From IMG/VR virus record IMGVR_UViG_3300045284_000156, positions 1 to 43,500 of that record: a DNA stretch of 43,500 nt; one strand, 5' to 3'. Both the position numbers and the translations under genes were made by a program. Source of the DNA: a virus. Under the pieces are notes generated by a model, which saw nothing but the letters and a program-made list of their open reading frames with translations, made no database searches and had not been told where the DNA came from. This document shows, piece by piece, positions 1-43,500 of the stretch (position 1 is its first letter; each line of letters opens with the position of its first letter).

Positions 1-519
1 AAGGCGTACTACAAAGCGCAGACCGGAGCGGCGAAGTACGCCGTCCAGAAGGCGCTCCTGATCGCGGTCGAGAGCGACGACACCGACGGCGAGGCGCAGG
101 GAGCGGTCGCGACGAGCCGAGCGCGGAGCGGCACCGCGAGCGCCGGAGGCGTCGCGAGCGAGAAGCAACTGAACTTCCTCGCGGCGCTCGTGAAGAAGCA
201 CCACCTCGCGACGAGCGACCCGGAGCACATGGCCTGGCGGCTCGCGCGTATGGCCGGGGACCCCGCTCCGGCGTTCGCGTCGATCAGCCGAGCAGTCGCG
301 AGCGACGTCATCGACCGGCTGAACAAGCTCCCCGAGCGCGACGGCGCAGGAGCGACGGTCGTCGAGCGGCTCGTGGCGTGGGAGACAGAGCAAGGGCTCA
401 GCACCGCGACGCCCGGCGAGGACGACGTGCCGTTCACCGACCCGACCGCGCCTCCGCCGGATCCGACCGACCCCGAGCCGGTCAAGCCCGAGGACGCCGA
501 CGACGGCATCCCCTTCTGA
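1..519 (+). CDS. ERF-family single-strand annealing protein, C-terminal part (5' truncated)
   Basis: The frame is open from base 1 and ends at TGA 517-519, so 172 C-terminal residues are visible and the start lies outside the window. The first residues, around KYAVQKALLIA followed by an acidic DDTD, resemble the end of the conserved core of ERF/Sak-type annealing proteins, which pair complementary single strands in phage recombination. A middle segment (about residues 57-125) looks helical. The tail is acidic and Pro-rich and ends DDGIPF, very like the C-terminal tip of SSB and other replisome-docking proteins, suggesting it binds an SSB partner or mimics SSB. The next gene follows at once. 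The family call rests on a short conserved stretch; the full gene would settle it. Confidence 0.6.
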   Translation, partial: KAYYKAQTGAAKYAVQKALLIAVESDDTDGEAQGAVATSRARSGTASAGGVASEKQLNFLAALVKKHHLATSDPEHMAWRLARMAGDPAPAFASISRAVASDVIDRLNKLPERDGAGATVVERLVAWETEQGLSTATPGEDDVPFTDPTAPPPDPTDPEPVKPEDADDGIPF

Positions 520-530
520 TGGGAGACGAC

Positions 531-929
531 ATGAGCCAGATGAGTTTCGGAGATCCCGAGCGCAGCCGCTTCACCGGCGACACGCGCGACGAGCATGTCC
601 ACCGCATCGAGCCCGCACGCGAGCCGATGACGATCGAGCCGCCGATCAGCGCGCGGTTCGCCGAGTTCCACCGCGAGAACCCGCGCGTCTACGACGAGCT
701 AGTGCGCCTCGCTCGGCGCGGCAGGCAGGCGGGCCGGACGAAGATGGGCATCAACCAGTTGTTCGAGGTGCTCCGCTGGAACGTGTCGCTCACGACGCGC
801 GGGGAGGACTTCAAGCTGAACAACAACTACGCCCCGCACTACGCCCGGATGATCATGGACCGCGAGCGGGACCTCGCGGGGATCTTCGAGCTTCGCCGCA
901 GCCACGCCGACGAGACGAGGGACGCGTGA
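531..929 (+). CDS. Conserved phage protein of unknown function with shared N-terminal peptide
   Basis: Encodes 132 residues. GGGAG at 521-525 lies 5 bases before ATG 531; an in-frame ATG at 519 overlapping the previous stop is possible. The C-terminal two thirds (VRLARR...GINQLFEVLRWN...FKLNNNYAPHYARMIMDRE) matches a small protein family I recognise from many phages, normally a stand-alone helical protein without assigned activity. The N-terminus carries the peptide RSRFTGDTRDEHVHR, which recurs almost unchanged at the start of the prohead protease gene at 22601. The position just after an annealing protein suggests DNA metabolism, but nothing in the sequence proves it. Confidence 0.8.
   Translation: MSQMSFGDPERSRFTGDTRDEHVHRIEPAREPMTIEPPISARFAEFHRENPRVYDELVRLARRGRQAGRTKMGINQLFEVLRWNVSLTTRGEDFKLNNNYAPHYARMIMDRERDLAGIFELRRSHADETRDA
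561..605 (+). repeat. 45-bp dispersed repeat, copy 1
   Basis: Partner of 22643-22687, inside the gene starting at 531. Two of the four mismatches are silent Arg-codon changes, showing selection for the peptide. Confidence 0.8.
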
Positions 930-1438
930 GCACAGAGTTCGGACTGATCCCGCAAGGCGGCGTGCTCGACACCACGACCGGCGAGGTGTACCCCTCGATC
1001 GCCGACGCTCCGACTCCGGTGCTGACGCGGATCCTGGGGCTCGTGAAGCTCGAAGCGGACCGGCAGGCGGACGCGTTCCGCCTCGCGCACGCCGCGATCG
1101 GCAGCGAGCTACTCGGCCGCATGGATCAAGGCGGCGAGTGGACGCTCAGCGCGCCGGGCGTGAAGGTGACGGCTCCGAGCCCGACCGCCGGAACGGAGTC
1201 GTGGGACGCGGAGGAACTTGACCGGATCCTCGACACGCTCGTGGAGGAGGGGACGATCAGCCGCGACGCGAAGCTCCGAGCCGTCGAGCAAGTCGTCTCC
1301 CTGAAGGTCATCGCTGCGGGCGTGAAGGCGCTGCGGAAGATCCCGGCGGTACGCGACGCGATCGAGCCCGCGCGGCGCGAGAACCCCCCGCCGGATCGCC
1401 GCGTGAGGGTCGCAGTAGACCCTAGGAGCCTGACCTAG
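926..1438 (+). CDS. Hypothetical protein
   Basis: 170 residues from a GTG that overlaps the previous stop by four bases (GTGA). No family recognised. Residues 1-50 look like a small beta/alpha unit (GGVLDTTTGEVYPS), residues 30-60 are helical and charged, and about 85-150 form two long predicted helices. The C-terminus is basic and Pro-rich. It is the third gene of the annealing-protein operon, and a structured non-coding stretch follows, so the operon may end here. Confidence 0.7.
   Translation: MSTEFGLIPQGGVLDTTTGEVYPSIADAPTPVLTRILGLVKLEADRQADAFRLAHAAIGSELLGRMDQGGEWTLSAPGVKVTAPSPTAGTESWDAEELDRILDTLVEEGTISRDAKLRAVEQVVSLKVIAAGVKALRKIPAVRDAIEPARRENPPPDRRVRVAVDPRSLT
1406..1423 (+). terminator. 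Short hairpin at the end of the annealing-protein operon
   Basis: AGGGTC (1406-1411) and GACCCT (1418-1423) are perfect 6-bp arms around a 6-base loop, overlapping the last codons of the gene ending at 1438. No U-tract follows. It may act together with the larger fold at 1455-1508, or be chance in GC-rich DNA. Confidence 0.3.
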
Positions 1439-1454
1439 ACCCTGACGCTCCGAC

Positions 1455-1508
1455 CCGTAGGGAATCCGCCTCGCCCCGCCGGCCATCCCCGGAGCGGGCT
1501 TCCTACGG
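1455..1508 (+). terminator. Nested imperfect stem in the intergenic region (terminator or structured RNA)
   Basis: CCGTAGG (1455-1461) pairs perfectly with CCTACGG (1502-1508), and the stem continues through GAA/TTC with a one-base bulge. Inside, GCCCCGC (1473-1479) can pair with GCGGGC (1494-1499) with one bulge. The fold follows the stop at 1438 and precedes the promoter candidate at 1515-1543, a natural place for transcription termination. There is no U-rich tail. Confidence 0.35.
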
Positions 1509-1514
1509 CGCGGC

Positions 1515-1555
1515 TCGACGCGGCGGTGCGGGTCCGCTAGAGTCGCCCGCACCGC
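1515..1555 (+). promoter_or_regulatory. Candidate promoter with -10 box between inverted-repeat arms
   Basis: TCGACG (1515-1520; 4 of 6 matches to TTGACA), a 17-bp spacer and TAGAGT (1538-1543; 4 of 6 to TATAAT) make a plausible sigma-70-type promoter. The -10 box sits in the centre of a perfect 10-bp inverted repeat, GCGGTGCGGG (1523-1532) and CCCGCACCGC (1546-1555), as expected of an operator that occludes the polymerase. It would drive the gene at 1680. The arms could instead form an RNA hairpin if transcription starts upstream. Confidence 0.45.
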
Positions 1556-1625
1556 ACGCCCCGAGAAGGGCATGCGCAGCGCACCGGCCCAGGACTAGCC
1601 AGCGCGCTACGACTTCAACTCGACC

Positions 1626-1642
1626 GGAGCCCCGACGGCTCC
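1626..1642 (+). other. Leader hairpin before a ribosome binding site
   Basis: GGAGCC (1626-1631) and GGCTCC (1637-1642) form a 6-bp stem with a 5-base loop, ending one base before AGGAG (1643-1647). Placed between the promoter candidate and the gene at 1680, it could modulate translation. Confidence 0.35.
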
Positions 1643-1654
1643 AGGAGAAGCTAG

Positions 1655-1690
1655 ATGAGAACGGTACCAGGACAATCCGATGCCCCGTAG
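1655..1690 (+). CDS. Possible 11-residue leader peptide
   Basis: AGGAG at 1643-1647 lies 7 bases before ATG 1655. The frame encodes MRTVPGQSDAP and stops at TAG 1688-1690, eleven bases past the first base of the next start codon (ATG 1680). A better Shine-Dalgarno than the downstream gene and the overlap suggest translational coupling. It may equally be a chance short frame. Confidence 0.3.
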   Translation: MRTVPGQSDAP

Positions 1691-1916
1691 AGGCGGGCTC
1701 GATTGGGAAGCCGCGAACCGCCGCGAGCGCGTAGCTCCGCGAGCCGAGTCTCCGGTGTACGTCCGCCGGTCCGAGCGGAGCGACCAGTGGCTACTCCGGT
1801 ACGTCCGCTTCCCGAACCGCTGCGAGGCGTGCGGAGACGAACTCGTGAAAGGCGAACGCGGATGGATGCTCCGAGACGAGGGGGGGTGGCGCTTCCTGCA
1901 CGAGGCTTGTCGCTGA
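1680..1916 (+). CDS. Small putative zinc-binding protein
   Basis: 78 residues starting at ATG 1680 with AGGA (1669-1672) seven bases upstream. The C-terminal half has CEAC (about residues 48-51) and HEAC near the end, a possible CxxC...HxxC zinc site. The N-terminus is Arg-rich. First gene after the promoter candidate at 1515-1543 and not overlapped by neighbours. Function unknown; it belongs with the many small Cys-rich proteins in this region. Confidence 0.6.
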   Translation: MPRRGGLDWEAANRRERVAPRAESPVYVRRSERSDQWLLRYVRFPNRCEACGDELVKGERGWMLRDEGGWRFLHEACR

Positions 1917-1991
1917 CATCCACCGCGGCAGAGCGCCAGGGGTAGCCGGTAATGCGGGCCACTGGAGAGCCGAAGCACGCCGGGCATATGC

Positions 1992-2014
1992 GGGGGAGGG
2001 GGTAGGGGGAGGGG
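1992..2014 (+). other. Strong G-quadruplex motif on the + strand
   Basis: Four G-runs of 5, 5, 5 and 4 bases are separated by loops A, TA and A. Such short loops favour a very stable quadruplex in DNA or in the transcript. It lies in the gap between the genes ending at 1916 and starting at 2101 and is followed by the complementary pyrimidine run TCCCTCTCC, which could compete by forming a hairpin. Confidence 0.6.
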
Positions 2015-2052
2015 TCCCTCTCCATGTCCGCGATCAAGCACTAGACGGAGAC

Positions 2053-2066
2053 GCTTGCATGCAAGC
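2053..2066 (+). promoter_or_regulatory. 14-bp perfect palindrome
   Basis: GCTTGCATGCAAGC is its own reverse complement. It lies 35 bases before the preferred start of the next gene (2101), a typical place for a dimeric regulator site. It also contains an in-frame ATG (2059), a weaker alternative start. Confidence 0.4.
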
Positions 2067-2100
2067 AACGAGAGAGAATCCTTCGAGGACGGGAGTGGAG

Positions 2101-2841
2101 ATGGCAACGGACGCGCGAGAGTACAACGACGACTTGGCGAAGATCCAGCGCCTCGTCGGGACGATCAGCGGCGAAGCGCGATACGAAATCATCGACGCGC
2201 TCGACGAGGATCACGACGGCGTGTTCGCCCTCGCGTCGAGTATCGCGAGCAACCAGAACCTCACGTCGAAGGTCGGCGTGTTCATCGCCGCGATCCGCAA
2301 AGGCGAGCACCGCGGCGCGAGCGAAGGCGGGCCGATGCGCCTGTCCCCGGCGGACGCGTTCCGCGGCTTCTTCGACGAGTACCGCGAGTGGCTCCTCGAC
2401 GTCTGCGACGTAGACGAGAACCGCGCGATCGAGTGGGCGCTCGACTACGCCGCCGGATCGATGAGCGCGCGCAGTCCCACGATCGACGGACGCCAGGTAC
2501 GCATCGCAGCGTTCGCCCGCGACCAGACAGTGCAGACCCTGGAGGACGACAAGCGCGCTGAGCTCGGCCGCGCTCGGCCGGTGACGACCGGCGACGAGGC
2601 GACGCGCATGCGAGGCGAGTGGTCGCTGATCGGGCTCTGCCTGCACGACGAGGAGATCAGCGCGATGCACCGCTGCCTCATGGAGCAATGCGCGATCCCT
2701 CGCGAGCCGAGCCACGACGAAGCTCGCGACGCGCGGGCGGCGCTCGTCGAGGAGATCCGCGCGCGTAGCGTGAAGCCTCGCCCGCTGCCCGGCCCGATGG
2801 GAGAAGCACTGATGCAGACAATCGCCTCCCTCGCTACTTGA
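2101..2841 (+). CDS. Hypothetical protein
   Basis: 246 residues from ATG 2101, chosen because GGGAG (2091-2095) is 5 bases upstream; an in-frame ATG at 2059 would add 14 residues. No family recognised. The product is acidic, Arg/Glu/Asp-rich and mostly helical. Residues about 75-120 contain Arg and aromatic residues (RKGEHRG, FRGFFDEYREWL), and four Cys are scattered with no zinc pattern. A near-consensus promoter begins within its last codon, so it ends its transcription unit. It could act in early takeover, but this is a guess. Confidence 0.7.
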   Translation: MATDAREYNDDLAKIQRLVGTISGEARYEIIDALDEDHDGVFALASSIASNQNLTSKVGVFIAAIRKGEHRGASEGGPMRLSPADAFRGFFDEYREWLLDVCDVDENRAIEWALDYAAGSMSARSPTIDGRQVRIAAFARDQTVQTLEDDKRAELGRARPVTTGDEATRMRGEWSLIGLCLHDEEISAMHRCLMEQCAIPREPSHDEARDARAALVEEIRARSVKPRPLPGPMGEALMQTIASLAT

Positions 2842-2866
2842 CAGGCGCACCGCGTGCCCCTATTAT
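2838..2866 (+). promoter_or_regulatory. Near-consensus sigma-70 promoter
   Basis: TTGACA (2838-2843), a 17-bp spacer and TATTAT (2861-2866) match the vegetative consensus at 11 of 12 positions. Transcription would start near 2873, giving a leader of about 27 bases with AGGGAG (2889-2894) before ATG 2900. The -35 lies in a 14-bp element (ACTTGACAGGCGCA, 2836-2849) found again at 10655 and, inverted, at 28200. Confidence 0.85.
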
Positions 2867-2899
2867 GGGGGTATGCAAACGTCCTACCAGGGAGACAAC

Positions 2900-3466
2900 A
2901 TGCAGACCCCGACCACCGCACACCGCGCGGGCCGGATGCTCGAAGGGCTCCTCGCCTCGAAGAACAAGAACGCGCGCCTCGTCCTCACCGTCGATCTCAT
3001 CGGCGCGGAGAAGCGGTACCACCAGACGTTCCAGGTCAAGACGTGGACGGGACGCGACGGCACCCCGATGCTCAGCGTCGATGTAAAGGGAGCCTGGCCG
3101 CGGCAGAAGGTCCTCTACCGGAACCTCATCACCGGCGCGACCTCGATCGCTCGGGAGTCGAAGGACGACACGCTCCTCGCGTACGCCGGTCGCGCAGCCC
3201 TCGGCTTCGCGTACACCGGCGAGACGCCGACCGCCCCGAACGGCACCGTCGAGATCCACGAAGAGAGCGTCTGCGGATGCTGCGGACGCGAGCTTACGGA
3301 CCCGGTGTCGATCGAGCGCGGCATCGGCCCGGACTGCTACGGCAAGCAGACCGGCACGACGACGATCACCGCGAAGGCGAAGCGCGACCGCGCACGGCGC
3401 GCGAACGACAAGATCGCCGACGAACTCGAAGCAGCCGCCTCCACCGTCCGCGAGGTGATCGCGTGA
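2900..3466 (+). CDS. DUF6011-containing protein
   Basis: 188 residues from ATG 2900; AGGGAG five bases upstream favours this over ATG 2873, which would coincide with the predicted transcript start. The C-terminal part has CGCCGRELTDPVSIERGIGP followed by DCYG, the hallmark of DUF6011, a short Cys-rich phage domain probably binding zinc (C-x2-C...C). The first 125 residues are mixed alpha/beta with a basic start. Directly under the strongest promoter in the early region, so high early expression is likely. Biochemical role unknown. Confidence 0.75.
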   Translation: MQTPTTAHRAGRMLEGLLASKNKNARLVLTVDLIGAEKRYHQTFQVKTWTGRDGTPMLSVDVKGAWPRQKVLYRNLITGATSIARESKDDTLLAYAGRAALGFAYTGETPTAPNGTVEIHEESVCGCCGRELTDPVSIERGIGPDCYGKQTGTTTITAKAKRDRARRANDKIADELEAAASTVREVIA

Positions 3467-3669
3467 ACACCGACACGATCACCCGCCGCTACTTCGATAT
3501 CCGCCCGGAGGCTCACAAGAAGATGCGTTGCGCGAAGTGCCGCGGCTTCCTGCTCGAAGGCGAAGCCGCCGTGACCGTCACCGGCCCGGGCTGGACGCAC
3601 GCCGAGCACGACGACCCGTGCCCGGCCCTCGCGCCGATGCAGAACCCCGACCGCCGAGTAGTCCAATGA
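3463..3669 (+). CDS. Small putative zinc-binding protein
   Basis: 68 residues from GTG 3463, overlapping the preceding stop (GTGA). It contains CAKC (about residues 23-26), then H-A-E-H and a Cys (HAEHDDPC, about 46-53), consistent with a C2-H-C metal site. Part of the operon driven from 2838. Function unknown. Confidence 0.65.
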   Translation: MNTDTITRRYFDIRPEAHKKMRCAKCRGFLLEGEAAVTVTGPGWTHAEHDDPCPALAPMQNPDRRVVQ

Positions 3670-3683
3670 CCAGGAGGAACCGC

Positions 3684-3965
3684 ATGGACGACCGACCTTT
3701 GCGTCTCGTCGGCTCGCCGCTCGTCGAGGACGCCTACGGGCTCCGCGACGCGACCGAGCCCGACGACCAGACCGACGAATGGAAGCAAGGCTGGCGAGCC
3801 TGCCGCGAGATGCTCGGAGAGGAATGGGCGGTCTGGTACGCGAGAGGCGTCGCCGCCCGAGACGACGAGTCGCCCGCCGGAGGCAGCGTCGTGATCGCGT
3901 TCGGGATCCTCGCGCTCGTCGGGTTCATCGTCGGGTTCCTCCTCGCGGTGGCGATCTTCGCATGA
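3684..3965 (+). CDS. Small membrane protein with C-terminal transmembrane helix
   Basis: 93 residues. AGGAGG (3672-3677) sets the start at ATG 3684; an ATG at 3666 is less likely. Residues 1-65 are soluble and acidic, and about 69-92 form one hydrophobic segment (VVIAFGILALVGFIVGFLLA), giving a tail-anchored topology with the N-terminus probably in the cytoplasm. It overlaps the next gene (ATGA). Role unknown; tail-anchored phage proteins can act in lysis control or exclusion. Confidence 0.65.
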   Translation: MDDRPLRLVGSPLVEDAYGLRDATEPDDQTDEWKQGWRACREMLGEEWAVWYARGVAARDDESPAGGSVVIAFGILALVGFIVGFLLAVAIFA

Positions 3966-4294
3966 CGCTGATCCCCGCACGCGAAGGCTGGGAGCTATCC
4001 CGAGAGAAGCGCCGCGTCCGCAGCGAGCTACGCACCCACGTGCAGCACGGCGGCTCGCTCGCTCTGCTCCTCACGCTCCGGCACCACGAGGAGCTAGACG
4101 CCGTGCCCGTCGAGAAGCTCCTCCGCTGGATCCCCGGCGTCGGCGCGACCCGCGCGCGACGCCTCCTCCTCGGCCTGCCCGCCGCCGCTCGCCTCGGCGA
4201 ACTGAACCCCGCCGAGTACGCCGCGCTCGTCAGACGCGTCCGCGAACTCGAACTCCGCCTCATCACCAGCCAGTTCCACAACCCGAAGGGATAA
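3962..4294 (+). CDS. mIHF-like (actinobacterial integration host factor type) DNA-binding protein
   Basis: 110 residues from ATG 3962. The order REKRRVRSELRTHVQHGGSL, then VPVEKLLRWIPGVG and ATRARRLL matches actinobacterial mIHF: a basic helix (about 15-30), then the H2TH segment (about 49-72) with its P-x-V-G-x-x-x-A core, as in ribosomal protein uS13. mIHF binds and bends DNA and serves recombination and nucleoid structure. A viral copy may organise the viral genome or replace the host protein. The C-terminus diverges from cellular mIHF. Confidence 0.7.
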   Translation: MTLIPAREGWELSREKRRVRSELRTHVQHGGSLALLLTLRHHEELDAVPVEKLLRWIPGVGATRARRLLLGLPAAARLGELNPAEYAALVRRVRELELRLITSQFHNPKG

Positions 4295-4296
4295 GC

Positions 4297-4527
4297 GTGC
4301 CGACGAGCTACACGATCCTCACGTACGACCACGACGAGACAGGCGACCTGTACCGCGAAGTCGGAGTGCAGACCGCCGCGAACCCGAGCGCCGCGCTCCG
4401 CGCACACTTCAACCAGAACGACACCGAAGCAGGCGACGAGTTCGTCATCGTGCCGACCAGCAACATGCATCGCCTCACCGCCGTCGTCGAGACGCGACGG
4501 CAACTCACACTCACGGAGGGAACATGA
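4297..4527 (+). CDS. Hypothetical protein
   Basis: 76 residues from GTG 4297, with AAGGG a few bases upstream. Small, soluble, likely alpha/beta (SYTILTYDHDE at the start, a beta strand EFVIVPT near residue 50). No recognised motif. It sits between the mIHF-like gene and a secreted protein and overlaps the latter by four bases. Confidence 0.6.
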   Translation: MPTSYTILTYDHDETGDLYREVGVQTAANPSAALRAHFNQNDTEAGDEFVIVPTSNMHRLTAVVETRRQLTLTEGT

Positions 4528-5129
4528 TCCGCAAGCCGCTCCTGATCCTCGGAGGCGTCCTCGCCTCCCTCGCCGCGACCGTTACCCCCGCGGCGGCTCA
4601 CACCGGATCGGTCGAGTGCGACGCGACCGGCGTGGTGTTCCACTACAACGCGAACTTCGAGCGCGACACGTACGTCACCGAGAACGTCGGAGACGCTCAG
4701 CGCCTCGTCCTCGTCCGCGCGCACCAGTCCGGCGGCGACACGTGGCTCGGCGTTACCGGGACCGTCACCGCCGGAGCGTCGTGGCGGTACGGCTCGATCC
4801 CTACCAGGACACTCGAATGCCCCGCCCCCCCGACGCCGCCCGCGCCCCCGGCAGCGCCCCCCGCGCCCCCGGCCGCTCCTCCCGTCGTGACGCCGCCCGC
4901 AGCGCCCCCGGCTCCGCCCGCAGTCGTCACGCCGCCCGCGGCACCGCCGGCCATTCCTACGCCTCCGGTGAAGAAGCTCCCGAAGCCGAAGTGCCCGCGG
5001 TACACGTACCGCATCAGCTACCGGCACGGCGTCCTCGTCTGCGGGAAGAACGTCATCAAGATCCGAGTCGTGCACGACCACAAGCCGAAGCGCGCGACGC
5101 CCGTCCCGCCGGGCGGCGTAACCGGATGA
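4524..5129 (+). CDS. Secreted protein with Pro/Ala-rich linker
   Basis: 201 residues from ATG 4524 with GGAGGG just upstream. Residues 1-26 form a signal peptide (basic start, hydrophobic core, PAAAHT cleavage region). About 27-98 form a small domain with two Cys (VECDATG, LECPAPP), then a low-complexity linker of repeated PPAAPPAPP and VVTPPAAPP units to about 150, and a basic tail with two more Cys (PKCPRYTY, VLVCGKN). The layout suggests a cell-envelope or periplasm-exported protein spanning a thick wall. Early secreted phage proteins can act in lysis or superinfection exclusion; no enzymatic motif is seen. Confidence 0.7.
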   Translation: MIRKPLLILGGVLASLAATVTPAAAHTGSVECDATGVVFHYNANFERDTYVTENVGDAQRLVLVRAHQSGGDTWLGVTGTVTAGASWRYGSIPTRTLECPAPPTPPAPPAAPPAPPAAPPVVTPPAAPPAPPAVVTPPAAPPAIPTPPVKKLPKPKCPRYTYRISYRHGVLVCGKNVIKIRVVHDHKPKRATPVPPGGVTG

Positions 5130-5329
5130 GCAACGACCAGCTAGACGCGCGGCTCCGAGAGGTAGAGTCGCGCGTCGAGATCGCGGGGATCCTCGTCGCG
5201 CGGATCCTCGACCGGCTCGCCGAGATCGAGGAGATCCTCGTCCGTATCCAGTTCGAGCAACGCTCCGAGCGGAACGTGAGCGAGACTCGCGCTCGGCTGC
5301 TCGACGCCGCGAGGAGCCGAGAATGGTAA
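5126..5329 (+). CDS. Small coiled-coil protein
   Basis: 67 residues from ATG 5126, overlapping the preceding stop. Heptad-like spacing of Leu/Ile/Val between about residues 8 and 45 predicts one long amphipathic helix able to dimerise. It overlaps the secreted metallopeptidase-like gene by seven bases. No function can be assigned. Confidence 0.55.
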   Translation: MSNDQLDARLREVESRVEIAGILVARILDRLAEIEEILVRIQFEQRSERNVSETRARLLDAARSREW

Positions 5330-5847
5330 AGCTCGCGCTGATCGCGCTGCTCGCGTTACCGGGAGTGGCTCACGCGGGCACCGTCGTCGCCGACACCACG
5401 CGACTGATCGCCCCCGGCATCAGCGTCGCATGCGTCGCTCCCGCGCAGATGAGTGACCCGAGCGACGAAGGCGAGACGTACCAAGTCAGCGACGCGAACG
5501 GCTCGACGTTCGAGCCGCTGATCGTCCTCAGCCTCGACACGTGCGCGGGCGTCACGCGGATGCGGGAGCACCGCAACGTCTACGCCGTAGACGGAGCCGT
5601 GAGCCTCGCGACGCTCCTGCACGAAGCGGAGCACCTCAAGCTCAACAGCGGCAACGAGGCGCTCGTCGAGTGCACCGCGATGCACAAACTGAGGTTCTGG
5701 TTGACGCGGTTCGGGTACCGCGGGAAGCTCCGCGCCTCGATGCTCCGCGGAGCGTGGCTCGTCCACGACAACATGGCTATCCAGTACACCGCGGGATGCG
5801 CGAGCCCGACGACACCGAAGCCGATCGCGAGGAGTACGCATGGATGA
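5323..5847 (+). CDS. Secreted HExxH-motif protein (putative zinc metallopeptidase)
   Basis: 174 residues from ATG 5323. Residues 1-18 are a signal peptide with an AHA cleavage site. LLHEAEH places a zinc-protease HExxH at 100-104, with Glu112 or Glu116 as possible third ligand, and four Cys could form disulfides. The protein is shorter than classical metallopeptidases and resembles small secreted HExxH proteins seen in some phages. Likely role: acting outside the membrane in host wall remodelling, lysis or cleavage of surface proteins. The motif is clear; substrate and activity are inferred. Confidence 0.6.
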   Translation: MVKLALIALLALPGVAHAGTVVADTTRLIAPGISVACVAPAQMSDPSDEGETYQVSDANGSTFEPLIVLSLDTCAGVTRMREHRNVYAVDGAVSLATLLHEAEHLKLNSGNEALVECTAMHKLRFWLTRFGYRGKLRASMLRGAWLVHDNMAIQYTAGCASPTTPKPIARSTHG

Positions 5848-6187
5848 GGAGCACAGGACGCTCGGGTTCAACCCGAACGACCCAGGAGCATGGGAGCCGG
5901 ACGAGCCGCGCGTCAGCATCGAGGATTGCATCGCGATGAGCGAGGACGGCGACTGGTACGCGTTCCGCCGCGACGGCTCCACGAGCCGCCCGCAGATCAT
6001 GGCGGCGGTATGCCGCGACGGGGAGGAGCACGGCGCGGCGTGGTTCGAGATCCTCGAAGCGTTCCGCGGCGTCCGCGTCGGCTGGGTCACAGAGAGCGAG
6101 GAGAACCCCGGCATCGGCTGGTGGAGCGAATGCGACCACGACACGCCCGGCGCTGTCCCCGCGTGGATCGTCGAGAGGAAGCCGTGA
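5840..6187 (+). CDS. Hypothetical acidic protein
   Basis: 115 residues from ATG 5840, overlapping the previous gene by eight bases. Rich in Asp, Glu and Trp (GDWYAFRRDG, VRVGWVTESEENPGIGWW) with no recognised motif. Its compact aromatic, acidic make-up is typical of small phage inhibitors such as anti-restriction DNA mimics, but that is only a resemblance in composition. Confidence 0.6.
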   Translation: MDEEHRTLGFNPNDPGAWEPDEPRVSIEDCIAMSEDGDWYAFRRDGSTSRPQIMAAVCRDGEEHGAAWFEILEAFRGVRVGWVTESEENPGIGWWSECDHDTPGAVPAWIVERKP

Positions 6188-6363
6188 CTAACTGGAAGCT
6201 CCACGAGGCGAAGCAGGACACCGAGTGCTCGCTCTGCTCCGCCGAGATCGAACGCGGCGAGACGATCGTGTACGGCAAGGGAGGGAACGTGACGTGCTCG
6301 GAATGCATCGGCCCGGCTGCCTACCCGAAGCCGGTCCGCGAGAGCCTCGCAGCCGAGCGGTGA
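6184..6363 (+). CDS. Small zinc-ribbon-like protein
   Basis: 59 residues from GTG 6184, overlapping the preceding stop. Two CxxC pairs (CSLC about residues 15-18 and CSEC about 38-41), with a strand-turn (AEIERGETIVYG) between, make a convincing zinc ribbon. Last gene before the GGGTATAACCC element at 6370. Partner unknown. Confidence 0.65.
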   Translation: MTNWKLHEAKQDTECSLCSAEIERGETIVYGKGGNVTCSECIGPAAYPKPVRESLAAER

Positions 6364-6369
6364 CGGACC

Positions 6370-6380
6370 GGGTATAACCC
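6370..6380 (+). promoter_or_regulatory. GGGTATAACCC inverted repeat (putative operator or -10 region)
   Basis: GGGT and ACCC arms flank ATA, and the symmetry extends to CCGG on both sides (6368-6383). It is the first of five copies of this element in the window and lies six bases before the ATG of a ribbon-helix-helix protein gene, so autoregulation is the simplest reading. TATAAC inside it could also serve as a -10 box for a near-leaderless transcript. Confidence 0.55.
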
Positions 6381-6385
6381 CGGGT

Positions 6386-6640
6386 ATGTCGGCGACGAGG
6401 AGAGCGGACAGCAAGCGCGACCCGCTGATCGCTCTGCGCGTGCCCGCCGCCCTCGACGCCGCCCTACGCGCTGAGGCGAAGGCCAACGACTCGTCCCTCT
6501 CGGAGATAGTCCGCAGCGCGTTAGAAGCCCACCTAGCCACGCCTGCCACGCCGCGAGCGATAACCCGCCGCGTCTCCGACGGCTGTAAGCACCGCGTCCG
6601 GCCGGGCTCGTTCTGCAAACGATGCGAGCGGACGATATGA
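6386..6640 (+). CDS. Ribbon-helix-helix DNA-binding protein
   Basis: 84 residues from ATG 6386. Residues about 10-52 (RDPLIALRVPAALDAALRAE, then NDSSLSEIVRSALEAHL) have the strand and two helices of the CopG/Arc-type fold, which binds operators as dimers through the strand. The C-terminus adds CKH and CKRCE (about 67-81), a likely small metal site. It sits right after an inverted repeat that recurs in the window and just before the terminase genes, so it may control the accessory and packaging region. Confidence 0.75.
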   Translation: MSATRRADSKRDPLIALRVPAALDAALRAEAKANDSSLSEIVRSALEAHLATPATPRAITRRVSDGCKHRVRPGSFCKRCERTI

Positions 6641-7230
6641 CCAAGCCTCTCCCTCCCGACGAACTCGCCCGCCGACGCAAGACACACAAGCCGCCCGGAC
6701 AGAAGCCGAAGCGGCGCGGCGGAGCGGTCGGACCCGTCAGCGGCAAGCAGATGATCGAGAGCGCCGAGCGGCAAGCGCGAGCGGTGCAACTCAGAGTGGC
6801 CGGAGCTTCGCTTCAGCAGATCGCGGACACGGTGGGGTTCGCGAATCCGAGCGGCGCGCACGCGGCGATCATGCGCGCGTTGCGGGAGATGCTGCCCGAG
6901 CAGGAACGCGCCGACGCTCGCCGCCTGGAGATCGCGAAACTCGACCGCCTAGAGATGGCAGCGTGGCCGCGAGCGATGGGAGCGGGCGAGGACGCCGACC
7001 GCGCAGCCGGGACGATCCTGCGGTGCATCAGCATGCGCGCGAAGATCCTCGGCCTCGAAGCGCCCGCGGCGCTCGACGTCCGCGTCCGCGAAGGCGACCT
7101 CGTTCACGTCGAGATCCTCGAAGTCCTGAACGAGCACGCGCTCGAAGCCCTCCGGCCGTTCCAGGACGAGATGGTGCGCCTGTCCCGGCAGCGCGCCGGG
7201 CAGCGCGTTATCGACGTCGAAGCGACGTGA
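6637..7230 (+). CDS. terS: Terminase small subunit
   Basis: 197 residues; ATG 6637 overlaps the preceding stop (ATGA), with an in-frame ATG at 6622 as alternative. The basic N-terminus is followed by a helix-turn-helix (AGASLQQIADTVGFANPSGA, about 55-75) and a helical part (RRLEIAKLDRLEMAAWPRAM, about 95-140) ending MRAKILGLEAP, the pattern of actinophage small terminases. It recognises the packaging site and regulates the large subunit, encoded immediately downstream with a four-base overlap. The cos or pac site is therefore likely nearby. Confidence 0.85.
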   Translation: MTKPLPPDELARRRKTHKPPGQKPKRRGGAVGPVSGKQMIESAERQARAVQLRVAGASLQQIADTVGFANPSGAHAAIMRALREMLPEQERADARRLEIAKLDRLEMAAWPRAMGAGEDADRAAGTILRCISMRAKILGLEAPAALDVRVREGDLVHVEILEVLNEHALEALRPFQDEMVRLSRQRAGQRVIDVEAT

Positions 7231-8642
7231 GCTCCCGCGACTCGATCCTGCCCGCCAGCGCGCTCGTGCTGCCGTCGAGCTTCATGCTCGCAGGCAGCCG
7301 CGGCCAGTTGTACGTGCCTCGGCATATCGTCGCGATCGAACGGTTCGTGCTCGCAGCGATCGCTCGGGGGGATCAGATGCTCACGATCGAAGCTCCGGTG
7401 CGCTGCGGCAAATCGACGTACGTGGATCACTACCTCCCGGCGTGGTTCCTCGGGACGTTCCCGCAGAAGCACGTCGGCATCGCGAGCCACGAGCAGAGCT
7501 TCGCTACCAGCTGGGGCGCGAAGGGCAGAGACACGCTCGTCGAGTACGGCTCCAGCTTCGGCGTCAGCGTCACGCGAGACACGCGCTCGCGATCCTGGTG
7601 GGAGATCGAGAAGCACGGCGGGTCGATGCGGAGCTTCGGCATCAAGGGAGGCGGGATCACCGGCCGCGGCTTCGACCTCCTCATCCTCGACGACCTGATC
7701 AAGAACGCCGCCGACGCCGACTCCCCCGTCATCCGCGAGAGCCAAGTGGAGTTCCTGCGCGGCACCGCGATGAGCCGCCTCGAGCCCGGCGCGACGCTGA
7801 TCGTGATGATGGCGCGCTGGCACGAGGACGACCTGATCGGCTGGATCCACCGCGAGATGCCCGGCCAGTTCCAGCGGCTCCGCTTGCCTGCGATCGCGGA
7901 GGAGCCGAGCGCGGAGTTCCCGCAGGATCCCCTCGACCGCGAGCCCGGCGAGCCGCTCTGGCCTGAACGGTTCCCGATCGAGAACCTCGCCCGCCGCCGC
8001 GAGCGATCCGGCGAGTATTACTTCAACGCTCTCTACCAGCAGCGACCGTCAAGCCCGACCGGCAGCGTGTTCCACCGCGACTGGTGGCGACGCTTCGACG
8101 CTCCCCCGATGCAGTTCGACACGATGATGTGGAGCTGGGATCTCAGCTTCAAGGACAGCGAGGACTCCTCGTTCGTCGTCGGCCAGGTGTGGGCGTCGCG
8201 CGGCGCGGACTTCTACCTCCTGCACCAAGTCCGCGGACAGTGGGACTACCCGACCACGAAGCGCCGACTCGTCGCCGAGACGAGCGACCCGCGCTGGGCG
8301 CAAGCCGCGAGCGCGATCTACGTCGAGGACAAAGCGAACGGCCCGGCGATCATCGCCGACCTCCGCCACGAACTCGGCGGCATGATCCCCGTGCAGACCG
8401 GCACCGACTCGAAGCTCGCCCGCGCGCGCAGCGTCAGCGGGTACGTCGAGGCGGGGAACGTGTACCTCCCGAGCAACGGCCCGTGGACAGCGGGCTTCAT
8501 CGAGGAGCACGCCGCGTTCCCGAAGGGAGCGCACGACGACCAGGTAGACGCCACGAGCCAGGCGCTACGGAAGCTCCTGGAGCGACGCGGCGGCGTGACC
8601 GTCGAACCGTTCGGCGAGCTACCACAACCCGCCCGCCGCTAG
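7227..8642 (+). CDS. terL: Terminase large subunit (packaging ATPase/nuclease)
   Basis: 471 residues from GTG 7227. ATPase domain: Walker A APVRCGKST (56-64), Walker B LLILDD (151-156) and the coupling segment MMARWHEDD. RNase-H-like nuclease domain: Asp305 in WSWDLSFKDSE, Glu367/Asp368 in YVEDKANGP and HDDQVDA (436-442). It powers DNA translocation into the prohead and cuts the concatemer. All key residues appear present and the length is normal. A strong hairpin follows the stop. Confidence 0.95.
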   Translation: MSSRDSILPASALVLPSSFMLAGSRGQLYVPRHIVAIERFVLAAIARGDQMLTIEAPVRCGKSTYVDHYLPAWFLGTFPQKHVGIASHEQSFATSWGAKGRDTLVEYGSSFGVSVTRDTRSRSWWEIEKHGGSMRSFGIKGGGITGRGFDLLILDDLIKNAADADSPVIRESQVEFLRGTAMSRLEPGATLIVMMARWHEDDLIGWIHREMPGQFQRLRLPAIAEEPSAEFPQDPLDREPGEPLWPERFPIENLARRRERSGEYYFNALYQQRPSSPTGSVFHRDWWRRFDAPPMQFDTMMWSWDLSFKDSEDSSFVVGQVWASRGADFYLLHQVRGQWDYPTTKRRLVAETSDPRWAQAASAIYVEDKANGPAIIADLRHELGGMIPVQTGTDSKLARARSVSGYVEAGNVYLPSNGPWTAGFIEEHAAFPKGAHDDQVDATSQALRKLLERRGGVTVEPFGELPQPARR

Positions 8643-8647
8643 AACGG

Positions 8648-8678
8648 GACGAGCCCCCGCTGGGGACGGGGGCTCGTC
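8648..8678. terminator. Strong terminator hairpin between convergent genes
   Basis: GACGAGCCCCCG (8648-8659) and CGGGGGCTCGTC (8667-8678) form a perfect 12-bp stem with a 7-base loop. It lies between the end of terL (+) and the end of the collagen-like gene (-), so it can end transcription in both directions. No long U-run, as is common in high-GC bacteria. Confidence 0.75.
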
Positions 8679-8718
8679 GTCGTACCGGCGCGGAAGGGAA
8701 CGCGCCTATCACGGGGGA

Positions 8719-9534
8719 CTACTGGAGAATATCCCCGGTGTTCGGCGGACCCGCGATGCCGTTCCAGTTGTACTGGTTCGTGGCGGTGTTGTACTGGAAC
8801 TGATCGCTGCCGACAGCGGGCGGCGTGCTCGTGCCGAAGAAGCTATTGAAGAACGCTCCGGCTGGGCAGCCCGCGGCGCACATGGCGGTGAAGTCGAAGT
8901 GCGCCGAGAAGTCCACGTACACGCGGATCCCGTGGAACTTGCCGGTCACTCCGGCGGAGACGCGCGAGCCGCCGAAGCCGCAGCCGCCGGAGCCACGCGG
9001 ACTGTTGATCGTGGCGTCCGCGGGGTACGTCGAGATCGGAGCGAGATCGCCCGAGTTCACGACGAACGTTCCCTCGCGGATCTCCACGACGTTGAACAAC
9101 CCGGCGACGGTCGGCGTGACGACGTACGTGACGTTACCGGTGTCCGTCGCCCACTGAGGACCGCCGCACACCTGGTTGTGATCCAGCTGGGTGTACGCGA
9201 ACGGGCCGAACGTGAGCGGCGTGACGCCTGCGCCTGCCGGGCCGGGAGCGCCGGGCGAACCGGCCGCTCCGGGAGCGCCGGGAGCGCCGCTGCCGCCGAC
9301 GCCTGCGCTCACGCCTGCGATGCCCTGCGGCCCGCGGTCGCCCTGCGGGCCGGTCTTTCCCTTGAGCGCCTTGACCGCTCCGGCGGTGAGCTTGTTCGCG
9401 CCGATCGTGTGGTTCTTGATCTTCGAGCCGTTGATCAGCCCGGTCGCTGCGACTGCGGCACCGATGCCGGACAGCGCGACGAGGAGAGCGAGCACGCTCA
9501 CGAAGAGCGGGACGCGACGGACGAGAGCACGCAC
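8719..9534 (-). CDS. Secreted collagen-like (Gly-X-Y) protein, probable moron
   Basis: 271 residues; the start is GTG 9534-9532 with AGGAGG ten bases upstream on the - strand. Residues 1-30 form a signal peptide or anchor. TGLINGSKIKNHTIGANKLT and AVKALKGKTG (about 31-62) is a segment I know from exported proteins of Thermoleophilia and related bacteria. About 59-103 is a Gly-X-Y tract, and the rest is a beta-rich domain with four or more Cys. Opposite strand to packaging genes, own control region and terminator: a moron probably taken from a host. It could alter the host surface or be a virion fibre. Confidence 0.75.
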   Translation of the reverse strand: MRALVRRVPLFVSVLALLVALSGIGAAVAATGLINGSKIKNHTIGANKLTAGAVKALKGKTGPQGDRGPQGIAGVSAGVGGSGAPGAPGAAGSPGAPGPAGAGVTPLTFGPFAYTQLDHNQVCGGPQWATDTGNVTYVVTPTVAGLFNVVEIREGTFVVNSGDLAPISTYPADATINSPRGSGGCGFGGSRVSAGVTGKFHGIRVYVDFSAHFDFTAMCAAGCPAGAFFNSFFGTSTPPAVGSDQFQYNTATNQYNWNGIAGPPNTGDILQ

Positions 9535-9584
9535 GGGGTACCTCCTGGTTGGGAACCCGCCGGATCCTACACGCCCGACGGGAC

Positions 9585-9595
9585 GGGTATAACCC
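9585..9595 (+). promoter_or_regulatory. GGGTATAACCC inverted repeat in divergent region
   Basis: Perfect second copy of the element at 6370, extended by C and G to 13 bp (9584-9596). It lies between the divergent starts of the collagen-like gene (9534, -) and the GNAT gene (9609, +), so one bound regulator could control both. TATAAC (9588-9593) would also make a -10 box about 16 bases before GTG 9609. Confidence 0.55.
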
Positions 9596-9608
9596 GAGTC
9601 GTGATCGC

Positions 9609-10010
9609 GTGACGCCGTACGCGCTAAGACTCATCCGCGAGTGTTTCCCCGGCACGCTGTACCCGCTGCCCGACGAGAGCGTCGAGACGAGCGTGGACGG
9701 GCTGGTGGTTTGCCATGTCGGGATCTTCTGGCGCACGCTCGAACTCGCCGAGCACGACCCGCTCGAAGTCACGGGCATCGGCCTCGTCTGCACGCACCCG
9801 TCCTGGCGACGCCTCGGGCTCGCGTCGGCGCTGCTCGAAGTCGCCCGACGCCGCGGCGCGCTGCACAACCGGCCACACCTCGCGCTATTCGCCGGCCAGT
9901 CTGAGAGCGCGTTGTACTGCGCCGCGGGGTACGGCGACACGAACGTGCCGACGCTGCTTACGCTGCCGCTGCTCGGCACTCCGGTGACTGATCGAGGGGA
10001 GCGTTGGTGA
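9609..10010 (+). CDS. GNAT-family N-acetyltransferase
   Basis: 133 residues from GTG 9609. VTGIGLVCTHPSWRRLGLAS and ALLEVARRR (about 54-82) is GNAT motif A: a beta strand, the pyrophosphate-binding RRLGLA (67-72, pattern R/Q-x-x-G-x-A) and the following helix. The HVGIFWRTL...VTGIGLV arrangement resembles aminoglycoside 2'-acetyltransferase relatives. It transfers acetyl from acetyl-CoA to an amine. First gene of the sugar-transfer island and overlapping the next gene, so a nucleotide-sugar, glycan or modified-base amine is a reasonable substrate, but this is inferred. Confidence 0.75.
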   Translation: MTPYALRLIRECFPGTLYPLPDESVETSVDGLVVCHVGIFWRTLELAEHDPLEVTGIGLVCTHPSWRRLGLASALLEVARRRGALHNRPHLALFAGQSESALYCAAGYGDTNVPTLLTLPLLGTPVTDRGERW

Positions 10011-10651
10011 GGCTCGAAGGGATGCCGCCGCGGATCGCGGTTCTGCAAATCAGCGACGGCCGCGGCTTGCTCGGCGAGTCGATGCGCTCGTGGCACGCGA
10101 ACGCGCGGCAGTACGACCTCGCGACGATCGTGCACGTGGACGACTCGCATCACTTGCTCGGGTTCTGCGGCGCGATCCGGTACGGCTGGGATCGCCTGCG
10201 CGAATCGAAGGACGCGTTCGATTTTGTGTGGCATCAGGAGGAGGACTGGCGGTACGACAAGCCGTTCAGCATCGCTCACATGGCGCGCGTGCTCGACACC
10301 GAGCCGCGTATCGCGCAAGTCGCGCTCCGGCGAGGGCGGGAGCACTCGGAGCCCGCGGCGGTGATCGACGCGTTCCCGGAGGAGTTCGTGGATCGCTCGA
10401 CGGGGATCATCGGGTACGGCGAGCCGACCCGCTCGCAAGAGTGGCTGGAGCACCGCTTGTTCTGGACGACGAACCCGAGCCTGTACCGCGTCGAGCTACT
10501 CGACGTGTATCAGTGGCCGGAGGGTCCGAACTGCGAGGCGAGCTTCACCGAGACGCTCGTCGCGGACGGCGCGAGCTTCGCGTACTGGGGCGACCGGCAC
10601 GACCCGGCGTGGATTACGCATACCGGCACTCGGTCCGGCCGGGGCTACTAG
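10007..10651 (+). CDS. Putative glycosyltransferase (GT-A-like)
   Basis: 214 residues from GTG 10007 (TTG 10004 also possible), overlapping the GNAT stop. The start PRIAVLQISDGRG is a beta strand and turn, and the centre FDFVWHQEEDWRYDKPFS (about 70-87) has a HQEEDW acidic cluster in the position of a metal-binding DxD. This matches phage sugar-transferase-like proteins found next to GT2 enzymes. Donor and acceptor unknown. The first of several glycosyltransferases in tandem; the call rests partly on that context. Confidence 0.5.
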   Translation: MRLEGMPPRIAVLQISDGRGLLGESMRSWHANARQYDLATIVHVDDSHHLLGFCGAIRYGWDRLRESKDAFDFVWHQEEDWRYDKPFSIAHMARVLDTEPRIAQVALRRGREHSEPAAVIDAFPEEFVDRSTGIIGYGEPTRSQEWLEHRLFWTTNPSLYRVELLDVYQWPEGPNCEASFTETLVADGASFAYWGDRHDPAWITHTGTRSGRGY

Positions 10652-10654
10652 TAG

Positions 10655-10668
10655 ACTTGACAGGCGCA
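10655..10668 (+). promoter_or_regulatory. Second copy of the ACTTGACAGGCGCA promoter element
   Basis: Identical to 2836-2849 and to the inverted copy at 28200-28213. TTGACA is at 10657-10662, but a 17-bp spacer gives ACGGAG at 10680-10685, which is not a -10. Compared with the other copies, about six bases seem lost between element and CCCTAC. Either the promoter is decayed or the element itself is a regulator site. It precedes GTG 10692. Confidence 0.5.
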
Positions 10669-10691
10669 TCCCCTACCGGACGGAGGACGCG

Positions 10692-11477
10692 GTGAGCCTT
10701 TGGGCGATCCTGCTGGTGAAGGACGAAGCGGACGTGATCGAGCCGGTGCTGCGGCATATCGCGGCGCAGGGAGTCGAGGGCATCATCGTCGCGGACAACG
10801 CCTCGACGGACGGCACTCGCGAGATCATCGAGAGCCTGCGCGACATGGGCTGCCCGCTCGTCGTGCAGGACGACGAGGAGATCGGGTACTGGCAGTCCCG
10901 CAAGATGACGAGCCTCGCGACGCAGGCGCACGCCGCCGGAGCGGAATGGGTCTGGCCTTGCGACGCCGACGAGCTTTGGTACTTCGGCGACACGCAGCGC
11001 CTCGCGGACGTCGTGCGGAAGGCGGACGGCGACGTCCTCCACGCGCGGCTCTGGCACCACTTCGCTACCAGCGTGGACGCGGACGGAGCGAACCCGTTCG
11101 AGCGGATGGTGTACCGCGGGCAGGAAGCTCCGATCGGGAAGGTCATCGTCCGGTGGCGCGACGGCGCGATCATCGAGGCGGGGAACCACGGCGCGATCCT
11201 CCCCGGCTCCCCCGCGCCGTCGAGCGTGCGGGACGTGCAGATCCGGCACTTCCCGTACCGCAGCGCCGACCAGTTCGTTAGGAAGGCAGTGAACGGGTCG
11301 AGAGCGTACGCAGCGACGGACTTGCCGTACGGGATCGGGCAGCACTGGCGCGAGTACGGCGTCCTGTACCAGAAGGGCGGCGAGGAAGCACTACGCGCGG
11401 CGTACCACGCGCACTTCCACTACGACCTCCCGAGCGCGGACGGCCTCGTGTACGACCCCGCTAGGCTCGACGCATGA
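10692..11477 (+). CDS. GT2-type glycosyltransferase
   Basis: 261 residues from GTG 10692 with GGAGG (10682-10686) upstream. GT-A hallmarks: N-terminal strand SLWAILLVKDEADV, the nucleotide-binding DNASTDGT (35-42) and the metal-binding DAD at 91-93. A later His/Arg-rich stretch (VQIRHFPYRS) is typical of this branch. It transfers a sugar from a nucleotide-sugar donor. Encoded in a run of unrelated GT2 genes, implying a branched or multi-sugar product. Confidence 0.85.
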   Translation: MSLWAILLVKDEADVIEPVLRHIAAQGVEGIIVADNASTDGTREIIESLRDMGCPLVVQDDEEIGYWQSRKMTSLATQAHAAGAEWVWPCDADELWYFGDTQRLADVVRKADGDVLHARLWHHFATSVDADGANPFERMVYRGQEAPIGKVIVRWRDGAIIEAGNHGAILPGSPAPSSVRDVQIRHFPYRSADQFVRKAVNGSRAYAATDLPYGIGQHWREYGVLYQKGGEEALRAAYHAHFHYDLPSADGLVYDPARLDA

Positions 11478-12031
11478 CCCTCCTCCCGCCGCTCGTGATC
11501 ACCCCGAGCCGACCCGACCGCACGCCGCTGCTCGCGGAGGCGTACGCGAGCGTCGAGGCGCAGACGATCGCGTGCACTCACCTGATCGGCATCGACCACG
11601 CCGGGGAGGGACCGGCGCTGATCCGCAACGCAGCGATGCGGCACTCGCCGCACCCGGTGGTCGCGTTCCTCGACGACGACGACCTGATGGATCCCGACCA
11701 CCTCGAAGTTCTCACGATGGCTCTGGTCGAGCACGAGGCGGATCTCGTGTTCTCGTGGTACCGCAAGCAAGGCTCGACGCCGGAGACGGAGCGCATCCAC
11801 GTGTGGGACGACTACGCGTACGGCGTCATGCTGGGCGGCAGGAACCTGATCCCCGTCACCGTCGTCGCTCGGCGCGAGGCGATCCTCGACGCCGGAGGCT
11901 TCGACCCCGACGATCGTTACGAGGACTACGCGTTGTGGATGCGGATGCTCGCGCAAGAGGCGCGCATCGTCGTCGTCCCCCGCGAAACGTGGACATACCG
12001 AATGCTGGGAGACAACCGAACATGGACGTAG
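11474..12031 (+). CDS. GT2-type glycosyltransferase
   Basis: 185 residues from ATG 11474, overlapping the previous stop. Short GT-A fold: LVITPSRPDR start, acidic metal motif FLDDDDLMDPDH (DDDD at 67-70), GGF (141-143) and the catalytic-base region YEDYALWMRM (ED at 150-151). At 185 residues it is close to a minimal catalytic domain, without membrane or acceptor domain. The next gene starts inside its last codons. Confidence 0.85.
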   Translation: MTLLPPLVITPSRPDRTPLLAEAYASVEAQTIACTHLIGIDHAGEGPALIRNAAMRHSPHPVVAFLDDDDLMDPDHLEVLTMALVEHEADLVFSWYRKQGSTPETERIHVWDDYAYGVMLGGRNLIPVTVVARREAILDAGGFDPDDRYEDYALWMRMLAQEARIVVVPRETWTYRMLGDNRTWT

Positions 12032-12564
12032 TGATGGGCCCGGATCCCCGCCCGGACGTGCCTACCGAAGGCATGCATATCTGGGGCTGGATGAGCAACA
12101 TCGAACTGGAGTGGCTCGGCAAGCAAGCGGCGAAGATGGACTCGATCGTCGAGGTAGGCAGCCTGCATGGCCGCAGCGCGTTCATGCTCCTGTCCCGATG
12201 CAAAGGGCCGGTGTACTGCATCGACCCGTGGAACGACGTGCACCGGCAGAGCTTCGGATCGTTCTACTCGAACTGCGGGCACTTCGAGAACCTCCGCATG
12301 ATCCAGGGGTACTCGCCCGCGGCGATCTACACCGACGACCTCCCGGACGTAGACATGGTGTTCCTCGACGGAGCGCACGACTACGACAGCGTGGCCGCGG
12401 ACGTAACGCACTGGCTCCCCAAGACGCGGAAACTCATCTGCGGGCACGACTATCAGAACTCGGACGGCGGCTACCCGGACGTCAAGACCGTCGTCGTCGA
12501 GGAGTTCGGCGACCGCGTACGCGTCGCCCCCGAGACAGCGATCTGGTACGTCGAGCTCACGTGA
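12022..12564 (+). CDS. Class I SAM-dependent methyltransferase
   Basis: 180 residues from ATG 12022, ten bases inside the end of the preceding gene; GGGAG precedes. Motif I is IVEVGSLHG (42-50), the acidic ribose-binding residue is probably Asp68 in CIDPW, and VDMVFLDGAHDYDSV (110-124) is motif IV. This pattern matches the Methyltransf_24 group, often found with glycosyltransferases and acting on sugars or small molecules. Lying between GT2 genes, methylation of a transferred sugar is a good guess. No DNA-methylase NPPY or PPC motif is present. Confidence 0.8.
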   Translation: MDVVMGPDPRPDVPTEGMHIWGWMSNIELEWLGKQAAKMDSIVEVGSLHGRSAFMLLSRCKGPVYCIDPWNDVHRQSFGSFYSNCGHFENLRMIQGYSPAAIYTDDLPDVDMVFLDGAHDYDSVAADVTHWLPKTRKLICGHDYQNSDGGYPDVKTVVVEEFGDRVRVAPETAIWYVELT

Positions 12565-13199
12565 AGCTCCACGCGGTCATCGTCAGCTATCGCCGCCTGC
12601 CGCTATTGCAGGGCTGCGTCTCGTCATTCCTCTCCACCGTCACGATCCCGCACTCCCTCGTCGTCGTAGACAACGGCAGCCCGAGCGACGTCCGCGACTG
12701 GATCAAGCGCGACGCGAAGAAGAACGGGTACCGCTTCGCGCTGCTCGCCGAGAACCACTACCCCGGGTACGCCGCGAACCGCGGCTTCGAGATGGCTCCC
12801 CCCGACGCGGATCTCCTCATGCGCTCCGACAACGACTGCGCGTGGCTCCCCGGGTGGGACAGCGAACTCGCGGACGTGTTCAGCGACCCGAGCGTCGGGC
12901 AGTACGGCCCGACCGCCGCAGGCGACGAGCGATGGACGCGCCTCGCTGGCTGGCCCGTCGGAGGCAACTCGATCATCCGCAAGAGCATGTTCGACGACGG
13001 CCTCCGCTACGACGAGACTCCCTGGCCCGAAGCGAGCATGCAGGAGGATCACTGCCTGTACGAAGCGATCCGCGGCATGGGCTACAAACGCGTGTGGGCG
13101 AGCAAGCCATGCCTGGCGTACACCGGCATGCGCGACCCCGACTACGACCGCGAAGTCACCGAAGCCCGCGGCCACATATGGACGGACTACCGCTTGTGA
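12561..13199 (+). CDS. GT2-type glycosyltransferase
   Basis: 212 residues from GTG 12561, overlapping the methyltransferase stop. GT-A motifs: HAVIVSYRRLPLL start, VVDNGS (35-40), a DxD-like MRSDNDCAW (SDND at 89-92), GNSIIRKSMF and MQEDHCLYEAI as catalytic-base region. Closest in pattern to the gene at 13196, with which it may form a duplicated pair of different specificity. Confidence 0.85.
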   Translation: MKLHAVIVSYRRLPLLQGCVSSFLSTVTIPHSLVVVDNGSPSDVRDWIKRDAKKNGYRFALLAENHYPGYAANRGFEMAPPDADLLMRSDNDCAWLPGWDSELADVFSDPSVGQYGPTAAGDERWTRLAGWPVGGNSIIRKSMFDDGLRYDETPWPEASMQEDHCLYEAIRGMGYKRVWASKPCLAYTGMRDPDYDREVTEARGHIWTDYRL

Positions 13200-13891
13200 T
13201 CACCGCGCTCGTCCCGGTCAAGAACCAGTGGCACCACACGCGCGCGCTGCTCGACTGCCTCGCGGGCGAGCCGTGCCGCATGCTCGTCCTCGACAACGGC
13301 TCGACGGACGAGACGGAGCACGGCCTGCGCCTCGCGCAGCACGGAGCGTGGCGCGGCCGACTCAGCTTCACCCGCAAGCCCGACCTCAGCATCTACCAGC
13401 TATGGAACGTCGGCTTTAAGCGGATCGCCGCCGAGCAAGGCTGGCGCGACGAGTGGTTCGTCCTCGTCACCAACAACGACATACTCCTCCCCCCGGGCGC
13501 GCTCGACGCCATGCGCCGGCCACTCGACACCCACCCCGCCGCATGGGTGAGCTACCCCGACTACGACGCGCCGCAGACAAGCACCCCGAGCGGCGCGTAC
13601 CGCGAAACGCGAGGCGTCCTGTCCGACGGCGGAATGTTCGGCGCATGCTTCCTCCTCGCCGGGCACAAGATCCCCTGGCGACCGCTCGTCACCGACACGA
13701 CATACGAATGGTGGTACGGAGACAACCACCTCGCGGAGGAGATCGAGCAGCACGGCGGCAAGCAGATCCGAGTCGAGGGCCTCCCCGTGCAGCACGTCAA
13801 CGAGGGCACCGCGAGCCTGATGCACGAGAGCGACCTATGGGGCATGAAGTACCGCGACTACCACCGCTGGACAACGAGGTACTCCCGATGA
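13196..13891 (+). CDS. GT2-type glycosyltransferase
   Basis: 231 residues if started at GTG 13196 (overlapping the previous stop); an upstream in-frame ATG at 13178 would add six residues. Motifs: ALVPVKNQWHHTRALLDCL, VLDNGSTDET (31-40), VTNNDI (91-96) in place of DxD, FGACFLLAG and DNHLAEEIEQHGGK as the probable catalytic-base region. It transfers a sugar from an activated donor; acceptor unknown. Confidence 0.8.
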   Translation: MITALVPVKNQWHHTRALLDCLAGEPCRMLVLDNGSTDETEHGLRLAQHGAWRGRLSFTRKPDLSIYQLWNVGFKRIAAEQGWRDEWFVLVTNNDILLPPGALDAMRRPLDTHPAAWVSYPDYDAPQTSTPSGAYRETRGVLSDGGMFGACFLLAGHKIPWRPLVTDTTYEWWYGDNHLAEEIEQHGGKQIRVEGLPVQHVNEGTASLMHESDLWGMKYRDYHRWTTRYSR

Positions 13892-14043
13892 CCCGCGAAG
13901 AAGCCACCCGCATCCTCGACCGCGAATTCGTCCGAGCCTTCAACGAAGCATGGCTCCACGTCCACCTGCCCGACAAGCCCTACGCGCTCCCCACCATCCG
14001 AGCGATCGCGCAACGCCTCGGCATGCAAGAGACGAAGCGATGA
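13888..14043 (+). CDS. Small hypothetical protein
   Basis: 51 residues from ATG 13888, with four-base overlaps to both neighbours. Helical and charged (REEATRILDREFVRAFNEAW), with an ending (TIRAIAQRLGM) that could be part of a helix-turn-helix. Its place inside the glycosyltransferase run suggests co-expression rather than function. Confidence 0.5.
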   Translation: MTREEATRILDREFVRAFNEAWLHVHLPDKPYALPTIRAIAQRLGMQETKR

Positions 14044-15017
14044 GGATCGGCGCGCACCTCCGGCACGCAGCACCCGACCACCCCGCCGGAGCCGAATGGT
14101 CGATCACCGACGCGTTCACATGGCTCGAAACACGCAAACACCACACACGCATCCTCGCCGAACAAGCACCCCGACCCCCCACCCAAGACCACCACGCCGA
14201 GCACTACCAAACCAGCGACATCATGCTCACCCAACTCGACGCGATCCCCAACGCCATGCTCCTCGCCTCCACCTACCAAACGCCGCTCGTGCACTACATC
14301 CACAGCCCCAACCAACTCGACCGCCTCGGCGTCATGCCCGACTGCGCAGCCCTCATCGCCTACAACACGCAGCACGTCGCCGACGCCACGCGAGACTGGC
14401 CCGGCCCGAGCATCGTCCTACGCCCACCGATCAACACCGACCGCGTACGCGTCACGCCAGGAGCCTGCACCACCCTTATAAACCTCAGCGCCCAGAAGGG
14501 CGGCAACCGCTTCTACAGACTCAAGGAACGCATGGACGAGATCCCGTTCCTCGGCGTCCAGGGCGCGTACGATCATCAGGTTCTCGCGCCGGACGGCCTC
14601 GCGCTCGGGCCGTTCGAGAACTCCTCGACGGGCCTGCCTCCGAACATGCAAGTTCTCCCGCCGCAGCCGGATATCCGCGCGGCGCTGGGTTATACCCGCG
14701 TGCTGCTGGTGCTGAGCGCGAGCGAGACGTACGGCCGCGTCGCTGCGGAGGCAGCGGTGTCGGGGATCCCGACGATCGCGTACCCGACGCCGGGCCTCCG
14801 CGAAGCCCTGGGGGACGCGGCGGTGTGGGTAGACCCGGACGACTCGGCGGGACTGGAGCGCGCGGTGCGCGCGGCGTACACGCCTGCGTGGGACGAGTGG
14901 AGCGCGAACGCTCTCGCGCAGGCAGACGCGAACCATGCGAGGCAGGAGCGCGAGCTTCGCGCGTTCGAGCGAGCCCTACGACGGATCAAGAGGGAGCAAC
15001 CCGTGATGACGCTATGA
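14040..15017 (+). CDS. GT4-like (GT-B) glycosyltransferase, mosaic composition
   Basis: 325 residues from ATG 14040. The C-terminal half has the GT-B donor-site signature: SASETYGRVAAEAAVSGIPT (from about residue 226) and AYPTPGLREALGDAAVW, with the catalytic E-x7-E region. The N-terminal acceptor domain is more divergent (HYIHSPNQLDRLG, YNTQHVADAT). Base use changes sharply inside the gene: in 14101-14160 C outnumbers G (25 to 11), in 14701-14760 G outnumbers C (27 to 16), suggesting a recombination joint near 14500-14570. It also contains an inverted GGGTTATACCC copy at 14687. The only GT-B enzyme here. Confidence 0.8.
   Translation: MRIGAHLRHAAPDHPAGAEWSITDAFTWLETRKHHTRILAEQAPRPPTQDHHAEHYQTSDIMLTQLDAIPNAMLLASTYQTPLVHYIHSPNQLDRLGVMPDCAALIAYNTQHVADATRDWPGPSIVLRPPINTDRVRVTPGACTTLINLSAQKGGNRFYRLKERMDEIPFLGVQGAYDHQVLAPDGLALGPFENSSTGLPPNMQVLPPQPDIRAALGYTRVLLVLSASETYGRVAAEAAVSGIPTIAYPTPGLREALGDAAVWVDPDDSAGLERAVRAAYTPAWDEWSANALAQADANHARQERELRAFERALRRIKREQPVMTL
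14687..14697 (-). promoter_or_regulatory. GGGTATAACCC element (reverse orientation, intragenic)
   Basis: GGGTTATACCC on the + strand is the exact reverse complement of the elements at 6370 and 9585. It lies inside the GT4 gene, so it may be an intragenic operator or reflect coding constraint. Confidence 0.4.
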
Positions 15018-15313
15018 GCACGCCCGACCACGCCGTTGACCCGTTCGACCCGCCGCGGGACTGGCTGCACTACCACGCGAAGAACGCCGAGCACGTCGCG
15101 CGCCTAGAACGCCGCCTCGCTCTCGTCGAGGAGCGCGTGGGTATAACCGCGGGTATAACCGCGCCCTCCCCGCAGGAGCCCGTACACGCCGTCGAGGAGC
15201 CGCGGTACACGCACCCCGCCGGAGTCGTCCCGCCGCACGTGGCTCTGAACCTCCGCGCGTTGCGCGAGTGGATCGACGTGGCGCTGGCTGGCGGGGACGT
15301 GCCGCGGCCATGA
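15014..15313 (+). CDS. Hypothetical protein with tandem operator-like repeats in its gene
   Basis: 99 residues from ATG 15014, overlapping the GT4 stop. Residues about 15-45 form a likely helix (HAKNAEHVARLERRLALVEE), followed by GITAGITA, encoded by the 12-bp tandem repeat at 15139-15160, then a Pro-rich stretch and a C-terminal helix (NLRALREWIDVALAG). No family recognised. Confidence 0.55.
   Translation: MSTPDHAVDPFDPPRDWLHYHAKNAEHVARLERRLALVEERVGITAGITAPSPQEPVHAVEEPRYTHPAGVVPPHVALNLRALREWIDVALAGGDVPRP
15139..15160 (+). promoter_or_regulatory. Tandem GGGTATAACC elements, 12 bp apart
   Basis: Two copies at 15139-15148 and 15151-15160 are spaced 12 bp centre to centre, about one helical turn, so proteins bound to them would face the same side. 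Both lie in coding sequence. They upgrade the element from a pair to a family of five sites in the window. Confidence 0.5.
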
Positions 15314-15465
15314 CGCTGCGACTGGCACGCATCGCGTTCCGCCTCGCGTGGTGGCGCGGCGAGGATCACAACCGTCGCGTCCGCGCGCTGGAGTGGAGCT
15401 TCATGCACTGCGGCTCGCGCTGGCGCAGGGCGATCCTCACGTACGGAGAGGAGCGCAACCGATGA
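15310..15465 (+). CDS. Small basic protein
   Basis: 51 residues from ATG 15310, overlapping both neighbours by four bases. Arg/Trp-rich (MTLRLARIAFRLAWWRGEDH) with an amphipathic first helix that could touch membranes or nucleic acid. Function unknown. Confidence 0.5.
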   Translation: MTLRLARIAFRLAWWRGEDHNRRVRALEWSFMHCGSRWRRAILTYGEERNR

Positions 15466-15608
15466 GCGACTGGCCGCAGGAGAAGCCGCCGCCGTACCCC
15501 GCCGACGACGAGGACAAGACCGAGCCGTGCCCGCCGCCGGTACCGCCGCCGGACGTGTGGGAGTTCTACCGTCGCCACGGCCGCTGGCCGAACCCGGAGG
15601 AAGCATGA
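15462..15608 (+). CDS. Small Pro-rich acidic protein
   Basis: 48 residues from ATG 15462. Pro-rich first half (EKPPPYPADDEDK, CPPPVPPPD) and a C-terminal aromatic segment (VWEFYRRHGRWPNPEEA). No family recognised; chained by ATGA overlaps to both neighbours. Confidence 0.5.
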   Translation: MSDWPQEKPPPYPADDEDKTEPCPPPVPPPDVWEFYRRHGRWPNPEEA

Positions 15609-15781
15609 CTGACGCGACCACAGCAGCCAAGCTACGGATTTGCCACTACTGCAAGGGGCCGATCCCCGACGACGAGCGGGCAATCGAAGCCGCCACCAAG
15701 AACGGGTGGGCGCATTTCGAGTGCTGGTACGACGGAGGGCCTCCTTTCGAGCGTGACCCCGAGACGGGCAGGCAAAAGTGA
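15605..15781 (+). CDS. Small zinc-finger-like protein
   Basis: 58 residues from ATG 15605. CHYC (13-16) and HFEC (37-40) form a C2-H-C type metal site resembling treble-clef or ribbon proteins. Its first nine codons (MTDATTAAK) are identical to those of the next gene through a 25-base DNA repeat. Confidence 0.6.
   Translation: MTDATTAAKLRICHYCKGPIPDDERAIEAATKNGWAHFECWYDGGPPFERDPETGRQK
15606..15630 (+). repeat. 25-bp direct repeat, copy 1
   Basis: The 25 bases starting TGACTGACGCGACC occur exactly at 15606-15630 and 15779-15803, covering the 5' ends of two adjacent genes. The 173-bp unit between their starts looks like an insertion or duplication by homologous slippage. Confidence 0.9.
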
Positions 15782-16041
15782 CTGACGCGACCACAGCAGC
15801 CAAAGCCATCCAGGCCGAGCACACCGTTCCTAACGGCTATTGCGCCTATTGCGACGACGGCGAGCCGTGCCCGTCCCGCGAGGACGCGGGGGTTGTGTTG
15901 GCGCAACTCAACGAAGCCATCGAGAAGCTAGTCGGAGCCTTGGGAGAACTGGACTCCTACGAAGGTGAAGAGGATCGTGAGGGATTCGCCTACGCCAACA
16001 TCAAGGCTGCGATGGCGTGCCTGCGGGGCGAGGACTCGTGA
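15778..16041 (+). CDS. Hypothetical protein with Cys-rich N-terminus
   Basis: 87 residues from GTG 15778, overlapping the previous stop. After the shared MTDATTAAK start it has CAYC (22-25) and CPS (31-33) with a nearby His, a possible metal site, then a helix (LAQLNEAIEKLVGALGEL). Codons in 15640-16020 use more A/T-ending forms than neighbours, hinting at separate acquisition. Confidence 0.6.
   Translation: MTDATTAAKAIQAEHTVPNGYCAYCDDGEPCPSREDAGVVLAQLNEAIEKLVGALGELDSYEGEEDREGFAYANIKAAMACLRGEDS
15779..15803 (+). repeat. 25-bp direct repeat, copy 2
   Basis: Exact second copy of 15606-15630; here the frame starts with GTG instead of ATG. The coding sequences diverge completely after the repeat. 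Confidence 0.9.
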
Positions 16042-16487
16042 ACACCGACAAGTGGGATCGAGTCGCCGCGACGTTCGAGCACCCCGAGTACGAACCGCCG
16101 AACGGCTGGGCGTCATGGGAATACCTGGCGAGCCAGGAAGCCGCGACGATCCGCCGCGCACTGCCGCTCGAAGTCGAGACGATCGTCGAAGTCGGCTCGG
16201 GTGTCGGCAGGCTCACGCCGTACCTCGCGCTCTGCTTCATCTACGTCACCGCTACCGACACCAGCGCGGCTTGCCGACGCGTGACTCGGCAGCGATGCGC
16301 GCACCGGCCGAACGTGAAGGTACGCGAGCAGGGCTTCCCGCTCGCCGACGCCGCCGTCGTATGGGGACGCCTGTACGACGACGACTGGCCCGAGCTGGCG
16401 GTCATGTTCCACCGCCGCGAGCTACGACGCGAGTACGCGTTCGTGCTCGAAGGCGCGGAGAGCGCATGGCACCTCTACTCGCAGTGA
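16038..16487 (+). CDS. Class I SAM-dependent methyltransferase
   Basis: 149 residues from GTG 16038, overlapping the previous stop. Motif I TIVEVGSGVGRLTPYLA (48-64) and an acidic residue in TATDTS (Asp74) bind SAM. The protein is short: the later strands are compressed and the C-terminus (FVLEGAESAWHLYSQ) ends early, so it may be a minimal enzyme. Substrate unknown; a second methyltransferase follows at once. Confidence 0.75.
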   Translation: MNTDKWDRVAATFEHPEYEPPNGWASWEYLASQEAATIRRALPLEVETIVEVGSGVGRLTPYLALCFIYVTATDTSAACRRVTRQRCAHRPNVKVREQGFPLADAAVVWGRLYDDDWPELAVMFHRRELRREYAFVLEGAESAWHLYSQ

Positions 16488-16522
16488 ACCACTGGCACGC
16501 CTACGACGCATGGGAGGCACGC

Positions 16523-17167
16523 ATGAACCAGGAGACGAGAGACGCGGTACGCGACGGCTGCAAGCAGAGCGCCGCGGTCGTACTGCCGATGATCTTCGAC
16601 ACGCTCGGCACGCCCGCATGCCTACTCGACGTCGGCTGCGGCGAAGGCTGGTGGTGCCAAGCCGCGCTCAACCTCGACGTGCGGAACGCATACGGCGTGG
16701 ACGCCGACACGATCTACGGCGCGCACTGGGACGCGGAGGAAGGCGCGCCGCTGCCTATGTTCATGACCGCTCAGCGCGGCGAGAAGTGGGACGTCGCGCT
16801 CTGCCTGGAGATGGCCGAGCACGTCTCTCCCGCCGCGGGCGACTGGCTCGTCTCCGAGCTATGCCGCGTCGCTCGCGCCGTCGTGTGGAGCGCGGCGATC
16901 CCCGGGCAGGGCGGAGACGGGCACGTCAACGAGCAGTGGCCCGACTACTGGACGGATCGCTTCAACGAGAACGGCTGGGTGATGACCGACCCGTTTCGCG
17001 ACACGCTCTGGCAATCCCCGAGCGTCGAGCCGTGGTACCGGCAGAACTTGCTAGCGGCCTTCCCCTCGGACTCGTTCTTCGCAGTGGACGCCGAGCCGAT
17101 TCGCGCGCTGGTCGATCCCGTAACGTGGGCGTACCATCGAGGCGTCCCCGGACCCGGAGAGAACTGA
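16523..17167 (+). CDS. Class I SAM-dependent methyltransferase
   Basis: 214 residues. GGGAGG (16511-16516) points to ATG 16523; GTG 16484, overlapping the previous stop, would add 13 residues. Motif I CLLDVGCGEG (33-42), Asp60 in GVDADT and ALCLEMAEHV (92-101) show a complete SAM fold of the Methyltransf_11/23 type, typical of small-molecule, lipid or glycan methylation. The gene between two methyltransferase/glycosyltransferase sets suggests modification of the same product. Confidence 0.8.
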   Translation: MNQETRDAVRDGCKQSAAVVLPMIFDTLGTPACLLDVGCGEGWWCQAALNLDVRNAYGVDADTIYGAHWDAEEGAPLPMFMTAQRGEKWDVALCLEMAEHVSPAAGDWLVSELCRVARAVVWSAAIPGQGGDGHVNEQWPDYWTDRFNENGWVMTDPFRDTLWQSPSVEPWYRQNLLAAFPSDSFFAVDAEPIRALVDPVTWAYHRGVPGPGEN

Positions 17168-17811
17168 TGCCGAAGATCACGCAGAAGTACCTCACGCAGA
17201 AGTACCGCACCGCGAAACTCGACGAGCTACGCCCGCACCCCGACAACCCGCGGCAAGGCGACGTCGGCGCGATCCACACCAGCATCGAAGCGAACGGCTT
17301 CTACGGCTCGCTCATCGTCCAGAAGAGCACGCAGTACGTCCTCGCCGGGAACCACCGCCTCGTCGCTCTCCGCCAGGCAGGCGCAGCCACGGTGCCCGTC
17401 ATCGAGGTAGACGTAGACGACGCGACCGCGAAGCGGATCCTCCTCGCCGACAACCGCACGAACGACCTCGCGACGTACGACGATCATCACCTCCTCGCGA
17501 TCCTCGCGGCGCTCAGCGACGAGGACGGGCTCGTCGGCACCGGCTACGACCAGGACGACCTCGACGCGCTCGCCCGGCTCGCCGCCGCAGGAGCAGCGCC
17601 GCTCGACCCGACAGCCGAATGGACAGGCATGCCCGACTATACGCAGAAGAACCTCGGCAGCGTGTTCAGCTGCGTGGTGCACTTCCGCAGCGACGCCGAC
17701 GCCGACGCGTTCTTCGAAGGCATCGACCGGCCGAAGCGCAAGAGCTTCTGGTGGCCGACCGACGACGAGCACGTCGGCAGCACCGTGCACGAGCAGCACG
17801 TCGCCGAATGA
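17167..17811 (+). CDS. ParB-like nuclease-domain protein
   Basis: 214 residues from ATG 17167, overlapping the methyltransferase stop. HPDNPR (24-29), VLAGNHRLVALRQAG (58-72) and LLADNRTND (92-100) are the ParB/sulfiredoxin-fold signature, with GNHR holding the nucleotide-binding Arg. No helix-turn-helix of partition ParB is seen; the C-terminus is a separate segment (SVFSCVVHFRSDADADAFFE, then RKSFWWPTDDE). In phages such proteins accompany DNA-modification enzymes, and here it sits directly before the TAGT gene, so a role in DNA modification is more likely than partition. Confidence 0.8.
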   Translation: MPKITQKYLTQKYRTAKLDELRPHPDNPRQGDVGAIHTSIEANGFYGSLIVQKSTQYVLAGNHRLVALRQAGAATVPVIEVDVDDATAKRILLADNRTNDLATYDDHHLLAILAALSDEDGLVGTGYDQDDLDALARLAAAGAAPLDPTAEWTGMPDYTQKNLGSVFSCVVHFRSDADADAFFEGIDRPKRKSFWWPTDDEHVGSTVHEQHVAE

Positions 17812-18665
17812 ACCCGCGCTACCCGGTGTACATCGTGAGCAAGAACCGAGCGGCGAGCGCCCTGACGCCGCGGTTCCTCGACGAGATCGGCGTCCCGTAC
17901 CACCTCATCGTCGAGGCGGAGCAGCGCGACGAGTACGCCGAGCACCACCCGGAGGATCGGCTGCTTGTCCTGGAGCGGTCGTACCTCGACGAGTACGACA
18001 CCTTCGACGACCTCGGAGACTCGAAGTCGAAGGGACCCGGCGCGGCGCGCAACTACGCATGGGAGCACTCCCTCGCCGCCGGCCATTCGTGGCACTGGGT
18101 GATGGACGACAACATCAAGCTCCTCGCGCGGATGCACGAGAACCAGCGGGTCCCCGTCGGCGACGGGACGATCCTGCACGCGATGGAGGAGTTCTGCGCG
18201 CGGTACTCGAACGTCGCGATGGCCGGGCCTCAGTACTGGATGTTCGCCGACAGCCGAGACCCCCTGAAGCCGTTCGTCACCGGGACGCGGATCTACTCGT
18301 GCAACCTAATCCGCAACTCGCTGCCGTTCCGCTGGCGCGGCCGGTACAACGAGGACACCGACCTATCCCTCCGGATCCTGAAGGCGAACTGGACGACGGT
18401 CCTGTTCAACGCGTTCCTGCAATACAAACTGCCGACGCAGACGCTCGCGGGCGGGAACACCGACGACTTCTATATCCGCGAGGGGACGCTCCCCAAGAGC
18501 CGCATGCTCGCACGGATGCACCCCGACGTCGCGCACGTCACGTGGCGCTTCGGCCGGTGGCATCACCGCGTGGACTACTCGCGATGGCTGAACAAAGGGC
18601 TCGTGCGCGACCCGGAGTACACGCCGACTGTCTCCGAGTACCGACTCGCTAGGGTGAAGCGATGA
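17808..18665 (+). CDS. Probable TET-associated glycosyltransferase (TAGT-like)
   Basis: 285 residues from ATG 17808. PVYIVSKNRAASALTPRFLD at the start, GVPYHLIVEAEQRDEYAEH, GPGAARNYAWEHS, WVMDDNI (MDDN at 99-102, metal site) and RGRYNEDTDLSLRILK (NED at 181-183) match my memory of the TAGT family, GT-A enzymes encoded with TET/JBP dioxygenases in phages and proposed to glycosylate hydroxymethylated bases. The ParB-like neighbour supports this. No TET/JBP gene is in the window, so the activity is inferred. A GT2 enzyme of other specificity is the alternative. Confidence 0.65.
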   Translation: MNPRYPVYIVSKNRAASALTPRFLDEIGVPYHLIVEAEQRDEYAEHHPEDRLLVLERSYLDEYDTFDDLGDSKSKGPGAARNYAWEHSLAAGHSWHWVMDDNIKLLARMHENQRVPVGDGTILHAMEEFCARYSNVAMAGPQYWMFADSRDPLKPFVTGTRIYSCNLIRNSLPFRWRGRYNEDTDLSLRILKANWTTVLFNAFLQYKLPTQTLAGGNTDDFYIREGTLPKSRMLARMHPDVAHVTWRFGRWHHRVDYSRWLNKGLVRDPEYTPTVSEYRLARVKR

Positions 18666-18988
18666 GCACCGCCGTGAGTATCCTCGTCCTCTGGCTCGGC
18701 GTGTACCGCGTCTGGATGCTACTCGCGAAGGACATGATCACCGCGCCGTGGCGGACGCGGTGGCTTGGGTATGAGGACGACGGGAAACGCAACCGCTGGC
18801 CGAACCCGCACCCCACGATCGCGGAGTTCTGGCACTGCCCGTGGTGCCTCGGCTTCTGGCTCAGCCTCGCGATCCTCGCGTGCTACCAGGCGAACCGCGA
18901 ATGGACAACGATCATGCTCTCCCCGTTCGCTCTGTCGGCGGCTGTCGCGGTCACCGCCGTCGTGTTCGAGAACAAAGCGAAGGACTAG
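18662..18988 (+). CDS. DUF1360-family membrane protein
   Basis: 108 residues from ATG 18662, overlapping the TAGT-like stop. Three hydrophobic segments (about 5-22, 61-75 and 82-101) and HCPWCLGFWLSLA (about 58-70) identify DUF1360, a small integral membrane family found in phages and spore formers without proven function. The CxxC-like CPWC may bind metal or form a disulfide. Confidence 0.75.
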   Translation: MSTAVSILVLWLGVYRVWMLLAKDMITAPWRTRWLGYEDDGKRNRWPNPHPTIAEFWHCPWCLGFWLSLAILACYQANREWTTIMLSPFALSAAVAVTAVVFENKAKD

Positions 18989-19024
18989 CCCTGGCATACT
19001 CCCGCGTAACTGCGAGGAGGACGC
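18989..19024 (+). promoter_or_regulatory. Possible weak promoter and Shine-Dalgarno before the head genes
   Basis: This is the only gap between the modification island and the head genes. TGGCATACT resembles an extended -10 box without a clear -35, and GAGGAGG lies shortly before ATG 19025. The ribosome site is clear; the promoter is weak. Confidence 0.3.
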
Positions 19025-19228
19025 ATGGGCTGTAACTGTGGCGGATCGTTCCAGATCCAGGACGGCATGCAGGCGGACGATCAAGCTCCGGTCGTCGGCG
19101 ACCCGAGCTACTTCTGGACAGGCGCGACGCCGGGAGTCACGAGCGACAACGCCGAAGGCGCGCTCGTCGCCCCGAACGGCGTGCCAGTATGGGACCCGGA
19201 AACGGGCCTGACCGATCGCGGGGCATAG
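19025..19228 (+). CDS. Small head-operon protein of unknown function
   Basis: 67 residues from ATG 19025 with GAGGAGG upstream. It begins MGCNCGGS and continues acidic and Gly/Pro-rich (DPSYFWTGATPGVTS). The last base of its TAG is the first base of the portal GTG. Small proteins at this place often help head assembly, but no family is recognised. Confidence 0.55.
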   Translation: MGCNCGGSFQIQDGMQADDQAPVVGDPSYFWTGATPGVTSDNAEGALVAPNGVPVWDPETGLTDRGA

Positions 19229-21012
19229 TGGGGTTCCTCGACTGGTTCGCTCGCCGGGGAGGCTCGACGCTCGTCGCTCCCCCGCCGCCCCGCAGCGGCT
19301 CGAAGCAGGACGACCCCGCCGGTAGCCTCGTCTCCTGGCAGAAGCAGGCGTGGGGGTACTACAAAGTCCTCGGAGAGATCCACTACGCCTCGTCGTTCTA
19401 CGCTCGCATGCTGAGCGGCGTCCGGTTGTACATCGAGGCGCGAGACGAGACAGGCGAATGGGTCGAAGTCGAAGGCGACTCTCCCTACATCGCGCAACTC
19501 GAACGCCTGGAGAACTCGCGTGGCGGCATGGCCGGGATCCAGGGGCAGTACGGGACGCTGACGTTCGTGCAGGGCGAGAGCATGCTCGCGTGCACCCTGG
19601 AGGAGATCGGCTACGACGCCGCCGGGAACCCGCTCGCCGGACCCGACGGCCTCGCGTACACCGAGTGCTGGGAGATGCTCAGCGCGGCCGAGCTCACGTA
19701 CAGCCGGACAAACCGGGAGTACAAACGGCAGACCGGCGGGCAGGGCGGAGGCGCGGCGGTCACGATCCCCGAGACGGACCCGGACGACCCGCAGCCGGGC
19801 ACGATGATCGCGTACCGCTTCTACCACCGCGACCCGGAGTTCTCGGGCCTCGCGGACTCGTCGATGCGCGCGGTACTGGCGGACTGCGAGGAGCTACTGC
19901 TCCTGAAGCAGAGCATCCGTAACACCGCGCGGAACCGCGGCGCGGGCGCGGGGATCCTCTGCCTCCCGCCGAGCCTCGGCGGCAACGAGGTAGATATGGG
20001 CGACGGCGTGATGGTGCCGAAGAACGCGAAGGCGATCTACGACGCGCTGACCGCTCCGATCGCGAACGAGCAGTCCGCCTCCGCCGTCACTCCCGTGATC
20101 ATGTTCGGCAGCGACGTGACGAGCCAGAACGCGTTCCACATCGACTTGCGTGGCGCGGCGTTGTACCGCGAGACGGGCCTGCGCGACGAGTGCATCCGCC
20201 GCATCGCGATCGGCCTTGACATGCCCCCCGAAGCGTTGCTCGGCACGGCAGGCGTGAACCACTGGACGGCGTGGCAGATCGACGAGGCGGCGTGGAAGAA
20301 CCACGGCGCTCCCGTCGCCCGCGAACTCGTCGAGCAGCTCACGAGCGCGCTGCTCGCCCCCGTCGCCCTGAGCATCGGCGACGATCCCCGCAACGTCCGC
20401 GTCTGGTACGACGCGACGGACGTCGTGGAGGACCCCGACCGTGGCCGCGCTGCGATGGAAGCGCACGACCGGCTCGTCATCAGCGACGCGGCGTACCGCG
20501 AGGCTACGGGGTGGGAGGAGGACGACGCGCCGACGCCGGAGGAGTACGCGACGCGCGCCGCGAACAACCAGGCGATCAAGAGCAGCACCTCGAACCCCGC
20601 GAGGGGAGAGCCGAAGCAGGGACAAGCCAGCGTGACACCGGAACGCGTGATCGGCATGGCCGAAGCGGCGGTTCTCCGCTGCCGCGAACTCGCCGGATCC
20701 CGCCTACGGACGAAACTGAACGGCGACGCTCCCGCGAACCTCCGCGTCCGGATCAAGACGGCGCAGAACGCCGACGTCGCGCACCGCCTCGGCGAGGACG
20801 TCCGCGGCGACGTCGATCCCGACACGCTCGTCGCAGGAGCGGGACAAGTGTTCCTGTCCGGCCTGCGGAAGCTCGGCCTCGACCCGGGCCTCGCCGAGAC
20901 GCTCGTCCGCCGAGTGGAGGAGCACGCAGCGCGGACGTTGTTCGAGCCGGAGCCCGGCGACTTGCCGGAGGAGGTGCTGGCGGTATGCGGGCTCGTGTCG
21001 ATGCGTCTCTAG
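19228..21012 (+). CDS. Portal protein
   Basis: 594 residues from GTG 19228. The order WQKQAWGYYKVLGEIHYASS and FYARMLSGVRL, then a long middle domain, then LGTAGVNHWTAWQIDEAAWK (about 340-360) and a helical C-terminal part is the actinophage portal pattern. The portal forms the 12-subunit channel through which terminase pumps DNA and to which the tail connects. Its C-terminus (VTPERVIGMAEAAVLRCREL...) is longer than the core fold. The MuF gene starts 28 bases inside its 3' end. Confidence 0.9.
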   Translation: MGFLDWFARRGGSTLVAPPPPRSGSKQDDPAGSLVSWQKQAWGYYKVLGEIHYASSFYARMLSGVRLYIEARDETGEWVEVEGDSPYIAQLERLENSRGGMAGIQGQYGTLTFVQGESMLACTLEEIGYDAAGNPLAGPDGLAYTECWEMLSAAELTYSRTNREYKRQTGGQGGGAAVTIPETDPDDPQPGTMIAYRFYHRDPEFSGLADSSMRAVLADCEELLLLKQSIRNTARNRGAGAGILCLPPSLGGNEVDMGDGVMVPKNAKAIYDALTAPIANEQSASAVTPVIMFGSDVTSQNAFHIDLRGAALYRETGLRDECIRRIAIGLDMPPEALLGTAGVNHWTAWQIDEAAWKNHGAPVARELVEQLTSALLAPVALSIGDDPRNVRVWYDATDVVEDPDRGRAAMEAHDRLVISDAAYREATGWEEDDAPTPEEYATRAANNQAIKSSTSNPARGEPKQGQASVTPERVIGMAEAAVLRCRELAGSRLRTKLNGDAPANLRVRIKTAQNADVAHRLGEDVRGDVDPDTLVAGAGQVFLSGLRKLGLDPGLAETLVRRVEEHAARTLFEPEPGDLPEEVLAVCGLVSMRL

Positions 21013-22604
21013 CCAGCGCGGCTCATCAGGAAGCGTTCGTGCGGGCGGAGGAGGAGCACGAGGCGGCAGCCGCGGCGGACTTCGAGCGGATCCTGCGGCG
21101 GTACACGCGCGGCGCGGTCGCGAGCTTCACGCGGGGAGTGCCTGTCCTCGTCGCCGCGGGCGGGCCTCCCGAGTGGCGCATGCCGATCCCCTCGACGCTG
21201 CTCGATCACGTCGCGGCGCAGACCGCGATCGACGCCGCCGCAGCGAAGCATCAGGGGATCATCGCCGCCTCGACGATCGACCACATGAGCAGCGTCCTCG
21301 GCATCGGGCCGAGTATGCGTAACAACCTCCTCCGCGGAGTGATCGAACGACAAGCAGGCGCGAAGATCACGACCGCCCCCGCAGAGATCGTCACGAACAT
21401 GATGATCAGCCTCCAGAAGAGTTACGACGCGGGGCACTCGATTCCCAAGGCGGCGCGGCTCATGCGCGAAGCGGGGTACGCGCACTCGAAGTACTACGCC
21501 GAGCGCATCGCTCGCACCGAACTCATCGGAGTCGTGAACGCGGGCAGCCTCGCCGCCGTCACCGCCGGGACGACCATTCCGTACAAACTGTGGATGGCGA
21601 CGAACGACGGCCGCACGCGGCTGCACCACAAAGAGGCGGACGGGCAGACCGTCCCGATCGACGCGGCGTTCTCGGTGGGAGGCTGGCCGCTGGAGTACCC
21701 GGGCGACCCGAGCGGACCCGGCGAGGAAGTGATCATGTGCCGCTGCACGATGGGGTACACCGACGACCCCGGGTACGGCACCGGCCTCGGCGGGACGCTG
21801 CCCCCCGCCGAGTTCGTCCCGAGCGTCGAGGAGGACGTCGGCGTCCCCTCGTCGTGGGGCTCGAACCTCGGCTGGAAGAAGCACCAGGTACAGGAATGGA
21901 GCGACGCGTCTGGCAAGCTCTACGCGATGGAGAACAAGATCAACGACAAGCTCTACGGCGACACGGCGAGCATGACGCCGGAGGAGATCCTCGACCTCGG
22001 TCGGCAGAAGCGCGAATGGTCGTCCTGGAACGGCTACATCGGCCATAAGCATCACGCCATGAACTCTGTCCTCCGCGGGTACCGCAGCCGCGTGACCGGC
22101 CCGGAGGTGTACGACCAGCAGAACGAGTACATGCGCGAGTTCTTCAACGAGCACGCGACGACGCTCAGCGAGGACACGCAGCTATTCCGCGGCACGCTGT
22201 TCCACGAGAAGGGCGAGGCGGGCACCATCCACACCGACCCCGCCTGGATGAGCACCAGCCTGTCGTATAAGACGAGTTACTCGTTCACGCCGAGCGACAC
22301 GATCGTCGAAGGCGAGCAGCTACAGGGAGTCATGCTGCGCATGCAAGTCCCGAAGGGCACGAAGGTACTGGCCGGGAACCGCAGCGAGTTCGAGTACATC
22401 TTCGAGCCCGGCACGCGTTACCTCGTGGTGCAGAAGTCCCCCACGCGGATCGACTCTTACACCGACCCGAGCCTCGTCGGCGAGCCGCCGGAGACAGGAC
22501 AGGGACGCCCCGTCTACGACGTCATCGTGATGCCGCCGGGGAAGGGCGACGACTGGGCGCGTAGCATGCTCGCGAAGCTCCGCACCGAAGGGAAGATCCA
22601 ATGA
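20985..22604 (+). CDS. MuF head protein fused to an ADP-ribosyltransferase toxin domain
   Basis: 539 residues from ATG 20985 within the end of the portal frame. About 165-260 is the phage Mu gpF-like domain: IARTELIGVVNAGSLAAVT, WMATNDGRTRLHHKEADGQ and MCRC (Cys252, Cys254). The C-terminal 200 residues carry an arginine-type ADP-ribosyltransferase set: LFRGTL (Arg402), WMSTSLS (STS 423-425) and SEFEYIF (ExE, Glu468 and Glu470). All three elements are present, so activity is likely. MuF sits inside the head and enters the cell with DNA, so the domain is a candidate injected effector that ADP-ribosylates host proteins using NAD. Confidence 0.85.
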   Translation: MRARVDASLASAAHQEAFVRAEEEHEAAAAADFERILRRYTRGAVASFTRGVPVLVAAGGPPEWRMPIPSTLLDHVAAQTAIDAAAAKHQGIIAASTIDHMSSVLGIGPSMRNNLLRGVIERQAGAKITTAPAEIVTNMMISLQKSYDAGHSIPKAARLMREAGYAHSKYYAERIARTELIGVVNAGSLAAVTAGTTIPYKLWMATNDGRTRLHHKEADGQTVPIDAAFSVGGWPLEYPGDPSGPGEEVIMCRCTMGYTDDPGYGTGLGGTLPPAEFVPSVEEDVGVPSSWGSNLGWKKHQVQEWSDASGKLYAMENKINDKLYGDTASMTPEEILDLGRQKREWSSWNGYIGHKHHAMNSVLRGYRSRVTGPEVYDQQNEYMREFFNEHATTLSEDTQLFRGTLFHEKGEAGTIHTDPAWMSTSLSYKTSYSFTPSDTIVEGEQLQGVMLRMQVPKGTKVLAGNRSEFEYIFEPGTRYLVVQKSPTRIDSYTDPSLVGEPPETGQGRPVYDVIVMPPGKGDDWARSMLAKLRTEGKIQ

Positions 22605-23605
22605 CGACGATCCCGTTCGAGCCCGGAGAGGCAGACCCGAACCGCAGCCGCTTCACGGGCGACACGAGAGACGAGCACGTCCACCGCGTCCTTACGGAAG
22701 CGGAGGCGCAGGAACTCGGAGAGCTACTCGACCGGCGAGCCGGTCTGACCGCAGGAGGAAGCATGGCTACTCAAGAGGTAGACGTCGCGGTCGGCGCGGC
22801 GTGGAGCGGCGCGATCGCGTTCGAGGGCGTGGACACCGGAGACGGCCGCATCATCACGGCAGGCGCGCTGAACTGGCGCGAGCTACCGATCCCGCTGATG
22901 GCGCAGACGACCAGCGCGCACGGCTTCGGCGACCCCGGCCCGGCCGCGATCGCCGGGCGCATCGAGACACTCGACCGCGCAGGCGAGGAGATCGTCGGCG
23001 CGGGGATCTTCGACACCAGCGAGGCGGGCATCGAAGCGGAGCGCCTCGTCCGCGAGGGGATGCTCACCGGTATCAGCATCGACCTGGCCGTGAACGAGGC
23101 AGAGATCATCCCGCCGGAGGACCCCGCCGACGAGATCGAAGCGATGTTCGGCGGCACCCTGAACGTCCTCGACGGCACCATCCTCGGCGCGACGCTCGTC
23201 CCGTTCCCGGCGTTCGAGAACGCTCGCATCGCGATAGTGGCCGGCGCGGCGATGACCCTCCGCCACGCGCGGCGCGAGGACGGCCGCATGGTCGTGAGCG
23301 TGACGCTGCCGTTCGCGCCGTTCCCTGTCGGCCCGGCGAGCGGAGGCGACGACGAGGCGGACCCGCAGGACGCGAACAGCGACGCCGCGGAGGCGATCGC
23401 GGATATCACGGACGCCGTGAACGGCTGGCCGGGCATGGACGGCCAGGTCGTCGTGACGATCGACGGGAAGGACACCACGATCAAGTTCCCGCCCGCGAAG
23501 CCGGACGGCAGCGAGCCCGGCGAGGACGCCGCCGCCTCCCGCGCTGGCGTCGAAGTGGCGATGGCGATCCTGAACGAGCACTTCGACAAGAGGGGAAGGC
23601 GATGA
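22601..23605 (+). CDS. Prohead (capsid maturation) protease, N-terminal half
   Basis: 334 residues from ATG 22601. Another start, ATG 22763, has AGGAGG (22753-22758) and would remove the first 54 residues, which include the peptide RSRFTGDTRDEHVHR also found in the gene at 531. The core (AWSGAIAFEGVDTGDGRII, LNWRELPIPLM, then VGAGIFDTSEAGIEA and GMLTGISIDLAV, about 66-170) matches the first domain of actinophage capsid maturation proteases, which trim scaffold and capsid N-termini. The usual single protein continues into a second domain, here encoded by the next ORF. Confidence 0.75.
   Translation: MTTIPFEPGEADPNRSRFTGDTRDEHVHRVLTEAEAQELGELLDRRAGLTAGGSMATQEVDVAVGAAWSGAIAFEGVDTGDGRIITAGALNWRELPIPLMAQTTSAHGFGDPGPAAIAGRIETLDRAGEEIVGAGIFDTSEAGIEAERLVREGMLTGISIDLAVNEAEIIPPEDPADEIEAMFGGTLNVLDGTILGATLVPFPAFENARIAIVAGAAMTLRHARREDGRMVVSVTLPFAPFPVGPASGGDDEADPQDANSDAAEAIADITDAVNGWPGMDGQVVVTIDGKDTTIKFPPAKPDGSEPGEDAAASRAGVEVAMAILNEHFDKRGRR
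22643..22687 (+). repeat. 45-bp dispersed repeat, copy 2
   Basis: Matches 561-605 with four mismatches and keeps the reading frame, giving the same 15-residue peptide RSRFTGDTRDEHVHR in two unrelated proteins about 22 kb apart. Confidence 0.8.
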
Positions 23606-24210
23606 TCGAGGCGTTCAAGAACCCGGGCTTCTCGCGGCCGACGCCGCTACGGATCGACGGCGACACGATCAGCGGACACTTCTGCGCGTGGGGCACGCCG
23701 CACCTCGCGATGCCGAACGTCACGCCGCCCCGATCGCAGAGCGGGTACCGGTACTTCCACCTGTCCGGCTACCAGCTCGACGACGGGTCGGAGATCGACG
23801 TCGGGAAGATCACGCTGCACACCACGCACGCCGGGTTGCGCGTGTCGAGCGAGCAAGCCGTCGCGCACTACGAGAACACCGGCACCGTGGCGGCGTACGT
23901 CCGCGCCGGGGACGACGAGCACGGCGGCTGGTTCTGCGGACGGCTCGCGAAGAACCTCGACGACGCGACGGTCGAAGCGTTGCGCGCCGCGACGCCGAGC
24001 GGCGACTGGCGCGGATACCAGGGTCGCCGCGAACTGATCGGCATCCTGGCCGTGAACGTCCCCGGGTTCCCGATCGAGCGGGAGCGGGCACTAGTCGCTG
24101 CGGGGAACGAGTCGCTCGCCCTCGTCGCGAGCGGCCTCGTCGTGAACGATCCCCGCGACCAGCTGCGCCTACGCGTGGCGCGGAAGGCCCTGAAGCGGAG
24201 GCTGAAGTGA
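23602..24210 (+). CDS. Prohead (capsid maturation) protease, C-terminal half
   Basis: 202 residues from ATG 23602, overlapping the previous stop (ATGA). RIDGDTISGHFCAWGTPHLA (about 14-33), VTPPRSQSGYRYFHLSG, VGKITLHTTHAGL, AHYENTGTVAAYVRAGDDEH and LIGILAVNVPGFPIER match the second domain of actinophage capsid maturation protease. The split into two coupled ORFs may be natural, a -1/+1 frameshift product, or an assembly artefact. The two polypeptides would then work as one enzyme. Confidence 0.75.
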   Translation: MIEAFKNPGFSRPTPLRIDGDTISGHFCAWGTPHLAMPNVTPPRSQSGYRYFHLSGYQLDDGSEIDVGKITLHTTHAGLRVSSEQAVAHYENTGTVAAYVRAGDDEHGGWFCGRLAKNLDDATVEALRAATPSGDWRGYQGRRELIGILAVNVPGFPIERERALVAAGNESLALVASGLVVNDPRDQLRLRVARKALKRRLK

Positions 24211-24467
24211 GCACCAGCGCGCAGTGCCAAGCGAAACGGAAGAACGGCTCGCCCTGCCCGAACCCCGCGAGCCACACCCACGAGACGGACACCCACGTCC
24301 TCGTCTACGTCTGCGGCACTCACCTGCGGATGCTGCACCGCCGCGAGCGGTCGGGGAGCGACGAGGAGAAGCTCGCCGCGTGGGGTATCACGCCCGCTCC
24401 GGTGCCGAGCCCCGGGCAGACCACGCCGCTGACCGCGGTGTCCCCTCCGATCCCCGTGGATGGTTGA
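24207..24467 (+). CDS. Small zinc-binding protein
   Basis: 86 residues from GTG 24207, overlapping the protease stop. Cys7, Cys17, then His residues and CGTHLRMLH (about 37-45) give the C...C...C-x2-H pattern of a widespread small phage family (CxxxxxxGxxCxxxA...CxxH). The tail is Pro-rich. Function unknown. Confidence 0.65.
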   Translation: MSTSAQCQAKRKNGSPCPNPASHTHETDTHVLVYVCGTHLRMLHRRERSGSDEEKLAAWGITPAPVPSPGQTTPLTAVSPPIPVDG

Positions 24468-24573
24468 CATGATCCCCTTCGCTCTCGCCGGGCTCGGCCT
24501 CCTCATCGTCGTCGTCGTCATCGTCGTGCTGGCGTTGTTCGGCCTGATCAGTCTCCTGCGCGGAAGGGTCTGA
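24460..24573 (+). CDS. Small single-pass membrane protein
   Basis: 37 residues from ATG 24460 (ATG 24469 is an alternative), overlapping the preceding stop. Nearly the whole protein is one hydrophobic helix (LAGLGLLIVVVVIVVLALFG) with an Arg-rich end (RGRV). The next gene starts two bases after its stop. Size and form fit a holin-like or other small membrane protein; its neighbour is a papain-like protease. Confidence 0.5.
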   Translation: MVDMIPFALAGLGLLIVVVVIVVLALFGLISLLRGRV

Positions 24574-24574
24574 C

Positions 24575-25288
24575 ATGCCTGTGAAGGTCGGCCCGCACCT
24601 CCTCGGCCGCAAGCCGCCGCCGGATCAGGCGCACGTCGAAGCGCACCCGTACGCCGCCGCGGTCGTGTCGAACGTCGAGGTGCTCATCAAGCGCCCGGCG
24701 CTATCGACGTACGACCAGGGGCAGACGCCGGAGTGCGTCGGCTTCTCCTTTTCGAAGGTCATCAACAAGTACAACGGGTACGCGTTCGACGCGAACTGGC
24801 TCTACGACCAGTGCAAGCTCATCGACCCGTGGCCCGGCGAGGACGGCACCAGCGCGCGCTACGCATGCGACGTCCTGCGACGCCTCGGGCACTGGCGCAC
24901 GATCAGCGGGCACCGCGTCAAGGCGGGACCGCAGAAGGCGCACGGCATCGCATCGAACTCGTGGGCGACGAGCGTAGACGGAATCCGCGCGATCCTCGCG
25001 AGCAACCGTCCGTGCCTCACCGGCGTCTCCTGGCGCGAGGCGTGGTTCGACCCGAAACCCGACCGCAGCGGCGACTACTGGCTGGCCGAGCTCAGCGCCG
25101 CGGGCGCGGTCGCGGGCGGGCACCAGATCGGCGTGTGGGCGTGCTCGGATCGTCGGCAAGCGTTCGCGTGGTCGAATACGTGGGGCGCGGGCTGGCCGAG
25201 CCTCGGCTGGGTGAGCTACACCACGATGAGCGCGCTGCTCGCCGAAGGCGGCGACGCGACCGTACTGAACGACCTCCCCTCTCGGTGA
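24575..25288 (+). CDS. Papain-like (C1) cysteine peptidase
   Basis: 237 residues from ATG 24575. Catalytic elements of the papain fold appear in order: DQGQTPECVGFSFS with nucleophile Cys54 and an oxyanion Gln (48 or 50), AGGHQIGVWA with His183 and WSNTWGAGWP with Asn201. No signal peptide or propeptide is seen, so it acts inside the cell or virion. Position after the prohead protease suggests head maturation, virion cargo or a lysis/host-shutoff protease. Active-site residues seem intact. Confidence 0.8.
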   Translation: MPVKVGPHLLGRKPPPDQAHVEAHPYAAAVVSNVEVLIKRPALSTYDQGQTPECVGFSFSKVINKYNGYAFDANWLYDQCKLIDPWPGEDGTSARYACDVLRRLGHWRTISGHRVKAGPQKAHGIASNSWATSVDGIRAILASNRPCLTGVSWREAWFDPKPDRSGDYWLAELSAAGAVAGGHQIGVWACSDRRQAFAWSNTWGAGWPSLGWVSYTTMSALLAEGGDATVLNDLPSR

Positions 25289-25977
25289 CCGCTCGGCGCG
25301 TGCTCGACCTCTACTGCGGCGCGGGCGGCTGCTCGATGGGCTATCACCGCGCCGGGCTCGAAGTCGTCGGCGTCGATCGCGCGCGGCAGCCGCGGTACCC
25401 GTTCGAGTTCCTGCGCATGGACGCGCTCGTCGCGCTGCGCGCGCTCGACCTCTCGCAGTTCGACGCGATCCACGCCTCGCCGCCCTGCCAGTTGCATAGC
25501 GTGTCCACGACGCGGCACCGCCGCGAAGGACGCGAGTACGTGAACATGATCCCCGAGACACGCGCCGCGCTCGAAGCGAGCGGCCTGCCGTACGTCATCG
25601 AGAACGTCCCCGGCGCTCCGATCCGCGACGACTTCCGAATCTGCGGATGCCACGTCGGCCTCGACCTCCGCCGCGTGCGACTGTTCGAGACGAACTGGAG
25701 CGGCCTCCGCCAAGCCCCGCCGTGCTACCACACCGAGCCCGTCGTGAGCGTAGTCGGGCACGGCATGCCGACCTGGGCGCGAGGACGGCTCGGCTACAAA
25801 CCGACGATCCAGGATTACCAGCGCGCGATGGGGATCGACTGGATGAACCGAGACGAGCTATCCCTCGCGGTCCCCCCGGCGTACACCGAGCGCGTAGGAC
25901 GCGCGCTAAGCGCCTGGCTCGAGACTCGTGGCTCGCAGGGTCGGATCCGCCGGCCATCCAGCGAGGCGGTCGCGTAG
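25285..25977 (+). CDS. C5-cytosine DNA methyltransferase
   Basis: 230 residues from GTG 25285, overlapping the protease stop. VLDLYCGAGGCSMGYHRAG (motif I, 6-24), HASPPCQ with catalytic Cys68 (motif IV), YVIENVPGAP (motif VI, Glu106-Asn107-Val108) and VPPAYTERVG (motif X) form a full m5C set. It is shorter than typical enzymes, leaving little room for a target-recognition domain, so specificity may be short or low. It could protect viral DNA, or supply 5-methylcytosine for further oxidation and glycosylation. Confidence 0.85.
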   Translation: MTARRVLDLYCGAGGCSMGYHRAGLEVVGVDRARQPRYPFEFLRMDALVALRALDLSQFDAIHASPPCQLHSVSTTRHRREGREYVNMIPETRAALEASGLPYVIENVPGAPIRDDFRICGCHVGLDLRRVRLFETNWSGLRQAPPCYHTEPVVSVVGHGMPTWARGRLGYKPTIQDYQRAMGIDWMNRDELSLAVPPAYTERVGRALSAWLETRGSQGRIRRPSSEAVA

Positions 25978-26619
25978 ATGCGCGTGCGCTTGTCTACGGC
26001 GATCATGGCGCACCCGAGTCGCGTCGAGTACGCCCGGCGGCTCCGGCGGGAGATCGGCGGCGCGGCGCGCGTGATCCTCGACCCCGACCCGGACGGGGAG
26101 CGGAACCCGTGGCGCTGCGCGCGCGAGGCGTGGCGCGCGACGCCGGGCGACTGCACGCACCGCCTCGTGGTGCAGGAGGACATCCTGCCCTGCCCGCGGT
26201 TCCTGTACCACGCGCGGCGGGCGCTGGCCGCGAAGCCCGACAGGATCGTGAGCTTCTACCTCGGCACCAACGCGATCCTCACGTGGCGGTCGATGCTCAT
26301 CGCCGACGCTCGCGGCGCGAACTGGGTCGAAGGCAGCCGCGCGGGGTGGGTACCGGCGCTCGCGCTCGCGGTCCCGCAGCGCCTCGTCGCGAGCCTCGCC
26401 ACCTTCGAGGACGGCACGCGCCCCGTCGCCGACGACGACGTATACGGCCGCTGGATCCAGACGAACCGCCTGCCGTGGTACGCGACGATCCCGAGCCTCG
26501 TCGATCACGACGACGACGCGCCGTCCCTGATGAGGAATCCGTACTCCTCGGGACGACGCGTCGCCGCCTGCCCGATCGGCCTGACCGACCCGGGCCTGAT
26601 CGACTGGACGCGAGACTAA
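25978..26619 (+). CDS. Putative glycosyltransferase-like protein
   Basis: 213 residues from ATG 25978, directly after the methyltransferase stop. STAIMAHPSRVEYARRLRRE as first strand-helix, RLVVQEDILPCPRF (acidic metal-site position, about 62-75) and VADDDVYGRWI (about 150-160) fit a GT-A-like fold seen in phages. No close family is recognised. Adjacency to the cytosine methyltransferase suggests work on the same DNA product. Its stop overlaps the stop of the opposing gene by three bases. Confidence 0.45.
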   Translation: MRVRLSTAIMAHPSRVEYARRLRREIGGAARVILDPDPDGERNPWRCAREAWRATPGDCTHRLVVQEDILPCPRFLYHARRALAAKPDRIVSFYLGTNAILTWRSMLIADARGANWVEGSRAGWVPALALAVPQRLVASLATFEDGTRPVADDDVYGRWIQTNRLPWYATIPSLVDHDDDAPSLMRNPYSSGRRVAACPIGLTDPGLIDWTRD

Positions 26620-26789
26620 GTCCCGTACTCGCGCCGCTCCCGCTTCACCTGCCGCGGCGTCTTACTACTCAGGTGCCACGCGCCGCAGGACTTGCACGAG
26701 TACACCTTCTGCCCCGCTGCTTGCGCCGCAGCCCGCTGGGCTTCCGCCCGGCTCGGGTACGGGATCTTCCTCCGGCACGCCGCCGTCAC
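26616..26789 (-). CDS. Small zinc-binding protein
   Basis: 57 residues from GTG 26789, overlapping the upstream stop (GTGA on the - strand). CRRKIPYPSRAEAQRAA, then VYSCKSCGAWHLSS, matches a common small phage family with a CxxC...H site and basic tail. Last gene of the - strand operon; its TAG overlaps the TAA of the convergent + gene. Confidence 0.7.
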   Translation of the reverse strand: MTAACRRKIPYPSRAEAQRAAAQAAGQKVYSCKSCGAWHLSSKTPRQVKRERREYGT

Positions 26790-27061
26790 AACGGCCTCGT
26801 GTCCGGCAGGCGGCGGAGGCGTTCGAGTTCCGACTCGACGATGAGCGGGCTCGGCTCGGCGGCGCGATAGAACCACTCGCGATCGAACCAGTCGCGGTCG
26901 GCGAACAACGCCGCGAACGCATCCGTGACCCGCTCGTGCTGGATGAGCGCCGCGGCTGTCTCGTCGTACACATACCCGCGGTGCGGCGCGTCGGGGTACG
27001 TGTCGGCGAGGACGCGAGCGACGGCCTCGACGTGCTTCCTCTGAAAGCCGGTGCTGCTCAT
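26786..27061 (-). CDS. Small conserved phage protein
   Basis: 91 residues from ATG 27061, overlapping the upstream stop (ATGA). KHVEAVARVLADTYPDAP, then AALFADRDWFDREWFYRAA, is a helical pattern I recognise from small phage proteins of unknown function. No catalytic motif. Confidence 0.7.
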   Translation of the reverse strand: MSSTGFQRKHVEAVARVLADTYPDAPHRGYVYDETAAALIQHERVTDAFAALFADRDWFDREWFYRAAEPSPLIVESELERLRRLPDTRPL

Positions 27062-27465
27062 AGCGAGTACAACCGCTGTCCGTACCGGCCGACGAAGATC
27101 GCGCTGCGGTCGATGACGAAGAACCACCCGGCCGCGTTCTGGCACCGCATCCCCGTCGTCAGGCTCCGGCAACTGATCGGCTGCCCGGCGCTCCACGTCC
27201 AGCCGTACCCGAGCACCGGGAACGCGTCGTGATCCCAACTGATCCGCTGCCCCTGCAACGGCCGCGAGTACGTCCCCATCGTGATGATCTTCTGCGACGA
27301 GAACGCGCCGCAACTGATCCGCCCGAAGCTCGGCCGGAACTTACAGATCAGGTTCCCGCTCGGAGACTGGAACGTATTGCTATGCCAGCTAGCGTCCGCT
27401 GCCTGCGGGACGCAGCACGCCGCGACGATCGCGACGGTCGTAACGATGCCCTTGAACGTGATCAT
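27058..27465 (-). CDS. Secreted DUF6636-like protein
   Basis: 135 residues from ATG 27465 with GGAGGAGG just upstream on the - strand. Residues 1-25 are a signal peptide (AADAS cleavage region). FQSPSGNLICKFRPSFGRIS and ISCRSLTTGMRC, with Cys pairs likely in disulfides, resembles the actinobacterial exported family DUF6636. A host-derived accessory protein acting at the cell surface is likely. A terminator-like hairpin lies before its ribosome site. Confidence 0.65.
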   Translation of the reverse strand: MITFKGIVTTVAIVAACCVPQAADASWHSNTFQSPSGNLICKFRPSFGRISCGAFSSQKIITMGTYSRPLQGQRISWDHDAFPVLGYGWTWSAGQPISCRSLTTGMRCQNAAGWFFVIDRSAIFVGRYGQRLYSL

Positions 27466-27489
27466 GCTGTCCTCCTCCGGGACGCAAGA

Positions 27490-27517
27490 GAGCCGCCCGC
27501 GCGAGGGCGGGCGGCTC
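27490..27517. terminator. Hairpin between genes of the - strand operon
   Basis: GAGCCGCCCGC (27490-27500) and GCGGGCGGCTC (27507-27517) form a perfect 11-bp stem with a 6-base loop, just after the stop of the histone-like gene and just before the ribosome site of the next. It probably terminates most transcripts and lets some through, giving high levels of the first gene and low levels of the next three. Confidence 0.7.
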
Positions 27518-27528
27518 CGACGCGTTCC

Positions 27529-28137
27529 CTACTTGCGGTTGGCCTTGACGACTGCGGACACGAGCCCGGCGTAACGCTCGATCGACTTCAGTTCGATCCC
27601 GCCGCGGTCCTTCGCGGGGAGCTTCGCGAGGCGCTTCGCCTCGGCGGCGAGTTCCGCCGCGCACGCCTCGGCGTCCGCGAGCGGCATCCTCGGCGTGTGA
27701 TACCCGGGGAACTTCGCGCCCCCGGCGCTGCGGCGCTTGTCGGCGTCGAGCAGAGCGGCCTTAGCCTTCGGATGCGCCTTCGCGAACTCGGTGCGCGTGA
27801 GCACGGCGTAGGCGCTCGTCGAGATGTGGAACTTGACGAGCCCGTCGTCCTTCTTCGCGACCGGCTTCGGCTTCGGAGCGGCCTTCGGCTTCGCAGCGGC
27901 CTTCGGCTTCGCGGCGGCGCGCTTCGGCTTCGCCGGGACGGGCTTCATCTTGATCTCGCCGGTAACGAGGTTGATCGTCCCGTCGGCCTTCGGCTTCGCG
28001 GCGCGCTTCTTCGCGCCGGTCGTCTTGGTCTGCTCGGAGAGGATCCGCGCCGCGGCCTCCGAGTTCGTCTCGCCGGGCTCGTTCACCGAAGCGATCTCGG
28101 AGTCGATCGCGGCGATCATGCTGTCGATGGCGTTCAC
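27529..28137 (-). CDS. Lys/Ala/Pro-rich histone-H1-like protein
   Basis: 202 residues from GTG 28137, chosen because AGGAGG lies six bases upstream. Residues 42-96 are a low-complexity basic tract with repeated AKPK, AAAKPKA and APKPKP units, as in histone H1 tails and bacterial HU/Hc1-like proteins. About 100-202 are more ordered and helical (FHISTSAYAVLTRTEFAKAH, DAEACAAELAAEAKRLAKL). It likely binds DNA without sequence preference and may condense viral or host DNA. Its promoter matches the vegetative consensus well. The ordered part is not recognised. Confidence 0.7.
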   Translation of the reverse strand: MNAIDSMIAAIDSEIASVNEPGETNSEAAARILSEQTKTTGAKKRAAKPKADGTINLVTGEIKMKPVPAKPKRAAAKPKAAAKPKAAPKPKPVAKKDDGLVKFHISTSAYAVLTRTEFAKAHPKAKAALLDADKRRSAGGAKFPGYHTPRMPLADAEACAAELAAEAKRLAKLPAKDRGGIELKSIERYAGLVSAVVKANRK

Positions 28138-28182
28138 TTTCTGCCTCCTGGTAGGGCGGGGGGATTCCCGCTTCGTGGCCTC

Positions 28183-28211
28183 AGTGTAGGCGCACGCAAT
28201 GCGCCTGTCAA
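28183..28211 (-). promoter_or_regulatory. Strong - strand promoter for the histone-like operon
   Basis: On the - strand, TTGACA (28211-28206), a 17-bp spacer and TACACT (28188-28183) match the sigma-70 consensus at 10 of 12. Start near 28176 gives a leader of about 39 bases to GTG 28137. The -35 is part of the inverted ACTTGACAGGCGCA copy at 28200-28213; its spacer also resembles the spacer at 2844-2860. Confidence 0.8.
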
Positions 28212-28229
28212 GTAACTGGTCGAGGATCA

Positions 28230-28275
28230 CTCCACCGCGAGTGGAGAGTTCACGTCCGAACGAGTGTGGTACCGT
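28230..28275 (+). promoter_or_regulatory. Control region of the capsid gene: inverted repeat and possible promoter
   Basis: CTCCAC (28230-28235) and GTGGAG (28241-28246) are perfect arms around 5 bases, between the - strand promoter and a weak + strand candidate: TTCACG (28249-28254), 15-bp spacer and TACCGT (28270-28275) with TGG before it as extended -10. The inverted repeat could be an operator for either direction. Promoter assignment is tentative; the capsid operon needs one about here. Confidence 0.4.
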
Positions 28276-28288
28276 CCGTCGCGTTCGA

Positions 28289-28333
28289 GCACCCCGCCTA
28301 GCGGAACCGGTGCGGCCGGAGGCGTAGCCCCGG
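28289..28333 (+). ncRNA. Two adjacent hairpins in the capsid leader (putative cis-regulatory RNA)
   Basis: Hairpin 1: GCACC (28289-28293) with GGTGC (28309-28313), inner CCGC (28294-28297) with GCGG (28301-28304), loop CTA and an AACC internal bulge. Hairpin 2: CCGG (28316-28319) with CCGG (28330-28333), inner GGC/GCC, loop GTA and one bulged A (28320). Both have three-base loops and are two bases apart, about 40 bases before the capsid ATG. This looks like a designed RNA leader that regulates or stabilises the capsid mRNA. Confidence 0.5.
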
Positions 28334-28375
28334 AGTCGAGTCTTGATCCACCCGACCCCGAATGGAGCACGCCAC

Positions 28376-30034
28376 ATGGAGCCGCTGGTTATCCCCGATG
28401 ACCTCTCCGCCCTCAGCGACGAGGAACTGGAGCTACTCGCGAAAGACGTACGCGAGCGCCTCGAAGCCCTGAACGACGAGGACAAGCTCGGCGAACTCGG
28501 CAGCGAAGCCGTCACCCTGATCGAGAACGCGATGGCCGCGGACGACACGATCAGCGCGGAGGAGACGAAGCGCGACGAGGCAGCCGCCGAGCAGGCGCAG
28601 ATCCTCGCAGAGACGCGCGCTCGCCTCGCCGAACGCCTGAACCCGCCGGAGCCCGACGAGGAGCCCGCAGCGGACGACGCCGAGCCGGAGACGGAGCCCG
28701 TCGCGGACGCCGAGCCCGAGCCTGACGCGACGCCGGCCACCGAGCCGGAGCCCGTCCTGGCGGCGGCGAAGCGGCAGCCGTTGCGGCGCTCGGCGGCGCA
28801 CGAGCCGAAGGACGCGAAGGGCGTCCCGGCCGGAGTGAAGCTGATGGCGCTCGCCGCTCAGCCGGGCGAGTTCGACGGCGGCGCGACGATCACCCGCCGA
28901 CAGGCAGCGGCGATGATCAGCGACAAGTGGAATCGGATGCACAACACCGCCCCCGGCCCGCGCGAGGACGTCCCGCTGATCCGCTACAGCGTGGAGATCC
29001 CCGAAGATCGGATGCTGTACGACGGCGACGACTCCGGGAACATGCAGAAGCTGGACGCCGTGGTCGGCCCGGAGGCGCTCGTCGCGTCCGGCGGGCTCTG
29101 CGCTCCGGTCGAGCCGTACTACGACCTCCAGCTGCTCGCGACGGAGGCGACGCCGGTGATCGACTCGCTGCCGTTGTTCGGCGCGGACCGCGGCGGGATC
29201 CGCTTCATGGCTCCCCCGACCCTCGCGAACATCAGCACCGCGGTCGGGATCATGACCGCAGCGAACGACGCGATCGGCGGCACGACGGCGACCAAGACGT
29301 GCCAGACGCTCCCCTGCCCGGCGCAGACCCAGGTGCTCATCGACGCGGTGTACCACTGCCTCACGATCGGGAACATGGGCGCGCGCTCCTGGCCGGAACT
29401 CGTCGACAACTTCATGAGCCTGACGATGGCGGCGCACGCCCGCGTCCGCGAGACGAAGGCACTCGACGCGATCAAGAACGGCTCGACGGCCGTGACCGGC
29501 GCGCAGTACAACGGCGCGGTCAACACGCTGCTCGCGGAAGTTAACGCGATCACCGACGGCTTCCGCTCGCGGCACCGCATGGATCCCAACGCGCGGTTCC
29601 GCGCCTGGTTCCCCGAGTGGGTCAAGGGGCTCCTGCTCACGGATCTGGAGCGCGGGCAGTTCAACCGCTTCGACCGTGACCGCAACGGAGTCGTCGAGCT
29701 TCTCCGCGCCGCGGGCGTCGAGCCGACGTTCTTCATCGACGGGGAGACGGGCGGCGGTCAGGTGTTCGGCACGCAGAACGCTGGCGCGTACCTGAACTAC
29801 CCGGCGACGGTGAAGTGGTACATCGCTCCGGAGGGCACCTGGATCCGCCTGAACGGCGGCGAGCTGGATCTCGGCATCGTCCGCGATTCGGTGCTGAACG
29901 CGACGAACGACTTCCAGGCGTTCGGCGAGGTGTTCGAGAACTACGCGAAGATCGGCATCGAGTCTCTCGCGGTCACGAGCACCGTCTGCGCCAACGGGGT
30001 CGTCTCGGCTCCGGCAGCGCCGAGCGGCTGCTGA
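28376..30034 (+). CDS. Major capsid protein with N-terminal scaffold domain
   Basis: 552 residues from ATG 28376 (GGAG at 28364-28367); TTG 28343 upstream is unlikely. Residues 1-130 are acidic, helical, then Glu/Pro/Asp-rich, typical of a fused scaffold (delta) domain that the prohead protease removes. About 200-552 match the actinophage HK97-fold capsid: GGLCAPVEPYYDLQLLATEA, FGADRGGIRFMAPP, TCQTLPCPAQTQ, RSRHRMDPNARFRAWFPEW and IAPEGTWIRLNGGELDLG. It forms the icosahedral shell. Preceded by a structured leader. Confidence 0.9.
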   Translation: MEPLVIPDDLSALSDEELELLAKDVRERLEALNDEDKLGELGSEAVTLIENAMAADDTISAEETKRDEAAAEQAQILAETRARLAERLNPPEPDEEPAADDAEPETEPVADAEPEPDATPATEPEPVLAAAKRQPLRRSAAHEPKDAKGVPAGVKLMALAAQPGEFDGGATITRRQAAAMISDKWNRMHNTAPGPREDVPLIRYSVEIPEDRMLYDGDDSGNMQKLDAVVGPEALVASGGLCAPVEPYYDLQLLATEATPVIDSLPLFGADRGGIRFMAPPTLANISTAVGIMTAANDAIGGTTATKTCQTLPCPAQTQVLIDAVYHCLTIGNMGARSWPELVDNFMSLTMAAHARVRETKALDAIKNGSTAVTGAQYNGAVNTLLAEVNAITDGFRSRHRMDPNARFRAWFPEWVKGLLLTDLERGQFNRFDRDRNGVVELLRAAGVEPTFFIDGETGGGQVFGTQNAGAYLNYPATVKWYIAPEGTWIRLNGGELDLGIVRDSVLNATNDFQAFGEVFENYAKIGIESLAVTSTVCANGVVSAPAAPSGC

Positions 30035-30072
30035 TAGGAACCCGAGCACTGAGCGTCGGAGAGGAGTAGCGA

Positions 30073-30933
30073 GTGGCCAATACATATGGGCCGCCCATCG
30101 TTATCGACGGGCCTCAACCCTCCCCTCCGGCGCTCACGCTTGTCGGAGCCGCTCGCGCGGTTCCGGTCACGGGCGACCGGTGGATCAACGGCGCGGCGAT
30201 CTGGCCGTACCCGCGGGACTTGCCGGACGTGTTCGATCCGTGCCAGTCCGCCTCGTCGGCGGGGCACTCGAAGGACGCGGGCACTCCGGCGACGGAGGAG
30301 ACGTACGCGAGCTTCAATGTCCTCGAAGGGATCACGTGCACCACGCGCTCGGTGCGGGACCCCGGGGAGTGGCAGCGTCGCGTCACAGTCGCGCTGGAGG
30401 CGTACGAACACTGGGCGATCGAGCGGGAGTTCTGGTCGGGCGCGCTGCGGCCCGACAACCCGCACCTCGCGCAAGCGGCGGGGACGAACACACTGAACGC
30501 AGGCACGGCGGTGAGCGTGAGGGACGGCGTTGCGCGGCTGGAGCAGGAGATCGCCGACAAGGGCGGGAACGGCTTCATCCACATGCGTCCCACGATCTTC
30601 TCGCTCGTCTCTGGATGGGACACCGTGGAGAGCGACCTCGCTCGCGGGGTCGCCAAGACGCAGCTAGGGACGATCGTCGTCCCCGGCGTCGGGTACGTCG
30701 GCTCGAAGCCGGACGGCACCGCGCCGACGAACACGAACGACTGGCTGTACGCCACCGGGCCGGTCGAAGTCAGGAAGAGCGAGGTGCAGATCCTCCCGGA
30801 CACGATGAGCGCCGCGACCGATCGGCAGCACAACGTCACCACGTTCCGCGCCGAGCGGTACGTGCTTATCACCTGGGATCAACGAATCCACGCGGCCGTC
30901 CAGGTAGACCGCACGATCACCCCCGTAACGTAG
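30073..30933 (+). CDS. Conserved capsid-operon structural protein (decoration or minor capsid candidate)
   Basis: 286 residues from GTG 30073. MANTYGPPIVIDGPQ start, FDPCQ, a helical part (RRVTVALEAYEHWAIEREFW), GGNGFIHMRPTIFSLV, TIVVPGVGYVGS and VRKSEVQILPDTM match a protein found regularly after this capsid type in actinophages, usually without assigned function. Its constant position supports a virion role, perhaps a decoration or vertex protein. Confidence 0.65.
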   Translation: MANTYGPPIVIDGPQPSPPALTLVGAARAVPVTGDRWINGAAIWPYPRDLPDVFDPCQSASSAGHSKDAGTPATEETYASFNVLEGITCTTRSVRDPGEWQRRVTVALEAYEHWAIEREFWSGALRPDNPHLAQAAGTNTLNAGTAVSVRDGVARLEQEIADKGGNGFIHMRPTIFSLVSGWDTVESDLARGVAKTQLGTIVVPGVGYVGSKPDGTAPTNTNDWLYATGPVEVRKSEVQILPDTMSAATDRQHNVTTFRAERYVLITWDQRIHAAVQVDRTITPVT

Positions 30934-30949
30934 AGAGGAGCGGGCCAGC

Positions 30950-31624
30950 ATGGCACAAGCCACAGCGATCTGCCCGGGCAGCATCCACATCTGCAAGGCC
31001 CGGTTCACTCGCCTCAACAGCGACGGCACCTTCAAGGGCGGCGCGAACAACCACGTCGTCACCGACTCGATCATGTCGGTGGACTTCACGCCGGAGATCA
31101 AGGACGGCGAGGCGAAAGAGGTGCTCGGAGGTTGCGACTGCATCGACTTGTCGTATAAGGGCTTCGACAAGCTCCTGCGGTTCAACCTCGCGTTCCAGCT
31201 TACGAAGCTGAACCCCGCCCTGATCGAGCTTCTCACGGGCTCCGGTGTCCTCGTCGATACCTCGACGCTGCCGGTCCCCGTCGGCAACGTGTTCCCCAAC
31301 CAGCTCTCGTGCTCGGCGACTCCGCAGCCGCCGGTCGCAGTCGAGTTCTGGACGGACGCGTGGACGAACGACCGTCAGGTCGATCCGCCGAACCGGTACA
31401 TCCGCTGGGTGTTCCCGATGAGCTTCTGGCAGTTCGACGCGTCGAAGCTGGAGAACGACTTCTTCCTCCCGGCCTTCAAGGGCTTCACGAGGCAGAACCC
31501 GAACTGGGCGAACGTGTACGGCGACTGGCCCGCGGGCATCGCCGGGAGCCTCATCGGCGGCGCGTACTTCTGGGACAACACGCAGCCGACCGCGTTCTGC
31601 GGCTACTCGTCGCAGAGCACCTGA
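30950..31624 (+). CDS. Putative major tail (tube) protein
   Basis: 224 residues from ATG 30950 with GAGAGGAG upstream. VDFTPEIKDGEAKEVLGGCD, then RFNLAFQLTKLNPALIELLT, has the strand-helix pattern of tail-tube monomers in this phage group, and its place after the capsid block fits. Tube subunits stack in hexameric rings around the tape measure. A strong terminator follows, giving high-copy expression of the capsid and tube genes as one unit. Confidence 0.65.
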   Translation: MAQATAICPGSIHICKARFTRLNSDGTFKGGANNHVVTDSIMSVDFTPEIKDGEAKEVLGGCDCIDLSYKGFDKLLRFNLAFQLTKLNPALIELLTGSGVLVDTSTLPVPVGNVFPNQLSCSATPQPPVAVEFWTDAWTNDRQVDPPNRYIRWVFPMSFWQFDASKLENDFFLPAFKGFTRQNPNWANVYGDWPAGIAGSLIGGAYFWDNTQPTAFCGYSSQST

Positions 31625-31636
31625 GTTCAACAGGCT

Positions 31637-31671
31637 GCCCCTCGCGCTTGCGTCCGGCTGGCGCGAGGGGC
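31637..31671 (+). terminator. Terminator after the major tail protein gene
   Basis: GCCCCTCGCGC (31637-31647) and GCGCGAGGGGC (31661-31671) form a perfect 11-bp stem with a 13-base loop, in the 77-base gap before the next gene. It would lower expression of downstream tail genes relative to capsid and tube. Confidence 0.7.
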
Positions 31672-31701
31672 GGGCATTCCGGACACCGGACAGGAGGCGT
31701 T

Positions 31702-31965
31702 ATGAGCGAAGCGACAAGCCAGGAAGTCGAAGTCACCGTGGAGGCGACGATCACGCGTCTCCTGCCGTGCCCTGCGCACGCGGGGAGCGTCCCTCGCTGC
31801 ATGGTGCTCGACGACGGCATGCGCGTCCCGGTCGGCGGGTCGATCCCCGCGGGACGCCGAGTCGCGCAGAACCCGAACGGTTACCACCACGACTGCCCGG
31901 ACTGCGCCTCCACTCCCACCAAGCAGGAGACACTCGAAAGGACGGTGACACGGCATGTCCTCTGA
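31702..31965 (+). CDS. Small HDCPDC-motif protein (paralogue 1)
   Basis: 87 residues from ATG 31702 with AGGAGG upstream. Cys23, Cys33 and a C-terminal NPNGYHHDCPDC (about 58-69) suggest a metal site. The next gene ends with nearly the same motif, so the two share an ancestor or bind the same partner. Tail-region position suggests a virion or assembly role. Confidence 0.6.
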   Translation: MSEATSQEVEVTVEATITRLLPCPAHAGSVPRCMVLDDGMRVPVGGSIPAGRRVAQNPNGYHHDCPDCASTPTKQETLERTVTRHVL

Positions 31966-32251
31966 GCCGAAGAAGGTGAGCCTGCCCGGCGCGGCGGACG
32001 ACTTGCCGTACCAGGAGCGCCAGCTCTGGCATTCCGAAGCGAACGCCGGAGCGCCGAAGCGTCCCGGGAAGTCGTTCCGGAACGTCGCCGAGCCGTGCGC
32101 GAAGCACGCCAAGAATCCGCCTGGCGAGCAGAAGTGGAAGGACGAGGGCGAGGACTCGTCCGGGCTGCCGCTGAAGAAGCGCGACCCGAACGGCTTCGAC
32201 CACGACTGTCCAGACTGCCTCGCAAACGCGCACGTCATCGAGGAGGCATAG
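31955..32251 (+). CDS. Small HDCPDC-motif protein (paralogue 2)
   Basis: 98 residues from ATG 31955, overlapping the previous gene by 11 bases. Basic middle part (KKVSLPGAADDLPYQERQLW, EPCAKHAKNP) and DPNGFDHDCPDC (about 77-88) shared with the preceding gene. Probably binds metal; role unknown. Confidence 0.6.
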   Translation: MSSEPKKVSLPGAADDLPYQERQLWHSEANAGAPKRPGKSFRNVAEPCAKHAKNPPGEQKWKDEGEDSSGLPLKKRDPNGFDHDCPDCLANAHVIEEA

Positions 32252-32254
32252 GGC

Positions 32255-32665
32255 ATGGCCAACGCTGCATTCGTGGTCAACGTCGGGAAGGCCATCACGG
32301 CTGCGAGGCACGTTGGCTCCACCCCGACACAGACCGAACCGAAGTTCATCCAGTGGGGCACCGGCGTCTCTACGGCGCTCGTGACCGACACCGGCATCCA
32401 GACGACGACCGGCACCACCGAAGCGCGCACGACCGGCACGATCAGCACAGTGGCCGGCGCGCAGGGGAACTCGAAGGTTCAGGTGACCGGGACGATCACG
32501 GCGGCGGGCACGCCGACGATCGCGGAAGTCGCGCTGTTCGACGTCGTAGGTTCCGGCTCGCCTCCGACCGGCGGCGTGTGCTGGGTGCACGCGTCGCATG
32601 GCTCGACTGTCCTCGCGACCGGCGAGAGCATCAGCTACACGATCACGGTGGACTTCACCCCATGA
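32255..32665 (+). CDS. Beta-rich phage structural protein
   Basis: 136 residues from ATG 32255. NVGKAITAARHVGSTPT, then FIQWGTG, EARTTGTISTV, VQVTGTITAAGTPTIAEVAL and ESISYTITVDF is a pattern of Thr/Gly-rich beta strands seen in small tail-tip or fibre-associated proteins. Likely a trimeric fibre or baseplate part; no enzymatic signature. Confidence 0.6.
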   Translation: MANAAFVVNVGKAITAARHVGSTPTQTEPKFIQWGTGVSTALVTDTGIQTTTGTTEARTTGTISTVAGAQGNSKVQVTGTITAAGTPTIAEVALFDVVGSGSPPTGGVCWVHASHGSTVLATGESISYTITVDFTP

Positions 32666-32895
32666 CCTTCAAGGTCGGCACCAGAATCCGCAGCCGCAGG
32701 ACAGGCATCGTCGGGAAGGTCACCGAAGTGATCGAGATCGAGCAGGGTCACCAGGTTCACCCGCCGCTGGCGGGCACCGAGCATCCGAACGGCAAGTACT
32801 CGCCGCGGACGGATCTTCGCGTGGAGTATGAGGACGACGACGGGAAGGTCATCGGGGAGCAACTCGTCCACGACGACGACGCGGTGAAGCCATGA
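32662..32895 (+). CDS. Small beta-barrel-like protein
   Basis: 77 residues from ATG 32662, overlapping the previous stop. KVGTRIRSRRTGIVGKVTEV is an SH3/KOW-like pattern, followed by acidic DLRVEYEDDDGKVIG. Such small barrels bind other proteins or nucleic acid. Function unknown. Confidence 0.55.
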   Translation: MTFKVGTRIRSRRTGIVGKVTEVIEIEQGHQVHPPLAGTEHPNGKYSPRTDLRVEYEDDDGKVIGEQLVHDDDAVKP

Positions 32896-33539
32896 TCACC
32901 ATCATCCGCCGAGAGCTCCCGCCGTGGCGCAAGCGCAAGAGCCAGCGACCCGCGGTGTGGCCGCTGCCGCTCGACTTCGAGCACGGCGACCGTCTGCCGC
33001 GCTGGCTCGACCTCGACACGCCGCTCGGACGCGCGATCCTGCGCGGCGGCGTCGGCGGCGGCTCGACCGCCGTCGCGTACGCCGTCAACAGCGCGATCTT
33101 CGCCGCTCCCGCCGCGGTGCACACGATCCTCGACACGATCGCCCCGGCCGGGCACGGCCTGGCGTGCGTCGAGGCGGCGATCAGCTTCGACGGCGTGACC
33201 GCCAGCGCGGTACCCGTCTACGTCGAGGTATGCGTCTCCACGCAAGGCGCGGCTGGCACTGGCGGCACCGCTCCGACGATCCAGCAGACGCGCGGCGTCG
33301 CCACGGGCGGCTCCGCGCCGACCGCCTCGGGTAGCCACACCGCTGAGCCGACGACGCTCGTGCGCGTCCGCTCCTGGTACGTCAGCCCGAACGGCGGCTT
33401 GTTCGTGTACCCGCTGCCGCTCGGACGCGAAGTCGAGTGCGGCTCCACGACCGGCACGCAGCGCGCTATCGCCATGCGCATCACTCCCCCTGCGACGGTC
33501 AACGCGCAGGCGTACATGGAAGTAGAAGCGATCGGCTAG
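32892..33539 (+). CDS. Putative tail or receptor-binding structural protein
   Basis: 215 residues from ATG 32892, overlapping the previous stop. A basic start (RRELPPWRKRKSQRP) is followed by Gly/Ala/Thr-rich beta structure (HTILDTIAPAGHGLACVEAA, VPVYVEVCVSTQGAAGTGG, RAIAMRITPPATV). The pattern fits a jelly-roll or fibre head. Part of a row of beta-rich tail proteins. Confidence 0.55.
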   Translation: MITIIRRELPPWRKRKSQRPAVWPLPLDFEHGDRLPRWLDLDTPLGRAILRGGVGGGSTAVAYAVNSAIFAAPAAVHTILDTIAPAGHGLACVEAAISFDGVTASAVPVYVEVCVSTQGAAGTGGTAPTIQQTRGVATGGSAPTASGSHTAEPTTLVRVRSWYVSPNGGLFVYPLPLGREVECGSTTGTQRAIAMRITPPATVNAQAYMEVEAIG

Positions 33540-33549
33540 GGGAGGCTTC

Positions 33550-34305
33550 GTGGCATTCACCGTCGTCAGCGGCGTCAACGGGCAGTTCAGCGGCGCGGCA
33601 TCCGCGACGACGATGGGGATCGGCGCTCCGAGTAGCACCATCCCCGCCGGGAGCACCATCTTCGGCTGCTGGGCATGCAACCTCACCAGCGCGAGTATCT
33701 CCACGATCGCGGACAACTCGACGCAGGCAGGCGCGGCGAACGTCTACTCATTCAGCCTCGCGACTGTGAACGCCTCGGGACTCACGTTCGGGATCTTCTG
33801 GTGCCTCAAGACGACCCGAGCGATCCTCTCGTCGGACACCGTGACGCTCACGCTCGCCTCCGCCGCCGTTAGGCGCGCAGCCGTCCTGAACGCCTGGACG
33901 CCGGGGAACAACAACGCGCAGTTCGACACGACAGTGGTGGCGACCAGGGCGAACGCTACCGCGTCACCCGTGACGACGACCGGGCAGGCATCGAACGCGT
34001 CGAGCGCGAACGGCCTCGGCATCGTCTGCTTCGGCATGACGATCCCGAGCGCGACGACATGGAGCGTGACAGCGCCCGCATCGATGACGCTCGGCGTGCA
34101 CCCCGCCGACCCCGGAGCCGCCCCGAACGTCGAGACGGGACTGGCGTGGAAGGACAACATCGGCGTCAACAACTTCACGAGCAGCCAGTCGTTCACGACG
34201 ATCTCCATCTGCAACGCGTACACCGCGATCCTCACCGACGATCCGCCCGCCAGCGTGAAGCCTCACATCTACCGCCCCTCGCGCCTCGTCGGGTCGGGCT
34301 CGTGA
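33550..34305 (+). CDS. Putative tail fibre or receptor-binding protein
   Basis: 251 residues from GTG 33550. Gly/Ser/Thr/Ala-rich throughout with alternating strands (FTVVSGVNGQFSGAASATTM, TIFGCWACNLTSASISTIAD, LGIVCFGMTIPSATTWSVTA), like beta-sandwich domains found in phage and prophage structural proteins. No enzymatic motif. It ends four bases into the next gene. Confidence 0.55.
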   Translation: MAFTVVSGVNGQFSGAASATTMGIGAPSSTIPAGSTIFGCWACNLTSASISTIADNSTQAGAANVYSFSLATVNASGLTFGIFWCLKTTRAILSSDTVTLTLASAAVRRAAVLNAWTPGNNNAQFDTTVVATRANATASPVTTTGQASNASSANGLGIVCFGMTIPSATTWSVTAPASMTLGVHPADPGAAPNVETGLAWKDNIGVNNFTSSQSFTTISICNAYTAILTDDPPASVKPHIYRPSRLVGSGS

Positions 34306-35063
34306 CTACCGCCGGGCTGCGGCCTCGCCGCGCGCGCAGGAACGGCGGCAACGACCGCGACTTCGGATACGACTGGATCGGCGCGAGCCCCGCCGTCGTC
34401 CCGCTCACGGCAGGGCCGACAGGCACGCCGGTACTCGACACGTTCGAGTCGGGAGCGAGCCAGGCGCTCACCGCTCGCGCGGGCTGGGACGCCACCGGCC
34501 CGTACGTTAACGGCGACTCGTCGATGACCACGGACAGCATCCCTCACAACGCTGTCGGCGGGCCGCTACAGAGCAACCTCTACGGCTCGATCGGAGGACC
34601 GCTCGCGGTTCCGGATCAGGAGGGGTGGTGCCAGTTCGCCGCGTACACGCAGAGCCTCGACACGTACTACGTCTGCACTCGCTGCACGAACCGCTTCGCG
34701 AACTTCACGCACTACTCCGTCGAGCTATCCGCGGGGACGAACTTCAAGCTCGCGCGGTTCATCAACGCCGCCGTCGTGTACCTCGGCGGGACGTTCACGC
34801 AGAACGTGAAAGAAGGCGACGGCGTGGGCGTGACGTGCATCGGGTCGAGGATCCGCACCTGGTACTGCCCGAACGGCGGAGCGTGGACGGTGATGCACGA
34901 CCTCACCGACACCGGCATCGCGGGTAACGGCACGCCGTTCGCTGCGATCAGCCGCGCAGGAGCGGCGCGCACGACCAGCATCAGCGTCATGGGCGGAGGC
35001 GACCTCTCCGCGCACCGCCACATCTACCCGAATCCGGTCCGGCGAGTCTGGACGGGCCGGTGA
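34302..35063 (+). CDS. Concanavalin-like (LamG-type) domain structural protein
   Basis: 253 residues from GTG 34302. A basic leader (LRPRRARRNGGNDRD) precedes VLDTFESGASQALTARAGWD, YYVCTRCTNRFANFTHYSVE, NFKLARFINAAVVYLGGTFT and GDGVGVTCIGSRIRTWYCPN: the strand order of concanavalin-like lectin folds that bind sugars. A receptor-binding role on host glycans is likely. Confidence 0.55.
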   Translation: MTTAGLRPRRARRNGGNDRDFGYDWIGASPAVVPLTAGPTGTPVLDTFESGASQALTARAGWDATGPYVNGDSSMTTDSIPHNAVGGPLQSNLYGSIGGPLAVPDQEGWCQFAAYTQSLDTYYVCTRCTNRFANFTHYSVELSAGTNFKLARFINAAVVYLGGTFTQNVKEGDGVGVTCIGSRIRTWYCPNGGAWTVMHDLTDTGIAGNGTPFAAISRAGAARTTSISVMGGGDLSAHRHIYPNPVRRVWTGR

Positions 35064-36484
35064 CGCTGTACGTCTACACCCCTCCGGCGGTGATCACGCC
35101 GACCGACATCACGAACGCCGGAAAGACGGCGTACTACGTGAAGTCGGGCGGAAGTGACGGCCTGTCCGGCACGAGCCCCGCGAACGCCTGGGCGACGATC
35201 GCGAAAGTGAACGGCTTCACGTTCGCCGCCGGGGACGGCGTGTTCTTTGAGGGCGGCACGACGTTCGGGACTACCGTCCTCGCGCCTCCGCAGAACGGCG
35301 CGAGCGCAGGCGTCCCGTTCGTGTTCGGCAGCTACGGCACCGGCAGAGCGACGATCAGCCTCGGGTGCCTCGTGCCCGCAGCGCGCACGAACGTGACGAT
35401 CGACAACCTGATCCTGAAGAACGTCCTCGGCGCGAGCACCGGCACCGCTAAGGACATGATCGTGACGCAGAACTGTCTCCTCGGAGGGTTCGCGACGGAG
35501 TACGGGCACGAGTGCAGCAACGCCGCCGACACCAACTGGCAGTTCAAGGGTTGCGAGGTGTACGACACGCGCGACTCCGGGATGATCAATTGGGGCGACA
35601 GTCTGCTCGTCGAGGGCTGCCAGATCCACCACACCGGCACGCAGTTCGCCACGTACAACTTCGGCCTCCACGGGATCTACTCCAAGAGCCCGAACGCGAT
35701 CGTCCGGTTCTGCGAGATTTACGACGTCATGGACCCCGACGGGCAGTGCGTCACGACGCGGTTCCGGAACATCCTGATCGAGGGGAACTACTTCCACGAC
35801 GCGTTCGAAGGCGTCGGGTTCTACAACGACGACGCGACCGCTCCCGGCGCGGGGCGCACCAGCACCATCCGCTACAACCGTATGCGGAACGTCCAGAACG
35901 GGATCCTCATCGACGCGAACGGGAACACCGTCGCGGGGATGCCCGAGAACTGGATGATCTACAACAACTCGATCGAGTGCACGCCGTTCTCCGGCGCGGG
36001 CTCGTCGTACTCGACGCCGCTGCGGTATTACAACAACTCGGTGCTCGGCGGGGCGACGAAAGGCACGCTGCTCCGCGTGCACAACAACATCTTCTCTGCG
36101 CTCGCGGCGGCGTCGAACCTCGCGCTGATCGACTACATCGTGAGCCCCGCCCTAGCGACGTTCACGGAGAGCAATAACGTGCAGTATTCGCCGCTCGGGT
36201 TCTTCTCCAACTTCAACGCCACGGGGTGTAACAGCCTCGCCGCTTGGGTCACCGCCAGCGGCCAGGGCTCGAGCGACCTGACGAGCAACCCCCTGATGGA
36301 CACGAGCGCCGTCACGACGACGCCGAGCCCCGTAATCAACGCCGGGACGCTGAGCATCAGCGGCGTCACGTTCAGCGTCGGCAGCGACGGAGCGCCGCTG
36401 CACTACATGGGCTCCGCGCCGGATATCTCGGCGACGGAGTTCGTCCCGGCAGCGTCCACCCCCGCTCGCATGAGGCGAAGCTAG
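35060..36484 (+). CDS. Parallel beta-helix protein (tailspike or depolymerase candidate)
   Basis: 474 residues from GTG 35060. After KTAYYVKSGGSDGLSGTSPA and NAWATIAKVNG, typical starts of pectate-lyase-fold proteins, come coil repeats with NVTIDNLILKNV, NWQFKGCEVYDTRDSGMIN, LLVEGCQIHHT, IVRFCEIYDVM, ILIEGNYFHDA and WMIYNNSIE: inward Ile/Val/Cys and Asn ladders of a right-handed beta-helix. The fold serves binding and cleavage of surface polysaccharide. No catalytic pair is assigned. Confidence 0.75.
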   Translation: MTLYVYTPPAVITPTDITNAGKTAYYVKSGGSDGLSGTSPANAWATIAKVNGFTFAAGDGVFFEGGTTFGTTVLAPPQNGASAGVPFVFGSYGTGRATISLGCLVPAARTNVTIDNLILKNVLGASTGTAKDMIVTQNCLLGGFATEYGHECSNAADTNWQFKGCEVYDTRDSGMINWGDSLLVEGCQIHHTGTQFATYNFGLHGIYSKSPNAIVRFCEIYDVMDPDGQCVTTRFRNILIEGNYFHDAFEGVGFYNDDATAPGAGRTSTIRYNRMRNVQNGILIDANGNTVAGMPENWMIYNNSIECTPFSGAGSSYSTPLRYYNNSVLGGATKGTLLRVHNNIFSALAAASNLALIDYIVSPALATFTESNNVQYSPLGFFSNFNATGCNSLAAWVTASGQGSSDLTSNPLMDTSAVTTTPSPVINAGTLSISGVTFSVGSDGAPLHYMGSAPDISATEFVPAASTPARMRRS

Positions 36485-38374
36485 ATGGCCGGCGGCTGGC
36501 GCACTCGCACCGTCCGGACGATCACGCAGATCATCGGCGGCGCGGACGTCAGCGCGGCGGTGTTCCCGATCTCGTGCGCCGCTACGCAGGCGCAGGCGGC
36601 GGACATCACGCGGACGGTGAACCGGGTCGTCGCGGCGACGCAGGCGCAGGCAGCGGCGCAGACCCGGCAAGTCGGGCGGGTCGTTCCCGCTACGCAGGCG
36701 CAGGCAGCCGCGCAGACCCGCCAGGTCGGCCGCTCGATCGCCGCTACGCAGGCGCAGGCAGCGGCGCTCACGCGGATCGTGAACCAGACGATCGCGGCGA
36801 CGCAGACGGAGACAGCGGCGTGCAGCCGCTCGCCGGGGCACCGCTGCTCCGCCACGCAGGCGCAGAGCGCCGCTCTCACCCGCTCGGTCGGGCACACGAG
36901 CGCGGCCACGCAAGCGCAAGCGGCGGCGCTCACGCGGACGGTCAACCGGATCATCGCCGCGACGCAAGCGCAGGCCGCGGTATGCATCGCGCTGAAGCGC
37001 GTGAACATCACGAGCGCCGCGACGCAAGCGCAACTCGCCGCCTGCCTGCGCACCGCGAACCGGATCATCGCCGCCACGCAGACGGAGACGGCGGCGTGTA
37101 GGCGCACCGCCGGGCACTCGTGCGCCGCGACGCAAGCGCAGAGCGCGGCCTCGACGCGAACCGTGAACCGGATCATCGCGGCCACGCAGGCGCAGGCGGC
37201 GGTCGCCGTGGGGTTGAAGGCGGTGCAGATCGCGTGCGCTGCGACGCAGGCGCAACTCGCCGCTCAGGCGCGCAACGTCGGGAGGATCATTGGCACCACG
37301 CAGGCGCAGAGCGCGGCGTGCAAGCGCAGCGCCGGGAGGATCTGTAGCGCGACGCAGGCTCAGGTGGCCGCAACGCTCCGGAGCGTGGGTCGGATCGTGG
37401 CGGCGACGCAGGCGCAGGCGGCGGCAGTAACGCGCTCGATCGCGCAGACCATCGCCGCCACGCAGACCGAGACAGCCGCGTGCATTCGACGGCCCGGCCG
37501 CTCGTGCTCGGCGACGCAAGCGCAGAGCGCCGCGACGTCGCGCAGCGTCGGGCACACGAGCGCCGCGACGCAGGCGCAAGCCGCCGCGCTCACGCGGATC
37601 GTGAACCGCTCGTGCTCGACGACGCAGGCGCAACTCGCGGCCTGCGTCAAGATCAAGGCGGTGCTCGTGTTCTGCTCGGCGACGCAGGCGCAATCCGCCG
37701 CGCTCACGAGGACGATCGGGCACTCCTCCGCGGCGACTCAGACGGAGACAGCGGCGTGCTCGCGGAGCGCCGGGCATTCCTGCGCTGCGACGCAGGCGCA
37801 GAGCGCAGCCTCGTCGAGGAGCGTGAACCGCATCGTCGGCACCACGCAAGCTCAGGTAGCGGTCTGCATCAAGTCGAAGGCGACGATCGTGTCGTGCGCG
37901 GCGACGCAGGCTCAGGTAGCGGCGTGCAAGCGGAGCGTCGCGGAGCAGATCGCGGCGACGCAAGCGCAAGCGGCGCTCGTGATCCGCTCGGTCCCGCGAG
38001 CCTCGTCTACGACGCAGCCTCAGGCGGCGGCGTGCCTGCGAGGGGTAAACCATCGGTGCGCCGCGACGCAGCCGCAGGCGGCGTCCTGCACCGCGCAGAA
38101 GGGCTCCACGCACGTCACGTGCTCCGCGACGCAAGCGCAGGCGGCGAGCTTGACGCGGATCGTCGGGCGCGTGTCGAGCGCGACGCAGCCGCAGGCGGCG
38201 GCGTTCACGCTCGTCGTGCACCACTTCGCGCATCCCGTGATCACGATCATCTTCGCGTGCGAGGATCCGCGCGCCGGGGCGTACGACGATCCGCAGCCCG
38301 AGATCCTGACGCGTTACGCCGACTCGCCGACCGGCGGAGTCGTGAGCGACCCGCACCCCGGAGAGGTAGGCTGA
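36485..38374 (+). CDS. Protein of thirty 18-residue ATQAQ repeats
   Basis: 629 residues from ATG 36485, one base after the preceding TAG. Residues 1-32 are a leader, 33-583 comprise 30 units beginning ATQ or TTQ, and the final 50 residues are unique (VVHHFAHPVITIIFACEDPR onward, with acidic DDPQPEILTRY). Twenty-four of the first 29 units have 18 residues, four have 20 and one has 21. The consensus is ATQAQAAALTRxVxxxxA. The repeat gives a long regular fold, perhaps a fibre shaft or solenoid; Cys recurs at the same positions in many units. Position between a beta-helix protein and a connector implies a virion fibre. Confidence 0.75.
   Translation: MAGGWRTRTVRTITQIIGGADVSAAVFPISCAATQAQAADITRTVNRVVAATQAQAAAQTRQVGRVVPATQAQAAAQTRQVGRSIAATQAQAAALTRIVNQTIAATQTETAACSRSPGHRCSATQAQSAALTRSVGHTSAATQAQAAALTRTVNRIIAATQAQAAVCIALKRVNITSAATQAQLAACLRTANRIIAATQTETAACRRTAGHSCAATQAQSAASTRTVNRIIAATQAQAAVAVGLKAVQIACAATQAQLAAQARNVGRIIGTTQAQSAACKRSAGRICSATQAQVAATLRSVGRIVAATQAQAAAVTRSIAQTIAATQTETAACIRRPGRSCSATQAQSAATSRSVGHTSAATQAQAAALTRIVNRSCSTTQAQLAACVKIKAVLVFCSATQAQSAALTRTIGHSSAATQTETAACSRSAGHSCAATQAQSAASSRSVNRIVGTTQAQVAVCIKSKATIVSCAATQAQVAACKRSVAEQIAATQAQAALVIRSVPRASSTTQPQAAACLRGVNHRCAATQPQAASCTAQKGSTHVTCSATQAQAASLTRIVGRVSSATQPQAAAFTLVVHHFAHPVITIIFACEDPRAGAYDDPQPEILTRYADSPTGGVVSDPHPGEVG
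36581..38233 (+). repeat. Tandem 54/60-bp coding repeats (30 units)
   Basis: Thirty in-frame units, each starting with a form of GCGACGCAGGCGCAGGCG. Units 5, 10, 17 and 22 carry ATQTETAAC and are each followed by an ATQAQSAA unit; Lys-containing 20-residue units come at 8, 12, 20 and 24. The order therefore shows a higher-order block of about 4-6 units copied several times. Codons differ between copies, so the array is old or under protein-level selection. Confidence 0.85.
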
Positions 38375-38378
38375 TCGC

Positions 38379-39488
38379 GTGGCGACCATCAACATGTTCG
38401 TGGGGAACACCGCGCCGGACGTCCTCGACACGCTGAAGCAGATCCAGAGCAACGGCAGCGTCGGGCCGATCGACCTCACGAGCGTCACGAGCGTGAAGTT
38501 CCGGCTCCGCAGCCAGTTCGGATCCGCGGTCCTCGTGGACGGCACCGCCGTCGTCACGGACGCTCCGAACGGGAAGGTGCGGTACGACTGGATCCTCGCG
38601 GATACGACGACCGCGATCGACTCCTCCCCCGGCCCGTACAAAGCGTGGTGGCACCTCGACTTCTCCGGGACGACGATCGACACGCCGGAGTTCGACGTCG
38701 TGTTCTACGACCACGCGCCTCGCCGCGTGATCGGCCCGTGTACGGACTGGTGCACGACGCAGGACGTGCTCGCGTGCTTCTCGGACGTCGCCGTGGACGC
38801 GTGCCTCTCCTCGGCGGTGAGCATGGCGAGCGAGGTCCTGTACGAACTGTCCGGCCGCACGTTCTCCGGGTGGTGCCAGAGCGTCATCCGTCCGTGCCAG
38901 AACTTCGGGTGCTGGGGCGGAGCCGGGGTCGGGACGCAGTTCCTCTCCCGCGGGCACGTCGTCTGGCTCGGCCGCGGCTGGCGCGACGACAACGGCGACC
39001 CGTGCGCCTGCGGCGCGTGGCTCCAGAAGATCATCCTCCCCGGCATCGCGCAGAGCGTGGTCGAGGTGCTCATCGGCGGCGTGCCGCTCCCCTCGTCGAG
39101 CTACCGCCTCGACCCGAACAACGAACTCGTGCGCACCGACGGCGGCGCGTGGCCGATCTGCCAGAACCTCGCAGCGAACGGCGACCAGCCGGGCACGTTC
39201 CAGGTCACGTACCAGCACGGCTACCCGCCGAACGAGAGCGCGAAGCGAGCGGCGGCGCAACTCAGCCGCGAGTTCTACCTCGCGTGCTCGGGCCTCGCAT
39301 GCTCGCTGCCCTCCGGCGTTGTAGAGATGACGCGGCAGGGTATCCGCGTGCAACGCATGGTGAACCTATTCGAAGCGGGCACGACCGGCCTCGCGATGGT
39401 GGACTCGTTCCTCGCCGCGTACGGAGCGTGCAAGCCGACGTACGTGCTCAGCCCGGACACGTACCCGACCAGCAGGAGGACGTCATGA
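38379..39488 (+). CDS. Head-tail connector fused to a BppU-like immunoglobulin domain
   Basis: 369 residues from GTG 38379. Residues 1-115 (NMFVGNTAPDVLDTLK, VKFRLRSQFGSAVLVDGTAV, PGPYKAWWHLDFSGTTIDTP) resemble the N-terminal Ig-like domain of baseplate protein BppU. From about 120, CTTQDVLACFSD, SMASEVLYELSGRTFSGWC, IILPGIAQSVVEVLIGGVPL, FQVTYQHGYPPNESAKRAAA and ATTGLAMVDSFLAAYGA-like segments match the actinophage head-to-tail connector (adaptor) that docks on the portal. The Ig domain may project from the neck. Confidence 0.75.
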   Translation: MATINMFVGNTAPDVLDTLKQIQSNGSVGPIDLTSVTSVKFRLRSQFGSAVLVDGTAVVTDAPNGKVRYDWILADTTTAIDSSPGPYKAWWHLDFSGTTIDTPEFDVVFYDHAPRRVIGPCTDWCTTQDVLACFSDVAVDACLSSAVSMASEVLYELSGRTFSGWCQSVIRPCQNFGCWGGAGVGTQFLSRGHVVWLGRGWRDDNGDPCACGAWLQKIILPGIAQSVVEVLIGGVPLPSSSYRLDPNNELVRTDGGAWPICQNLAANGDQPGTFQVTYQHGYPPNESAKRAAAQLSREFYLACSGLACSLPSGVVEMTRQGIRVQRMVNLFEAGTTGLAMVDSFLAAYGACKPTYVLSPDTYPTSRRTS

Positions 39489-39805
39489 CCAAGGACACCA
39501 CGCACGCGCACGGCTTCGCGCCGGAGGGGATCGCAGCGCCGTTCCTCGACACGCAGACCCTCGGCGGCGACGACGGGTACTTCCACACCGAGAACGCCCC
39601 TACGCACGCCACGGACGGCAGCGCGAAGGGACAGTCGCCGGAGACGCCGCTCGTCAAGGCCAGCCAGGGAGACGGATCTGCAGCCGCGGAGGACGACCTC
39701 GACTCCAAGACGAAGGCTGAGCTCGTCACGCTCGCGGAGAACCGCGGCGTCGAGATCGACGCTCGCGCGAGCAAGGCGACCATCCTCGAAGCTCTGCGTG
39801 GCTAG
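39485..39805 (+). CDS. Small protein with Rho-N/SAP-like C-terminus
   Basis: 106 residues from ATG 39485, overlapping the connector stop. Residues 1-70 are acidic, Ser/Gly-rich and probably disordered. The C-terminal SKTKAELVTLAENRGVEID and ASKATILEALR (about 73-105) is the helix-extended-helix of the Rho-N/SAP group, often nucleic-acid binding and frequent in small phage neck genes. Role unknown. Confidence 0.65.
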   Translation: MTKDTTHAHGFAPEGIAAPFLDTQTLGGDDGYFHTENAPTHATDGSAKGQSPETPLVKASQGDGSAAAEDDLDSKTKAELVTLAENRGVEIDARASKATILEALRG

Positions 39806-40343
39806 CACCGCCGACAGCCTGTTCGCGATCGCGCAGGAGCTTCTCGCGAAGAGCGCCGCGATCCTCGCGGCGACGCCCGCGGGAGCGCCGGCCAATCAGT
39901 ACGTCGCGCACGGGCCTCCCGCGTACGACTGTCCGGACAGCCTGATCGTGAACACCGGGACGATCGGGTACGGGCCGTTCGCTCGCGGGCCGAGTACCGG
40001 CACCGCCGCGATCGACCCGAAGTCGTTCGTGGTTCCCGTCGTCCCCTTGACGGTGACGGCGTTGCGGTGCGTGAACCAGCAGGCGATGCCGAGCGGCGGA
40101 GTCGCGATCCGCCCCGCGAAGATCACGGCGGTGCAGGCGGACGCGCAAGTCGTGTACCGCGACGGGTGGAGCCTCTGGTGCGGCTTGCGGAAGGCGACCC
40201 GCGAGAACACTCTGTTCGCCGGGTTCCCGTGCCGCTTCTACGACATGAGCGGCGCTCTGCCCGTGTCGCCGGAGGGCGGCGCGCTCGGCTGGGCGATCGA
40301 CGTGGTTGTCCAGCTCGACGGCTTCGACCCTGCGGGCGCGTAG
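39798..40343 (+). CDS. Putative neck or tail-terminator protein
   Basis: 181 residues from GTG 39798, overlapping the previous gene by eight bases. A helical start (DSLFAIAQELLAKSAAILA) and a beta-rich remainder (LTVTALRCVNQQAMPSGGVA, GALGWAIDVVVQLDGFD) between connector and gp10-like genes suggest a tail-terminator or head-closure protein. No close family is recognised; position is the main argument. Confidence 0.5.
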   Translation: MASTADSLFAIAQELLAKSAAILAATPAGAPANQYVAHGPPAYDCPDSLIVNTGTIGYGPFARGPSTGTAAIDPKSFVVPVVPLTVTALRCVNQQAMPSGGVAIRPAKITAVQADAQVVYRDGWSLWCGLRKATRENTLFAGFPCRFYDMSGALPVSPEGGALGWAIDVVVQLDGFDPAGA

Positions 40344-40651
40344 TGGCGTTCATCTGGCACGAGGCGGAAGCGGCTCGCTTACTGAAGGCGACGAACGGTC
40401 CTACGGGGCAGATGCTCGCGCGGTACGCCGCGAAGATCGAGACGGCCGCGAAGGCTCGCTGCCCGGTAGACACCGGCCGTTTGCGCTCGTCGATCAACTG
40501 GCGGATGAGCCTCGACGGCGGGACGCTCGCGGCGATCATCGGCACGAACGTCGAGTACGCCATTTACGTCCACGAGGGCACGCGGTACATGCCCGGACGG
40601 CCGTTCCTCGTCGAGGGCTTGAACCAGGTGCTCGGCGGTGGCGGTGCATAG
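40343..40651 (+). CDS. HK97 gp10-like neck/tail protein
   Basis: 102 residues from GTG 40343, sharing one base with the preceding TAG. KARCPVDTGRLRSSINWRMS and AIIGTNVEYAIYVHEGTRYM, then GRPFL, is the signature of the HK97 gp10/minor tail component family, which forms the ring joining head and tail. The length is normal. Confidence 0.85.
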   Translation: MAFIWHEAEAARLLKATNGPTGQMLARYAAKIETAAKARCPVDTGRLRSSINWRMSLDGGTLAAIIGTNVEYAIYVHEGTRYMPGRPFLVEGLNQVLGGGGA

Positions 40652-40661
40652 CGTCGCTATG
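40647..40661. promoter_or_regulatory. 15-bp inverted repeat before the tail chaperone gene
   Basis: CATAGCG (40647-40653), centre T and CGCTATG (40655-40661) are perfect arms, overlapping the stop of the gp10-like gene. It may be an operator; with one loop base it cannot fold well as an RNA hairpin. Confidence 0.4.
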
Positions 40662-40691
40662 GTGCCCGGCAACCGGACTACTGGAGGCACC

Positions 40692-41189
40692 GTGAGCGAA
40701 CCGATGGACTTCAACGAGGCGAGGCGAGCGCGTTCGATGAGCGAGCGCCGGTTCGTGCTCGGCCCGTACACGTTCCGGAGGCGACCGACGATCCCGCCGG
40801 AGGCGCTGAGCAAGTACGCGACGGCCGGGCAGGACGGAGACGACGCGAACACCGTGCGGAACTTCGAGGAGGCTCTGCTCGAACTCGTCGAGCCGCGCGC
40901 GGAGATCACCGCCACGGGAGAGCCGATCAGCACCGACGACGCGTGGCGCGTCATGCGCTTCGAGGGCGACGAGAACGACGTGATCGGCTTCGAGGATCTC
41001 GCGGCGATCACGCAGTGGCTCGTCGCGGGCGTGGTCGAGCGCCCTACTGGGCAGCCATCCGACTCTCCGGATGGCTCAGCGATCCCGGGAACTGGAATGC
41101 CCTCGACGGGTGGCTCCTCCAGCGAGGCAGCGCCGACCTTGACAGCCTTGACGCCCGCCGGTCCTGCAACGCCGTCTATGCCGCGCTAG
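40692..41189 (+). CDS. Tail assembly chaperone, short form (G)
   Basis: 165 residues from GTG 40692, with GGAGG a few bases upstream; an in-frame GTG at 40638 is less likely. A helical domain (about 20-120: FVLGPYTFRRRPTIPPEALS, FEEALLELVEPRAE, VIGFEDLAAITQWLVAGVV) precedes a Ser/Pro/Thr/Gly tail. Position before the tape measure and a second ORF in the -1 frame identify the G of a G/GT pair, which coats the tape measure during assembly. Confidence 0.8.
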   Translation: MSEPMDFNEARRARSMSERRFVLGPYTFRRRPTIPPEALSKYATAGQDGDDANTVRNFEEALLELVEPRAEITATGEPISTDDAWRVMRFEGDENDVIGFEDLAAITQWLVAGVVERPTGQPSDSPDGSAIPGTGMPSTGGSSSEAAPTLTALTPAGPATPSMPR

Positions 41190-41359
41190 TCGAAGGGAAG
41201 GACGAGAAAGAGCGAGCCGAGTTCGATACGTGGCTTGAGGGGATCCCGCGAGTCGCGATAGCAGCGCCGGACACTAGAATGCCCAGCCAGGGAGGCGAGG
41301 GTGGCGGAGGCACGGAACAACTCATGGCGCTTCTCGGGATGCCGCAGGCGGGAGGCTGA
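41045..41359 (+). CDS. Tail assembly chaperone extension (T), -1 frame of G
   Basis: This frame has no own start and good coding character from about 41045: YWAAIRLSGWLSD, ARRSCNAVYAALVEGKDE, FDTWLEGIP, ending at TGA 41357-41359. It is read by -1 slippage from the G frame, giving a GT protein ending at 41359. A plausible slip site is the CCCT at 41042-41045, where tRNA-Pro can move from CCT to CCC. The exact site is uncertain. Confidence 0.7.
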   Translation, partial: YWAAIRLSGWLSDPGNWNALDGWLLQRGSADLDSLDARRSCNAVYAALVEGKDEKERAEFDTWLEGIPRVAIAAPDTRMPSQGGEGGGGTEQLMALLGMPQAGG

Positions 41360-43500
41360 TGGGCGTACTCGCTGAGGAAGCCGTACGGATCACCGCCGAC
41401 ACGAAGGGCTTCCACAGCCAGGTCGAGAGCGGCGTCATGGGCTCCGTGAAGAAGATCGCTACCGGAGCGGCGGCGGCGCTCGGCGGGCTCGCGATCGGGA
41501 AGGCGTTGTTCATCGACCCGATCAAGAGCGCCGGGGACTTCCAGCAGACCCTGAACGTCCTACAGGCGACGGCGCAGAGCGGCGGCGTGACGCTTAAGGA
41601 CGTGCAGGCGAAGGCGATCGCGCTCGGCGCGGATCTCCGCCTCCCCGCGACGAGCGCGAACGACGCGGCGACGGCGATGCTGGAGATGGGCAAGGGCGGG
41701 TTCACGATGAAGCAGTCGATGGAGGCTGCGCACGGCGTGCTTCTCCTGTCCGCCGCGGCGCAGATCGACAACGCCACCGCCGCGACGCTCACCGCCGACT
41801 CGCTGCACGCGTTCGGCCTGCGAGCGAAGGACGCCGGGACCGTCGTCGATGACTTCGCCGGAGCGGCGAACGCCTCGACCGCATCGATGAGCGAAGTCGG
41901 GCTCGCGCTTCAGCAGTCCGGGCAGTCGTTCCACGGCCTCGGGATCCCCATCGGCGACGCGACGACCGCGATCGCCGCGATGGCGAACGCCGGGATCAAA
42001 GGCAGCGACGCCGGGACGAGCCTCAAGACGATGCTTCAGCGCCTCAATCCGCACACCAAGCAGGCGAAGCAGGCGATGCAGGACATGGGCGTCCACACGT
42101 TCGACGCGGCCGGGAAGTTCATCGGCATGCGCGGCGTAATCGAGCAGATGGGACCGAAGCTCCGCGCGATGAGCCAGGAGCAGCGACAGGCGACGCTGAA
42201 CACGATCTTCGGGAGCGACGCCTCGCGCGCCGCGTCGATCATCCTCGGGCAGACGACGGAGCAGTGGGACAAGCAGCACGCCGCGGTCACGAGGGCGGGG
42301 CAGGCGCAGCAACTCGCGAACGCTCAGAGCAAGGGCTTCAACGGCGCGATGGCCGGGCTGCGCTCGACGATCGAGACGATCCAGCTGGAGATCGGGTTGA
42401 AGATGATCCCGGTGCTCACCGTGTTCATCCGCATGCTCGCGGAGAACCTCCCGGCCGCGGTCGCGATCGTTACGACCGTCCTCGGCGACGTCGCGAAGGT
42501 GCTCCAGGACATAGGGAACTTCATCACCGAGAACATCGGGTCGTGGAGGCAAGTCGCGATAGCCATCGGTATCGGAGCCGCGGCGTTCGTCGTCCTGACG
42601 ACGGCGGTGAAGGTGTACACGATCGCGCAAGCCGCGCTGAACGCCGTGATGACGGCGAACCCGATCGGCCTCGTGATCATCGCGATAGCCGCGCTCGTCG
42701 TCGGCCTGACGCTTCTGTACCAGCGCAGCGCGACCGCTCGCGCGATCATGGACGGAGCGTGGGCGGGGATCCGAGCCGGAGCGGTCGCGGCGTTCAACTA
42801 CATCAGCCAGACGATCATCCCCGCTGCGATCGCGGCGTGGAACCGCTTCGGCCCGCAAGTCGTCGCGGTGCTCCAGCAGGCGGCGACCGCGATCCGTACC
42901 GTCGTGCAGAGCATCGCGACGATCGTCAGCACCATCGTCGATCAGATCCGCGCGCATTGGGATGCAATCTGGAGCGTATTCGGACCTCTCGCTCGCGCTG
43001 GATTGCAGGTAGTCAAGACGTACGTGCAGACCGAGCTCAACGTCATCGCGGACGTCATCCGACTGTTCAGCGACCTGATCCACGGCCGGTGGGGAGCGGC
43101 GTGGGGCGAACTGAAGAACATCGTCAGGGACATCCTGAACGGTCTGGTGAGCATGATCGGGTCTGTCCTGCGCGGCCTCGCTGGTACCGCTGGCGCGCTG
43201 GCGAGGATGATCGGCGAGGCGATCGGCAACGGCATCAAGAGCGCCGTGTCTGCGCTCTCCGGACTGGCCGGCGCGTTGTGGGGAGCCGTTAGCTCCGCGT
43301 TGAACCAGGTCGTCGGGCAGGCGTTCGGCCTCGCCGCTTCGATCGGCTCCGCGATCAAGAACGGCGCGATCAGTGGAATCGCCGGGCTCGGCGGGATGAT
43401 CAAGAGCGCAGCCGAGCACGAGATCAAGAGCGGCCTCAGCCACCTGAGCCCGTTCAGCCCCGTCGAGGAGGGCGGCAAGAGGTTCATCGGCCAGCCGATC
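41359..43500 (+). CDS. Tail tape measure protein, N-terminal part (3' truncated)
   Basis: 714 residues are visible from ATG 41359, overlapping the chaperone stop (ATGA), and the frame runs off the window. The core TP901-like region (about 50-330: GDFQQTLNVLQATAQSGGVT, MLEMGKGGFTMKQSMEAAHG, LADNS-type helices and LKTMLQRLNPHTKQAKQAMQ) matches tape measure proteins. Two to three hydrophobic segments lie near 400-460 (VAIAIGIGAAAFVVLTTAVK, LVIIAIAALVVGLTLLY), then a long helical part. It sets tail length and is injected with DNA. It ends at LSPFSPVEEGGKRF. Confidence 0.9.
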   Translation, partial: MGVLAEEAVRITADTKGFHSQVESGVMGSVKKIATGAAAALGGLAIGKALFIDPIKSAGDFQQTLNVLQATAQSGGVTLKDVQAKAIALGADLRLPATSANDAATAMLEMGKGGFTMKQSMEAAHGVLLLSAAAQIDNATAATLTADSLHAFGLRAKDAGTVVDDFAGAANASTASMSEVGLALQQSGQSFHGLGIPIGDATTAIAAMANAGIKGSDAGTSLKTMLQRLNPHTKQAKQAMQDMGVHTFDAAGKFIGMRGVIEQMGPKLRAMSQEQRQATLNTIFGSDASRAASIILGQTTEQWDKQHAAVTRAGQAQQLANAQSKGFNGAMAGLRSTIETIQLEIGLKMIPVLTVFIRMLAENLPAAVAIVTTVLGDVAKVLQDIGNFITENIGSWRQVAIAIGIGAAAFVVLTTAVKVYTIAQAALNAVMTANPIGLVIIAIAALVVGLTLLYQRSATARAIMDGAWAGIRAGAVAAFNYISQTIIPAAIAAWNRFGPQVVAVLQQAATAIRTVVQSIATIVSTIVDQIRAHWDAIWSVFGPLARAGLQVVKTYVQTELNVIADVIRLFSDLIHGRWGAAWGELKNIVRDILNGLVSMIGSVLRGLAGTAGALARMIGEAIGNGIKSAVSALSGLAGALWGAVSSALNQVVGQAFGLAASIGSAIKNGAISGIAGLGGMIKSAAEHEIKSGLSHLSPFSPVEEGGKRFIGQPI

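Follow-up and report, generated by a model that had tools for sequence, protein, structure and literature searches.

A repeated dyad at promoter-like positions and inside genes of two related phages, with a ribbon-helix-helix protein as its candidate binder

Why should a phage genome with 68.4% G+C carry five exact copies of the TATAA-containing word GGGTATAACC, and which protein, if any, reads them? The window analyzed here is an entire virus contig of 43,500 bp. TATAA is indeed rare in it, with seven occurrences on the + strand in 43.5 kb; the initial annotation had noted this rarity and had proposed a regulon controlled by the ribbon-helix-helix (RHH) protein encoded at 6386.

The repeated word and its copies inside genes

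An exact-match search of the window returned all five copies where they had been reported. The 12-bp spacing of the tandem pair was confirmed, as was the placement of one copy just before the RHH gene and of another between divergent genes. Two exact 11-mers had been described, both intergenic; this pair stands, and the inverted copy makes a third full 11-mer. The sites and their neighbours are as follows.

6370..6380 (+): site 1, GGGTATAACCC, exact match, intergenic; overlaps the presumed -10 region TATAAC (6373-6378) of RHH-A; its GGGTATAACC 10-mer (6370-6379, +) ends 6 bases before the ATG at 6386
6386..6640 (+): RHH-A, RHH protein of 84 aa carrying a CxH...CxxC knuckle at its C-terminus; presumed binder
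6637..7230 (+): probable small terminase subunit, directly 3′ of RHH-A and before terL; PHROG 645
7227..8642 (+): large terminase subunit (TerL); PHROG 38, E 3.8e-94; Pfam Terminase_6
8719-9534 (-): collagen-like repeat protein, between terL and the GNAT gene
9585..9595 (+): site 2, GGGTATAACCC, exact match, between divergent genes, just before the GNAT gene; GGGTATAACC 10-mer 9585-9594 (+)
9609..10010 (+): GNAT acetyltransferase-like gene, presumed target of site 2; Pfam Acetyltransf_9, 25.4 bits
14687..14697 (-): site 3, inverted GGGTATAACCC, inside the glycosyltransferase gene 14040-15017; 10-mer 14688-14697
15139..15148 (+): site 4, first of the tandem pair, inside gene 15014-15313; in-frame GGT ATA ACC
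15151..15160 (+): site 5, second of the tandem pair, exact match, 12 bp from site 4

Three of the copies, inverted site 3 among them, form the dyad GGGT-ATA-ACCC.

Under an order-3 Markov model 0.0095 exact copies of GGGTATAACC are expected in the window, compared with the five observed, and the word ranks first among window 10-mers by the ratio of observed to expected counts. With up to one mismatch allowed we saw six matches, where dinucleotide shuffles of the window averaged 0.23 and never exceeded 2; the sole one-mismatch form is GGGGATAACC at 28387. Another record, IMGVR_UViG_3300047409_000303 (G002; L003, L083-L085), is 100% identical to positions 19395-43500 and 1-4751 of the window, and joining the two overlapping contigs produced a circular phage map of 57,286 bp. 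The order-3 Markov expectation across this completed 57-kb genome is 0.014, and the map extension beyond the window contains no further copy of GGGTATAACC. A lack of genome-wide enrichment had been named as grounds for refutation, with a count against shuffled controls as the check; the word is in excess over both the shuffle and the Markov nulls. All five copies fall within 6.3-15.2 kb, a region running from the RHH and terminase genes into a glycosyltransferase cluster whose first gene is the GNAT gene. No integrase was recognised in the extension, judged by its predicted proteins, or in the part of the phage genes scanned.

Three of the five sites (3, 4 and 5) are located inside reading frames. 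To assess this we permuted synonymous codons in genes called by a codon-usage script, adding by hand the two RHH-A genes (that of the window phage and that of the relative described below) which the script had missed; the mean number of coding copies was 0.016, and none of 1500 permutations reached the observed three. Sites 4 and 5 read GGT ATA ACC, where ATA accounts for only 12 of the 786 isoleucine codons in called genes. The tandem pair at 15139 and 15151 may have arisen in one 12-bp duplication event, and for this reason it can be counted as one event or two. The homologous glycosyltransferases of two relatives have other residues at the position of site 3 and lack the site; therefore, retention of site 3 for the sake of the protein sequence was rejected. 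Rejected as well was a larger repeat unit, as flanks differ between copies. Suggestive half-sites are present at +12, GGGTAT for site 1 and GGTA for the RHH site of the relative; in a systematic scan, however, most sites had no second match of ≥6/9, and we make no claim for half-sites at a fixed 12-bp spacing beside every operator.

A relative with the same arrangement and a changed word

Searches with portal and terminase found a relative represented by overlapping contigs G003 and G006, which are 99.98% identical in the overlap and yield a joined map of 46,867 bp. Identity to the window phage is 61% for TerL, 60% for the portal and 53% for the small terminase. The RHH-A orthologue of the relative (L089:6325-6603) has the same location, preceding the gene for the small terminase. 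The two RHH-A proteins are 46% identical over aligned positions; both the RHH domain and the knuckle align, the latter being in both proteins a C-terminal C-x-HRV-x2-GS[FY]C-x-RC.

Among the 9-mers of the relative, GGTAATACC is the most over-represented, with seven copies in the joined map versus 0.07 expected. One copy is situated 17 bp before the RHH-A start codon, where it also touches the end of the preceding gene as called; a small gene between terS and terL contains two copies at a distance of 21 bp; another copy is just before the tail gene at 39537, behind a -10-like TAGACT. Five of the seven copies are coding (0.019 expected; 0 of 1500 synonymous permutations). In both phages, then, the repeated word precedes RHH-A, by 6 bp and by 17 bp, as would suit an autoregulated gene.

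Both words are GGT-N3-ACC dyads with equal arms and different centres, and each phage lacks the word of the other. Among all GGT-N3-ACC dyads, 5 of 13 are GGTATAACC in the window phage, and 7 of 11 are GGTAATACC in the relative. The same arms with a changed centre are the pattern expected of an operator that changes along with its protein, if these words are operators. Scans of viral_contigs and phage records produced no RHH-A orthologue beyond the known pair; as only two phages carry RHH-A, co-divergence is argued from a single comparison. A 19-kb relative, G005, has no repeated GGTNNNACC word, but its contig is without the RHH-A region. Tandem GGTATAACC-N3-GGTATAACC was found in viral_contigs in two unrelated contigs of lower G+C, both without RHH-A, and was set aside.

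The proposed regulon can thus be kept in part. Its link to the RHH protein is strengthened by an orthologue that has its own GGT-N3-ACC word upstream, but a simple promoter regulon does not describe the data: promoter-like positions are taken by two of the five copies here and by two of the seven in the relative, the others being inside genes.

The RHH proteins and the promoters

RHH-A of the window phage is assigned to the RHH family, scoring 24.3 bits with Pfam RHH_1 (cut-off 20.5), and matches the PHROG Arc-like repressor; the orthologue of the relative, at 17.6 bits, is below the cut-off. A structure model of RHH-A, weak at pLDDT 70, has helices where expected, and its Foldseek comparison with solved structures produced only weak matches to MazE, VapB, CopG and AmrZ, all with E >1. 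In AmrZ, residues K18, V20 and R22 are required for binding (PMC3325190); this register would place L14, A16 and R18 on the strand of RHH-A, and Leu, Ile and Arg in the relative.

In high-G+C genomes the -10 consensus is TANNNT, and leaderless genes have an A+T box ∼12 bp upstream (PMC3160421). The TATAAC of the 6370 word begins 13 bp ahead of the RHH-A ATG, a distance that fits the leaderless box, though its last base is C and not T. In the relative the operator word is beside a separate -10-like TACACT, 12 bp before the GTG of RHH-A. In L001, a third relative, an ATG shortly behind terL is preceded at 12 bp by a TATAAC that lacks the GGT/ACC arms. We take the promoter box and the operator to overlap in the window phage but to lie apart in the relative. 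A simple sigma-70 scan detected no promoter, and likewise no -35 match, in 5800-15400, and it is thus by position alone that a promoter is placed here.

In both phages the early region encodes a second RHH protein (RHH-B). The window phage has four near-identical early promoters, TTGACA-N17-TATTAT, with the -10 box within CCCCTATTATGGGGG, and two of the four directly precede an ATG, as in the leaderless type.

56721-56885 of the full map (-): RHH-B of the window phage (L083), a second, smaller RHH gene; early region
2918-3094 of the joined map (-): RHH-B of the relative; early region
2837-2872 of the window; 56549-56584 (+), 54840-54873 (-) and 53677-53710 (-) of the full map: the early promoters

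Around RHH-B these promoters carry CCCCTATTATGGGG, a different repeated word; their dyad-like flanks may be the operator of another regulator. In the relative (L089:3094-3150, -) a -10-like GCTAGACT before RHH-B is within a perfect inverted repeat, GGTCGGCGC-GCTAGACTA-GCGCCGACC. We also observed 31 copies of CAGGCGCA in the 57-kb map (3 expected), at many places of the window; the early promoter repeat explains only a part of them.

Interpretation, alternatives and known systems

We consider it very likely that the repeated words are sites of a sequence-specific DNA-binding protein. It is probable, judging from the sequences, that GGGTATAACC(C) is the operator of RHH-A and that RHH-A acts as outlined here. 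RHH-A, as a dimer, would contact the GGT-N3-ACC dyad through a two-stranded sheet placed in the major groove. The operator at 6370 would cover the -10 region of the RHH-A promoter, with a transcript probably beginning at or near the ATG; bound there, RHH-A would thereby repress its own gene and the terminase genes downstream. At 9585 the same control could be exerted over the start of the GNAT/glycosyltransferase cluster. For the three intragenic sites we infer a role as extra binding places, which might slow or stop elongation, or as decoys titrating RHH-A; a true elongation block is possible but rather doubtful.

The most serious alternative, itself unlikely, is that the sites are bound by some other regulator, RHH-B or a host factor. 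As each phage encodes a second RHH protein, the binder could be RHH-B; however, RHH-B has no site nearby, the early promoters there carrying CCCCTATTATGGGG instead, whereas the RHH-A promoter has a site in both phages. FadR/GntR-type operators also have GGT-N-ACC arms, and the resemblance of the GGT-N3-ACC arms to operators of the GntR family makes a host protein of this type conceivable; on the other hand, none of the phage proteins scanned was recognised as the product of a GntR-type gene. One could also propose that the word is merely the -10 box of leaderless transcripts, needing no dedicated DNA-binding protein. The TATAAC of site 1 and its armless counterpart in L001, at 13 and 12 bp from their ATGs, agree with the ∼12 bp of leaderless boxes (PMC3160421). 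Yet the final C departs from TANNNT, GGT and ACC arms do not belong to a promoter, three copies (one inverted) are coding and away from gene starts, and the repeated word of the relative is separate from its -10-like TACACT and TAGACT; we find this explanation improbable.

Sites for packaging or partition, with either the small terminase or the ParB-like protein (17167) as their binder, would account for the clustering of sites near the terminase genes, for the pair between terS and terL in the relative and for a ParB_N protein being encoded by the window phage. Such a function is quite improbable, as the sites of the relative range over 6.3-39.5 kb, unlike a single pac region, and the ParB match covers the N-terminal domain only. 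As for chance, or copies of a larger repeat, the tandem pair may be one 12-bp duplication, but the other copies have unrelated flanks and the excess is far above the shuffle, Markov and synonymous-codon nulls, with the word of the relative in excess too; we regard this possibility as negligible.

With RHH-A as the probable binder, the system is a variant of dispersed phage repressor sites, an already known category. In Cluster A mycobacteriophages (L5, Bxb1), stoperators are copies of a short word repeated over the genome, inside and outside promoters, which block elongation; related phages differ in the word and, with it, in the repressor (PMC6550527, PMC9283540). Their asymmetric site of 13 bp is bound by a repressor monomer (an N-terminal HTH plus a second domain), and its 20-30 copies are in short intergenic spaces, oriented with transcription; the system also confers immunity. 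The two phages analyzed here likewise have one word dispersed over the genome (five and seven copies), also outside promoters. Their word, however, is a near-palindromic dyad found in both orientations, with most copies in genes (3 of 5 here, 5 of 7 in the relative), the copies are only five to seven, and the candidate regulator is an RHH protein; because the symmetry of the site, its placement, the copy number and the protein family all differ, we do not class the system as a stoperator system. If RHH-A binds, this would possibly be a separate origin of stoperator-type control.

With the RHH phage repressors Arc and Mnt of P22, and with autoregulated RHH proteins of the CopG/AmrZ type, RHH-A shares its small size and a predicted operator at its own promoter; dispersed intragenic sites and the C-terminal CxH...CxxC knuckle set it apart. 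At 12-13 bp from the start codon, the A+T box is reminiscent of actinobacterial leaderless promoters (TANNNT) (PMC3160421), from which it differs in its last base, C, and in the presence of the same word inside genes.

The host is probably an actinobacterium; the only hint is the major tail protein, which matches only phages of actinobacteria (24-34% identity). A search for the host through prophages, with portal and TerL scans of genome_contigs, found nothing close. One could speculate, with considerable reserve, that in this probable actinobacteriophage lineage a small zinc-knuckle RHH protein serves as a genome-wide transcription brake through operators in coding sequence, word and protein changing together; this would amount to a stoperator-like scheme based on the RHH fold. 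Provided that RHH-A binds, comparing the two phages amounts to a natural experiment in the joint change of specificity of an RHH protein and its operator. In the reading frames of two diverged phages the word is far beyond expectation, at the cost of rare codons (ATA), and such intragenic sites are easily overlooked by regulon searches restricted to upstream regions.

The genes around and beyond sites 2-5 deserve a separate remark. Window positions 9609-18665 and 25300-25977 encode several glycosyltransferases and methyltransferases, a ParB_N protein and a C5-cytosine methylase, and 17808-18665 strongly matches a TET-associated glycosyltransferase (TAGT; E 3e-38); this glycosyltransferase/methyltransferase cluster looks like a pathway of DNA base hypermodification.
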